A stretch of 64,000 bases of DNA from Apus apus (taxonomy: Eukaryota; Chordata; Aves; Apodiformes; Apodidae). Each line of letters opens with the position of its first letter. Position 1 is the stretch's first letter. The DNA lies in contig NC_067312.1 of assembly GCF_020740795.1 (NCBI RefSeq), positions 41,190,905-41,254,904 of the forward strand, written 5' to 3'. The position numbers and the translations under genes are program-made. Shown piece by piece: positions 1 to 64,000 of the stretch. Under the pieces are notes generated by a model, which saw only the letters and a program-made list of their open reading frames with translations, had not been told where the DNA came from and did not search any database.

Positions 1-2675
1 CTATGTGATTATGATAACAGTTTGCCCACAATCATGTCATCTGGAGCTGTATAGAAAATGTGGATCTGGGGGACATGAAAAGTGCTGTTTTAACATGAGC
101 TACTTAAGCTGTGAGGACTGGCAACAGGATATACTACTGCGCTACAACAAACAAGAGGGTCACAAAAAAAATCCCTCCAAAATCTGTTGTGCTCTTGCTA
201 TCATAAGCCAGGATGGATTTTTACCAAAGTCTATACCGAGCACAGCATTGGCGCTTGACAGCAATTTGTTTACTTCAAGAGAAGGTAGACCATGATATCA
301 GTACTGGAGAGGTTTCCTTGGAAATTTAAGTGTGTTCCCTGGAGAGCCAGTAAAGGCAAATACTGAGGAAAAAACAGATGCTGAACCCTGCTTTGTCACA
401 GTGCTGGAGAGGGGATCAGTGCTGTAAGAATAATCATTTTTCATAACCACATGCTTTGGACTGCTCTCCTTTTCTACAGGCTTTGTCTTTCCTTCTTTGT
501 CCCAGAGCCTTTTCCACCTATACCCCACTAGCTCCAAATCACACCTCTGTCTTTAGGCAGGGAACAATATTTATTCCTTGGAAACATTAAAAATCCCTTG
601 CCTGGTAATCAGCCCTTGGAGATTTTTTTGTCTTGTTTTTATGCAGCCCATTTCTGAAGGGGCAGATGCAGAAAAAAAGAAGAAAAAAAAGTGGTATTAA
701 AAAAACCCCATAGTGCTTCAGGTTGAGAAATACCTTTATTTTTACCCTGTGTTAATGTTTCATGTAATCTGTTTTTCCTCAAGGCACTTAATCTGGGATA
801 AATTGTTAGTCACTCAGCTGTGAGAAAAGTACATCCTTTACAATTTGAAATGGATGTGATTCATCTTGCTGGTATGATGGCCTATGAATGTATCTGCTTT
901 GTAGGAAAAGGAATTTCTCTATCTCTTGGTGACATTAATAGCCTATTGGTCTACAGTGTAATGATGATCATCAGATGTGCAATTCTTGGTCTTTCTCTGA
1001 CCACCCAGCTCAGACCTTTCTGGCTCAGACTATCTTGTGCATCATCCCTTTACCAGAACAGAGCTGTTACAAGTGATGAGTAGTTTTACAAGCACACCTA
1101 CACTGGGAAAAGACCATTAGAAGAGTGTTCTAAAATTTAGGAATTGGAGCATATTACCAACATGAGAATGACTTTTAAGTGTAGTGGTGATTATCTTTGC
1201 TTTTACCTGCACCTACAAAAATAGAAACTCGGCTTTTCTAGTGCTTGAAAGATGTCTGGGTCAAGAACATAGAAGTGTCCAGAGACCCTAAGTCTGCAAG
1301 TAAGAGCATGTATAAGAAAGAAGATAGAGTTGAAGACAAGAGGTCTGTAACTGGCAAGGGACAGTGCTGAGAAAGGTGTGGATGTACACAGAAGGACCTC
1401 CATAAGTCCTGTTGGGCAACACTTCAGTCTAGTTTTCTCACCTTGGTAGAACCCTTGCCCAGCTAAGCCTGACTGCCTGCACACAGGTGCTGCCTATGTG
1501 AGCTTTTACATTGTTTTGCTGATTTGTGTTCCCCAGAGTGCTCTGCACAGGGAAAGTCTGAGATTGTTTTGCTCACTTGGTCAGTCTCCATCTTCCTAAA
1601 GTAGACCCAGGTGAACATATGCAAAATAGCAGTGGAAGAACACTGAAGCTTTACCATGTGAATGAGAGAAGGTGGTATTTTAACACCACTGCTCTATCAC
1701 TTTTATTCCAGTTTTCTGCTGGCTTATTGCACTTTGTACACCTTTGGTGGAAAACTGTATGGAAAATACCATACTTGTGGTCAGACTAAGGGACCTCTTT
1801 CTGGCAGCTAAGTAGGAAACCCATGTAAGATACTGAGCAACTGCAGAGTTTTCGTTTTTGGTAAGTTTCATCAGCTCCCTCTGAGCTGCATTCAGAGTGT
1901 TGATCATCAGGCAGTCACTGTACATTCAACAACTAAAAATAATACTATAACTTGAAAGGAATTACCATAACTCTGTGTGTTATATGTAATTATGTAACTT
2001 TATAGAACGTAATTTTTTTTTCCCCCTGATCCTCCTTTAAAATACCATGGTATTTTAAATCTGTCATAATACAAATTACCTGATCATGTGGGCAGTTCTG
2101 TTTTCTTTCTGTCCCAGGAGCCCTTTGAAACCACGTGAATATAGTAACTTTGCTTAAATTAAGTCTTATGTAAAGTTGTGCAAATATTGACTAATTACAC
2201 TTATTAATTAATTTTACAGACAGCTTACATTATAAAACCTTTGAGGTGAGGTAGGGTAAAGGCAGAGCAGTACCTGGCTAGAGTACTACACCTTTCTGAG
2301 TACTTGTGTTTTGTGTCTGTATTTTGTAGAAGCAGCAGAAAGCATATTGGGTAGTGTAACCATAGTGCCAGGTGGTCTGAAGGCATTAGTATTTGTAAAT
2401 GTCTAGAATTGTGTTAGTGTGGAACTTGACGGGGTGCAGCTAAACCCATTAAATAGTGATTTCAGGATTTCAAGGAAGACTGGATTTTAAGGGCAAAGTA
2501 AAGCATAGCTGACAAATTTTGCTGAAGCTGAAGTAAGAGCATTCCAATTGCCTTTTTAGACTGTTCAGAGTTGAGGAGTCAGCTCAGCAAAATCCATTTG
2601 TGACATCTTCCTTGAGAAAAAATTTTGTTGCAGAAAGCAATAGCATGTGTTTAAGGGAAAAGATGATTGATTAAG

Positions 2676-3098
2676 GGAGTGGAACATCTCCCGTCTGAGG
2701 AAAGTCTGAGGGAGCTGAATCTCATTAGCTTGGAGAAGAGGAGACTGAGGGGTGACCTCATTAATGTTTATAAATATGTAGAGGGCAAGTGTCAGGAGGA
2801 TGGAGCCAGGCTCCTCTCAGTGATGTCTAGTGGTACGGCAAGGGGCAATGGGTGCAAGCTGGAGCATAGGAAGTCCCAAGTAAATGTGAGGAAAAGCTTT
2901 TTAACTGTGAGGGGGACAGAACACTGGAACAGGCTGTCCAGTGAGGTTGTTGGAGTCTTCTTCTCTGGAGACGTTCAAAACCTGCCTGGACACATTCCTG
3001 TGTGACCTACTCCAGGGGATCCTGCTTTGCCAGGGGGTCGGACTAGGTGATGTTTTGAGATCCCATCTGTTTCCTAACATTGTGTGATTCTTTGATTC
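2676..3098 (+). mobile_element. CR1 LINE 3' fragment
   Basis: The sequence reads as the CR1 reverse-transcriptase tail and 3' UTR. It has the conserved peptide [19 protein letters not shown], then EHWNRLSSEV, and ends in the CR1 tail repeat (gattctttgattc) at 3,086-3,098. It is truncated at its 5' end, as CR1 insertions usually are, and lies in a RASEF intron in the gene's orientation. Confidence 0.9.
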
Positions 3099-3884
3099 AG
3101 TGAAACTGGAGACAACAAACAAATGGGGCAATATTAATTGCAACTAATGTGTCCTGCTGCAGGACTAAGATTTATCAAGGCATGTCAAAATGGAAGAGGG
3201 TTTGAAAGTATAGAAAGGGACGATTCAGAACAATTCTTCTCATAATCATCAAATACTTATCACATGTTGATATAGAGTGTATGTAGCTTCATCCTTCTAA
3301 AATCCTTAGTATGTATAAAATATTATCACATTGTGCTTATTGCTAATTCATCACTGATACCTGGAGTGATTAAATCAACAGTAGTCTTCCCATGTCATGA
3401 AAGTGTATTACGTTTTGCTCAAGGCATAGGTGATTAGGCAGAGTCACATCAATTTTATTGCATGACTTTTTTTTTCTCTCTTTGTTTTTTTTAAATTTAT
3501 TTTTTATTGCTGCAGTAGTTGTTGAGTCATATTTTTAATTAAGATTACCCATAAAGTTGCCACTCAGGTACAGTGGCCAATTTCAATCTAAAAAAGCCTT
3601 CCAGGCCATTTTCAGGATCCTGCCTTGTTGTGGTTGTATGATTATTGTTTTGTTTCTTAAGTCTAGGTACTACTTTATAAAACTGTCACTGAGATATTTT
3701 AGATCCCTCTGGATGATAGCTGGTCACTGGGCTAAGGAGGAATAATAAATACAGATGGTTTTGTGTCACAGAGGGAGAATAAACTCTTGCAATAACTATC
3801 TTGTGCTTCTGACTACTCCATCTTAAAGCAAACTTGGCTGTGTGACACGATCTCAACAGCATGGACATACCGATTTCTATTTTC

Positions 3885-4075
3885 ACTTCACAGAATGTAT
3901 GGGGCTGGAAGGGACCTTTAAAGGTCATATAGTCCAGCCTCTCCTGCAGTGCACGGGGACCTGGTCAAGTCTGACCTTGAATGTTTCCAGGGGTGGGGCC
4001 TCCACCACCTCTCTGGGCAGCCTGTTCCAGTGCTTCATTACCCTCATTGTAAAGAACTTCTATGTGCATTTGCAT
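3885..4075 (-). mobile_element. CR1 LINE 3' fragment, antisense
   Basis: This is the reverse complement of a CR1 3' end. It starts with cacagaatgtatggggctgg, continues through gaagggacctttaaaggtca, and reaches the region matching the 'gcagcctgttccagtgctt' segment. Both borders are approximate. Confidence 0.88.
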
Positions 4076-5620
4076 ACACTTTGAACAGAAGCTGCAAGAG
4101 GGAGTGGCTGTGGCATTCGTGTGAGAGTGAAAGTTGCAGAAGTACATTACAGGATTATGCTACAAATGTCTTCTGCTCCTGTCACAAAATATAGCAAGCA
4201 AAGGTTGGACTAATTGTTTAATTCTGTACTCCCTCAACGTAAGACGCTGTACCTCCAATTTGCTATGCTATTAGTAATCTGTATGGTAGGAAGCTTCTGG
4301 TATTAACATTATGCATGTGCTATTTTGAACACAGGATTTGCGGTACAGTTTGAAATGCAGTGTAGTTTTAGGGATGTAGCTTCATTTCAGTTTAAAGGCA
4401 GCAGCTGATTAATCCTGCAAAAGATGGGTTGAGAAAAGTTAGAGTACCAACATAGCCTTATAATCTGTTAAAAAAGTTACAGAGATCCTTAGAGATCCAA
4501 CCCTAATTCAGTCACCTGTGATTTAGGGAAGAATCAGGAAAACGTTTGCTCATGTAATGAATATTTGATGTTCGCATCAAGTAACAAGTAATTTTCTGAT
4601 TGTTTGCTTTCTAGGAAACATGGTGATTAGTGGGCATCTTGATGGTGAAATTTTAAAAAGGAAAAAAGAACATTTGAAAACACAGATTTCATGTTTGTAT
4701 TTTATATTTCTAAAAATCATGTCTGTTGACCTAGGTTATGCTGAATTTATTTGCCTTGAAAGACTGATAAACTATCCATCTCGCTGTGGCTAGTGCCATT
4801 TCTATTTTACATGCAACTTATTTAAAGGACTATATGTATATTCACACTCTTTGAACAAGCTATGTTCTTCAGCAGCAAATTCTGGATATGAACAATGTCT
4901 GATTCTATGTAAAATTTGAAGCTGTTCTGGAATAACTTGTTGGCAGTTTTGTTGAGCAGTTTGCATCTCTGAAGGATAATGGTTGAAATGCTAAAAATTC
5001 ATGAAATGTAGGCTCAATCCAAGTATTGAAAATAAATGGAATTTCAACTGAGAGGCTACAGAGAGGCTACATTTTGTAATGTTTGAAGCATAGCCAGGCT
5101 CCTGCTTCAGGCCTACTCAACATTAATGGAAGTGTGGTAGAAATTCTGTAAATGGTAACACCTTGAGTCACTGAACTTATTGTTTGTCCAGCTGCATGTG
5201 CTTGGAAATCGGTGTCTGAATGCTACAAATCTGCTGTACACTTGATATTTAATTGAGATCTGATGAACCCGTAAACTTTTTCATGGATTATGATTAACAT
5301 TAGAGCCACCAATAAACTTGATAAACATTATGGATTACTCCAGTGGCATGATCTTCAATACACCATGAACAGAAGTACAAAAAATTTACTTAAACTGAAA
5401 AGTTTTTCCTACATTAACTAGATTAAAGAAGTAGGAAGGGTAAAAATAATTTAGAAGAATTCAGACATACTATGCTGAATGTTCAAAGTCCATATCTAAC
5501 TTGCTAAATCTTAAAAATAAGCAAAGAGGGGATTATCTTAATTAGTAATGTGGTTTTCTTAAGCCAGTTATAGAATGTTATTCCAGGTAGGTCTTTTAAA
5601 GTGGTATCTCTCTTTTTCAG

Positions 5621-8600
5621 ACAAGATCAGGTCAGTGTTCTGTATCAGAACATACACATAGCAGAACCAAGATTAATCCAGCCATATGAACATGTCATTA
5701 AGAACTTCATTCGAGAGATCAAACTTCAAAGCACAGAGATGGAAACTTTGGCCATTGCGGTAAAAAGGTATAGTGAGTTGTGTTTGTTGTTCAGTTAATG
5801 CAGTTGCTTTTTCCTCTCTCACACTTTGTTGGGTTAAACTAGTGGGAGTTAATACCAAAACATGTCATGCAGATTATTTCTATAAACAAGAGTTCAAAGG
5901 TTAGTTTTTGTGCATGCACATATGCACAAGCACCTATAGCAGCTTACAGATTATTCCCTGTTAATGTTTTGGGTAAGTTGTGGATCAAATTTTTGCAGGC
6001 TGTATTTGTATGCTTAATGTCTTAAAAAATGTGACTCCTCTTCCTTCATTGCAACTTTGAGTTTTAGCATATTTTCCCATGATACCTTCATTTTATAAGT
6101 CATATTCTTGCTTCTTCAGCTTCCACGGGTGTATTTACCTGTTGTAAATACTCAGCATTTGCAATCTCACATCATTACTGCCAAAACCAAACAAATTAGC
6201 TCTGGACAGAGATCTTGTATATGTGCATGTTGCAAGTTGCTGTAGTTATCCTTTTGAAGTCTCTTCATAGGATAACCAGAGGGACCTTTTGTCTCTGTAA
6301 CTGAATTTTCAAAGTGCAGATGTGATGTATTTCGTACTAATCATGGGCTGTCTGCTGCTCTTTAAAATCTAATTTGCTTGTGTCTTCAAATTAATTTGTG
6401 AATTTGTTTCCCAACCATACCATTTTCACAGTCTGGACAGTTTGAGGCTGTTTTCATGTCTGTCTGTCTGATTTGTTTCAGCTGAGGTAGACAGATGTGT
6501 TTCACAACTTTTCTCTCAAGCCAGAGGGTAATTCCTAAGAGTGTATTTACTTTTAAATTTTAGAGCTCAAGATAAAGCGGCAGTTCAGCTCAGTGAGCTG
6601 GAGGAAGAGATGGAACAACGGATACAGGCTGCAGAGCATAAAGTTAAAAAGGAAGTGAGTATTATATATTTACAGAATGTTGTAATTACCAAACTCTCAG
6701 TGGTCTTAAGCAGGATAGGTGGCCAGGTGTGTTTTTGATCCTGATGGACTAACTCAAAGCCACTAAAGGCAGTGTCTGGGTGAAAAGAAGCTATCCATGA
6801 GACTGAAAATGTGTTCTCTTCATGCTTTCCCAAGGAGGAATGGCTGCTCATATATAATAAACCAAGAAAAAAAAGCCACTTTTTTTTTTTGAGAATGTGA
6901 TGGCCTAGAGGAATTTATTTCTGAGACTAGTATTGGAAACAGATTGGAGAAAATAACCTTTCATCATAATAGAACCTAGTTCTTCTAGGAGATAAATTTA
7001 TGCAGAAATTAATACTTTGAACATTTGTTCCCAATCTGTGTATCTGCCTGGAGTGGTGGTCTTTCTTTCCCCCATTCTCATCTTCCACCTAGATTTGAGA
7101 GTTAGGGATGTAAGAGAGGATAATTGTGATGACAGTGTGTGAGTGCCTGGACCTCCCAACGTTGATGGGAAATTCCGTTTCAGTGTGCTCAAGTTTTAGC
7201 TGTTGTTTCAACCAACTTGCAGTCTTGATGGAAGAGTACAAGAGTCCTCTTCCCCTTATCCATGGAAAGACACATTACAGCCACATATGGCTGTGTAATT
7301 CTAGGCAGAAAGCAGTACAGTAAAACTACCCCACCTGTATTGTCTCCTTCATGTTGAACTGTTGCTAAATTAAGTAAGATTAACATAACTGTTATGTGCA
7401 TAAGAATAACATTTTGTGAAAGTGTTCTAATGTGGACATGAATCAATTTATTAAAACATAATACTCTGAGCATAATTATCACTTTGTAGAACATATAACT
7501 TACTGAAAGTCTGTGTATTTGGTACAGGTTATTTCACCAACATGTTTGCAGAATCAGAAGCAACAAAGTGCGTGATCTGCCAACTTGCTGATTTTAAATA
7601 GTTCACAGTAATTGATCTGTGAAGGAAAATGTTATTCTGATAGATTTGCTTCAAACACCATCTTTTTTTGTACAGTAGGAAGCACTCCTACCAAACCATA
7701 AGTCAGCTGTTTTCTTAGAAACAAAATATAGTGATATAAAAATGTTAAAGTTTTCACACCAGCAAAATAGCATATCATAATATGCCGAACGGATGATACT
7801 GCAACTCTCAATACAGATAAACTTTCCATTTCCAGAGAGACTGAGCATTTATGATTAGAAAATAAATTAATTTGCTCTGAAAAATTTCTGTTCTGCAGAA
7901 AGTGGTAAATCACTGAAAAGTCCCTGAAGTCTCTTTTTCACTACTGTAAAAAGATGACTGGGATGTGTGTATCCACTCATTCTGAGGACAGTTATGTACT
8001 AGCATTATGTAAAATCCATCTGCTATGTGTTATCTTCATCTAGTCTGTATTTCTCATGCTAAAAAGTCCTCAAATTGTCATCAAGTTGTGTGGATTTTGT
8101 TCACGCAACTGTTCACACCTAACTATAGATACGAAGGATGGGCTGTATCTTGTTTCATGCTGTGCTCTTTTAATTTTCACTCATAAATACTCTGTTTAGC
8201 TTGTAGCTCCACATACTCCACCTACAAAAACGCCCTGAAAGTAAATGTAAGTTATTTACTTTGTGGGATTGTACTAAATTGTTAATCGTAATGCCTGCAA
8301 TCAGCGCAATTGTTTAAGAGTGATCTCACTCATGCCACCATGACACCTGCTTCTGCATGATACTATCTGTAGGTTGAGCCTATCCTATATTTTGTTTCTT
8401 CAAGGGAAGCAAATAGTTACCAAACATTACCTCGGAGTATATAGCTGCCAACAGTAAAAGAATCTATCTTAAGCTGATTACTTTGATTATCATTTTAACA
8501 CATGGATTATAATTTTACCACACAGATGTCAACATCACCTACAGGAAAACACTGAATTCTGAGCAAGGTCCATGTCTGTCTTTTCTTTGTGAGAACTCAA

Positions 8601-11600
8601 CATGTCTCACTGACATCATGTGTCACTGCTGTGTTCAGGTTTCTTGTATTCTGAAACTGTCTATTAAATTCTTGGAGAGTGATGGGAGTGAGTTGAACAC
8701 TTGGTCATCTATAGCATTTGAAATGTACTGTTCTTGCAGTTGTGCTTGGTGTAACTTTCTTTCAAAATCTGTTTTGATTAAAATAAAACTCAGTGTACTT
8801 TGTCTGATATTCAGGTCAAGTACCATAGTAAACTAAAGATACTGTCATCAGCATAACTTTACTGGATGTGGGCATGTAATATGAAACCTTTGAAAGGAAA
8901 AAAATGTAGAAAACCCCCAGAAATAAATAGCTGATGGGGGCACAGTAATGTTCTTACTAGCACATTGTGTGCTTAGGCATAGAAGTCTGGCTTGAAAGAA
9001 AACATGTACTGTCCTGTTTTTTCTGTTGGTGTGTCTATATACATCTGTATATGCAATACATACCTAAATCTATGTACAAGTAAAATTTGAACACTTTCAT
9101 TTTTTATTTTTTTTTTTATATGTGACATTGAAACTGTTAATCATGGGAGACTATGACATAAGTAGCAAACAATTCACCCGCTGTTTGCCTCCACATTACC
9201 ATTTTATGTCTGAATATTTTATAAGTGGACTGCAAGTACAGAATTGGGTACCGGTGGATCCTAAGGAAGGGGCAGATTGATTTACTGAAAAAACAAAATT
9301 GCACACAGTCTAGGGGCAAATTTTGTTTTTTTCAAACTGATGAATGCACTTTTTAAGAAACATTTGAAACCTGTCTCAACTTCTAATGAGATAAAAAAAT
9401 ATTGCAGGAGAAGCGAAAAGCTGAAGAAGCACTAAATGAGCTGAAGCGCCAGTATGATACTGAAGTTGGGGATCTTCAGGTGACAATAAAAAAACTTAAA
9501 AAAGTGAGTTGAAGTCATTGGAAGATTTTTTTAAGGTGTTTTAAGAGATGATGACCTTATAAAGTGCCTTCCCCAAGATAAATAATCATAACTGTAGTTT
9601 TTTTAATTTAAGGTGTATTAGCAAATGGACACTGCAAATACTTTGTTAAGTTGTGTTGTCATTCTGTGCTGTTATATTTGTTCTGTGGCATTTACTGAAA
9701 TATTTAGGAAAGGGATCAACTGCTAGCCAAATGCTGTTGCCAAAGTATTTTCTAGATCCATCAATTTGTGAACACTGCAGTTACCTAGCTTTGCGTTTGG
9801 TACATCAGAAATAGTCTAATATATTGCTTTTAAGTATTTGTAATTCATAGTTTTAGATGAATTTGGCAACCCAAATATATTAATTTACTGCATTACAGTA
9901 CTATAATGCCTTTTATCATCTAGGTAATGGTAGAGGTGGGTTTAAGCTGAAATTTTAAACTTAAATTACTAGTGAAACTCGTTATTACTAGTTGGAACCT
10001 GATTCCAGTGTTATCTTTTAATCTCATACCTAAGCATAAGTAAACCGAAGTCTCAGATACAAATATTGGTTTGGGTTAATCTGTAATTTTAGTTTAATTT
10101 TGTCATTAGATTTTGCTGTAAGTTTTACCAGAAATACAGTGAGCAGTGAGGATATATTTTTGGTTCTTCTTACTTGCACTTAAAAGTGCATTGGTAGAAA
10201 TGGAAGTTCATTACAAGAAATATGAGAGCTTGTAGGACAAATAGTGCACAAATGAGGTAGAATGTACTTTTTTTTTTTTTTTTAATGTTAGTGGGGATAA
10301 AATGGAACGTCTCAATAGCTGGCTTCTGTGTCACTAGTTAGGCATATTCAGCCCTTACAGACTGCAAAATGTTCATTAAACATTTTAAAGTATTGACTTA
10401 AAAGATTGTACAGAAACCCAGAAATTTTTGGAGTAATGCTGCCTACTCACAGAGTTGAGAAAATTATGCATTTTAAAAACTTTAACAGCTGTAACATCTT
10501 TTAGGGGCTATTTCTTGTGATTTCCATTACTTTTTATGTACTTGGATCAGAACAATCAATGGCATAGATTAACTGTTAGGCTTTTTATCCTTCTAGCTGG
10601 AGGAGCAATCAAAAAATGTAAATCACAAGGAAGATGTGGTTGAATTGAAAAAAAGAATGCATGATATGTTACTGGTAAGAGATTATTATAATTTGAATCA
10701 TATCAATATGAATTAACATCTTCAGTTAGCCTCAGTTTTATATTTGTTGCAATAGAGATTGTGAGGTGTGAGGGTTTTTGTTTGTTTGTTTGTTTGTTTT
10801 TTCCATGTGTAGTACTGGTAAGCTAAGAAAGGCACTTTTAAAGTTGCTCATAAGTGTATGAGGATCTTTAGCATGGAAAACACCTTTCTCTATAAATACA
10901 TGCACATTCTAGGTATCACATTTAGAAATGGCTTGAGATTATGTAGTCCCTTTTTGTGTAACTGAAAAGGCACACAAAAATTCAGTGGTTCTTGCATGCT
11001 AATTTAGTGACTTCTCTGTTGATTTAGAGTTCTTTCATTTTCTTTCTTCCTATGTGCTCCAGTTTTCTACTATTTCATGTTTTGTTTAATTTTGATAGTT
11101 TGCCATTACAATATGTCAGGTGTTTGGCAGCAAACATCTACTTTTTTTTTTTTCTTTTTTAAGGAAAATCAGAAGCTAAAAAAAGATCTTTTAGAAGCAC
11201 AGACAAATATAGCTTTTCTGCAGAGTGAATTAGATAGCTTGAAAAGCGAGTATGCAGATCAAACTTTGAACACTGAGAGGTAAGGTGCTTCTACATGATA
11301 ATATTTTCACCACAGGAAGAAAATCTGTTATCTGATGTACTTATTATGTATGCAGTTGGTAACTGTTATTTTCTAAATTTGCCATGAATGATAGGTACAC
11401 ATTTGACGTTTTACAAAGCGTGCCATTACTTCTGTTCACTTCTCTTGTCAGGTTTCTGAAAGACCTAGTTTTGGATATGAAGCAAATTCTCATAGTCTTG
11501 CAAGGAAATCCATTGATTTTGTTTGGACTTTGATTAGGAGTTAAAGATAGAGCATCACATACTTTTTTACTCCATTACTTTCACTCAGATGAATATCTTT

Positions 11601-14600
11601 ATGAATATTACGGAGAATAGATTTGAAAGCCTCCCATGTCAGTCTAAACCAGTTTTTTTCAAAGTAAATGAAACCTGCTTCTAGATACTCATTTAAAGGA
11701 ACGTAAATGACAGTTTTATTATATGCTTATCCTCAGATAACACAAATGATATTCAAGGGGAAAGGAAGCAGTCCATATGATTATTTTGTTGATCATCTTT
11801 CACAGTCTTTGTTGAGATATAATGGCAGAGATAATTGAGTTTACCAAGTGATTTTGCTTTGCGTAAAATGACTTTTTACATATTTCAGCGGAAAAGTAAA
11901 TGTTTTTGAGATTATATATTTTCCCAATATATTTATCACCTCTTATAAATATTTTTTGCAGAGACCTAGAAATTATCCGAGAGTATACTGAAGACAGAGA
12001 TAACCTGGAAAGACAAATTGAAATACTTCAGTAAGTTCTTGGTAATTCAGGTTTTTCTTTAAAAAAATTGTGCTGACATATTTGAGGGTAAATGTTTTTT
12101 GTATGCAAAAGACTGGCATGAGATTTGGAAAAATATACCAAGTAAAACTACTGAAAGGCCTCAATTCTTATAGAAAAAACAGTACTAATCTTTATAATTT
12201 CATTTTAAGTTTATGTTCTGTGTACTCAAGTCAGATACTCATGAGACAACATTTATTGCTGTGGCATCTGAGTTTTGTGTTTCTCACTGATGTTTTTATT
12301 TGATCATCCTGCTTGACCAGTCTGATTTCCTTCTATGACCAGGTGACCTGCATAGTGGATGAGGGAAAGGCTGTGTACGTTTTCTGTCTGGACTTTACTA
12401 AAGTCTTTGACACAGTCTCCCACAATATCTCCTAGAGAAGCAGGAGAATTATGGCATAGGCAGGTGCGCTCTTTGCTGGGTAAAAAACTGGCTGGATGGC
12501 AAGGCCCAGATAGTTATGAACGGGGCTGGATCCAGTTGGTGGCCAGTCACCAGTGGTGTCCCTCAGGGCTCAGTTTGGTGTGCAGTCTTGTTCACTATTT
12601 TTATCAATGATCTGGCTGAGGGGATTGAGTACACCCTCAGTAAGTTTGCAGATGACACCAAACCAGGAGGGAGTGGTGATCTGCTTGAGGGTAGGAAGGC
12701 TCTGCAGAAGGACCTGAATAGGCTGAATAAACAGACTGAGCCAACTGTATGAGATTTAACAAGGCCAAGTGCTGGGTCCTGCACTTGGGTCACAACAACA
12801 CCATGCAACGCTACAGGCTTGGGGGGCAGAGTAGCTTGGAAGCTGCTCAGAGGAAAAGGACCTGGGGGTGGTGGTTGACAGCTGGCTAAACATGATCCAG
12901 CAGTGTGCCCAGGTGGCCAAGAAGGTCAATGGTATTCTGTCCTGCATCAGGAATAGCATAGCCAGAGGGACCAGGGAAGCAATTGGCTGCCTGTACTTGA
13001 CACTGGTGAGGCTGCACCTCAAGTATCATGTTCAGTTTTGGGCCACTCGCTACAGGAGGATCATTATGGTGCTGGAGTGAGTCCAGAGAAGAACTACCAA
13101 GCTGGTAAAGAGTCTAGAGCACAAGTCCTGTGAGGAGAGACTAAGGGAACTAGGGTTATTTAGTTTGGAGAATAGGAGGCTGAGGGGAGATCTCACTGCC
13201 CTCTACAGCTACCTGAAAGGAGGGTGCAGTGGGGTGTGTGTTGGCCTCTTCTCCCAAGTGAATAATGCCACAGTTTTCAAGTTTTGTTTGTGGTAAGTTA
13301 AATAATTTTTGATGTCTTATTTATGCTACTCCTGGAAGCTAAAGTATGTATGTTTCCCTGTTAGATCAGCTAATAGAAAGCTACATGACAGCAATGATGG
13401 TTTAAGAAGTGCACTTGAAAACAGCTTCAGCAGGTACAACAGATCATTGGTATGTATTTATAATTTTATTATGTTGTACTAGAAGATTTAAGAATTTAAA
13501 ACACCATATGCATATTTGCTTGTATTTTGCCGGGTACTCAGAAAATCCTTTTTTTTTTCAGTGGACTCACTCTGGGTATACACCTGTATAGTTGAATTTT
13601 GTAGGATTTTACTTGTGTTATGTGAAATAATGGGATTTTGTTAGAGATGCTTTCTGAAGTGCTTGAGACTTTTTTTTTTAATATCACATGGCAAATGTAT
13701 CTGAGAAGGTGAATAAATCAGCAATTTCTCTTGCACTGAAGTGAGCATATTTGTTTTATATATATAGGAGTGCCCTATCACTGAAAACACACTTTTTTTT
13801 TCAGAAAACTGCTTTCTTTTAGTAGCAAGTTCTTAACCTAGTTTGAACTTTTGTTCATGTGAATAGCAATGACTGATGATAATAGGTACCTCATCAGGCC
13901 CTTTTAGGCTATCACAACTGTGTGAGGATGACTTGTAACCAATGTAACCTGGCATACTCCGAAACAGAGAAAGGAAGGCTTAAAAGTTGTAAAATATCTA
14001 CTTTACAGTGCCATTTTGCAACATTGGGAAAGTGTTAAACTCCCAAATAAATGATTGGGCAAACCATTACACCATCAGGAAAGCAGCTAATTGTTTTAGA
14101 TGGATGAGTCTGAAATAATGATCCCACAGAGACAAGAGTTACCAGGAAGGAGGAAAAGAGGGTCATTACCTGTTTTCAGCATACCATACTGACGAGTGTG
14201 TCTTTTGCTGATACTGGCTTTGAGAGATTCACTGCAGATGCAACAAGAGATATCATCATTTCCTTCTGCTGTGCCCTGAACAGAAGCAAGAGAAGCAGAT
14301 TACAGAGATGACAGATGAAACTGTTCCCAGTGAATAAATATATAGAGGGACAGTAGAACATGTGAAATACTCTGTCATGTAGAGCTCTTTCCTTCTTTCC
14401 GCTATCTCACTCAAGATCCAGGAGCTGTCTTTACTGAAATGAGCTCAGCTAGTGGCATTTCTGTTTTCACTCTAGTAGTCAACGTGCCGTTAAAATAAGC
14501 CTCTTGGCTTTTCCATTGTCTTTTGTGGTTGAGTACGGCCAGCAACTTCAGTATTACTGCAACAGTGGAGCCAAAGTACTGCAAGTAAGGGGACTTTTGA

Positions 14601-17600
14601 CATCCAGTCCTACTTAAAGCATGTGATTTAATTAACAATAAGTAGTTAAACATATATAAAAACAAACAGCAGTAATTTTGATGTTGCACACTTTTTTCAT
14701 GACAAATCTAGATTCTTATACTGTGTTCATCAAACATATAATGCATTTGTTATGTACCTCTTGCAGCGACTAGCAAACACCTCACCAGGAAGTACCATTT
14801 CTAGAAGCAGTCCTAAATTTAATGGTGGACAGTCTCCTCTAAACCCACGATATGACAGGTAAGCCGGGTTTGCTTTTATTAAGTTTAAAAAGACTGGGGC
14901 TTCACACTTCTCTTAGAAGAGCAAATATTGTCAAGTAACAGAGAGTAGCTTTGTATGATTGAGAAGGAATGTGTGACTGTAACATATGATCCAAGTGTAT
15001 TGAAATCAATAGAAACATTTTCAGTGACTTCAGTAAGCTCAGGAGAACTTTTCTCAGTGCTAATCATGAACCTACAGAGAGTTCAGATGCCCTGTTTCTT
15101 GGTCTTGGACTGTTTTGATTCTAGTTTGATTCTCAGTCACCTCTCTGTGTCTCCAAGATACTGTAAAAATCTACCAAGGATCTCTGTTAGCTAGCTTATT
15201 CAGGAAATTAAACGTTTTTGATCCTATCTTTAGTCTGTGTGTCTGGTTTTTCCATGTAATAATGATGACAAAGGTATATAAGCCTCACTTTTCTAAACAA
15301 TAAACATCCTCATCTCACACTGACATGCAAGAGTAGTGAATACATGTGGATCTGTCATCATCATGTCATCACCTGTCATCACTATTTGGCCACTTGGAAG
15401 TAGGAATTATCTTCAACTCAGTAACAGCTTTATAATTGGTGATTTTCCCCAGTGTTCAGGTCTGCCATTATACTGCGACCTCCCAGCCCCTCTGGCAGCA
15501 AACTGTCTTTATGAGGCTTGATACTGACTTCATCTGCTCTAGCAATTTAGTGTTTTACAACCATTCCCAATAGGACAGAGCCACACTGTTTTTTTTCTTC
15601 TCTGCTCTGACTTGGAGACCTTTTCTACCTCCCTTTACTTGGCGCCTGTCCCTGTCTTGCTGCAGCAGCAGGTTAATGATTGTAACCGTAGCAAACTTTT
15701 AAAAAAAGGTTGGTTCTTATAAGATTTACTGTATTAATCTTCCCTTTATTTCTTTACATTAATGAAAATTAAATTGTTTTTTTCTGTAAGCCATATTGTC
15801 ATTACTGTCACCATTTGAGTATTGTATATATTACCACATCCAGACTGACAAAAGAGAAGAAAAAAAGGAAAAAGAAAAAAGAGGCCTTTGAGGGAAAGGG
15901 GAAGAGAAAGAAAGAACTTTCATGGAAAAATTTAAGTTTTGTGTAGCCTGCCAAACTGTAAGAAAACAAGTTTCAGTGATTTCTTCCACCACTGATCTCC
16001 TGAACTCTTTTGTCCCCTGTTTCTATATTTATAGTTTTTACTTACTGGCCTACATGCCTCTGTGAGCAAATGCACCCATTTAAATTAGATACAGTATTTC
16101 AAGGTCACTTTACATGTCTTAGAATAGGCCAAAATTAGGTAAAGCATCAGCTATAATTATCTGCCTTTAATGTCTTCATAGTATACCACACATTGTTTTC
16201 TGAATATTTTTTTTTTCTGTGTGTCAATAAATAAGCATGCTTACTGAAACTCAGGAGGTCATAATTAATAACATAGATTATATATTTAATCTGAGCATCC
16301 TAAGAGATGTGATTGAAAAATTTAGAAAGGTGAAATAATAGGCATTAACATATGTATTAAACTGTAGAGTTAGCATTTCTAATTATTTGTTATTCTAGAA
16401 TGGCACAGATTTTGTTGTGAAGAACAAATGTGGAATAATTCCCCCTCCCCGCAATATTTTCTTATTAGATCATCTCATTCTTCTTGTGTGGATGAAGATT
16501 ATGATTCTTTAGCCCTTTGTGATCCTATGCAAAGGATAAACTGTGAAGTTGACAGCTTACCTGAGAGCTGTTTTGACAGTGGTTTGTCTACACTGAGAGA
16601 TTCAAATGAATATGACTCAGAAGTGGAATACAGGCATCAAAGGATTTTTCAAAGGTCACAGTGTATGCAAGAAAGCTTTGGTGGTGATGCTTCTGATACA
16701 GATGTAAGTGCCGGATTTACTCCTTCTCTAAGAAAGACCTTTGGTTGGAGGCAAAATAAGTTTCCAGTTTTTAAAATTAAATAACCTTTGCCCATATGCC
16801 AACTAAAGCTAAGTATTTTAGATGCATACATTTAAATAAGATTAGTGACAGTTTATAGGAGAATGAATAAATAGTTACTCCTCTTTAAGATAAAATGCAT
16901 GTTTTGACATTCTTGGTAGATTTTTAATGTAATAACTTCATTTTTGAAGTACATGAGGGTTGAAGGTTGTTAAACAGCATGTAGACATGAACCCTTTTTC
17001 TAATTATTAAAAAGCAGATACTATAGAAGTAAAATCTGGTCACTTTCTCTTACTATGCTGTGGCAGTGAATGAAAAAAACATGAGAAAAACAGCTGCTAG
17101 TGCATACATTGACTTACATGGTAGGTCTCTGAGAATTAAGAAATATAGGAAGGTGTTATTCTTTCCATTTTATTTTTAGTAAAATCGAGAGCTTTACTGA
17201 TGGCTGTGTAGCAAAACTAGTATCAAGCACAGCGGATCACAGGGGCTTTTTAGAGCAGATGCTTTACTGTGCATTTAGTAGAGATGTATATTCTCTGTTT
17301 GCAGTTAAAAATGCTATGAGTAGTGCTGAGTTCAGTTGTCCTGTATGTAATTTCATTTGAGTAGTAATTGCATACTGAGTAGAAAAACTCTTGTTTTTTG
17401 TAAAATAAGCTTTGAAATAAAGTGTTTGTTTATTTTAATTAATTTTAATCTTTAAATTGTCCCTATGCAAATTAATGTGGTCTACTGCAAACATTACTGA
17501 AAGTGTATATACCAGATAGGAAATACTTTTAGGAACCAAATGTAGGCTGTAGTAAGCAGCAAATGTGAATAAGAACAGAATTAGCCCAGTATTTTGAGTA

Positions 17601-20600
17601 GAATTACATAGCTCTATTTGGTCCTTTGTCTCTGTTTAATCCAAACTGATAAATTACTTATTCAGTTTTAGCTGTGTCTTTTGGAAAAAAGCATGCTTTT
17701 CTCACTGGCGCTAACACACTTGCTTGTACTTCCAGGTTCCAGAGATCAGGGATGAAGAAGTGTACAGTCCTGATAACAGCAGTACAGTTTTAGACTGGAA
17801 GCCCTCACGACCAGTAAGTCGAAGCAGCTCAATTGCTTCAACAAGGAAACACATATCTGCTCTCACCCCTCAGGTAACTGGTTCTTTAGGGTGGAAAAAA
17901 AAAAAAGAAAGAAAGAAAGAAAAAAAAGTGTTAGGTTTAGAGGATATTTTTTTAATATGAGTTGAATAGTGGGATTATTTTTTATTTTCAGTCAGATGCA
18001 ACTGAGTGTTCTCCGAAATACCCCAGTTCAGAGAAGGCTTACAAGATTGTTCTTGCGGGAGATGCAGCAGTGGGAAAATCCAGTTTCCTTACAAGACTCT
18101 GCAAGAATGAATTTCGAGGCAATACAAGTGCAACCCTGGGTATAGTTATTGTTCTTAAAATACTAAAGTGCATATCATTGTTGTTCTGCAGACTTGGGTG
18201 AAAAGATTACCCATTTCAATGAATTACCCCTTGCAATGAATTTGCTTTCCTGAATATGCACATGCAGTTTCTTAGGCTGTGATATCTAATTGAGTGCTAA
18301 AGCTTAGAATTGGCTAATTGCTGTTTGGAGTGAATAGCAGGGTACTGCTCTAATCTAGTTTCTTTTTGCAAGGCACAAAGCCTGTTCGGGAACAACACAA
18401 AGCACTAGAAAAGAGGAGTTTCAGTATAATGAACTTGGAATGGGTGTATGATCCTTTTCACTATTTTCATTGCTTTCTTGTCTTCTCAGCTCTTTTGGCC
18501 TTCCTCAGTATTTTACATTATGCTTTGATGTCTTTCATACTACTTTTTGTCTCCATTTCTTTGAAGTCTTATTGAAGCTTTGGTTTAAATGCAGCTGGAG
18601 GGATTTCTGACTGGCTTATTATATATATTATTATGGCTGTCAGCTAACAAACTAATCTTATTGATTCCAAAGACCAAATTTTTGCCTTCCAATCAAATCA
18701 CCGTTATATATTTGTATTACTGGCTCTGACCCAGGATTTTTGCTCTAATTAATCTTTTTCCTCCTTGCCTTTGAAATAAATTCTGTTTTATAAAACATTT
18801 TCTCTACTTCCATAAATCTGTTCAGCAAAATAAAGCAGAGAGGGATCTTCTTGTTTGTTGATCAAATTTGTTTCAGTACTTCTGGGAAAATGCGAGGGCA
18901 AAATATTTCTTTAAATGTTTTTTCTAAGGACAAATTAAATGCATTCAAGAGATTGATTATTGTAGTTCAAGGCTATGTGACATACTGAAATCTCATAATC
19001 AATTAAAAGGGATGAATTTTGAAATAAGCTGTATATGACACATAGCTATTAATTTTATGAGGGTTTTTTAAGGTTATTGATGTTTTTTATTAGACTACAC
19101 ATATTCTTTTCAGGTGTGGATTTTCAAATGAAAAGACTAATTGTTGATGGAGAACCTACAGTGCTACAACTATGGGACACAGCTGGGCAAGAGAGGTTAG
19201 TGATCCTCTGCACTTACATAATCTCAGTATTGGTTTGTTTCTGAAAGACATTTGCCTTTTTTCATCTAGATGAAAAAAATTCCAGTAAATATTATAAGGC
19301 GCTATTGTAAGTAAGTGAGTAAAGCCATATATAGATGTCTATACACAGATGTGATTTTGCTCTGGTGAGTCCCCAAGAAAGGTGGAATGTTTATTTTTTA
19401 GCTTTGGTGATGCCTGACATATCTCTGCAGAGAGGAATAGTTGAGGTTCACCATAGCATTAATTAATTAAATCCATCTGTCCCTCACTTGCAATACAAAA
19501 ATATGGTGGTGTACATTGTTTCTTCCATTTTTAGCCTTTTGCTTTCTTTGTTCTTACAGACCTGGATTTCTGAGCAGGCTTTGTCTTAGAGATTCCCTTC
19601 TCCTCTCCCTTTCTTGAAGTTCTTGATCCTGATTTGCATTGTATTTAGTACATGAACACTTCTCCCCAAAGACTTAAAAAATTTCTGGCAAACTTGTACA
19701 GATTACTGAATGTATATGTAAAATTTTTCAAGTTACTGCGTAGACTTTCCTTAAAATTTAATTACATCCCTACTTGACAGCCATTACTACTTTACTAATT
19801 TTGGGGGCTTCTTTACAAGCTTTTGGGGCTTGTAAAGAGGTTAATCTAATTCACTTTAATCAGCTCATTGACCAAGATTTATATTGGGCTGTATGTGTTT
19901 ACTTTACCTGAATGAGTGATTATGTGAAGTAGGCAGTCAGAGGCTAAATTACTCTCCTTCCACATAATGAATTTCTGAAAAATATTTTAACATATAATGT
20001 AAAAACCTAGTTGTTGCACTTGTTTATTAAGTAGATTGTGTTACTTTAACAGCAAAGATTACTATAACTGATTGATTCATACCTGGAACAAGTGTATTGG
20101 TTTCATATTTTTAAAGTGTAGCAGAGTAACCCACTCAACTTAGGAAGTTCTATACAAGTGAAAAAATTCTGCCCTCTAATCAAAAGCTCAGTGCAAAGCA
20201 GAATATTTGGAATAGATACACTGTAGATTGTTTTGATACCAAAAAAGTTGCTTGCTGTTCAGGACAGAATCCTGTGGAACCTTATTGGGCATTTGTAGGC
20301 CTGCATCACCAGTTTTCAAGAACTACTTATGAAAGAAACTAGGAGAAAACTCATCTTGTAATGTGGAGATAATCTTACTCAGTAGTGCAATAAAGTAGTA
20401 TTGCATTCTTAATGATGTTAAATTGAATTATTTTTTTAATATGGCTTTATGCAATTTTTTTTTTTTTTCTGAAAGATTCAGAAGTATTGCTAAATCATAC
20501 TTCAGAAGAGCAGATGGTGTCTTACTGCTATATGATGTAACATGTGAAAAAAGCTTTCTCAATGTGCGAGAATGGGTGGATATGATTGAGGTAAGATCTT

Positions 20601-23600
20601 TAAGTATATCCAAATTACAAACTGCCTTTCACTGCATTTTTAACCTTATTCTTTGAAGATTTGAGTAACTGTATGTTGAAATTAGTCAGAGTGCAGTCTC
20701 GCATAGAGGTAAAAGCCATAGAGGTAAAAGCCACGTGTAAATTCTAAATGTATCCTGGCGTATTCAGTTAGTGTTAAAACGGATGTATCTTTTTGTATAG
20801 AAGAGTATCATGTAATCACGGTCTCCCCATTCACTTCCTATTGAAATGAGCATGAGAGGCTATTTCAGATACCCTCTTGTAGATGGGTTGAGTATTCTTT
20901 GGATTCTCTGCATTTTTAACTAGTGTGTTAGGTTCTGTACATTATAGTTCAAGCGAAATTTTCAGTACTTCTTTCTACTAGTACATCTTGTTTGTTTATT
21001 TGAATAAAAATTTGAATTTAATGAAAAAGACTTTTCTCTTGTACCAGAGGTGTTTAATAGGAGGGAAAGTGATAAAATCTTTAATTCATCTATGAATGGA
21101 ATTAATTTCTCTAAATCATGGTAAAGGAGCTGATCACTTTTACGATAGTAATTCTTTCTTATAGCATTTAGATACAGTAACTGTTTCCATTAGATGAACA
21201 TAAGACATTCCTTGTTGGGAAACAGGGTTTATGGGAATGGAAGCATATCTTTGCAGGCTGGTTTAGCTGGCTCCTTACATATTGACTAGCTTTTCAAAAG
21301 ATCTTGGCATGACTTTTGTAATTTCTCATTTTTTGTGATGACATACAAGACTTTTTTTTTTTTTTTTTTTGTGGGAAGGAAATCAGTATAACATCATGAT
21401 GCTAGTTGTTTTTTTGTATTCTGAGTGTTCTAGCAATAAGGAAATAAAATCCTCTTTACAGGATGCAACTCATGAGAATATTCCAATTATGATGGTGGGA
21501 AACAAAGCAGATCTCCGCCAAGCTGTTACAGAACAAGGGCAAAAATGTGTGCCTGTAAACTACGGAGAAAAGCTGGCTATGGTAAGGTCCAGGTCTACCA
21601 CTTTGGCATAAAATAGTCTTAAGAGCTTTAATCACAGAATTGTCACAGTTGAAAGGGACCTCTAGAGATCATCTAGTTCAATTTCCTTCCTAAAGCAGAA
21701 TCCCCTAGAGCACATTACACAGTGCCACATCCAGGCAGGTTTTGAGTGTGTCCAGAGAGGGGGACTCCACAACCTCCCCTGGGCAGCCTATTCCAGTGCT
21801 CTGTCACCCTAATAGCAAAGAAGTTGTTTCTCTTATTTACATGGAACTTCCCATGTTCCAGCTTGTACCCATTGCCCCATGTGGGAAAACAGTAAACAAA
21901 AGTAATTTACTGATCATTAATTCAAATCTACTAATTAATTAATGGATACTTTTCATTAAAACAATCCTTTTTTCATGGTGTTTGCTTGGCTAAATCACAT
22001 CTTAGTGTCCTCTGAGCTGAACTTCATTATTGGTTGAGATAGTCTTCTCAGTCTTTATGGCGAAAAAGTGGATGGACTAAGAGATTGAGTTTTTCTTCTG
22101 CCAAAGAAAAATTGCCAGTGGAAGTATGATGCACACTAATAAGCACATGAGGCTTTTTGCCCGGCTGTCCAACTTTGTGTGGAATATTTTCATCTTCAGG
22201 AGACTATCTTGTGTTCCTGCTACATCTGCAGAAACAAAAACAGAACTCTCTGCTATAAAGAGAAGTTTTTTGCATGTATTTATATGGAGGACAAGGGATG
22301 CACATATCCCATATTTTGCAGAAAACCAGTAGAGCCTTTAGAATCTTGAGTTGCTGAGTGGCTGTGCAATGGGTTGATTATGCCAGAATGATATTTCTGA
22401 TTCAGCTAGAATACCAGATGCTGTAGTTCATGAGTTGCTAACAAGCTGAATTTAGTACCCTGTCCTAACAACTCTCTTCCTATTTCTGCAGTCTTTTGGA
22501 CTACACAATTGAGTTTGGACATTAAACTTATGATGTGCTTTTATTCAGTTATTAATTCAGAATATACAGAGTATAAAAAGATACAATTAAAAAGCTGCTA
22601 CTGGGTTGTTTTTTTGTTTTTGTTTTTGTTTTTTTCAGTGCTAAAGTGAATATATGGGTGAATGAAGAGTACCAAAAGAAATCCTGTTCATTTAAATGCA
22701 CATCATCATTCTTAGTATTATCGAGGAAAGCATTTATAATTGAATACACATTTTTAGATGGAAAAAAAAATCAGATTAGTTGGCTTAACATTTTATTTTC
22801 ACTCACAGACTTATAATGCGCTATTTTGTGAAACAAGTGCTAAAGATGGATCTAATATTGTAGAAGCAGTTCTTCATCTTGCTCGGTAAGTAGCCGTGTT
22901 TCTATTTTTGAATAAACACATCCAAGTATATTTTATAACAAGTACATTCTATGTGAATGTGCATATAAAGACATGTACATTTAAAATTGTACCAGCATCA
23001 AATTCAACAAACTAAATGAAGAGTACCATGTTAAATCATTATAGGGAAATGCAAGACACTATTACTCTCAGGTGGATCAAGTAACATATTTGCTTGCAAA
23101 TGTTACCATGCTAAACAAATGTTAGAAGACCTACCAAGCTGGTGAAAGATCTGAAGAATAAGTCCTATAAGGAGAGGCTGAGAGAACTGGGATTGTTTAG
23201 TTTGAAGAAGAGGAGGCTGAGGGGAGACCTCATTGCTCTCTACAGCTATGTGAAAGGAGATTGTTGTTGGCCTCTTCTCTCAAGTAATAATGACAGGACA
23301 AGAGGAAATTACCTGAAGCTGTACCAGGGAAGGTTTAGACTGGATACTAGGAAGAATTTCTCTACTGAAAGAGTGGTTGGACAGTGGAACAGGCTGCCTA
23401 GTGAGGTGGTGGAGTCATCATCCCTGGAAGTATTTAAAAGGAATACAGATACAGTGCTTAGTGACATGATTTAAGCACTGAACCGGTAAATTAAGTTATG
23501 GTTGGTGGATTTAGGTTATGGTTGGACTTGATGATCTTCAAGGTCCCTTCCAACCAGGATGATTCTATGATTCTATAACGCTGTCTCTATAAGATTTAAA

Positions 23601-25629
23601 TTGGACATCAATTAGGTAGCTCACAATTTAAAAACCTATTTGGAGAATGGATTACATTTTTAATGGTACATGGATTTAATTTCTTAATTCTTTTTTAAAT
23701 TAACCTCAAATCCATATAATTCTATGTGTAATGAATTGTTAAATCACAGAATCACAGAATTGTCAGGGTTGGAAAGGACCTCTAGAATTGATCTGGTTCA
23801 ACTCCCCTGTTAAAGCAGGATCCCCTAGAGCACACGACACAGGACTGCATCCAGGCGGGTCTTGAGTATCTCCAGAGATGGAGACTCTGCAAGCTCCATG
23901 GGCAGCCTGCTTAAGTCTTTCAGATATATTAATATATATTCAGTTTTATTACTGACCATTCCAATGTAGCATACTTTCTTTGAAGTCCCATTCTTTAAAT
24001 TATTTAAAAGGTAGTAGTTCCAGGTTTATCCATTTAGCAACCTGATATTTCTGTGATAATGTGCAAGTCAAACATTAGACTTCTACTACCTTTCCAAGCC
24101 GTTCTTGGTTACAATGTAATTTTGAAGGGTTGAGAGTATGTAATGAAGCCTCAGACTCTGACTTTTCAGTTTAATACATGGAGCTCAAGGCCAGAATTAC
24201 AAGCAATATTAATGTGATTTTTGCAGCAGCCTAGTGCATAATCAAACGTTCGGATGCTTGGTCAGTATTTGATTAATTCTTAAAATACTACTTGTTAGCA
24301 TGGCTTGCGTACAAATTACTGGCTCTCTAGAGAGGATCATTGCTTCTTCAGGAGTATTTCCAAGAAAACGTATCTGTCGGAGAAGCAGCAAGAAGATAGG
24401 TGTTTATTTGGCAGTGTCAATGTGAAGTGAATTGCTGTTTCATTAAATGACTCATTTCCAAGAACCTGGCCATGAATGCAGCAGTGGGTTATGAAATTAG
24501 AGAACTTACATAGCACAATTATCTGAAATTAATCACAATTGTAAAATTGTCTCTAGTGTTTAAACATGATAAATTTTTTTAACTCTTTCAAGTTTAAAAA
24601 AATATTTGGGCAGCCTCTCTTTTCAGAATCTCAGAGAATACCCAACTCAGCTTGGGGTTTTTCTTCATAAGGTTCATTGATCCTCAAAAATCTATACCTT
24701 AACTAGAACCTTGGTCTGGAATAGTTGGCTGTGATTTCTTTACTAAAGTCTAACTAATTTGTATTCTTTGAAAGAAGCGTTTCATTTTGAAATTAAAAAA
24801 TTTTAAATGAACATTTCATTAGAGCAAATAGTCTTAAAGACTTACCTGTTACCAGTTCATACCTTTCTGACATCATGTTGAATATTAATACAGTATTCTG
24901 AGAGAAACATAATTAATTTATTCTACTAATATGAGGACAACTTAAATTATTTTCTCTTTCTCTCTCTCTCTCCCTCTCTCTCTCATATATATATATGTAT
25001 ATATATATATATACATAGTCAATCATGAAATCATATTGCTGGCTTTTAACATCCTATGGGGCCCATGATAAGAATACAGATCAATAAACACTCATACATA
25101 GAAAACTTTTAAGTCTGCATTTATAATAGAAATCCAGAATTCCTCAGAGGGCAAATTTATGCTTCCAGTGGCAGTTATTTAGGTTTATGTTTTCACCTAT
25201 TCCATACCTATGATAATACGTTGAAGTAAAAAAAAAATAAAATATTATCAAAGGGAGAGGGAAAACAGAACATTATGGAGTTATTACATACCAGAAAGTA
25301 TTATATTTCTATCAGTAACTCTGATTTCTATAGAAATATTAGTATTGCTTCCACAGTAGAAACTTAAGAGACATGTTTATTCTGTGCCTTAAAACCCATA
25401 GTTTTATCCATGCAATAGATCATACTGAGCCCTGTAAGATATACTGGGAGAAATGGAACAGTTAATATGAATAGAAATGTAGTAATTGCATGCGTTTTGT
25501 TTGTTTGTGTTTTTTTGCAGCGAAGTCCGAAAACGAAGTGATAATCAAGATGATGCAAGGTCAGTGACCAGGCTGGCTGGGACACCTGTCAAAAAAGTGG
25601 CACTCACAAAAAACTGTTGCAGTGTTTAA
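5621..25629 (+). CDS. RASEF: RASEF (Rab45): coiled-coil Rab-family GTPase, 16 exons, 5' end missing
   Basis: RASEF is an atypical large Rab GTPase with N-terminal EF hands, a coiled coil and a C-terminal Rab domain; it acts in membrane traffic. Exons seen: 5621-5767, 6564-6654, 9408-9503, 10597-10674, 11164-11279, 11962-12030, 13365-13449, 14767-14858, 16469-16703, 17736-17873, 17992-18139, 19114-19195, 20476-20590, 21462-21581, 22809-22885, 25521-25629 (TAA stop). All have AG/GT borders and compatible phases, giving 598 residues in the window. The first five or six exons are Glu/Lys-rich heptads (coiled coil). Exons 8-10 form a Ser/Asp-rich linker. Exons 11-16 encode the GTPase: P-loop GDAAVGKSS (residues 405-413 of the visible part), DTAGQE (453-458), NKAD (511-514), SAK (547-549). 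The chain ends NCCSV, with a Cys pair suited to prenylation. The EF-hand exons lie outside the window. No frameshift or stop was found, so the gene looks functional. Confidence 0.96.
10777..10800. repeat. (TTTG)n microsatellite
   Basis: About six tandem TTTG units lie in the RASEF intron that follows the exon ending at 10,674. Confidence 0.9.
12312..13268 (+). mobile_element. CR1 LINE reverse-transcriptase fragment lacking its 3' end
   Basis: Translation in three frames shows CR1 reverse-transcriptase blocks: a V-x-L-D-F-T-K-x-F-D motif near 12,390, a PQGSV block near 12,555, the FADDT catalytic block near 12,645, and the RT tail to about 13,260. Frameshifts and stops break it up. The usual 3' UTR and tail repeat are absent, so this copy lost its 3' end after insertion. 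Its right edge is only about 95 bp before the RASEF exon at 13,365. Confidence 0.9.
17895..17928. repeat. A-rich (GAAA)n tract
   Basis: A short run of A followed by GAAA repeats lies between the RASEF exons ending at 17,873 and starting at 17,992. The whole intron is only 118 bp. Confidence 0.85.
21631..21885 (-). mobile_element. CR1 LINE 3' fragment, antisense
   Basis: It begins atcacagaattgtcacagtt (reverse complement of a CR1 tail). The typical CR1 3' UTR blocks follow: agggacctctagagatcatct, cctagagcacat, ctcccctgggcagcctattc. It sits about 50 bp after the donor of the RASEF exon ending at 21,581. Confidence 0.92.
23126..23577 (+). mobile_element. CR1 LINE 3' fragment
   Basis: It encodes the CR1 RT tail ([18 protein letters not shown], then [20 protein letters not shown]). 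The 3' UTR follows and ends in two copies of the tail repeat, gattctatgattctat. It is 5'-truncated and intronic. Confidence 0.93.
23743..23915 (-). mobile_element. CR1 LINE 3' fragment, antisense
   Basis: It starts with a doubled aatcacagaatcacagaat tail, then ggttggaaaggacctctagaattgat and the cctagagcacacgacac block. It lies about 165 bp after the previous CR1 in the opposite orientation, so the two form a loose inverted pair. Confidence 0.9.
24961..25014. repeat. (TC)n(TA)n compound microsatellite
   Basis: TC repeats at 24,961-24,984 run directly into TA repeats ending near 25,014, in the last RASEF intron. Confidence 0.9.
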
Positions 25630-27049
25630 ATGACAGATGCTTTTCCTAATCCTAAAGAACTTGTCTGCTTAAAAAAAGTTATATATATATGAAGGATTTC
25701 AATAATGTATTCTTTTTTTGGGGATTTATACATTTGTGTATTTAGAAATTGCACATTGTCTTAAAAATCTAGACTCTCTGCTCATTCATATTTATGCATT
25801 TGCTTTATCCCATAGGGTCTGGTTTCACTTTTCTTAAGTAATGCAAGTCAATGAAGTAATCTAAGAATTGGTGGTACAGCAGTTACTGCATAAAATATTG
25901 TAATATATTTTATCTCCTTTACTTGCTTGTTTCTTTATGGGCTCACTATTTCTTACATACAGAACATAATAATATATATCACTCATAGGAAAAGACAAAA
26001 AATTACAGCTTTAGTTAATTTTATCTCTTTTTGCTCATGTCTGCTTATATAGTTTTTTGAAGGCCTCACGTTATATGTTGATGAAACGTTTCTCAAGAAA
26101 ACCCCAAACCATTACAAGATTGCCTAGATCTAGGTAAACCCTAAGTTCAGGGTACAAAGTTCAACAATCTCTGTTGGGAGAAGGCAGTTGATGATGCATG
26201 GGGTTCTGGTGTAATTTCATATAAGTTTGTGAGAATTTATTTAATTTTGAGAGTTGGGGTTTGATTCAGAACTGAGAAGTAGGCTTTATATCTGATTCTA
26301 CACAGCTCAGAAGTGAAAGGAACACTTGCATGGACCATTAACATTCAAATTCTGGAGACATCATGATGCCTATGATATGTAGGGTTACTGAGATGAATTA
26401 ATGATCTAATAACCTGCCTGTTTAGGCTAGGTAGTTGTTAGTATTACAGAGAAATATGGGTTGTAATTTTTCCCGTGTTTTTCAAATGCCTGCCATTCAG
26501 ACACTAATTGAGGGACTGTAGTAGTATAGAGGAGTCTGTTTCAATGGATATTCGTTGTGTTTTTGAAGTTTTAAACCTGCAGGTGAAATAATTACTGCAC
26601 ATGCACAAGCATCTGTATAAACTATTTGGTAAAACAAGTCTCTGAAATTAACAGCAACTATTGACCTTAATGAGGATTTCTTTGCCTGATTTTAGGAAAA
26701 TTCTGAGAAACTCAGCAGTGGGTGGTAGCTTTAGGTGTCAGCATCTCTAAAACCAGAATTATTATTGCTTGTAATAATTCCAAATGGTCCTATAGTGTAG
26801 TATAAATCATAGGTATTTCTACAGTCGTGATCCAGTTCTCAGCTTTCACGAGTTTTCATGGGAATGGCAGAGGGCCCCTTTAGAGCCAGCAAACTGTTTC
26901 AGTATTTGTATATTAATAAAACATCTCCAGGCTGAAACCTAAGCTCAGTAAATCAACCTTTGATAAAGTTTTATGGACTGATTGGAAACCCATATAACTA
27001 GGAGCTGCAACTGCATATTATCAGCACTATATTTAAACAGTCATAGCCT
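25630..27049 (+). other. RASEF 3' UTR (probable), with candidate polyadenylation signal
   Basis: This is AT-rich sequence directly after the RASEF stop codon. AATAAA at 26,915-26,920 is the first canonical signal before the CR1 insertion. Further AATAAA motifs occur at 29,571, 29,746, 29,774 and 30,320, so a longer UTR is possible. The true end cannot be decided from sequence. Confidence 0.5.
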
Positions 27050-28135
27050 GTGCTGTGTTACCAGTTTTATGAAACGGGAGTTCTCAGAAGCAGAATGATA
27101 CATTCTCTGGATCAAGTGGAGGCTATTCATGAAGCTTTCTTACTCCAGCTCAAGGAGACATTGCATTCACAGGCTCACATTCTGCTGGGGGATTTCAACC
27201 ACCCTAATACCTGTTGGAAAAATAGCATGGCAAGCTGTAGGCAATGCAGGACACTCCTGAAATGCCTCTATGACAGCTTCTTAAGACAAGAAGTAGACAG
27301 CCCTACCTGAACGGATGCGTTATTGGACCTGATAGTCACAAGTGAACTCCTCAGGGATGTCAACATTTAAGGCAGCCTGGGCTGCAGTGATCATGCAGTA
27401 GTGCATTTCACTGTCCTAAGGGGTGTGAGGCAGACGAGAAGCACAGTCAGGACTCCTAAATTTTAGGAAAGCAATCTTCCAGCTCTTCAAGGAGTTAGAA
27501 AATTGACCCCTGTGGGAAGTAACCCTCAGGGGCAAGGGACCAGAGCAGAGGTGGCTGATCTTTAAGGATGTTTTCCATAAAGTGCAGATTATCTCAATCC
27601 CCAGGTGTAAGAAGTTGGGCAAGGAAGGCAAGAGACCAGTGTAACTGAGTCGAGACCTGCCGGTCAAACTAAAGGCAAGATGGAGCTACACCACCATTGG
27701 AAGCAGGGACAGGTGTTGGAGGAAGAGTATAGGGATATTGCCCAATTGTGTAGGAGCAAGGTCAGGAAAGCCAAGGCACAGCTGGAGCTGAACTTGGCAA
27801 GGAATGTGAAAAACAAACAAAACAAAAAATCAAGAAGGCCATCTATATGTATGCCTGGTCTGCCTCAAAAGAATATGGCCAGCACATCGAGAGAGGTGAT
27901 TCTGCCCCTTTACTCTGCCCTGGTGAGACCTCACCTGGAGTACTGCATCCAGCTGTGGAGCCCCCAAGACAAGAAGGTTGTGGACCTGTTGGAACATATC
28001 CAGAGGAGGGTAACAAAAATGATCAGAGAGCTGGAGCACCTCTCTTACGAAGACAAGCTGAGGGAGTTGAGGTTGTTGAGCCTAGAGGAGATAAGACTCC
28101 AAGGGGACCTAATGCCAAGAAAATCTAATACCAGA
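27050..28135 (+). mobile_element. CR1-type LINE with internal deletion (endonuclease part joined to RT tail)
   Basis: From about 27,050 the translation shows an endonuclease block with GDFNHPNTCW near 27,195. A frameshifted connecting region follows, with [20 protein letters not shown] at about 27,740-27,800. The RT tail ([20 protein letters not shown], then [20 protein letters not shown]) comes at 27,900-28,110. The catalytic RT core between them is missing. An open frame at 27,680-28,450 crosses the element end and should not be read as a host gene. Confidence 0.88.
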
Positions 28136-31100
28136 AAGAATAACAAATTTTTTTTCACCGTGTTTATTTCAGCCCTAGATGACAAAACATGTTTGGTGTC
28201 CTTTTGTAGTTCTAAGGGTATCTTCACACACTACCTTATTCCTTGCAGGAGACTTAAGAGTTGTAGCATCTTTCCACCCAGCAGTACAAGCCACCTTACT
28301 GTAGTCTGGACACTTATTTGGGGCAGGTGGCAGAGAATGATGGGGATGCAAGTGTATGAGGAATATGCTTGGTTACATATATATTGTTTATTATTAACCC
28401 TTGATTATTTAAGCAAGAAAACTACAGCTGCAATTAACTTGCCTGAGTAGAAAACCACGCTTAGCTGAGTGCATTGATGAGGGCCTCTTCGGTGTTCTTT
28501 GTCTGCAAAAGATTCTTTCTCTCAAAGGGAAGTAAAATTAATGTGTTTTGTACTTGCAGTCCGTTCTTCCTGCAACAACAGGGAGGAGAGAGGGGTATGA
28601 TCTAGTACTTGGTTTCTAAAGTTTATTATATATAGGTGTTTGAATTTTCTCAGGATGAGAATGTCATGATTTTGAGTTGTTACTTACATTCCAAAATACT
28701 AACTTCTGTCAATTGACCTCTGTTAATTTGTAGAGTTTAGGCTGAGACTCAGTGTTCTGTATGTGTTTCCTAAACCACAGTGTTTGGCCAGCTTAGTCGT
28801 CTTGGCCTGCAGTAAATGAGATGAAATATGTTTGCCTAAACCTTATTAACACACCTCCATGAGCAAAACATTTTGCTTGGATGCAAGGAATCACATAAAG
28901 TTGTTTGCAGGAAGGATTTCTGCAAGTGGTTGTGTCCGACCTCCCAAGCACCCAAGCAGAGCTGGACTGTTGCCAACCTTAGGTTAGCTGTGGGTTTGGC
29001 TAGCTGGTCTGTGAAAATCCCAAAAGACACATAAACCATCACCATTCTGGGCAACCAGTTCCTGTGTTTCCACTTCTCTTCTAGATTAAAAATTCCTTTC
29101 CATGTCCAACCTCATTTTCCAAAGTGGCAGTGATCTTGGTTAACTCCCTGTTCAGTATGTATAGCCTATGTAGATGTCCCTTGGCCTTCGATTCGCAACA
29201 TTGTGAGGTTCCTCTGGGTTCCACATCCCAGAGTGTGTGTGCATGTGCAGTAATTGCTATCATATCTAAGATTCTTAAAATACAGAGTGATACATGTGAA
29301 TGTCCATGCCTGTAGAGAGCTTGGTCAAAGTTTGTGGGTTCAGGGACCTGCCTGCCTTCATACCTCTTTTTTTCTCTGTGCAGAACTGGACCTTTCATAC
29401 TTAGGGTACTTTTTTTCATTTATTTTAATGACTAAGATCTGTTGTGTTATTTGGCCAAATTACATAAACTGAATAACTTTTTTTAAGCTCTGTAATATTT
29501 ATGTGTTGTGTAAAGCAACTAATTTGAAACAGTGTTGTTTTTAAAATATGATTCAGGGTTGGAAACAGTTAATAAAGTTTTACAGCGGAGTAGTTTTATG
29601 GTCAATGTATAAAGTACTAAAAAAGCACTACCAAGTGGGGATATAGCTATAGCTCAGTGCCATCAAGTCTGCGTATTCACGTAATACCGTGTAGAATTCA
29701 TGTTAAGGCAAAAGAACTTGGGAAAAAAGATATTAAAATTTAGAAAATAAAGCATGTCTTTATACATGGAAATAATAAACAAAGAAAGTTTTCTGTTGTT
29801 TTGGCAAACATGAGCTTTATGCTCTGACATAGTTGCACTATTGTACTTTGAATGTTTTTATGGTTTTGTTTATTACATAAGAATTATTCATTTAATCGCA
29901 CAAAGTTTTTTTTTTTAGGTAGTGGATGTGTTCCCTTAATACATGTATTTATTTGAAAAGGAAAGGCCTTTCATGTTTTTCCTCATGATCTGTAAATAAG
30001 TAATTTTTATTCAGTTGACAAGGAAGTATTATTTCATTCTGTATGGTTTTGGACCCTTTTTGGTTGTGGTGTAGTGCACATCCCTGGGACAATAATTTCT
30101 GTGAAACACTCTGAATATATTTTGTTCGCATAAGTTCTTGTAACCACTTTGTGCCTGTTTAGCATACATTAGTGGCTTAATAAGACAAGCTACAGCTTCT
30201 TTTAATTGTTCTTGCAAATACAGTTGTGGCCTAACATGGTTTAAGTATTTTTCTTTGTAACTATTTTTGTATTGACTACAAAATTTTCTATTATTTTGGA
30301 AAATAATATTTTAGAAAATAATAAATTACAGTTTTAAATCTGTATGGCTTGTTACAGTGTATTCCGTGGAAAATATCTACAGGCCACTTCTGCAAGGAAC
30401 ATCATGTAGATGTGTACCCATGTACATCCCCAGTTAAGCTAATAGATTCTGTACTAGTGCATGCAATCTGTTCATATATGATCCTTTTAAAGACGTTTTC
30501 TTTTTTCCTTGGTCCACTGTTGTACAACAATGCTAGGTAATTTTTTTAAGAGAAAGATAGTTTAGTGAAAGATCCCTAATTCATAAACCAAAGGGAGGTA
30601 TTTTTTTCATACAGTCAAGTCACTTAATTATATTACAAAGAAACCTACTTCCAAGATGTTTCTGACTGTATTAGGTACTTTTAAAAAGTGGGCCAATAGT
30701 ACTTGTGCAGTTCAAACGCCTTTTACCACTAGATCTGCTAGATTTTGAAATAGCATGCAATGCTGTCCCTCTGACCCTAACCGGGCTACTGGATTGGAGA
30801 AGCTTTTTACAGCATCAGTTATTTTAGTATTTCTCTCCCACTGTATTGCTATCATGCCTAATCCTTTTTTATTGGTATCTTTAGGACTAGTAGCATCAGT
30901 TTTCATTATTACTAATTTTTTTTCACATATCCTGTTTTGTGACAAATACCTGCTTATGCTAAAAGACAATTTGACTCAAATATGTGGAATGCAGATTCAA
31001 ATGTGTTATTTAGTTTGTAAAAATAAGTCCTTTTCCTACAGTTTCTGCTCTTTGAGTTAGGCTATAGATAGCTGGATTTATGGGAAATTAGTCATTAGTT

Positions 31101-31949
31101 GACTGAATAACAATTAAACCCAAGCTGTGATGGGTTTCCACTGAATATAAAGTGAGGTATTTAAAATAAAGGGGTATTTTCATACTAGTATTAGGGAGAA
31201 ATTCAATGCCAATTGCATGTGCCAACTTTTATTAAAAGTCTGTATATTAAATAAATGAGGCTATAAATGGTAAAAACTTTTGAAACTTTAGTTTATACTG
31301 TTTACAATACAACTGTGGTGTTCATACAGTCTGTTCCTCCTCAAAACTACAGATCACTGGATTCACTGTAATTTGGTGTGTATAAATATATATGTTTAAA
31401 AAGAATTACACCTTCTCTGTCTTACAAATTGCTGTATAATAAAATATGCTTCAATAGCCATTATTCTTTAGTCTATTTTATTCTTGCTGGAGCTCATGAG
31501 CAGGAGTCCAGCATAGTGTCTGTGACCTGGCAGCTTAAAGTTTTTAGGGTTCAGCAGTTTCCATGGCCAACAGCATGTAGGAGTGATGCAATTTCTTAGT
31601 ATCTCTGATAGCCTCCAACTTCTTGGCTTCAATGAAAAGCCATCACTTTATATTTAAGTTGTGAGATGTCCCTCACTGTGAATCTGGAATAAGTCTGGAA
31701 ATTATGCTGCTGTATCTGTTTACAGAGATGGTTTAGCCACTCTGTCTCTAAGTACTAATAAGTGATACTAGTAAGATAAGAAAGAGAATTTTGAAATCAC
31801 CAGAATTACTAAGCATGTTGCAATTATGATATATAAAGGGCTTTAAATTTCAAGTACAAAATACTCAGGAGACCATGTGTCAAAGAAAAAAACTGCCCCA
31901 AAACTAAAATTAAGAGCCGCTTCAGGTAAAATTGGCATCTTTAAATGCT
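28136..31949. other. AT-rich flank, no gene recognised
   Basis: The stretch contains several AATAAA motifs (for example 29,571-29,576 and 29,746-29,751) and may include a distal part of the RASEF 3' UTR. The open frames are short and lack codon structure. I recognise no repeat family, RNA gene or exon in it. Confidence 0.5.
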
Positions 31950-32905
31950 ATCAGAGAATCCCTGAATTGTTTAGATAAGAAAAGACCTTCAAGGTCACGA
32001 AGTTCAACCTAATTTGGTTAACCTAGTTAACCTAATACTACCAAGTCCTCCACTAAACCATATCCCAAAGGATCATGTCTACACATCTTTTAAATACTTC
32101 CAATTATGGTGACTTAGAAACTTCACTGGACAGCATGTTCCAATGCTTAAGAACCTTTTAGATTAATTTTTTTTCCCCTAATATCCAATCTAAACCTCTC
32201 CTGGCACTCCTTCAGGCCATTTCCTCTTGTCCTATCTCTTGTTTGTAGGGAGAAGAGACCAGCCCCAACCTTGCTACAGCTTCCTTTCATGTAGTTGTAG
32301 AGAGGATTAAGGTCTCTCCTTAGCCTCCTTTTCTTCAGACTAAATAACCTCACTTCCCTTAGCTGCTCCTTATAACACTTGTTCTCCAAGGTCTTCACCA
32401 GCTTTGTTGCCCTTCTGTGCACTTGGTCCAGCACCTCCATGTCCTTCTTGTAACGAGAGCTGAACACAGTACTTAAGATGCAGCCTCACCAGTGCTGAGT
32501 ACGGGGGGACAATCACTTCCTTTGTCCTGCTGGCCACACTGTTTCTGATACAAACCAGCGTGCTGTTGGCCTTCTTGGCCACCTGGACATGGTGCTGGCT
32601 TGTGTTCAGCCAGCTGTCAAAGAGCAGCCCCTGGCCCTTTTCCTCTGGGCAGCTTTCCAGACACTCATCACCAAGCCTTCAGCATTGCAGGGGGTTGTTG
32701 TGACCCACATACAGGACCTGGCACTTGGCTTTATTTGACCTCATACAATTGGCCTTTGGCCCTTTGATCCAGCCTGTCCGGGTCCCTCTGCAGGGCCTTC
32801 TTACCCTCAAGCAGATCAATACTCCTGCTTAATGTGGTGTTGTCTACAAACTGACAGGTGCACTCTGAGGGAGCACTTGATCCCCTCAAATAATTGGGGA
32901 ATGCC
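31950..32905 (-). mobile_element. CR1 LINE fragment, antisense (RT tail and 3' UTR)
   Basis: On the - strand, translation gives CR1 RT blocks: a degenerate DLLEGKKALQRDP-like segment near 32,800, [20 protein letters not shown] near 32,540, and KRRLRRDLNPLYNYMKGSC near 32,310. The 3' UTR runs to a tail near 31,955 on the + coordinate. It is broken by frameshifts. Its right edge is approximate, and 32,906-33,050 is unassigned. Confidence 0.9.
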
Positions 32906-33049
32906 ACTTACGGCCAGCCACTTGCTGACAGCTTCATTTGGCTGGGGGCATGGCCAGGGAAACCTTGGGAGATTTAAATGTGGCTATTGCAGAGGAGTGG
33001 AGTGAGCAGGGTGTGTGGCAGTTCATGTGGGCAGGGAGGCTAGGAGTTG

Positions 33050-33823
33050 AGGGCAACTGAAGTCATCCCCCTCCCACAAGAAAACTCAGCCCTTGGCTGA
33101 AAGCCATGGCCAAAAAGAATGTGGCAACCCAGAGAGAGGTGCCCCAGAAGCAGATGCTGTTCAGGTCCTGGGCAGTGCAGAATGCGCGAGCCTGTCACTA
33201 GTACCAGAGGGCAGCAGTGACAATACCTGTGTACACTGTGACCGGGTGAATGATCTGACAGCAAAGGTGCAGAGCTTGAGAAGTATCTGGGAATGTAAAA
33301 GGGAGATAGATCTGTGGAGCCACACCTTGCTGGCCTTCAGGCAAAGGTAGCAGGTGAAGACTCCACAAGAAGTAGAGAATCCTACCCAGCAGGCAGACAG
33401 AATCAGTGCTGCAGAGAACTCCCTGTCCTCCCTCTGCCTGATTGAATGTGGTGATCTGGAGGACAGGGGACAATGACAAGAAGTTTCTGCCTGATGCAAA
33501 AAGCAATGCAGGCATGTCTGCCCAGCAACTCCTGCACTTTCCCAGGTGCTGTGGCATAACAGATACAGAAATTTGAAAGAGGAACAGGGCAATGGCGAGG
33601 GTGTTAGTTCTTCCTTCTTGGAGGTATCATCAAGGTCTAGTAGGATCCCCCACTGCATCCATGCCAGCTTAGTAAAGAATAACAGATGTGTCATTGTAAT
33701 AGGTGACTTGCTTGTGAAAGGAGTGGAGGGCCCAGTATGCAGACCTGAACCACTTCATAGGGAAGTCTGCTGTTTCCCTGATGACCAGGTTAATGATGTA
33801 AGGAGGAAGGTGCCTTCCCTGTT
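33050..33823 (+). mobile_element. CR1-like ORF1 (esterase-like) fragment
   Basis: Interrupted reading frames resemble the ORF1 product of CR1-type LINEs, from memory of that family. There is a Cys-containing, coiled-coil-like segment near 33,230-33,350. A block VIVIGDLLVKGVEGPVCRPE follows at about 33,690-33,750, corresponding to the esterase nucleophile region. The expected GDS is GDL here, so the catalytic Ser appears lost. Several stops separate the blocks. The segment is cut at 33,824 by the ERVL LTR. Confidence 0.65.
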
Positions 33824-34199
33824 TGTCCTGGTTTGAGCCAGGATGAAGCCAATTTTCCTTTCACTGATTTTTTTTTTTTTTTTTTTTCCTTCAGTAAGCT
33901 TTCTTTTAACTAGCACCAGTGCATTCCAATTAAGATTGATAACAGTGGAATGTTTTTCTAACTGTTGGGTCTTCAAGCTCACATCTTTACTCTGCTGGCT
34001 CAGACACTATGGGGAGATCTATGACCCCCCCACAGGAGGCTGAATTAGACAGACAGCAAAATTGGCCAGAGATATTCCATTCCATGTATCTATGTAAGCT
34101 CAGAGGAAGGTCAGAGATCACAGAAGACAACTTCCTTCCTGCTTCTTCTTCCCTTCTCCTCCGTCCATGACTGGCATCCGGGGAGGACTCCATCTATCC
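33824..34199 (+). mobile_element. ERVL-type 5' LTR
   Basis: It begins tgtcctggtttgagccagga, the start of the abundant avian ERVL LTR family. It retains the block aaattggccagagatattcc near 34,058. The right edge is placed before ggtgccaaatgcggggc (about 34,200), which is where the primer binding site would be. That edge is uncertain. A T-run near 33,870 is probably a later expansion. Confidence 0.8.
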
Positions 34200-35600
34200 G
34201 GTGCCAAATGCGGGGCTCGATTTTAAGGCCAGATTATAAATTTTCATTAGTTGGGAGTGGTCAAAATTCCATCTCTGATGGGAGGAATTCCTGAGATAGC
34301 AATGGGCAGCAGTTCTGCTGAATTTCGTGATGGATTGAAAACTGAACAGACACTTTCTGCAATGGATCTATTGGACCTTTTTCCAAATATGCAATTGTAC
34401 ATGTGTTATACAGCCAAGAGCTGCTCTGTGTGATTGCTCTTGTGATTGTTTTATGGTTTATTGACAGAACTGTAGCCGTAATCAACCATATAATTACCAG
34501 CCTAATGATCCTAGGGGTTATGATACTGATCTTTGTGGGAGCACTGTATGTGTACAGTTATGGTACAACTCCTAAAGCGAACGGAACGGTCCATGTTGGT
34601 AATGCCAGTAGCAGGTTCAATTTTCCTCTCCATTTTCTTTCAAGCTGAATCTCCCAGCTCTTGATCTGAATAGCATTGTTGCAGTGGGGATGCTTCTGCT
34701 CAATGTTTATAATGTCTTGTGGATACGTAGGGTGAGGTGTTGCTCCACTCACTGCCAATCCCCCACGGGCAAGGCTGCTGCCGGTGCTGCTGCTGCCACC
34801 CGTGATGCTGCCATCACCACTGCTGCTGATACCACCACTCATACTGCTACAAAAACAGCTGCCTCTACAAGTGCTGATACAAAAACAGCTGCTTCTACAA
34901 GTGCTGCTACAAAACCAACTGCTTCTACAAAGATAAAGTCCACTCCATTTCGAATCAAGCTAGTTCATCCTGTGACCAGGAGCAAGGCAAAAGCAAAACG
35001 CTTCTCCCTGAGACATCCAGAGTTTCTTCGAGGAATGATAGAGACTGAAACTGAGGAGGCAGAGGATTCTAAATCAGATGATGGAGCAGGTACCTCTCAA
35101 ACAGATAAAAAACCAGGCCCTTCTCAAGCAGACAGAACAGCAGATGACGACAATGACCTTGTCCAGCCTTTCTCTATGGAAGAACCGCGCCTCATGAGAA
35201 GGGACTTTTCCAGCACTGATGCTGAGGGAATTCTTCCTTGGTTGCTCTGATGCTTTGATAGTGGTGCTGAAACCTACAATGTGGATGAGAGAGAAGCCAA
35301 GCAGTTGGGATCCCTGGCCAGAGATGCTGGCATTGATAGAGCACTTAGTAGTAAGATGGGAACTACCACCCTGTGGGAATGACTTCTTTCAGCTGTGAGG
35401 GAAAGATACCCCCACAAGAGTGACATTGAATGGTGACAAAGCAGAACACCCACTCTTGAGAAAGCCATCACATACTGGAGAGAGATAGCTGTGTGAGAGG
35501 TGATCTGTGATAAAGATGGACTTACAAATCCTGATGATGTTCAGTGTGACACACAAATGTTCCAGAGGTTTGCTCAGGCTTTACCAGCCTGTGCCTTGCT
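34200..35600 (+). pseudogene. ERVL gag remnant
   Basis: The longest open stretch is 34,684-35,250. It starts with a Thr/Ala-rich low-complexity segment made of a short tandem repeat (ACAAAAACAGCTGC units at about 34,846-34,930). An acidic, Lys-rich part follows. Beyond its stop, reading continues into a capsid-like segment (near 35,270-35,500) that is interrupted by several stops. Gag would form the particle core. The multiple stops mean this copy makes no full Gag. Assignment rests on position between LTR and pol and on general resemblance to avian ERVL. Confidence 0.65.
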
Positions 35601-37549
35601 ATGAGGTGACCTGAAAGAAGAGTGACTTTAAATGGGGTTCTGACCAACAGAAGGCTTTTGTGCAGATCAAAAAGGAGATTGTGCAGGCAATGGCCCTTGG
35701 ACCGGTATGAACAGGGCCAGACATCAAGAATGTGCTCTACACCTCAGCAGGGCACAATGGTCCTAACTGGAGCCTCTGGCAGAAAGCACCAGGGGAGACT
35801 CGAGGTCAACCCTTGGGATTCTGGAGCCAGAGCTACAGAGGTTCCGAGGCCAACTACATGACAACTGAGAAGGAGATACTTGCAGCATGTGAAGGAGCTA
35901 GAGCCGCTTCAGAAGTGATGGGCACTGAAGCGCAGCTCCTCCTGGTGCCCAGATTACCAGTGCTGAGATTCATGTTCCAGAGTCACCTTTCCCCTATCCA
36001 TCATGCCACCGATGTGACTTGGAGTAAATGGACTGCATTAATCACCCAGTGAGCTCAAAAAGGAAGGCCTAATCGTCCAGGTATTGTAGAAGCAATTACA
36101 AACTGGCCAGAAGGCACACACTTTGGAATGCCACCACAAGAAGTGGTGAGACGGGCTCAAGAAGCTCCACCATATGATCATCTACCGGAGACTGAGAAAC
36201 AATTTGCTCTTTTCACCGATGGCTCCTGTCGTCTTGTAGCGAACCGCCGGAAGGGGAAAGCTGCCCTGTGGAGTCCTACATGACTGGTTGCACAAGTAGC
36301 TGAAGGAGAAGGTGGATCAAGTCAGTTTGCAGAGGTCAAAGCCATCCAGCTGGCTTTGGACATTGCTGAGCCAGAGGGGTGGCCGAGACTCTATCTCTAC
36401 ACTGACTCATGGATGGCAGCAAATGCCTTTGGGGTTGGCTAAAGCAGTGGCAGCAGACCAGCTGGCAGCAAAAAGGTAAACCTGTTTGGGTGGCTGAGCT
36501 GTGGAAAGATATTGCAGCTGGGGTAGAGAAACTGGTGGTAAAAGTGCATCCTGTAGATACACATGTGCCTCTGAGTCGAGCCACTGAGGAACATCGACAC
36601 AACCAACGAGCAGATGAGGCTGCTCAAGTGTTCCAAATAGACTTAGACTGGGAACGTAAGGGTGAGCTCTTTCTGGCTCGATGGGCCCATGACACTTCAG
36701 GTCATCAGGGCAGAGATGGAATATACAAATGGGCTCGTGACCGAGGGGTGGACTTAACCATGGACACTATTGTGCAGGTGATCCACGACTGCGAGACGTG
36801 TGCTGCAGTTAAGCAGGTGAAACGGTTGAAATCCTTGTGGTATGAGGGGAGGTGGTCAAAGTACAGGTATGGAGAGGCTTGGCAAATTGACTACATCACA
36901 CTGCCTCAGAGCCGCCAGGGTAAGCGCCATGTACTTACAATGGTGGGAACAAGTACAGGATGGTTGGAAACATATCCTGTGCCTCATGTCACAGGTCAGA
37001 ATACTACCCTGGGCCTTGAGAAGCAAATCTTGTGGAGACATGGTACTCCAGAAAGAACTGAGTCAGACAATGGGACTAATTTCAAAAACAGTCTTGTCAG
37101 TGCCTGGGCTAAAGAGCATGGTATCGAGTGGATTTACCATATCCCATACTATGCACAAGCCTCAGGGAAAGTTGAAAGGTACAATGGTCTCTTAAAAGCT
37201 ACCCTGAAGGCAATGGGTGGTGGAACTTTCAGAAACTGGGAAAAAAAAAATGACAAAGGCCACCTGGTTATTTAATACCAGGGGATCCATCAAGGTGGCT
37301 GGTCCTGCTCAGTCAGACCTTTTACATACTGCAGATGGGTATAAAGTCCCTGTGGTATGTGAGAGAAACCTGTTGGGTAAAAGTGTTTGGGTCCATCCTG
37401 CTTCAGACAAAGGTAAACCTGTCCGGGGTGTTGCTTTTGCTCAGGGACCTGGGCATACCTGGTGTGTGATGACGGAGGATGGTGAAGTACAATGTGTACC
37501 TCAAGGTAATCTGACGCTGGGGGAGAATCCTTCATTTGACAGCTGGTAA
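35601..37549 (+). pseudogene. ERVL pol remnant (RT end, RNase H, integrase)
   Basis: Most of the reverse transcriptase core is missing: capsid-like sequence is followed directly by the RT thumb/connection region. RNase H follows with FTDGSC near 36,216, a Glu-containing block and a YTDS block near 36,400. Integrase is the best preserved part, in an open frame from 36,409 to 37,275. It has an HHCC zinc-binding region (H-x-H near 36,690, CETC near 36,792), then the DDE residues: Asp in QIDYITLP, Asp in SDNGTNF, Glu in GKVERYNG. A run of A at about 37,237-37,246 shifts the frame. The integrase tail continues in the next frame to 37,549. No env follows, as expected for ERVL. Confidence 0.88.
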
Positions 37550-38090
37550 AATATAGAGACTATATGTAAGATACGGTATGCCATCAACACCTGCCCCTCT
37601 CATAGCCCTTTTTCTGCCTGTCCTGAGGGTTTCACGCTCAGATGTTCCTCTTCATCTCTGGTCCTACCAGTCCCACCAAGAACCGCTTCTACTCGAAGGG
37701 GACGAAGGAGGTCTCTTGTGCAGCGACTGGCTCAGGACTGGATGCTCTGGGTCATGGCCACTCGGGTCTTGGAGGCTGACCTTTGGGCTCAGGGACCTCA
37801 CAGTCTGCCTGGGCAACCCACCCGAGTACTTCATGATGCTCACAAGGCTTTTGGTTTGGATTCCTCGTCTCCAGCCTGAACCTCTCTAGTTTCAGGAGTT
37901 GCCACCACCTCTCTCCCTCCCACCAGGCGGTGCTGGGAAGAGCCCGTCCCCATCCCCTTGATGCCTTCCCCAGAGGCAGGGGGGTGTGCTGTGAGGTGCC
38001 CCGACGCCTTCGGGGCTGCATGCTGGGGTGCAGGGCTACTTGGGCAAGGGCCGAGGGGAAGGACAGGCTGTCATGAAACCCTGAGAGGTG
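37550..38090. other. Transition region, no gene recognised; ERVL 3' LTR absent
   Basis: After the integrase tail no copy of the 33,824 LTR appears, so the provirus has lost its 3' end. Base composition shifts here to GC-rich. The short open frames match nothing I know. Confidence 0.5.
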
Positions 38091-38091
38091 A

Positions 38092-38131
38092 TTGGTGAAG
38101 TCCCAAGCAACAGGTGCTGGAGCCACCCAAT
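38092..38131 (+). promoter_or_regulatory. Paired CCAAT boxes, possible promoter of the TOPORS-like gene
   Basis: An inverted CCAAT (attgg) lies near 38,093 and a direct ccaatcagg near 38,126. They sit 200-250 bp before a consensus donor at 38,335 (cagcagag|gtgagc), compatible with a short first exon. No TATA box is evident. Confidence 0.35.
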
Positions 38132-38502
38132 CAGGTTGGAGTTTCAGTTACCGGCACTCCAGCTGAGCCCTTGGTGAGGCTGGAGCGGTCAGTGTCCCTT
38201 GGAGCTGAGCTTGCGATTGTGGAGCTTGTTCCTGGGAGATCTTCACCCTCGGCGCCAGAGCCAGTAAAGGCTTCTCCCCGGCCCTGCCAGCTGCAGGCAG
38301 CCGGGGCACCAGGAGGCACGCTCGCAGCAGCAGAGGTGAGCTGGCAGGGAAAAGCTCATCCTGAGGAGCTGGGAGGGTTTCCTTCTGCAAGAAGCTGGGC
38401 ATTTCTTTGCCCCCTGCCCAGGCCAGCCCATGACTGGGGCTTCTCTTGCTTTCCTAGTGTGACACCAGCTTCTGCAGAGCTGTTGGGAGGGAGCAGCGCA
38501 AC

Positions 38503-39990
38503 ATGCCCACCTCCCCCCCACCACAGCCCAGGGAGAGCAGGGCTACGGAGCTGGACAACCGCTGTCCCATCTGCCTGGGCAGCCGAGAGGGCACCAGCTA
38601 CGTGCTGCCGTGCCTGCACCAGTTTTGTTACAGCTGCATCCTGCACTGGGCCCGCAGCAAGCCCGAGTGCCCCCTCTGCAAGAGGAGGATCTGCTCCATT
38701 GTGCACTCGGTGCAGGCAGATGACAACTTTGAGGAGCATGTCATCTTGCCACCTGCATCTCCACCAGCTGTCCACCAGCAGTCAGGAGGAGGTCCTGGCC
38801 ATCCAGCTGTCCACAGCCCTGCAGCATCAGGACAAGAGCCTGCGGGGCTGGTGCCCGGGGCACCTCCAGGTGACCTGCAGCCCGACATCTGGGCGACTCT
38901 TTTCCAGGAACGCCCAGCTCTCCTGCCGACCCTTGTGCCCTGGATCCTGGAGGAGCTGGAACTGTCCATGCAGAACCAGCATTCTGTGGCAGAGGTGATG
39001 GAGGATCTTGTTGTGCCCCTTCTGGTCCTCTTCAGGCTGGAGGAAGACACACTGAACCAGCTCCTGGGGTCCTCCCTCCAAAACGTCACGGCGACATTTT
39101 TGGAGCCACCTGTTCAGGCCGCCATGGAACGGGCCATCAGGGAGGCGTGCCAGCTGCTGGGCCTGCAGGGTCGCCGTGCTGCCGAGAGGCAGGAGTGTCC
39201 TGCTGCCTCCCGAAGGCATCCTCCTCTCAGCAGGCCCCGTGCAAGAAGAGCACGAAGGCGCTCAGCCCCTCGGCGCTCCCCTCCCGCTGCGCCGCCCCAG
39301 GCACAGGTGGTGGAGTCGGGGCCCAGGGCTGCAGTGGGCGGCCTCCAGCCTGACACCTGGGCCACCCTGTTTGACGACCACCCGGCCCTCCTGCAGCGCA
39401 TTATGCCCTGGGTCCACCAGCAGCTGGGGCAGATCTTTGCGGAGCAGCCTTCCGTTGCCGTCACCCTGGGGGAGCTCGTCACGTGTGTCCTGGGCCTCTC
39501 CGGGCTGGACCAAGAGGCCCTGCTCCGGCTGCTGCAGGACAGCCTCCAGGATCGCGCTGCCAGGTTTGTTGAAGACCTCCTCAACGTGGCTGTGCAGCGC
39601 TGCGGCAGGGAAGCTCACCAGCTGCTGGGCCTGCAGGGCCGCGGGGCTGCCGAGAGGCGGGAGCGTCCTGCTGCCTCCCCAAGGGGGCCTCCTGACTCCG
39701 GTCCAGGCCCCTCCAGCAGCCCTGCGGGAGCCCCTGAAGACGAGCGTCCCACCACCTCAGCTGCTGCTCTTCAGGGGGCTCCCAGAAGCACCACCAGCAT
39801 CCCCATTCCCGCCCGTGGGGAGCAGGAAGAGCAGCTTGAGGATCCGGAGGAAGCTGTGCCCGGTCCCTCGACTCCCAGCCAGGGCAGGGACTGCTCCCCT
39901 GGGAGGCCACGGCGAGCCCCGAAGAGGAGAGCCAGCAGTCCCCAGGACTCCTCCCAGCCCCCCAAGAGGCCACCCCGCCAGCAGCAGTAG
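38503..39990 (+). CDS. TOPORS-like RING-finger protein with duplicated 112-residue module
   Basis: This intact frame encodes 495 residues and probably an E3 ubiquitin ligase. Residues 21-59 form a C3HC4 RING: C21, C24, C37, H39, C42, C45, C56, C59. The following segment HSVQADDNFEEHVILPP matches the TOPORS-type RING flank. Residues 125-236 and 281-392 are two gapless copies of a helical module (start LQPDxWATLF, end AAERxExPAAS), about 50% identical by eye. Between them is an Arg-rich linker. The C-terminus is Pro/Ser-rich with basic clusters (PRRAPKRRASS), a likely nuclear signal. An in-frame stop lies at 38,455, and a good acceptor (tttcctag) ends at 38,457, so the exon probably starts at 38,458 after a 123-bp intron. 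ATG 38,503 is the first in frame. TOPORS itself is about twice as long, so this is a diverged or derived copy, not the parent gene. Confidence 0.8.
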   Translation: MPTSPPPQPRESRATELDNRCPICLGSREGTSYVLPCLHQFCYSCILHWARSKPECPLCKRRICSIVHSVQADDNFEEHVILPPASPPAVHQQSGGGPGHPAVHSPAASGQEPAGLVPGAPPGDLQPDIWATLFQERPALLPTLVPWILEELELSMQNQHSVAEVMEDLVVPLLVLFRLEEDTLNQLLGSSLQNVTATFLEPPVQAAMERAIREACQLLGLQGRRAAERQECPAASRRHPPLSRPRARRARRRSAPRRSPPAAPPQAQVVESGPRAAVGGLQPDTWATLFDDHPALLQRIMPWVHQQLGQIFAEQPSVAVTLGELVTCVLGLSGLDQEALLRLLQDSLQDRAARFVEDLLNVAVQRCGREAHQLLGLQGRGAAERRERPAASPRGPPDSGPGPSSSPAGAPEDERPTTSAAALQGAPRSTTSIPIPARGEQEEQLEDPEEAVPGPSTPSQGRDCSPGRPRRAPKRRASSPQDSSQPPKRPPRQQQ

Positions 39991-40189
39991 AACGAGTCGT
40001 GCTGGCTGGGTTGGGGAAGGCAACCAAGCCCGGTGTATTTAGCGACTTGTCAAAAGCTGTTCAGCTTGTAATGGTGCGTTTCAGAAATCACAGACTTGGT
40101 CCCTATGAGTGAAGCCGCCAGCCAGCAGTGGGACAGCCCTTCCTGCCTTCACGTTGTCTCATCTCCAGGCTCCACCAATTAGGAAGTAA

Positions 40190-42128
40190 GTGAAACCTGG
40201 AAGAGGTTGCCCGGGAGCAAGAAGCAGAGGAGGAGGGAGGCAGCGATGAGGACATGATCTCCCTCATCTTTGCCTGGCCCACTGGCTCCTGCGCTGCTGA
40301 TCTGGGGTGAGTCCTGCTGCCACGTCCCACGGGCGGGCAGGAGAGGTTCCCGGCCATGCCCCTGCCGCCCTGTGCGTGGGCTCTGCCCGAGGCTGGGGGG
40401 CAGCAGGGCCTGATGCTGGTTCTCCTCTCTTCCTGCAGCTCCCGGCTGCTGAAGGAGCTGTGGCTGGGCACCCTGCAGGGTAAGGCGGGGGGAGGCTGCA
40501 GGCGCAGCCGGACGGGGCAGCGCAGCTCCCAGCTGGGGAGAAGTGCCCCTGTGGCTGCGGCAGCTCTTGGGCAGAGGTGCCTGGAGAGAGGGAAGAGGCA
40601 GCTGGGGGCTCAGCCAGCTCTCTGCCTGTCTCTGCCTGATGCACAGCAGAGCAGAAGGAGCCAAGGGAGCCTACGAGACCTGCCTGCCACTGCTCAGAGG
40701 CTTGGAGGAAGAGCTCAGCTGCTGCCATGCCGTGTCTCTCTGGTCTGGGCTCTGTCCCCCCAAGCACTGCTCCTGCAGCCCAGTAGCGGAGGTATCACTG
40801 CTCACCTTCTTCCCCTCCTTCTCTCTTGCCCAGTGGAGGACCTTCAGAGACAGGAGCCTGGAGAGGCTGTTGGAGGGCCAGGCAGAGGTGAGCATGGCTG
40901 CCTTTCACCTTCCGTGGGCTGGTACGGGTGCCAGGGAGGAGCCGTGACAGGGATCAGCTTGTGCAGGAGGGCAGGGAGGTTCCTGTGGTGCCATTCCTGG
41001 AGCAGAGAGGGTTGAGGAGCCACCAGGAACACCAGCATATCCAGGCTGGTGGTGCTGAGAAGTAACCCGCTGTGTGGGGCCGGGAGCCTGGGAGGGCAGA
41101 GGGTCCCAGCTGTGCCATGCTCAGGCTGCTGGTGCTGGTGGCCCTTTCTGCTGCGGGGCTGCTCTCTAAGCGCAGCCTGGTTCTTGCAGGCTGATCCCAA
41201 GGAAGGGCCTGAGACATCCCCATCGAGCAGCAGAGGGGGACTTCTCCGTGTACCAGGTGAGTTTTGGAAAGAAAGGCAACCTCCTGCAAGAGGTTGAGCT
41301 GCACTCACTTGTCTCCTGAGTGTTGCCATGCAGGTTGAGCAGCCCAAGGGACAAGGAGGAGCAAGGAGACCCACTGAGCAGCAGCCACTGGACCTGGTTC
41401 TGCGGGGACACAGCTTGGAGGAGGGCAGGATGATGAGGGCTGGGACACGCTGTCCTGCTGTCATATCGGCTCTCAGGAGCCTCTGAGCCAGAGCCACAGC
41501 TCCGGCCACTGGCTCCCTGTCTGTCCTTCTGCAGTGCTCAACACTGAGCTGCAGGCAGGGCTGGCTTCAGGAGTGTTGGCCTGGTGGTCTCCATGGATGG
41601 ACTCTGAATGGTTTTCCTTTGCAGCAGGGGAGAGCAGAAGCAGCAGCAGGAGGAGGAGGAGCAAGGGGCTGCCCCGGCCCCCTGCCCAGGCTGCAGGGCA
41701 GGCGGGCTCTGGCTGCAGCAGGACACTCTTTGGGCAGCCCCCAACAGTGCTCTGTGGGGAGGATGACATGCTGCACCAGCCCACCCAGGTCAGCCAGCCT
41801 GGACAGAGGGTCCCAGCCCTCCCTCTGCCTGCTCCACAGGCAGCGTCCCCAGTGGGGATGGCAGATTGGGTTCTCCAACCCCAGCAAGGGAGCTGGGGTT
41901 GCTCTGGCCACTGCTGTTGGAAGGCAGCTCCTCAGCCAAGTCGCTGTCCTCCTGCCTCTGCCACAGGAGCTGCCGGACGTCCTGCAGTAGCAAGGACCGA
42001 CGGAGGAGGGGATATTCAGCAGAGCTGCCAGTGGGATGGAGCCGTGGGAGCTGCGGGAGGCTCTGGACCATGGTGAAGACGTGAACCTGGGAAGCCAGCC
42101 TGTGCTGCTCTTGGCTGTCATCTCGAAG
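40190..42128 (+). pseudogene. RhoGAP-domain (TAGAP-like) gene, pseudogenised
   Basis: Two exons are clear. 41625-41788 encodes an Arg/Ser-rich stretch, then LFGQPPTVLCGEDDMLHQPT. 41967-42128 (54 codons) carries EEGIFSRAASG, then LREALDHGEDVNLGSQPVLL. Together they match the first half of a RhoGAP domain, which speeds GTP hydrolysis by Rho GTPases. The closest match I know is the avian TAGAP-like family. An in-frame TAG interrupts the second exon at 41,988-41,990. The Arg-finger position after GIF is Ser. The rest of the domain is missing. Upstream, splice-bounded segments at 40439-40479, 40834-40887 and 41190-41256, and acidic coding-like sequence at about 40,199-40,306, may be earlier exons, but their phases do not join cleanly. 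A working GAP is unlikely. Confidence 0.65.
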
Positions 42129-42339
42129 GTGAGCACTTCTGACCTGCAGCTGGAGGAGCTCCTGGCTGGGCTGGAGTGTGCGGGAAGCGGCAGGCTCGCA
42201 GGGGAGGGTGGTGGGACAGGAACACTGAGGGCTCAGCCGGGCTGCTCAGGCAAAGCTTGCTGGGCAGCTCCAGCCTGCCAGGGTTGGGAGACACTGGGCA
42301 CGGGGGTCTGAGGGAATTTCCCCGAGGTTCAGGGCTGCT

Positions 42340-43083
42340 GAACACCCCGATGCTTGCACACAAGTGCTTCATCAGGGTGCCCCGGGAGAAGGATGAGCCT
42401 GGGAAAGATCGACCCCCTGTGCAGCGACCAGCTCAAGAAGGGTGCCTTCAGAAAGCAGAGGAGGTCCCCTGTGCAGATCCACCCGGCCTTCACAAAAACA
42501 GCCCAACAAGAACCACAGAGTGAGGCCAGCCCAGCTGCTTCAGTTTGCCCCCCCACTAACATCCTGAGGGTCAGCAGAGAGTCACAGCAGCTGGTGGAAG
42601 AGTTGAAAGAAACCACTGGCAGCCAGACCTGGGATCCTGTTGATGGCCAAGCAGGGTAGAAGCGCCAGCAGCCCTCACCCGACCGACCCGCCAGGGTGGT
42701 CTGGCTTTCCAGCTTGGCCTTGTTCACCCAGGAAGAGCAAGAGGAGCTGAGATGCTGGAAAGGTGATTTGGACTGGGAAGCCATCTTCAACACCAACCTG
42801 AACGCAGACTTGTCCACTTTTGGGGATCTTGCCCTTCTGCCTCCAACCAGCCCCGTCATGCATGCCCTGGACTTGACGGTCCATGGGCAGCATCCCAAAG
42901 GTCCCCAGGGGCAGGGACAGGTTCCTCACCGAATCCCATCAGAACAACCTGGGCTGGGACAAAACCTTCATGGCTGCTGCTTTCCTGCAAAATCCCTGGG
43001 ATGAAGGGACAAGCGATTGCCTCACCAACACTGTCAACATGGAGGAAGTGTTTGAATGTGGTGATTCCCCTTTGCCAGAATGA
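42340..43083 (+). pseudogene. FOXJ1-like forkhead pseudogene (C-terminal half)
   Basis: FOXJ1 is the forkhead factor that switches on motile-cilium genes. Homology starts inside the forkhead domain with HKCFIRVPREKDEPGK (42,359-42,406). A small deletion then removes the wing residues before IDP and shifts the frame. The next blocks are FRKQRRSPVQIHPAF (about 42,443-42,490) and EEQEELRCWKGDLDWEAIF (about 42,729-42,790), and then LDLTVHGQH. A TAG at 42,657-42,659 breaks this frame. A second shift occurs at about 42,900-42,940. The last block, KTFMAAAFLQNPWDEGTSDC, ends at TGA 43,081-43,083, short of the usual C-terminus. The order and spacing follow FOXJ1 throughout. The N-terminal half is absent. 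It is adjacent to the RhoGAP remnant on the same strand. Confidence 0.82.
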
Positions 43084-43155
43084 AAAAGGTCTACACATCC
43101 AGCAAGTCTGCCTCTTTAGGTGTTTTTATAGAATCTATTCTATATTGTCTATTCA

Positions 43156-43161
43156 AATAAA
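43156..43161 (+). terminator. AATAAA polyadenylation signal after the FOXJ1-like pseudogene
   Basis: A canonical AATAAA lies 73 bp after the last FOXJ1-like stop, in AT-rich sequence that looks like a retained 3' UTR. Confidence 0.5.
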
Positions 43162-43229
43162 CCTGTATTTTTAGCATTCGAATTTCTTAATAGGAAGGGG
43201 CTAGAGGAAATGCACTTTTGGAGTTGTTT

Positions 43230-43825
43230 GATATTTTCACTGTTTTTTTTTTCACTGCTTTGCTGATTGTTTAATGTTTGATATTTCCACTGTTAGTTGT
43301 TTGACTGTTTCACTGTTCAGCTATTTAAACGATTTACGTTTACACCAAATTCCTTCAGTATTTTGCTGTTTAATTGTTTAAATATCTTATCTTTTCAGTG
43401 TGGATTTTTCACCACTTCACTGGTTAATTGTTTAAATGCTTTAATTTACACTGTTCAATTGTTTTACCCTTTTGCTGTTTAATTCTTTAAATGTTTTAGA
43501 TTTACACTGCTTAATTTTTTGACTGTTTTGCTGTTTCATTGCTTCAATGTTTTAAATTTGCAGTTTAATTATATCATTGTGTAATTGGTTAAATGTTTAC
43601 ATCTTTCTTGTTTAAATCTACTTGTTTAAATCTTTCATAGTTTCACTGTTTAATTATTTCTCTGTTTCACTGTTTAATTGTTGAAATATTTTATAATTAC
43701 ACTGTTTAATTTTTTGACTGTTTTGTTGTTTCATCGTCTAAATGTTTTATATTTACACTGTTTAATTAAAACACTGTTTACTTGGTTAAATGTTTTATAT
43801 TTACACTCTTTTCACTGTGTCCACT
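43230..43825. repeat. T-rich degenerate minisatellite (CTGTTTAATTGTTTAAATG-like)
   Basis: Short motifs such as cactgtttaattgtttaaatgttttatattta recur many times with variation. A longer block (ctgtttaattttttgactgtttt) returns after about 184 bp (43,516 and 43,700). The tract is AT-rich in an otherwise GC-rich neighbourhood. It contains short open frames only because it lacks complexity. Confidence 0.75.
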
Positions 43826-43859
43826 GTTCTGTAAAGCAAGACGACAGGAGGGACCATTC

Positions 43860-44880
43860 CTAAAGCAGCAAAAGGTTTTGTTAAGGATCCAGCACTTGGT
43901 CTTGCAAGTTTATGCAACACATACCCTCAAAATCTTCACAACCATGTCCTTGTGCTAAAAGCAAAAAATCTATGGCAGCTCTATTTTGCAATGTAGCATG
44001 GCGAACACTGTCAACATCTAACAAAAGACCAGACAATGCTTCGCTAGTAGCATTAGTTTCTTTAGCAAGTCAGCATCCAAGCTTATCTAAAAGCCCTAAT
44101 GCTTTTGCAGCTGCAACCCCTCGTACAAAAAAGGATGCAGCCCAGCATTGGCCCAGAGACCAAAACTTCAGGTTATCATCGCATTCAGGGGTATATCCAT
44201 GAATGCCACGTTCCTTCTATGAGGAAAACGATGCTGTAAAATCATAGATGTGTTAGGAGTTAATAGGAAAAGGCGTCCCAAACTACAGGGACCCCCTTTT
44301 ATGTAAATGGGATGGTGGGCCAGGCTCTGTCTCCACAAATAAAAAACTTTCCTGGTGGTAATTGCAAGGGAACATTACTGGACTTAGATGTTTTAGGTGC
44401 TGTATAATTGCACCAAACACTTTCATTTCTAAAAATGGGGTGAGCTGAAGAAACATCCCATACTCTAGGTTGATTTTTTCCCCTATAATTAAATTTGACA
44501 CAAAAATCCATTTTTAACAATCCCAAAACCTCAGTCTCTTGTGGTTCTAATTTGACACGTGGGAGATAGGGGGTCCATCCATCTCAAACCTTAGCAGGGT
44601 TACTGCCCTGGACCATGGTCTGCTGTGCCATCGGCACTGGCCATTTGTCCAGCGGCAACCCAACGAGACGTGGAAAAGGGGTTTCTTGGAGAGGCAGTAG
44701 CCAAACACAAGGTATCTTGTCCAGTCAGGTTTGCCAGTGTAATCCATACATTCTCCTCAGGAAGGGGGTTGCCCCAAAGGATTTGGGGCTTTATTCCCAT
44801 TATTATTAAAACCAAGCAACCAATCATGTTCCCAATGGCTAAAAGAGTCGGAATAAAGTCCTTCCCAAATGTTCTGATGA
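43860..44880 (-). pseudogene. Class II ERV env remnant (SU start and TM)
   Basis: On the - strand, a hydrophobic signal-like segment near 44,790-44,827 is followed by a surface-subunit start (ENVWITLANLTGQDTLCLA). Further downstream (43,915-44,115) lies a transmembrane-subunit ectodomain with heptads and the CX6CC motif CEDFEGMCC, next to the conserved [12 protein letters not shown] helix. An in-frame TGA (complement of 44,070-44,072) and frame changes break the gene, and most of SU is missing. The sequence stops near 43,860 before any membrane anchor or 3' LTR. Env would mediate entry; this copy cannot encode it whole. Confidence 0.75.
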
Positions 44881-44884
44881 TTTC

Positions 44885-45330
44885 TCAGTTGTCAACAGCG
44901 TCAGAGGTTTCAGGTGTTTGATGAACAGATGCAGGGCCTGGGCTGCTGTTTGTTGATTGCAGTAAGGGTTCACGGAAGGGCCTCACATTGTTTGCTGGGA
45001 TCCATCTAGGGCCATTCTCTGTGGAAACACAAGCATAACCTCTTCCCCACATGACAACAGGATAAGGTCCCAAAACCTTACCTGTTTCAGGATCACGAAT
45101 CAACAGAGGAGCTTTCGTCCATGCCTCAAGGGAGGCATTTCCATTAAAATGCCAAACTATTGGAGGATTTTAATCTATTAAAGAGCAATTTAAAAAATTA
45201 AAAACATACAAAGCTTTCTGTAATCATTCCTCAGGAATGGCAGTCCCCATTCCCCCTTTCTGTTGTTGTAAAATGCACTTTAAAGATTGATGAGATCGCT
45301 CCATCAAAGACTGGCCCGTAGGGGAATGAG
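44885..45330 (-). pseudogene. Class II ERV integrase C-terminal remnant
   Basis: The block RDPETGKVLGPYPVVMWGRG at about 45,040-45,100, followed by PRWIPANNVRP, is the C-terminal DNA-binding region typical of alpha/betaretroviral integrase. A short preceding block (SHQSLKCILQQQ) near 45,280 belongs to the end of the catalytic core. The core and the HHCC region are deleted, so the pol gene jumps from RNase H to this tail. Confidence 0.8.
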
Positions 45331-45456
45331 GAATACATGCATGATAAAATAGGGGTGAGGCCATGAATCTAAAAGAAAAATCAATGCCTGTAACAAAAGA
45401 AATAAATCAGGATGTGACACATCACGCAATACTGCTGCTTCGGCCCACTCAACAAC

Positions 45457-47095
45457 TCATGCAACATAATCTGAATCCGTGATAAGATTAAGTGGAGTAG
45501 ACCACCTTCGAAAAGCCCAAACAAGTGCAGCTAGTTCCACAATTTGAGGGGATCGGGGAACAGCAGTTATGTCTGAGTCCCATCGATTAGACTGAGAATG
45601 CCACCATAAAATGACTGATTTGTGTGACCTCCCAGACCCGTCTGTAAAACCTGTAAGGGCCTGTGATGGCTGGTTGCTTCTTTTAGGCATAGGCACCAAA
45701 TTAAAGCCAGTGGTAAAAAGCCTGTGCTGAGGTGGATGGGATGTAAGTTGGCCTGTATAATCTGCCAATGCCACAGCAAAAGTGTCTGACCGCTGGTTTA
45801 GCCACTGTAGATAAATATCGGTAACAGGCAAACAGATACAGCAAAAGTCCACGCCTGCCAGCAACAACAAACATTGCCAAGCCTTAACCATCAAAAAGGC
45901 GAACATCTTGTGCTGGGTTAAGATAGTCTTTGTTGGCTGATTTGATAAAAAGACCCACTCAATAATGAGCAGGGGATCTGACATTTGAGGATCCCACTGA
46001 AGTATTAGCGCATGAGGCTGCTGGGCAGGATTTAAAAGAATAAGGTGAAAAGGCAACCCAGGAGCCCATCGATGTGCTTGCCTGACCATTATTGCCGTGG
46101 CAACCTTCTGTAAAGATTGAGCGGCTTCTGGGCTAAGACTGCGAGGAGAACGTAAGTCAGCGTCCCCTTTTAACAGGGCAAACAGAGGGGCTAGTTCTGC
46201 ATTGGAGATTCCTAACAGCGGTCGGACCCAGTTTATTGTTCCCAGTAATTTCTGTGCATCATGTAGGGTCTCAATGTTTGCCTTTATCTGTAAGGGCTGA
46301 GGGGTTATGGTCTGAGCTCTTATGTGCCAACCTAAATATTTCCATGGTGCTGTTTTTTTCTGAACCTTTTCCGGCGCAATACAAAGGCCTGCTTTAGTAA
46401 CAGCAGCCGTGACAAGGGCTAAAGCTTTCTCCATGGCTTTCTGGTGTTGTGCAGCCACGAGGATATCATCCATATAATGATATAATAATGCATCAGGCAC
46501 TGCAGCCTGAATAGGACTAAGTACCCTAGCCACATACCACTGACAGGTTGTAGGGCTGTTCTTCATTCCCTGTGGCGGAACAACCCAGTGATATCTCTGT
46601 AACGGAGCTTGCATATTGACGCTTGGGACTGAAAAGGCAAATTTAGGAGCATCGTCCGGATGCAATGGGATATTGAAAAAGCAGTCTTTAAGATCAGTAA
46701 CAGTTAGATGCCAATGTCTGGGAATCATAGTGGGAGAGGGGAGCCCTGGTTGGAGGGCTCCCATATCTTCTATAGCGTCATTCATTTTTCTTAAGTCATG
46801 GAGCAAGCGCCACCTGCCAGTTTGTTTTTTAATAACAAAAACTGGTGAATTCCATGGACTAGTGGAAGGCACAATATGCCCCCTCTTTAACTGTTCCATG
46901 ACTAGTTCTTGAAGGGCGCGAAGCTTTTCTAGTGGTAGGGGGCCATTGATCTACCCAAATGGGAGTGTTTATCTTCCAAGTTAACTGTAGGGTGTCGCAC
47001 ACTTCAATGACCCCTCTAAAAATGGGTCTGAATAGAAATCCCTCATTGTGATAACACATCATGCCCCCATAAAACCGTAGGGACAGGTAATACAA
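45457..47095 (-). pseudogene. Class II ERV reverse transcriptase and RNase H
   Basis: An open frame of 480 codons (46,899-45,457) carries the RT fingers, the PQGMKNSP block and the catalytic YMDD (YHYMDDILVA, near 46,475). RNase H follows with acidic residues in FTDGSGRS, VELAAL and TDSDYV. RT sequence also extends upstream to about 47,095 in other frames, so the true start is not preserved. The frame ends just inside RNase H. RT would copy the viral RNA into DNA. Integrase after it is mostly deleted. Confidence 0.88.
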
Positions 47096-47202
47096 AGGGT
47101 TGCACGGGGGCCATATGGCCTTCTGGGCTCCGGATTTGAAGCAACTCAGTACTCTGGTGACTTTTGCCAGTTCCCCCTATTCAGGCCAATGCTTGAGATA
47201 CA

Positions 47203-47619
47203 TTAGCATCGTGGGGGCCACTTGGCCTGAGAAATGACCATTACATCAGCTCCAGTGTCTATTATTCCACTTAATGCTACTTGTTGTCCTTTATAGATAA
47301 GGATACATTGACACATAGGGCGTTTTTGTGAAATGGTTTGCACCCATAAAATCTGTGGGTTCCCTGTAGATCCAAACCCTCCCCACCTTTGTTGTGGTTC
47401 ATAGGTGGAAGAAGTGTTTTCCCCCCTAGAAACCAGCATCAGTTGTGCTATACGACTACCTTTCGGCACTGTACAGGGAGGAAATGGGGTCCAGGCCATG
47501 ATTTTAATTTCTTCATTACTGTCAGAGTCAATGACCCCAGGTAACACAAAGAGTCCTGACAATGATGTAGATGATCTTCCTAACAAAAGTGCCTGCATAT
47601 TAGGGGGTAAAAGTCCCAA
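47203..47619 (-). pseudogene. Class II ERV dUTPase-protease region
   Basis: The N-terminal part has dUTPase motifs: GVIDSDSNEEIKI, PKGSRIAQLML and a terminal GGFGSTG. It is followed by the aspartic protease active site SGIIDTGADVMVIS. A dUTPase fused ahead of the protease is a betaretrovirus trait. The frame differs from gag, so expression would need a ribosomal frameshift. The frame stops soon after the active site, and the flap and C-terminus of the protease are not seen in it. Confidence 0.8.
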
Positions 47620-47662
47620 AACATTTCTTGAAAGTAAAAATGAACAGAAGAGTCAAGTAACG

Positions 47663-49275
47663 TTACTGCGTGGGAGGTTGCCAGGTCCAGTCCGGCGCTG
47701 CCAGCTGTTGCTGGGGGAAGACTTGAGGCACTGATGCTTCCCTCTGCTGAGGCTGTGACATCGGCTGTAGCACTTGTGTCTGCGAGCGACGCCGACCCGC
47801 GCTCCGTGACCGGTTTCCCTGCAGCAGCTGTCCCTGGAAGTTATACTTAGATCGACACTGATTAGTATAATGACGTCCTTTCTGGCATCTCGGACAGATC
47901 CCAGAGGCTCTAGTTCTAACCCCCCCTTTTGTTGCCAGACAGTCTTTTTTCAGGTGTCCTGGTTTCCCACACCCATAACAATTCCCCAAGCCTGATGGAC
48001 CTTTCATAGCTGCAAAAGCGGCAGCCATAGCCTCATATTTATGATCTACAGTACCTATCCTGTTACAGGCTTCAACCATCTCAATCAAAGTAGGATTTTG
48101 ATTAGGCGGGGAATTCAACAGCTTTTTACAATCAGCATTAGCATTTCCAACAGCTAGCTTTAACAACAATATTTCCCTAGTTTCCGAGTTATCAATTTGA
48201 CTCTTCAAAGCCTGTTTCAACCTATCAATAAACTGCATATAAGGCTCTCGGGGTTCCTGAGTAATGGTGGTAAAAGCCTTTTGTGGTCTTTGTAAGTCAG
48301 GGACCTTGAGAAAGGCTTTTCTAGCCTCTTCGCAAACTGCTTCAAGGGCTTCCCGCGGACACTCTCGAGCTTGCGTCACCGTGTCTGTATGCTGACCCGT
48401 GCCAGTAAGGTGTTCAAGGGTAAGCGTGGCCAGTGCTGCATTGTTATGTCCTGCATACGTTAAGTGGAGGGCCTGAAGCCCCCTCCTCCAGTTTGAGTCC
48501 CATAAGGAATACTGAGTCGGGGTCAGTAGCAGCTGCGCTAAAGACTTTAAATCATGAGGAGTCATTACATACATATCAAACACCGAATTAAGGAGGCTGG
48601 CAAAATATGGGGAGGAAAGCTCATGTTCTGTGATGGTGTGGCGGAGCTCCTTAATGACCGAAAAAGACAGGGCTTCCCATTGCGGATTCCGCCCCTGGGC
48701 TTGGTACATGACAGGAGCAACGATTCTCTCAGCAATGTCCAGGTCTTTCTCTTTTAGAGCCTGCCGTCTTATAGAAGCCCTGGATTGGGGGGGTACAGGG
48801 CCGGCTCATCCTCCGGGTTAATAGAACCTGGGTCTAGGGGGTTATCTGGAGTATGACCTGCTGCATACGCACCCAAAAGTTTGGAATGTTGGGGTGGATT
48901 TTCTGACATGGGTTCAGTAGGTGATCCCCCTGACAGTAACAAAGGAGGCACTGTAGGGGTTTCCACAGAAGCAGTGGCTTGCGGTCCTATGCTCTGTTCT
49001 TGGGCTTTCAAAGTCTCAAATATCCCCCTCCACCATGGGAGCATGCGCTCTGCCCCCACATTCCCGGTTGCTGCCACGTCCCACAGTTTAACACCAACAT
49101 TGCTACAAAATTCCCATGTAAAAACACCAGACGCAGTCACGGTGGGTATTTTGATCTGCACCCACTTAAGCACCGCTTTAAGGTCATGCTCGGGAAAGTT
49201 CCTCCCATGTTTTTTAAGGAGACACTTCATTAAATTATAAACGTCTCTTTCTGGGGGAGATACTTGATTCCCCAT
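47663..49275 (-). pseudogene. Class II ERV gag
   Basis: The start is ATG at 49,275 (MGNQVS), a myristoylation signal; the matrix-like part runs to a stop at 48,769. A frame change near 48,770-48,790 leads into the long second part (to 47,663) with capsid and nucleocapsid. That part holds the major homology region (QEPREPYMQFIDRL) and two CX2CX4HX4C zinc knuckles, CYGCGKPGHLKKDC and CPRCQKGRHYTNQC. Gag would assemble the particle. Apart from the break near 48.78 kb it is unusually well preserved. Confidence 0.85.
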
Positions 49276-49404
49276 GTTTCCCACAGCTCACCTCCCAGTT
49301 CCGGAGGGATTTCAGGTCGGCTGGCTCCCGCTTCCTTTCAGCGGCTCATTCAACGCCCTGTGGGGCTCGACGCAGACCTCTTCAGCGAGGCGGATCGTCG
49401 ACCC

Positions 49405-49422
49405 ATCACGTCGGGGCCACCA
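49405..49422 (-). other. Primer binding site, tRNA-Trp type
   Basis: The - strand reads TGGTGGCCCCGACGTGAT. This differs at one position from the tRNA-Trp primer site I know for avian alpharetroviruses. It lies three bases inside the LTR end, as expected. Confidence 0.8.
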
Positions 49423-49425
49423 ATT

Positions 49426-49848
49426 TGCGGCGACTAAGAGATGGGACGCAGCTTGATGCAAGCAAAATGCCGTTTATTTTATACACAGGCTGCCTTTTAT
49501 ACACATTTTCACTGTCCACACGACTCCTGTTCCTGTTTCATTGGTTCCCTTAACCTGTTCACGCAGCAGTCATGCTCTCAGCGTAACTCCACATCGGCTG
49601 CCTTTCTCAAAATGCTACTTTTTTAGCTAAGCGCAAGTTTCCTTATCTAAATGCAGGCTTTAGCACATTCCTCTGCTCACATACCTTAGATTTACTGCGG
49701 CTTCTTACTATTTGCTTCTCAGGGTCAGTGCTTTTCCACTTCACTTGGCTGCATTCTATTCCCATGGTTTACAACCTACAGGGCCAGAATATCTCCTCCC
49801 ATTAATTAATCAGTGGTATGAGTTTTACTCCCCAGAAATTCTCATTCA
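49426..49848 (-). mobile_element. Class II ERV 5' LTR
   Basis: On the - strand the element starts TG (49,848) and ends CA (49,426-49,427), 423 bp. It carries TATAAAA (complement of 49,495-49,501) and AATAAA (complement of 49,473-49,478) near its end, so U3, R and U5 order is visible. The right border abuts the first unit of the tandem array. No second LTR is found at the left end of the provirus. Confidence 0.85.
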
Positions 49849-50002
49849 TGTGCCTCTGCCATCAACATGTGGAAGAAGGGGAGGTGGAGAGCAGAGCTGA
49901 GCGCAACGCAGGAGCAGAGGGGAGAGCAGTGCGTGCAGGAGAGAGGACAGGGAGGGAGAGGAGAACTGCCCACAACTTGTCCTGGGGACAGCCTGGAGCT
50001 TT

Positions 50003-50035
50003 GGGGTGAAATAACGGAGTAATTGGATTCACCCC
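50003..50035. repeat. Inverted repeat in array spacer
   Basis: ggggtgaa (50,003-50,010) is matched by ttcacccc (50,028-50,035), an 8-bp stem with a 17-base loop. It is repeated in units 2 and 3. Confidence 0.6.
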
Positions 50036-50141
50036 GTTAACATCTTAATGAGCTGCAACAAAGAGCCCCCCACCCTTTGAGCAGGCGTGGTGACTTTCAA
50101 TGCAGCCACTTTCAATGGCAGCGAGGGCTTAGTTAAACAAT

Positions 50142-50206
50142 CACGTGTGTGAGTGTCAGAAAAATGTGACGAGATCAAGTTCTTTCTGGTATTTTGGGTA
50201 TAAAAG
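50142..50206 (+). promoter_or_regulatory. E-box and TATA box facing + strand in the array spacer (unit 1)
   Basis: CACGTG at 50,142-50,147 and TATAAAAG at 50,199-50,206 point away from the end of the - strand gene. They recur in unit 2 (TATA 54,881-54,888) and unit 3 (59,562-59,569). Downstream lies a G-rich degenerate repeat (aaggggtgtgc-like, about 50,230-50,420). No ATG-started frame of note follows, so any product would be non-coding. Confidence 0.4.
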
Positions 50207-50620
50207 CAGCCCCTGTGCTTTGGGAAGCAAAGAGTTTGGGTGTGCCAAGGGGTGTGTGGAGTCACAGGGATGTGTCAAGGGGTGTGCGAGGAGGGCTAAG
50301 GGGCGTGCAGCGTCAGCCTGTGCAGAGGGGTGTGTGAAGGCCCCGTGTGCACAAAGGAAGGGGTGTGCAAAGGGTTTGCACGTGCATAGGAGTGTGCAAT
50401 GGCAGAGGAGCGTGTAAAGGGCTGCGAGAGGTCCGGGCTGTCAAGGGGGGTCCCGTCCCACTAGGGGGGGTCGGGGGAGGTGACCTTTTAGACAGTCTGT
50501 TGCAGGGCCAGGAGCCACCACGAGGACTCAGGAGGAACAGAAACATCCCAGCAGCCCCTGTCACTCGGCCAGCCCTGGGGTGGAAGTCACGACAATGGCT
50601 CCTAAGTGGTCACAAAAGGC

Positions 50621-50626
50621 TTTATT
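50621..50626 (-). terminator. Polyadenylation signal of array gene copy 1
   Basis: AATAAA on the - strand, followed by a T/G-rich stretch (CCTTTTGTGACC). It gives a 3' UTR of about 515 bp containing a duplicated ctaactactaggggctaagg motif (50,768 and 50,802). An alternative AATAAA lies closer to the stop at 50,946-50,951. Equivalent signals occur at 55,302-55,307 and 59,983-59,988. Confidence 0.6.
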
Positions 50627-51138
50627 CCACACATGCCTGACTAATTAGGAGTCGGGGATATCCTGCATAAACATCTTAATGTCTAACAGGGAGGTTAGAT
50701 AACTACACTTAACACTTAACTAAGAAGACAACACTCAACACCCCACAAAGAGGTAACTACACCGAACGCCTAACTACTAGGGGCTAAGGGAACATCAAAC
50801 ACCTAACTACTAGGGGCTAAGGTCACAAGGTGCTGCTGGGCCCAGAGCAGGGGCAGCACAGGGGCTCTCCAGCTCTGCCTGCGGCACAGCTCTCGCCTGC
50901 ACCCCCTGTCACCCCCAGACGCTCCCTGGGGGGAACCTGTGAGATTTTATTGTGCCCAAAGCAGGCAGGGCCGAGCAGAGGGGCTGGCAGCACCATGTCC
51001 ATCAGGGCTGTCCGCTGCAGCTGAGTGCCTGGAGCAGTGCCCGTGCCCCCATCCCTCGCGGGCCTCCCCGGGCCGCTCCTCCGGGCGCTGCGCAGGCTCA
51101 GGGACCCGCCTGGCGCTGGCACGGGAGGAGCTGGGCTC

Positions 51139-54100
51139 CTAGCTCTGTCTGGCCCTGCTGGAGAAGCAGAAAGCCCTGCGCAGAGCCTTGAAGATCCTCC
51201 TGAGGAGGGAGGGCCGGTGCTGCCGGGCCTGGGCCCGTGGGAGCGCGGCGATGGCTGAGGCGGAAGGAGAAGTGCGGGCGAGGGGCTGGGTGGGTGACGG
51301 GCAAGCTGCTGCCTGCTGCTGGGCTGCTGGGGCAGGGTGGGCTGTTTGGGCCTCAGCATCCTCAGCTGCCTGGACCGCTCTTGTTCTTGCTGCCCTTGCC
51401 TCACCCGTGCTGTTGGCAGGTTCCTCGCTCTCTGCCTCTGCTGCTGTGACCTCCTCGATGGGTCCCTGGATCACAGTAACCCCAGCCCCGCCTGTGACCT
51501 GGCTCACAGTGCACTGGTTGGTGTCCATAGGAGTCAGGTCATCACGTGAGGGGCTGTGCAGGGCAGCTTCTTTGAGTTCTTCCTCTGCTGCTGTGACCTC
51601 CTGGCTGGGTCCCTGGGACACAACCACAGCCCTGCCTGTGACCTCACTCATGGTGAACTGTTCAGAGTCCAGCAGAGTCAGGTCATCATGAGAGGGGCTG
51701 TGCAGGGCAGGTTCCTGTTCCTCACTCTCTGCCTCTGCTGCTGTGTCCTCCTCGATGGGTCCCTGGGACACAACCACAGCCCTGCCTGTGACCTCACTAA
51801 GGGTGAACTCTTTGGTCTCCAGCAGAGTCAGGTCATCATGGGCGGGGCTGTGCAGGGCAGGTTCCTCACTGTCTGCCTCTGCTGCTCTGTCCTCCTGGCT
51901 GGGGCCCCGGGACACAAGCAAAGCCCTGCCTGTGACCTCACGCACAATGCACTGGTCTGTGTCCAGCAGAGCCAGGTCATCATGGGCGGGGCTGTGCAGG
52001 GCCGGTTCCTTTTGCTCTGCCTCTGCTGCTGTGTCTTGCTCCTTGAATACAGGAGCTGGTGCTTTGGCCTTGTCTTGTGCCGCAGGATCCAGAGGCCCCT
52101 CTTCCTCAACAGCTCTGACCAGGGCAGAAGCTGCCAGCTCAGCTTCTATGATCCTCGCGGAGTCAGAAGATGGGCTCTGCTGGTCACCAGCTGCCTCTCT
52201 TGCAGACTCTGTGCTTGAGCTGCTGGGTTGGCTGGGTCTCTCCTTGGAGCAAGTGTAGGGGTCCTGAAGGAGCTCTGGGGACAAGGGCTTGACTCCAATC
52301 CTGTAGCCACTGATAGCATCTGTTTGAGACAGCTGCTGGTGGCTGTCGCCTTCTTTCTCCTCCTCCTCCTTCTGGGTCAAGGCCCCTGGTTTGTCTGCTG
52401 CTGCTGGCAGGACTTTCCTCCCTGCTGCCCCCACCTGATGCTCTCTGGGTCCATGGGCTTCCAGCCACTCCAATGTGTCCTGGCTGCCCAGGGCAGCCTT
52501 TGGGATTTCCCTCCGTGGGACCTCTAGCTGATGCAGCTTCAAGCTCACTTTGCAGACCTGGAAAGGAGAGCACAGGGATGATGGTAAAGGCAGCCTGGCG
52601 CCCAGCAGCAGATGCCTGGTGGGGACCTGCCAGCAGTGGTTGCTGTGGCACGGATGCAGGAGATGATGGGGCTGCAGCTCTGCAGAGCAGCAGCTGACTC
52701 CAAGCCGAGGGAGGCTCCATCACCCTGTCCTGCCCCCACCCACACCCTCCTTGGCACTCACGTTCTTGGCTCGGACATTGAGCTGCAGCGGCCTCGTAAG
52801 GGAGAAAGACTGCTCCTCGCCCTCCTGCTGCTGGAGCTGCCTCTCCTCTGGGATGTCCTGCTGCCCCTGCAGGGTGGCTTTGCTGGGCTGGGCCGGGCCC
52901 TGCTGGCTGGAGGCCAGACAGCTCCTCTCCTGCACCTCCAGACGCACCGTCTGGATGGGCAGGACTGACATGTGATCGACAGGAGCTGGACGCGGCGACA
53001 GCTGTGCTGTGATGCTCAGCTGGCCCACAGCGCACTTGAAGTTGTCTTCTGCCGCTGGTCCCCGGCATCCTGGTCCCGCGTCCCTGCCCGGGGCAGCAGG
53101 CACGGGGGCCGTGCCAGCAGCACTGCTGCCCCGATGTGCACGGGGGGCAGCAGGCAGGGGCTGAGCTGCAGGGGCCTGGCCGCCCTCAGCTGCCCGGCCC
53201 TCGGCTGCCCTGGTCAGTGTGGCCACAGCTGAGCTGCCTGCCCAGTCCTGCCGTGCCACCGGCTGCCGGCCGGGTCCCCAGAGCTCGGTGACAGCCCTGC
53301 TGATGGCCTCACGGACCAGGCACCGGGCTGTGCCCTGCCGGGCGGGGGCAGAGGCTGCGGGGCTGTGTGGGGCAGGCCTCCAGCTCTGCGCCCTGGCGGC
53401 ACTGCTGCCCCACTCATCCCAGACGCCCTGAGCAGGCGGGACGGGCTGTTGGTGGTGGCTGCCTGCAGCGCTGCGGGATGTGCCGCTGGGTGAAGGTGCA
53501 GCAGGTGCGGCTGGCAGAGGGGGCAGCTTGGGGCAGGAGCTGGCAGCCACTTCCCTGCCTGCAGCACTGCTGGACCTGCCCCTGCCGCTGGGCAGTGGTG
53601 CAGCGGGTGCGGCTGGCAGAGGGGGCAGCTTGGGGCAGGTGCTGGCAGCCACTTCCCTGCCTGCAGCGCTGCTGGACGTGGCCCTGCCGCTGGGCAGTGG
53701 TGCAGCGGGTACGGCTGGCAGAGGGGGCAGCTTGGGGCAGGTGCTGGCAGCCACTTCCCTGCCTGCAGCGGCGCTGCTGGACCTGCCCCTGCCGCTGGGC
53801 AGTGGTGCAGCGGGTGCGGCTGGCAGAGGGGGCAGCTTGGGGCAGGTGCTGGCAGCTCTTGGCGTTGCCTGCCCAGGTGCCGCTGCCTGCCTGGGGAGTT
53901 GTGGCAGGGATAAGCGACGGGCTGTCTGCTGCTGTGCCACCTTGTACACCAGGCTGTCCGACTGCAAGAGAAGCCAAGGAGAGAGGCTGCGTGAGTGTGG
54001 CCTTCATCCCTGCAGCCCCCGTGTCCCGGCTGACAGAGCTCCTGTGGCCGGGCTCCCCTCTCCTCCCACCCTGTCCCTCACATGGTGCCTCTGCTGCATG

Positions 54101-54159
54101 CCTGCTGACAGCCTCTTGGCGGGCTGAGAACGGGCCTTCTTCTCCTTCTCCATGGACAT
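51139..54159 (-). CDS. Unfamiliar 898-residue repeat protein, array copy 1
   Basis: There are three exons in the same phase: 54159-54082 (26 codons), 53961-52762 (400 codons) and 52557-51139 (472 codons plus TAG). Introns are 120 and 204 bp with GT...AG ends. Start: ATG 54,159 (MSMEKEKKARSQ), about 75 bp after the expected TSS for TATATAA at 54,269-54,263. An upstream in-frame ATG (54,276) precedes that TATA box. Exon 2 has four 34-35-residue Pro/Ala/Ser repeats (STCPKLPPLPAAPAAPLPSG, 53,505-53,880), then a more ordinary segment (FKCAVGQLSI, VLPIQTVRLEVQER). Exon 3 has four 48-50-residue acidic repeats (ALHSPxHDDLxLL ... EVTGRA) at about 51,440-52,040. The chain ends in a basic amphipathic stretch, SLLRRIFKALRRAFCF. 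I do not recognise the family, and no signal peptide or membrane segment is evident. The regular exon design, TATA box and poly(A) site argue for a real gene. Confidence 0.7.
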
Positions 54160-54262
54160 CTTGGGTGTCCACTGCTGCAGACGATCCTCAGGTGTGCGGG
54201 GGAGCTGCTGCCTCCTGAGGGAGATGCTCTCCTGCGAGTGGGCATCCCAGGGCTCGGGTTCC

Positions 54263-54269
54263 TTATATA
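54263..54269 (-). promoter_or_regulatory. TATA box of array gene copy 1
   Basis: TATATAA on the - strand, about 104 bp before ATG 54,159. The same motif is at 58,944-58,950 (copy 2) and 63,625-63,631 (copy 3). An RFX X-box-like element (gtgtccgggcaac, 54,305-54,317) lies about 35 bp upstream, with one mismatch to the GTNRCC-N-RGYAAC pattern. Confidence 0.55.
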
Positions 54270-55301
54270 CCCCCATGGTCACCACGGAGACCCCCATCAC
54301 AAGGGTGTCCGGGCAACAGGCCCCACATCACAAAGGCCTGGTGGTGGCTGTGGAGACACCCACCCCTCAGCAGCTGGGACCAGCTGGGACCGTGCTGGTC
54401 TGGTCTGGTCCTGGCTTGGTTGTAAGGGACAAGGCCCAGAGGTGGCTCCTGTAAGACGCTGCAAAGCTTCCTCGACTCCAAAACATGTGGCCACAGCTCT
54501 GGCCAAGGCCGAGGCCTCAGAGACGAGGGCTGTGCCTCTGCCATCAACATGTGGAAGAAGGGGAGGCGGAGAGCAGAGCTGAGAGCAACGCGGGAGCAGA
54601 GGGGAGAGCAGTGCGTGCAGGAGAGAGGACAGGAAGGGAGAGGAGAACTGCCCACAGCTTGTCCTGGGGACAGCCTGGAGCTTTGGGGTGAAATAACGGA
54701 GTAATTGGATTCACCCCGTTAACATCTTAATGAGCTGCAACAAAGAGCCCCCCACCCTTTGAGCAGGCGTGGTGACTTTCAATGCAGCCACTTTCAATGG
54801 CAGCGAGGGCTTAGTTAAACAATCACGTGTGTGAGTGTCAGAAAAATGTGACGAGATCAAGTTCTTTCTGGTATTTTGGGTATAAAAGCAGCCCCTGTGC
54901 TTTGGGAAGCAAAGAGTTTGGGTGTGCCAAGGGGTGTGTGGAGTCACAGGGATGTGTCAAGGGGTGTGCGAGGAGGGCTAAGGGGCGTGCAGCGTCAGCC
55001 TGTGCAGAGGGGTGTGTGAAGGCCCCGTGTGCACAAAGGAAGGGGTGTGCAAAGGGTTTGCACGTGCATAGGAGTGTGCAATGGCAGAGGAGCGTGTAAA
55101 GGGCTGCGAGAGGTCCGGGCTGTCAAGGGGGTCCCGTCCCACTAGGGGGGGTCGGGGGAGGTGACCTTTTAGACAGTCTGTTGCAGGGCCAGGAGCCACC
55201 ACGAGGACTCAGGAGGAACAGAAACATCCCAGCAGCCCCTGTCACTCGGCCAGCCCTGGGGTGGAAGTCACGACAATGGCTCCTAAGTGGTCACAAAAGG
55301 C

Positions 55302-55307
55302 TTTATT
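55302..55307 (-). terminator. Polyadenylation signal of array gene copy 2
   Basis: AATAAA on the - strand at the same relative position as in copy 1. Confidence 0.6.
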
Positions 55308-55819
55308 CCACACATGCCTGACTAATTAGGAGTCGGGGATATCCTGCATAAACATCTTAATGTCTAACAGGGAGGTTAGATAACTACACTTAACACTTAA
55401 CTAAGAAGACAACACTCAACACCCCACAAAGAGGTAACTACACCGAACGCCTAACTACTAGGGGCTAAGGGAACATCAAACACCTAACTACTAGGGGCTA
55501 AGGTCACAAGGTGCTGCTGGGCCCAGAGCAGGGGCAGCACAGGGGCTCTCCAGCTCTGCCTGCGGCACAGCTCTCGCCTGCACCCCCTGTCACCCCCAGA
55601 CGCTCCCTGGGGGGAACCTGTGAGATTTTATTGTGCCCAAAGCAGGCAGGGCCGAGCAGAGGGGCTGGCAGCACCATGTCCATCAGGGCTGTCCGCTGCA
55701 GCTGAGTGCCTGGAGCAGTGCCCGTGCCCCCATCCCTCGCGGGCCTCCCCGGGCCGCTCCTCCGGGCGCTGCGCAGGCTCAGGGACCCGCCTGGCGCTGG
55801 CACGGGAGGAGCTGGGCTC

Positions 55820-58800
55820 CTAGCTCTGTCTGGCCCTGCTGGAGAAGCAGAAAGCCCTGCGCAGAGCCTTGAAGATCCTCCTGAGGAGGGAGGGCCGGTG
55901 CTGCCGGGCCTGGGCCCGTGGGAGCGCGGCGATGGCTGAGGCGGAAGGAGAAGTGCGGGCGAGGGGCTGGGTGGGTGACGGGCAAGCTGCTGCCTGCTGC
56001 TGGGCTGCTGGGGCAGGGTGGGCTGTTTGGGCCTCAGCATCCTCAGCTGCCTGGACCGCTCTTGTTCTTGCTGCCCTTGCCTCACCCGTGCTGTTGGCAG
56101 GTTCCTCGCTCTCTGCCTCTGCTGCTGTGACCTCCTCGATGGGTCCCTGGATCACAGTAACCCCAGCCCCGCCTGTGACCTGGCTCACAGTGCACTGGTT
56201 GGTGTCCATAGGAGTCAGGTCATCACGTGAGGGGCTGTGCAGGGCAGCTTCTTTGAGTTCTTCCTCTGCTGCTGTGACCTCCTGGCTGGGTCCCTGGGAC
56301 ACAACCACAGCCCTGCCTGTGACCTCACTCATGGTGAACTGTTCAGAGTCCAGCAGAGTCAGGTCATCATGAGAGGGGCTGTGCAGGGCAGGTTCCTGTT
56401 CCTCACTCTCTGCCTCTGCTGCTGTGTCCTCCTCGATGGGTCCCTGGGACACAACCACAGCCCTGCCTGTGACCTCACTAAGGGTGAACTCTTTGGTCTC
56501 CAGCAGAGTCAGGTCATCATGGGCGGGGCTGTGCAGGGCAGGTTCCTCACTGTCTGCCTCTGCTGCTCTGTCCTCCTGGCTGGGGCCCTGGGACACAAGC
56601 AAAGCCCTGCCTGTGACCTCACGCACAATGCACTGGTCTGTGTCCAGCAGAGCCAGGTCATCATGGGCGGGGCTGTGCAGGGCCGGTTCCTTTTGCTCTG
56701 CCTCTGCTGCTGTGTCTTGCTCCTTGAATACAGGAGCTGGTGCTTTGGCCTTGTCTTGTGCCGCAGGATCCAGAGGCCCCTCTTCCTCAACAGCTCTGAC
56801 CAGGGCAGAAGCTGCCAGCTCAGCTTCTATGATCCTCGCGGAGTCAGAAGATGGGCTCTGCTGGTCACCAGCTGCCTCTCTTGCAGACTCTGTGCTTGAG
56901 CTGCTGGGTTGGCTGGGTCTCTCCTTGGAGCAAGTGTAGGGGTCCTGAAGGAGCTCTGGGGACAAGGGCTTGACTCCAATCCTGTAGCCACTGATAGCAT
57001 CTGTTTGAGACAGCTGCTGGTGGCTGTCGCCTTCTTTCTCCTCCTCCTCCTTCTGGGTCAAGGCCCCTGGTTTGTCTGCTGCTGCTGGCAGGACTTTCCT
57101 CCCTGCTGCCCCCACCTGATGCTCTCTGGGTCCATGGGCTTCCAGCCACTCCAATGTGTCCTGGCTGCCCAGGGCAGCCTTTGGGATTTCCCTCCGTGGG
57201 ACCTCTAGCTGATGCAGCTTCAAGCTCACTTTGCAGACCTGGAAAGGAGAGCACAGGGATGATGGTAAAGGCAGCCTGGCGCCCAGCAGCAGATGCCTGG
57301 TGGGGACCTGCCAGCAGTGGTTGCTGTGGCACGGATGCAGGAGATGATGGGGCTGCAGCTCTGCAGAGCAGCAGCTGACTCCAAGCCGAGGGAGGCTCCA
57401 TCACCCTGTCCTGCCCCCACCCACACCCTCCTTGGCACTCACGTTCTTGGCTCGGACATTGAGCTGCAGCGGCCTCGTAAGGGAGAAAGACTGCTCCTCG
57501 CCCTCCTGCTGCTGGAGCTGCCTCTCCTCTGGGATGTCCTGCTGCCCCTGCAGGGTGGCTTTGCTGGGCTGGGCCGGGCCCTGCTGGCTGGAGGCCAGAC
57601 AGCTCCTCTCCTGCACCTCCAGACGCACCGTCTGGATGGGCAGGACTGACATGTGATCGACAGGAGCTGGACGCGGCGACAGCTGTGCTGTGATGCTCAG
57701 CTGGCCCACAGCGCACTTGAAGTTGTCTTCTGCCGCTGGTCCCCGGCATCCTGGTCCCGCGTCCCTGCCCGGGGCAGCAGGCACGGGGGCCGTGCCAGCA
57801 GCACTGCTGCCCCGATGTGCACGGGGGGCAGCAGGCAGGGGCTGAGCTGCAGGGGCCTGGCCGCCCTCAGCTGCCCGGCCCTCGGCTGCCCTGGTCAGTG
57901 TGGCCACAGCTGAGCTGCCTGCCCAGTCCTGCCGTGCCACCGGCTGCCGGCCGGGTCCCCAGAGCTCGGTGACAGCCCTGCTGATGGCCTCACGGACCAG
58001 GCACCGGGCTGTGCCCTGCCGGGCGGGGGCAGAGGCTGCGGGGCTGTGTGGGGCAGGCCTCCAGCTCTGCGCCCTGGCGGCACTGCTGCCCCACTCATCC
58101 CAGACGCCCTGAGCAGGCGGGACGGGCTGTTGGTGGTGGCTGCCTGCAGCGCTGCGGGATGTGCCGCTGGGTGAAGGTGCAGCAGGTGCGGCTGGCAGAG
58201 GGGGCAGCTTGGGGCAGGAGCTGGCAGCCACTTCCCTGCCTGCAGCACTGCTGGACCTGCCCCTGCCGCTGGGCAGTGGCGCAGCGGGTGCGGCTGGCAG
58301 AGGGGGCAGCTTGGGGCAGGTGCTGGCAGCCACTTCCCTGCCTGCAGCGCTGCTGGACGTGGCCCTGCCGCTGGGCAGTGGTGCAGCGGGTACGGCTGGC
58401 AGAGGGGGCAGCTTGGGGCAGGTGCTGGCAGCCACTTCCCTGCCTGCAGCGGCGCTGCTGGACCTGCCCCTGCCGCTGGGCAGTGGTGCAGCGGGTGCGG
58501 CTGGCAGAGGGGGCAGCTTGGGGCAGGTGCTGGCAGCTCTTGGCGTTGCCTGCCCAGGTGCCGCTGCCTGCCTGGGGAGTTGTGGCAGGGATAAGCGACG
58601 GGCTGTCTGCTGCTGTGCCACCTTGTACACCAGGCTGTCCGACTGCAAGAGAAGCCAAGGAGAGAGGCTGCGTGAGTGTGGCCTTCATCCCTGCAGCCCC
58701 CGTGTCCCGGCTGACAGAGCTCCTGTGGCCGGGCTCCCCTCTCCTCCCACCCTGTCCCTCACATGGTGCCTCTGCTGCATGCCTGCTGACAGCCTCTTGG

Positions 58801-58840
58801 CGGGCTGAGAACGGGCCTTCTTCTCCTTCTCCATGGACAT
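55820..58840 (-). CDS. Unfamiliar 898-residue repeat protein, array copy 2
   Basis: Exons are 58840-58763, 58642-57443 and 57238-55820. The structure is identical to copy 1. It differs from copy 1 in the protein by one residue noticed by eye: Gln instead of Arg in VSxGPSQ within the first acidic repeat. There are no stops or frameshifts. The unknown function and the same alternatives apply as for copy 1. Confidence 0.7.
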
Positions 58841-58943
58841 CTTGGGTGTCCACTGCTGCAGACGATCCTCAGGTGTGCGGGGGAGCTGCTGCCTCCTGAG
58901 GGAGATGCTCTCCTGCGAGTGGGCATCCCAGGGCTCGGGTTCC

Positions 58944-58950
58944 TTATATA
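58944..58950 (-). promoter_or_regulatory. TATA box of array gene copy 2
   Basis: TATATAA, same position relative to ATG 58,840 as in copy 1. Confidence 0.55.
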
Positions 58951-59982
58951 CCCCCATGGTCACCACGGAGACCCCCATCACAAGGGTGTCCGGGCAACAG
59001 GCCCCACATCACAAAGGCCTGGTGGTGGCTGTGGAGACACCCACCCCTCAGCAGCTGGGACCAGCTGGGACCGTGCTGGTCTGGTCTGGTCCTGGCTTGG
59101 TTGTAAGGGACAAGGCCCAGAGGTGGCTCCTGTAAGACGCTGCAAAGCTTCCTCGACTCCAAAACATGTGGCCACAGCTCTGGCCAAGGCCGAGGCCTCA
59201 GAGACGAGGGCTGTGCCTCTGCCATCAACATGTGGAAGAAGGGGAGGCGGAGAGCAGAGCTGAGAGCAACGCGGGAGCAGAGGGGAGAGCAGTGCGTGCA
59301 GGAGAGAGGACAGGAAGGGAGAGGAGAACTGCCCACAGCTTGTCCTGGGGACAGCCTGGAGCTTTGGGGTGAAATAACGGAGTAATTGGATTCACCCCGT
59401 TAACATCTTAATGAGCTGCAACAAAGAGCCCCCCACCCTTTGAGCAGGCGTGGTGACTTTCAATGCAGCCACTTTCAATGGCAGCGAGGGCTTAGTTAAA
59501 CAATCACGTGTGTGAGTGTCAGAAAAATGTGACGAGATCAAGTTCTTTCTGGTATTTTGGGTATAAAAGCAGCCCCTGTGCTTTGGGAAGCAAAGAGTTT
59601 GGGTGTGCCAAGGGGTGTGTGGAGTCACAGGGATGTGTCAAGGGGTGTGCGAGGAGGGCTAAGGGGCGTGCAGCGTCAGCCTGTGCAGAGGGGTGTGTGA
59701 AGGCCCCGTGTGCACAAAGGAAGGGGTGTGCAAAGGGTTTGCACGTGCATAGGAGTGTGCAATGGCAGAGGAGCGTGTAAAGGGCTGCGAGAGGTCCGGG
59801 CTGTCAAGGGGGTCCCGTCCCACTAGGGGGGGTCGGGGGAGGTGACCTTTTAGACAGTCTGTTGCAGGGCCAGGAGCCACCACGAGGACTCAGGAGGAAC
59901 AGAAACATCCCAGCAGCCCCTGTCACTCGGCCAGCCCTGGGGTGGAAGTCACGACAATGGCTCCTAAGTGGTCACAAAAGGC

Positions 59983-59988
59983 TTTATT
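59983..59988 (-). terminator. Polyadenylation signal of array gene copy 3
   Basis: AATAAA on the - strand at the same relative position as in copy 1. Confidence 0.6.
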
Positions 59989-60500
59989 CCACACATGCCT
60001 GACTAATTAGGAGTCGGGGATATCCTGCATAAACATCTTAATGTCTAACAGGGAGGTTAGATAACTACACTTAACACTTAACTAAGAAGACAACACTCAA
60101 CACCCCACAAAGAGGTAACTACACCGAACGCCTAACTACTAGGGGCTAAGGGAACATCAAACACCTAACTACTAGGGGCTAAGGTCACAAGGTGCTGCTG
60201 GGCCCAGAGCAGGGGCAGCACAGGGGCTCTCCAGCTCTGCCTGCGGCACAGCTCTCGCCTGCACCCCCTGTCACCCCCAGACGCTCCCTGGGGGGAACCT
60301 GTGAGATTTTATTGTGCCCAAAGCAGGCAGGGCCGAGCAGAGGGGCTGGCAGCACCATGTCCATCAGGGCTGTCCGCTGCAGCTGAGTGCCTGGAGCAGT
60401 GCCCGTGCCCCCATCCCTCGCGGGCCTCCCCGGGCCGCTCCTCCGGGCGCTGCGCAGGCTCAGGGACCCGCCTGGCGCTGGCACGGGAGGAGCTGGGCTC

Positions 60501-63500
60501 CTAGCTCTGTCTGGCCCTGCTGGAGAAGCAGAAAGCCCTGCGCAGAGCCTTGAAGATCCTCCTGAGGAGGGAGGGCCGGTGCTGCCGGGCCTGGGCCCGT
60601 GGGAGCGCGGCGATGGCTGAGGCGGAAGGAGAAGTGCGGGCGAGGGGCTGGGTGGGTGACGGGCAAGCTGCTGCCTGCTGCTGGGCTGCTGGGGCAGGGT
60701 GGGCTGTTTGGGCCTCAGCATCCTCAGCTGCCTGGACCGCTCTTGTTCTTGCTGCCCTTGCCTCACCCGTGCTGTTGGCAGGTTCCTCGCTCTCTGCCTC
60801 TGCTGCTGTGACCTCCTCGATGGGTCCCTGGATCACAGTAACCCCAGCCCCGCCTGTGACCTGGCTCACAGTGCACTGGTTGGTGTCCATAGGAGTCAGG
60901 TCATCACGTGAGGGGCTGTGCAGGGCAGCTTCTTTGAGTTCTTCCTCTGCTGCTGTGACCTCCTGGCTGGGTCCCTGGGACACAACCACAGCCCTGCCTG
61001 TGACCTCACTCATGGTGAACTGTTCAGAGTCCAGCAGAGTCAGGTCATCATGAGAGGGGCTGTGCAGGGCAGGTTCCTGTTCCTCACTCTCTGCCTCTGC
61101 TGCTGTGTCCTCCTCGATGGGTCCCTGGGACACAACCACAGCCCTGCCTGTGACCTCACTAAGGGTGAACTCTTTGGTCTCCAGCAGAGTCAGGTCATCA
61201 TGGGCGGGGCTGTGCAGGGCAGGTTCCTCACTGTCTGCCTCTGCTGCTCTGTCCTCCTGGCTGGGGCCCTGGGACACAAGCAAAGCCCTGCCTGTGACCT
61301 CACGCACAATGCACTGGTCTGTGTCCAGCAGAGCCAGGTCATCATGGGCGGGGCTGTGCAGGGCCGGTTCCTTTTGCTCTGCCTCTGCTGCTGTGTCTTG
61401 CTCCTTGAATACAGGAGCTGGTGCTTTGGCCTTGTCTTGTGCCGCAGGATCCAGAGGCCCCTCTTCCTCAACAGCTCTGACCAGGGCAGAAGCTGCCAGC
61501 TCAGCTTCTATGATCCTCGCGGAGTCAGAAGATGGGCTCTGCTGGTCACCAGCTGCCTCTCTTGCAGACTCTGTGCTTGAGCTGCTGGGTTGGCTGGGTC
61601 TCTCCTTGGAGCAAGTGTAGGGGTCCTGAAGGAGCTCTGGGGACAAGGGCTTGACTCCAATCCTGTAGCCACTGATAGCATCTGTTTGAGACAGCTGCTG
61701 GTGGCTGTCGCCTTCTTTCTCCTCCTCCTCCTTCTGGGTCAAGGCCCCTGGTTTGTCTGCTGCTGCTGGCAGGACTTTCCTCCCTGCTGCCCCCACCTGA
61801 TGCTCTCTGGGTCCATGGGCTTCCAGCCACTCCAATGTGTCCTGGCTGCCCAGGGCAGCCTTTGGGATTTCCCTCCGTGGGACCTCTAGCTGATGCAGCT
61901 TCAAGCTCACTTTGCAGACCTGGAAAGGAGAGCACAGGGATGATGGTAAAGGCAGCCTGGCGCCCAGCAGCAGATGCCTGGTGGGGACCTGCCAGCAGTG
62001 GTTGCTGTGGCACGGATGCAGGAGATGATGGGGCTGCAGCTCTGCAGAGCAGCAGCTGACTCCAAGCCGAGGGAGGCTCCATCACCCTGTCCTGCCCCCA
62101 CCCACACCCTCCTTGGCACTCACGTTCTTGGCTCGGACATTGAGCTGCAGCGGCCTCGTAAGGGAGAAAGACTGCTCCTCGCCCTCCTGCTGCTGGAGCT
62201 GCCTCTCCTCTGGGATGTCCTGCTGCCCCTGCAGGGTGGCTTTGCTGGGCTGGGCCGGGCCCTGCTGGCTGGAGGCCAGACAGCTCCTCTCCTGCACCTC
62301 CAGACGCACCGTCTGGATGGGCAGGACTGACATGTGATCGACAGGAGCTGGACGCGGCGACAGCTGTGCTGTGATGCTCAGCTGGCCCACAGCGCACTTG
62401 AAGTTGTCTTCTGCCGCTGGTCCCCGGCATCCTGGTCCCGCGTCCCTGCCCGGGGCAGCAGGCACGGGGGCCGTGCCAGCAGCACTGCTGCCCCGATGTG
62501 CACGGGGGGCAGCAGGCAGGGGCTGAGCTGCAGGGGCCTGGCCGCCCTCAGCTGCCCGGCCCTCGGCTGCCCTGGTCAGTGTGGCCACAGCTGAGCTGCC
62601 TGCCCAGTCCTGCCGTGCCACCGGCTGCCGGCCGGGTCCCCAGAGCTCGGTGACAGCCCTGCTGATGGCCTCACGGACCAGGCACCGGGCTGTGCCCTGC
62701 CGGGCGGGGGCAGAGGCTGCGGGGCTGTGTGGGGCAGGCCTCCAGCTCTGCGCCCTGGCGGCACTGCTGCCCCACTCATCCCAGACGCCCTGAGCAGGCG
62801 GGACGGGCTGTTGGTGGTGGCTGCCTGCAGCGCTGCGGGATGTGCCGCTGGGTGAAGGTGCAGCAGGTGCGGCTGGCAGAGGGGGCAGCTTGGGGCAGGA
62901 GCTGGCAGCCACTTCCCTGCCTGCAGCACTGCTGGACCTGCCCCTGCCGCTGGGCAGTGGCGCAGCGGGTGCGGCTGGCAGAGGGGGCAGCTTGGGGCAG
63001 GTGCTGGCAGCCACTTCCCTGCCTGCAGCGCTGCTGGACGTGGCCCTGCCGCTGGGCAGTGGTGCAGCGGGTACGGCTGGCAGAGGGGGCAGCTTGGGGC
63101 AGGTGCTGGCAGCCACTTCCCTGCCTGCAGCGGCGCTGCTGGACCTGCCCCTGCCGCTGGGCAGTGGTGCAGCGGGTGCGGCTGGCAGAGGGGGCAGCTT
63201 GGGGCAGGTGCTGGCAGCTCTTGGCGTTGCCTGCCCAGGTGCCGCTGCCTGCCTGGGGAGTTGTGGCAGGGATAAGCGACGGGCTGTCTGCTGCTGTGCC
63301 ACCTTGTACACCAGGCTGTCCGACTGCAAGAGAAGCCAAGGAGAGAGGCTGCGTGAGTGTGGCCTTCATCCCTGCAGCCCCCGTGTCCCGGCTGACAGAG
63401 CTCCTGTGGCCGGGCTCCCCTCTCCTCCCACCCTGTCCCTCACATGGTGCCTCTGCTGCATGCCTGCTGACAGCCTCTTGGCGGGCTGAGAACGGGCCTT

Positions 63501-63521
63501 CTTCTCCTTCTCCATGGACAT
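60501..63521 (-). CDS. Unfamiliar 898-residue repeat protein, array copy 3
   Basis: Exons are 63521-63444, 63323-62124 and 61919-60501. It appears identical to copy 2 at both DNA and protein level. All splice sites, the TATA box (63,631-63,625) and the AATAAA (complement of 59,983-59,988) are retained. Confidence 0.7.
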
Positions 63522-63624
63522 CTTGGGTGTCCACTGCTGCAGACGATCCTCAGGTGTGCGGGGGAGCTGCTGCCTCCTGAGGGAGATGCTCTCCTGCGAG
63601 TGGGCATCCCAGGGCTCGGGTTCC

Positions 63625-63631
63625 TTATATA
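63625..63631 (-). promoter_or_regulatory. TATA box of array gene copy 3
   Basis: TATATAA, same position relative to ATG 63,521 as in copy 1. Confidence 0.55.
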
Positions 63632-63892
63632 CCCCCATGGTCACCACGGAGACCCCCATCACAAGGGTGTCCGGGCAACAGGCCCCACATCACAAAGGCC
63701 TGGTGGTGGCTGTGGAGACACCCACCCCTCAGCAGCTGGGACCAGCTGGGACCGTGCTGGTCTGGTCTGGTCCTGGCTTGGTTGTAAGGGACAAGGCCCA
63801 GAGGTGGCTCCTGTAAGACGCTGCAAAGCTTCCTCGACTCCAAAACATGTGGCCACAGCTCTGGCCAAGGCCGAGGCCTCAGAGACGAGGGC

Positions 63893-64000
63893 TGTGCCTC
63901 TGCCATCAACATGTGGAAGAAGGGGAGGCGGAGAGCAGAGCTGAGAGCAACGCGGGAGCAGAGGGGAGAGCAGTGCGTGCAGGAGAGAGGACAGGAAGGG
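63893..64000 (-). repeat. Tandem array unit 4, first 108 bp
   Basis: The start motif recurs at 63,893 and the sequence follows unit 2 to the window end, so the array extends further right. Confidence 0.93.

Follow-up and report, generated by a model that had tools for sequence, protein, structure and literature searches.

A near-identical tandem array of three genes in Apus apus, from a bird gene family with homology to one segment of the FSIP2 profile

FSIP2 is described as a very large protein, several thousand residues in length, in which the FSIP2 domain occurs several times (PMC11276731, PMC9830513), the human protein having 6907 residues (PMC11276731). The same papers describe AKAP4 as bound by FSIP2 and the sperm tail as disrupted upon FSIP2 loss (PMC11276731, PMC9830513), and neognath birds as being without the ribs and longitudinal columns of the fibrous sheath (PMC11276731). 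Among the open-licence papers listed by searches that required all terms together, none was by its title on an FSIP2-type gene family in birds, and none was found joining FSIP2 with A-kinase anchoring, an amphipathic helix and sperm. Of the small part of the matches listed by looser searches, none contained FSIP2, which carries little weight. As another described system, Z-linked testis amplicons of the chicken were reportedly presented by Bellott in 2010 (cited in PMC3403216); to our knowledge, the gene that they carry is different from the array gene considered here.

The window analyzed in this study was a stretch of 64,000 nucleotides from Apus apus, and the following features define the array at its right end.

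49428..49848, minus strand: LTR of a minus-strand endogenous retrovirus, adjoining the array at 49849
49849..54530, minus strand: array unit 1, 4682 nt, left end cut by the proviral LTR, 99.83% identical to unit 2
54531..59211, minus strand: array unit 2, 4681 nt, identical to unit 3
59212..63892, minus strand: array unit 3, 4681 nt
63893..64000, minus strand: first 108 nt in the window of a fourth, partial unit, non-coding

Units 2 and 3 showed no differences over 4681 nt, while unit 1 was distinguished from unit 2 by seven substitutions and one indel, five of these eight changes lying within the first 130 nt. The near-identical, head-to-tail arrangement reported in the initial annotation was thereby confirmed, as were its three full units and part of a fourth. 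The fourth unit was further defined as a spacer of 940 matching nucleotides followed by a short gapped stretch, and it is without coding sequence; therefore, the array contains three gene copies. The left edge is the LTR joint of the endogenous retrovirus and not a natural array end. Thus, the array may formerly have been longer. The identity of units 2 and 3 would also be expected if the copy number were partly an assembly artefact, with these two units representing an uncertain number of real ones. This explanation is considered unlikely, as both edges of the array are unique, each with differences of its own, and an independent fourth intact copy lies 1.18 Mb from the array in inverted orientation, with 97.3% identity and with its four splice sites all preserved.

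Each unit carries an intact three-exon gene on the minus strand, encoding 898 residues with one stop. The features of unit 1 are given below, and the same model applies at +4681 and +9362.

54263..54269, minus strand: TATA box (TATATAA), inside a promoter block common to relatives elsewhere in the genome
54082..54159, minus strand: exon 1, coding part
52762..53961, minus strand: exon 2
51139..52557, minus strand: exon 3, to the stop codon
50946..50951, minus strand: poly(A) signal (AATAAA), read from the sequence

The introns are 120 and 204 nt long with GT-AG ends, and the protein of unit 1 is separated from that of units 2 and 3 by a single residue change, Q643R. The promoter block with the TATA box was aligned in 14 rows from about 12 loci. 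The three-exon structure first proposed, with in-phase exons and short introns, holds in all three units, and so does the claim of about 2.7 kb of open coding sequence in each full copy. The tRNA and Rfam scans gave no matches.

The openness of the two long exons was compared with that of composition-matched simulations, 500 for each model. Exon 2 was fully open in 6% (first-order) or 47% (second-order) of the simulations; an uninterrupted frame in exon 2 therefore says little when taken by itself. Exon 3 was fully open in none of the 500 under either model, and the exon 2/3 junction agreed with the uninterrupted homologue P0009. The dN/dS was 0.39–1.06 between copies and 0.85–0.90 (pooled) between internal repeats; an argument from strong purifying selection was rejected, these values being too high. 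A non-functional repeat family, with open frames following merely from GC-rich, stop-poor sequence, would be consistent with the composition-predicted openness of exon 2, with dN/dS near 1 in many pairs, with the in-frame TAG in 14 of the 35 short relatives counted, and with the TGA in the C-terminal part at two loci on contig C19. This explanation is nevertheless very improbable in view of the unexpected openness of exon 3, the preserved splice sites of the inverted copy and the annotated homologous proteins of eight other birds. Moreover, no stops were found in the compared exon-3 stretch of seven diverged relatives, where 3–8 were expected under neutral drift, although tblastn, with which these stretches were selected, is biased towards open ones.

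The initial annotation had called the protein unfamiliar. Protein searches returned annotated but uncharacterised homologues from eight other birds (Calonectris, Morphnus, Phalacrocorax, Tyto, Podargus, Harpia, Bubo and Theristicus), with 29–53% identity over the best local alignment. No characterisation was found for LOC142087876 (Calonectris), LOC142063224 (Phalacrocorax) or the mucin-1-like protein (Tyto). When residues 500–898 alone were used as the query, no match was obtained and even the known homologues were missed, possibly because all 8000 candidate places were taken up by low-complexity words, so this result does not argue for a lack of homologues. In sequence searches of the PDB, the protein, P0002, P0009, a consensus and two module profiles served as queries, and these gave no matches, or weak and unrelated ones.

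The protein is mostly of low complexity, with 17.7% Ala, 10.6% Pro and 10.2% Ser. It comprises an N-terminus that is short and conserved, repeats rich in Pro and Ala, the FSIP2-like segment, modules and a basic C-terminus, exon 3 being acidic; one module is found in exon 2 and four are in exon 3. In unit 1, these parts are located as follows.

53481..53856, minus strand: Pro/Ala/Ser-rich repeat of exon 2, 34 residues per unit, 3.7 copies
53260..53373, minus strand: first 39-residue PHSP-helix-GPxQQP module, residues 223-260, the sole one of five fitting the strict RII-docking motif
52762..52977, minus strand: FSIP2-like segment, its main part (residues 355-432), PF15783 profile positions 639-716, E 0.059, below the cut-off
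51460..52002, minus strand: four more module copies, residues 612-792, none of the four fitting the strict motif
51163..51216, minus strand: conserved basic C-terminal stretch, residues 874-891, aligned with P0002, P0004 and P0006

The FSIP2-like segment runs six residues into exon 3 (52540-52557). Pfam gave no match for the full 898 residues, nor for the two other pieces of the protein that were scanned. Against the PF15783 profile itself, the window protein reached E 0.093 and 0.059 (11.1 and 11.8 bits against a cut-off of 27 bits), at the same place in the profile but below the cut-off. In the case of the homologue P0009, the match was above the cut-off (E 1.3e-10, 40.4 bits), and a script-made consensus without P0009 was also above it (E 3.1e-9, 35.9 bits), while shuffled and reversed controls gave no match. 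The same profile place was matched below the cut-off by a relative in this genome on contig C4 (E 3.7e-4) and by P0008 (0.003), P0002 (0.04) and P0004 (0.083). PF15783 was not matched by P0005, by P0003, P0006 and P0007 taken whole, or by seven of the eight frames scanned from this genome. The segment held in common covers about 80–120 residues of the 875-position profile. A search of this genome for the FSIP2 family itself found none, and the control genomes were equally silent, so this search is uninformative. Other weak Pfam matches in homologues and in frames of this genome (phospholamban, OapB, DUF6658 and others) were rejected because they were below the cut-off and not common to relatives. 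At the level of profile comparison, the array gene belongs to a gene family with FSIP2-profile homology in one segment.

The composition of the protein, the name of the Tyto homologue and the confinement of the FSIP2 match to one segment would also suit a fast-evolving, mostly disordered mucin-like or epithelial protein unrelated to sperm, with the FSIP2 likeness due to a short coiled stretch, either borrowed or convergently acquired. We regard this explanation as rather doubtful, as no signal peptide was seen by eye in the N-terminus, and several relatives matched FSIP2 at the same profile place whereas the controls were silent.

The module occurs in 2–5 copies per protein in all eight proteins scanned (the window protein and P0002-P0008). 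Its helix was compared with the strict RII-docking motif, which we take to be a 12-residue spacing pattern of an amphipathic helix. In the other birds, 20 of 25 stretches (16 of 20 distinct) fitted the motif, against 11% of shuffles; in this genome, the corresponding figures were 8 of 26 for exon-2-type stretches, against 3% of shuffles, and none of 34 outside the exon-2 type. Overall, 8 of the 60 stretches of this genome fitted and 52 failed, and several of its module stretches have Pro inside the helix. An earlier count of 21 of 32 modules was discarded, since it used 26 of 30 aligned rows (four short ones being dropped) and only six chosen modules from the 60 of this genome. As the full count is less favourable for this species, the odds of both the preferred reading and the PKA-docking reading given below were lowered.

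Family matches were also found on 28 contigs besides C36, the contig of the array, and some of them lie in palindromes. The comparison with ampliconic arrays made in the initial annotation was partly supported, namely in the presence of multiple near-identical intact copies (99.8–100% in tandem, 97.3% for the fourth). In the case of sex linkage, C36 is 77.8 Mb long and does not fall in size order with the other contigs compared by length; it may be the Z chromosome, though this is a hint only. Z-linked or otherwise selfish amplification by intragenomic conflict, in which copy number and identity reflect germ-line drive or counter-drive and not a need for dose, would fit this large contig, the palindromes, the high dN/dS with open frames, and the expansion that the family shows in this lineage when set against the six other birds of the tree. 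With the family spread over so many other contigs and just three genes in the present array, such amplification is judged an improbable explanation.

The reading that we prefer, at roughly even odds, is that the array encodes a scaffold related to FSIP2 that evolves fast, has been amplified in this lineage and probably belongs to the sperm tail; a sperm function would be likely. One member of a bird gene family with an FSIP2-like segment would recently have been triplicated in tandem. Each copy, under its own conserved TATA promoter, would encode a mostly low-complexity scaffold made in spermatids and placed in the flagellum, where its basic tail, together with the FSIP2-like segment, may tie it to tail structures. 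The exon-2 module may dock dimerisation/docking domains such as that of PKA RII or its sperm relatives, and such docking has probably been lost in the exon-3 modules of this species. Neighbouring copies would be kept alike, and their dose changed, by unequal crossing-over and gene conversion.

A broader reading is put forward only tentatively, as rather improbable. Birds would have an undescribed and rapidly evolving gene family of short sperm-tail scaffolds that are related to FSIP2 and dock PKA. Its tandem arrays and palindromes on a chromosome like the Z, close to the ends of contigs and on small contigs would stem from repeated amplification as part of a germ-line conflict, in a lineage in which the classical fibrous sheath was lost. 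If the sperm-tail reading is right, a large unnamed bird gene family would gain a likely sperm-tail role, and an expanding FSIP2-related family would be unexpected in neognaths, whose fibrous sheath is reduced. The near-identical copies and palindromes also offer a possible system in which to examine concerted evolution, the influence of copy number on sperm, and conflict over avian sex chromosomes.

Compared with FSIP2, the family segment matches profile positions of about 626–751, above the cut-off in P0009 and the consensus sequences, but the window protein has 898 residues, three exons and one partial segment. The hydrophobic spacing of the module helix is like that of A-kinase anchoring proteins (RII-docking helices of the MAP2 and AKAP-IS type), and one window module is identical to MAP2 at 7 of 22 positions; however, the strict motif is fitted by just one of the five window modules, the docking is a prediction from the sequence pattern, and profile searches of the PDB did not return AKAP peptides. 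The bird homologues LOC142087876, LOC142063224 and mucin-1-like resemble the window protein in the Pro-rich part, the modules and the acidic part; the N-terminus is conserved in most homologues and the basic C-terminus is clear in P0002, P0004 and P0006, the local identities being those given above. Similar to the Z-linked testis amplicons of the chicken, the present locus holds near-identical multicopy genes in a bird, but with only three tandem copies and with the family also present on other contigs.

The initial annotation had described a head-to-tail array of three full units and part of a fourth, and this was confirmed by repeat search and self-alignment, which gave the following units; the adjoining retrovirus is listed with them.

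45457–49848, minus strand: endogenous retrovirus (pieces of p24 gag, a zinc finger and reverse transcriptase), one LTR adjoining the gene array
49849–54530: array unit 1, head-to-tail
54531–59211: array unit 2, head-to-tail
59212–63892: array unit 3, head-to-tail
after 63892: fourth unit, first 108 nt inside the window

Units 2 and 3 had looked identical, and 0 differences were found between them (4681/4681 nt). Units 1 and 2 differed by seven substitutions and one indel, and five of these eight differences were within the first 130 nt of unit 1, at the array edge. There, the left unit is cut at 49849 by the 421-nt LTR (49428–49848, TG...CA) of the minus-strand retrovirus, whose second LTR was not seen within the window. 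In the DNA past the window end, the fourth unit continued with 940 nt matching with two mismatches, followed by a short gapped stretch, and contained no coding sequence. Thus, the array holds three gene copies in the assembly. The multicopy gene is real and recently homogenised, in line with the initial interpretation.

Other features were also observed. An LTR-like stretch recognised by eye, with a second AATAAA, was present 3' of the gene in each unit (window 50560–50826, minus strand), and no clear target-site duplication was seen around it. A RING finger of the C3HC4 type lies in a 510-residue open frame (38458–39990, plus strand), which may be similar to avian Topors-like genes. AT-rich tandem repeats with periods of 56 and 195 nt (43428–43802) were located between this RING gene and the retrovirus, and the integrase core domain of another retroelement was found at 36406–37275 (plus strand).

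The proposed three-exon gene held in all three units, with coding exons of 78, 1200 and 1419 nt separated by two introns (120 and 204 nt, both GT-AG), and 898 residues ending in one stop. The claimed TATA box and poly(A) signal (AATAAA) were both in the expected place around it. Openness was compared with 500 simulations based on the base-neighbour frequencies of the real sequence. Exon 3 was open in 0 of 500 under both first-order and second-order models, while exon 2 was fully open in 6% (first order) and 47% (second order). The exon 2/exon 3 junction was supported by P0009, an uninterrupted homologue from Theristicus, which aligned across it; the stretch directly after the junction was missing in P0002 and others. 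The promoter block, comprising the TATA box surroundings and the 5' leader, was conserved across an alignment of 14 rows that represent about 12 loci. The palindromic GGTCTCCATGGTGACC occurred in some rows and variants in others; this palindrome may resemble an RFX X-box.

The window corresponds to C36:41190905–41254904 of the 1.10-Gb assembly, C36 being a contig of 77.8 Mb. An inverted fourth gene copy, 1.18 Mb from the array, was intact, encoding 896 residues and keeping all four splice sites, and matched the array with 97.3% identity over the aligned 4.1 kb. The genome search with exon 3 gave at least 102 matches on C36 and at least 28 other contigs (best 90 of 108 candidates), including diverged family members on C4. 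Among the matches listed, at least 14 further loci on C11, C62, C67, C76, C83, C21 and C19 had matching stop-to-stop frames of 459–1008 residues. At least 35 short relatives, nearly all on small contigs, were also among these matches; 14 carried an in-frame TAG, and many had 139-residue frames. A TGA was present in the C-terminal part at two C19 loci. Two of the four loci checked for inverted repeats were palindromic, with the longest arms 99–100% complementary. The clusters of C19, of C21 (at about 8.4 Mb) and of C11 (within its first 100 kb) were close to contig ends.

C11, C28, C32, C39, C47, C54, C63, C65–C70, C74, C77, C85, C86, C88, C93, C99, C104, C106: contigs of short relatives
C19, L013 210–9968: palindromic pair of gene relatives
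C63, L015 1–8682: palindromic pair of gene relatives

The first part of exon 3 was used to build a tree of 19 own-genome copies and six other birds. One split, with a support of 0.98, divided the C36, C19, C21 and small-contig copies from both C4 members and the six birds. The own-genome copies clustered by genomic place. In the case of the array and the inverted copy, dN/dS was 0.45 outside the repeats and 0.62 overall (Fisher p 0.058 for each). It was 0.85–0.90 when pooled between internal repeats and, within the first part of exon 3, 0.39–1.06 between copies. In seven relatives, this part contained 0 stops against 3–8 expected if neutral, in stretches selected by tblastn, which favours openness. 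The picture from these comparisons is one of fast evolution with the reading frame maintained.

Uncharacterised homologues were obtained from eight bird species in two protein searches with 8000 candidates scored in each; the first gave seven species, and the second gave six of these again and Theristicus. A Pro/Ala-rich part and an acidic part were common to the homologues, the N-terminus was shared by most, and the basic C-terminus was clear in P0002, P0004 and P0006. Searching with residues 500–898 alone returned no matches and missed the known homologues as well.

The whole window protein had no Pfam match. Residues 252–369 of P0009 matched PF15783, fibrous sheath-interacting protein 2 (FSIP2), with E 1.3e-10 (40.4 bits, cut-off 27). 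A script-computed consensus matched with E 3.1e-9 (35.9 bits) excluding P0009 and E 2.7e-13 including it; shuffled and reversed controls gave no match. A hand-typed consensus matched with E 1.1e-14. The same place in the profile was the best hit, below the cut-off, for an own-genome relative on C4 (E 3.7e-4), P0008 (E 0.003), and cut-out pieces of P0002 (E 0.04), P0004 (E 0.083) and the window protein (E 0.093 and 0.059). No FSIP2 match was found for P0005, scanned whole and as a piece, for P0003, P0006 and P0007, scanned as wholes, or for the remaining seven of the eight scanned own-genome frames. From this pattern, with P0009 and the consensus above the cut-off and the window protein below it, the latter is taken as related to FSIP2 in one segment only and is not classed as FSIP2. 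The protein, initially called unfamiliar, is no longer wholly so, being a member of an unnamed bird family that is FSIP2-related and lineage-amplified.

The window protein carries a 39-residue module, PHSP-(spacer)-helix-GPxQQP, once in exon 2 and four times in exon 3. The profile of this module gave 32 stretches in eight scanned proteins (the window protein and P0002–P0008), two being too weak for alignment and a few partial. The hydrophobic spacing of the helix was as in RII-docking helices, by which A-kinase anchoring proteins (AKAPs) dock the PKA regulatory subunit, and prolines were present inside the helix in some relatives. Scoring used the strict 12-residue pattern of RII docking. Among the stretches aligned from other birds, it was present in 20 of 25, or 16 of 20 when only distinct ones are counted, vs 11% of shuffles. 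It was also present in one of five modules of the window protein, and in 8 of 60 own-genome stretches (6 of 38 distinct) vs 3% of shuffles. As it was found in 8 of 26 own-genome stretches of the exon-2 type and in 0 of 34 of the other types, the pattern in Apus apus is kept in the exon-2 module only. Similarity to seven AKAP peptides had a mean z of 1.64 over a partly hand-picked set of 32 modules. The MAP2 peptide had a match in the PDB, to a chain named MAP2 (8s8o_C). PDB profile searches did not return AKAP peptides. The module as a possible PKA-docking helix is a lead.

Published work (PMC11276731; also PMC9830513 and PMC12523343) reports that FSIP2 binds AKAP4, that losing it disrupts the sperm tail, and that ribs and longitudinal columns of the fibrous sheath are missing in neognath birds. 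The germline and sex-chromosome link raised in the initial annotation is unproven for this array; the large size of C36 and its place out of size order among the contigs compared are only hints that it is the Z. In chicken, Z-linked testis amplicons are known (PMC3403216).
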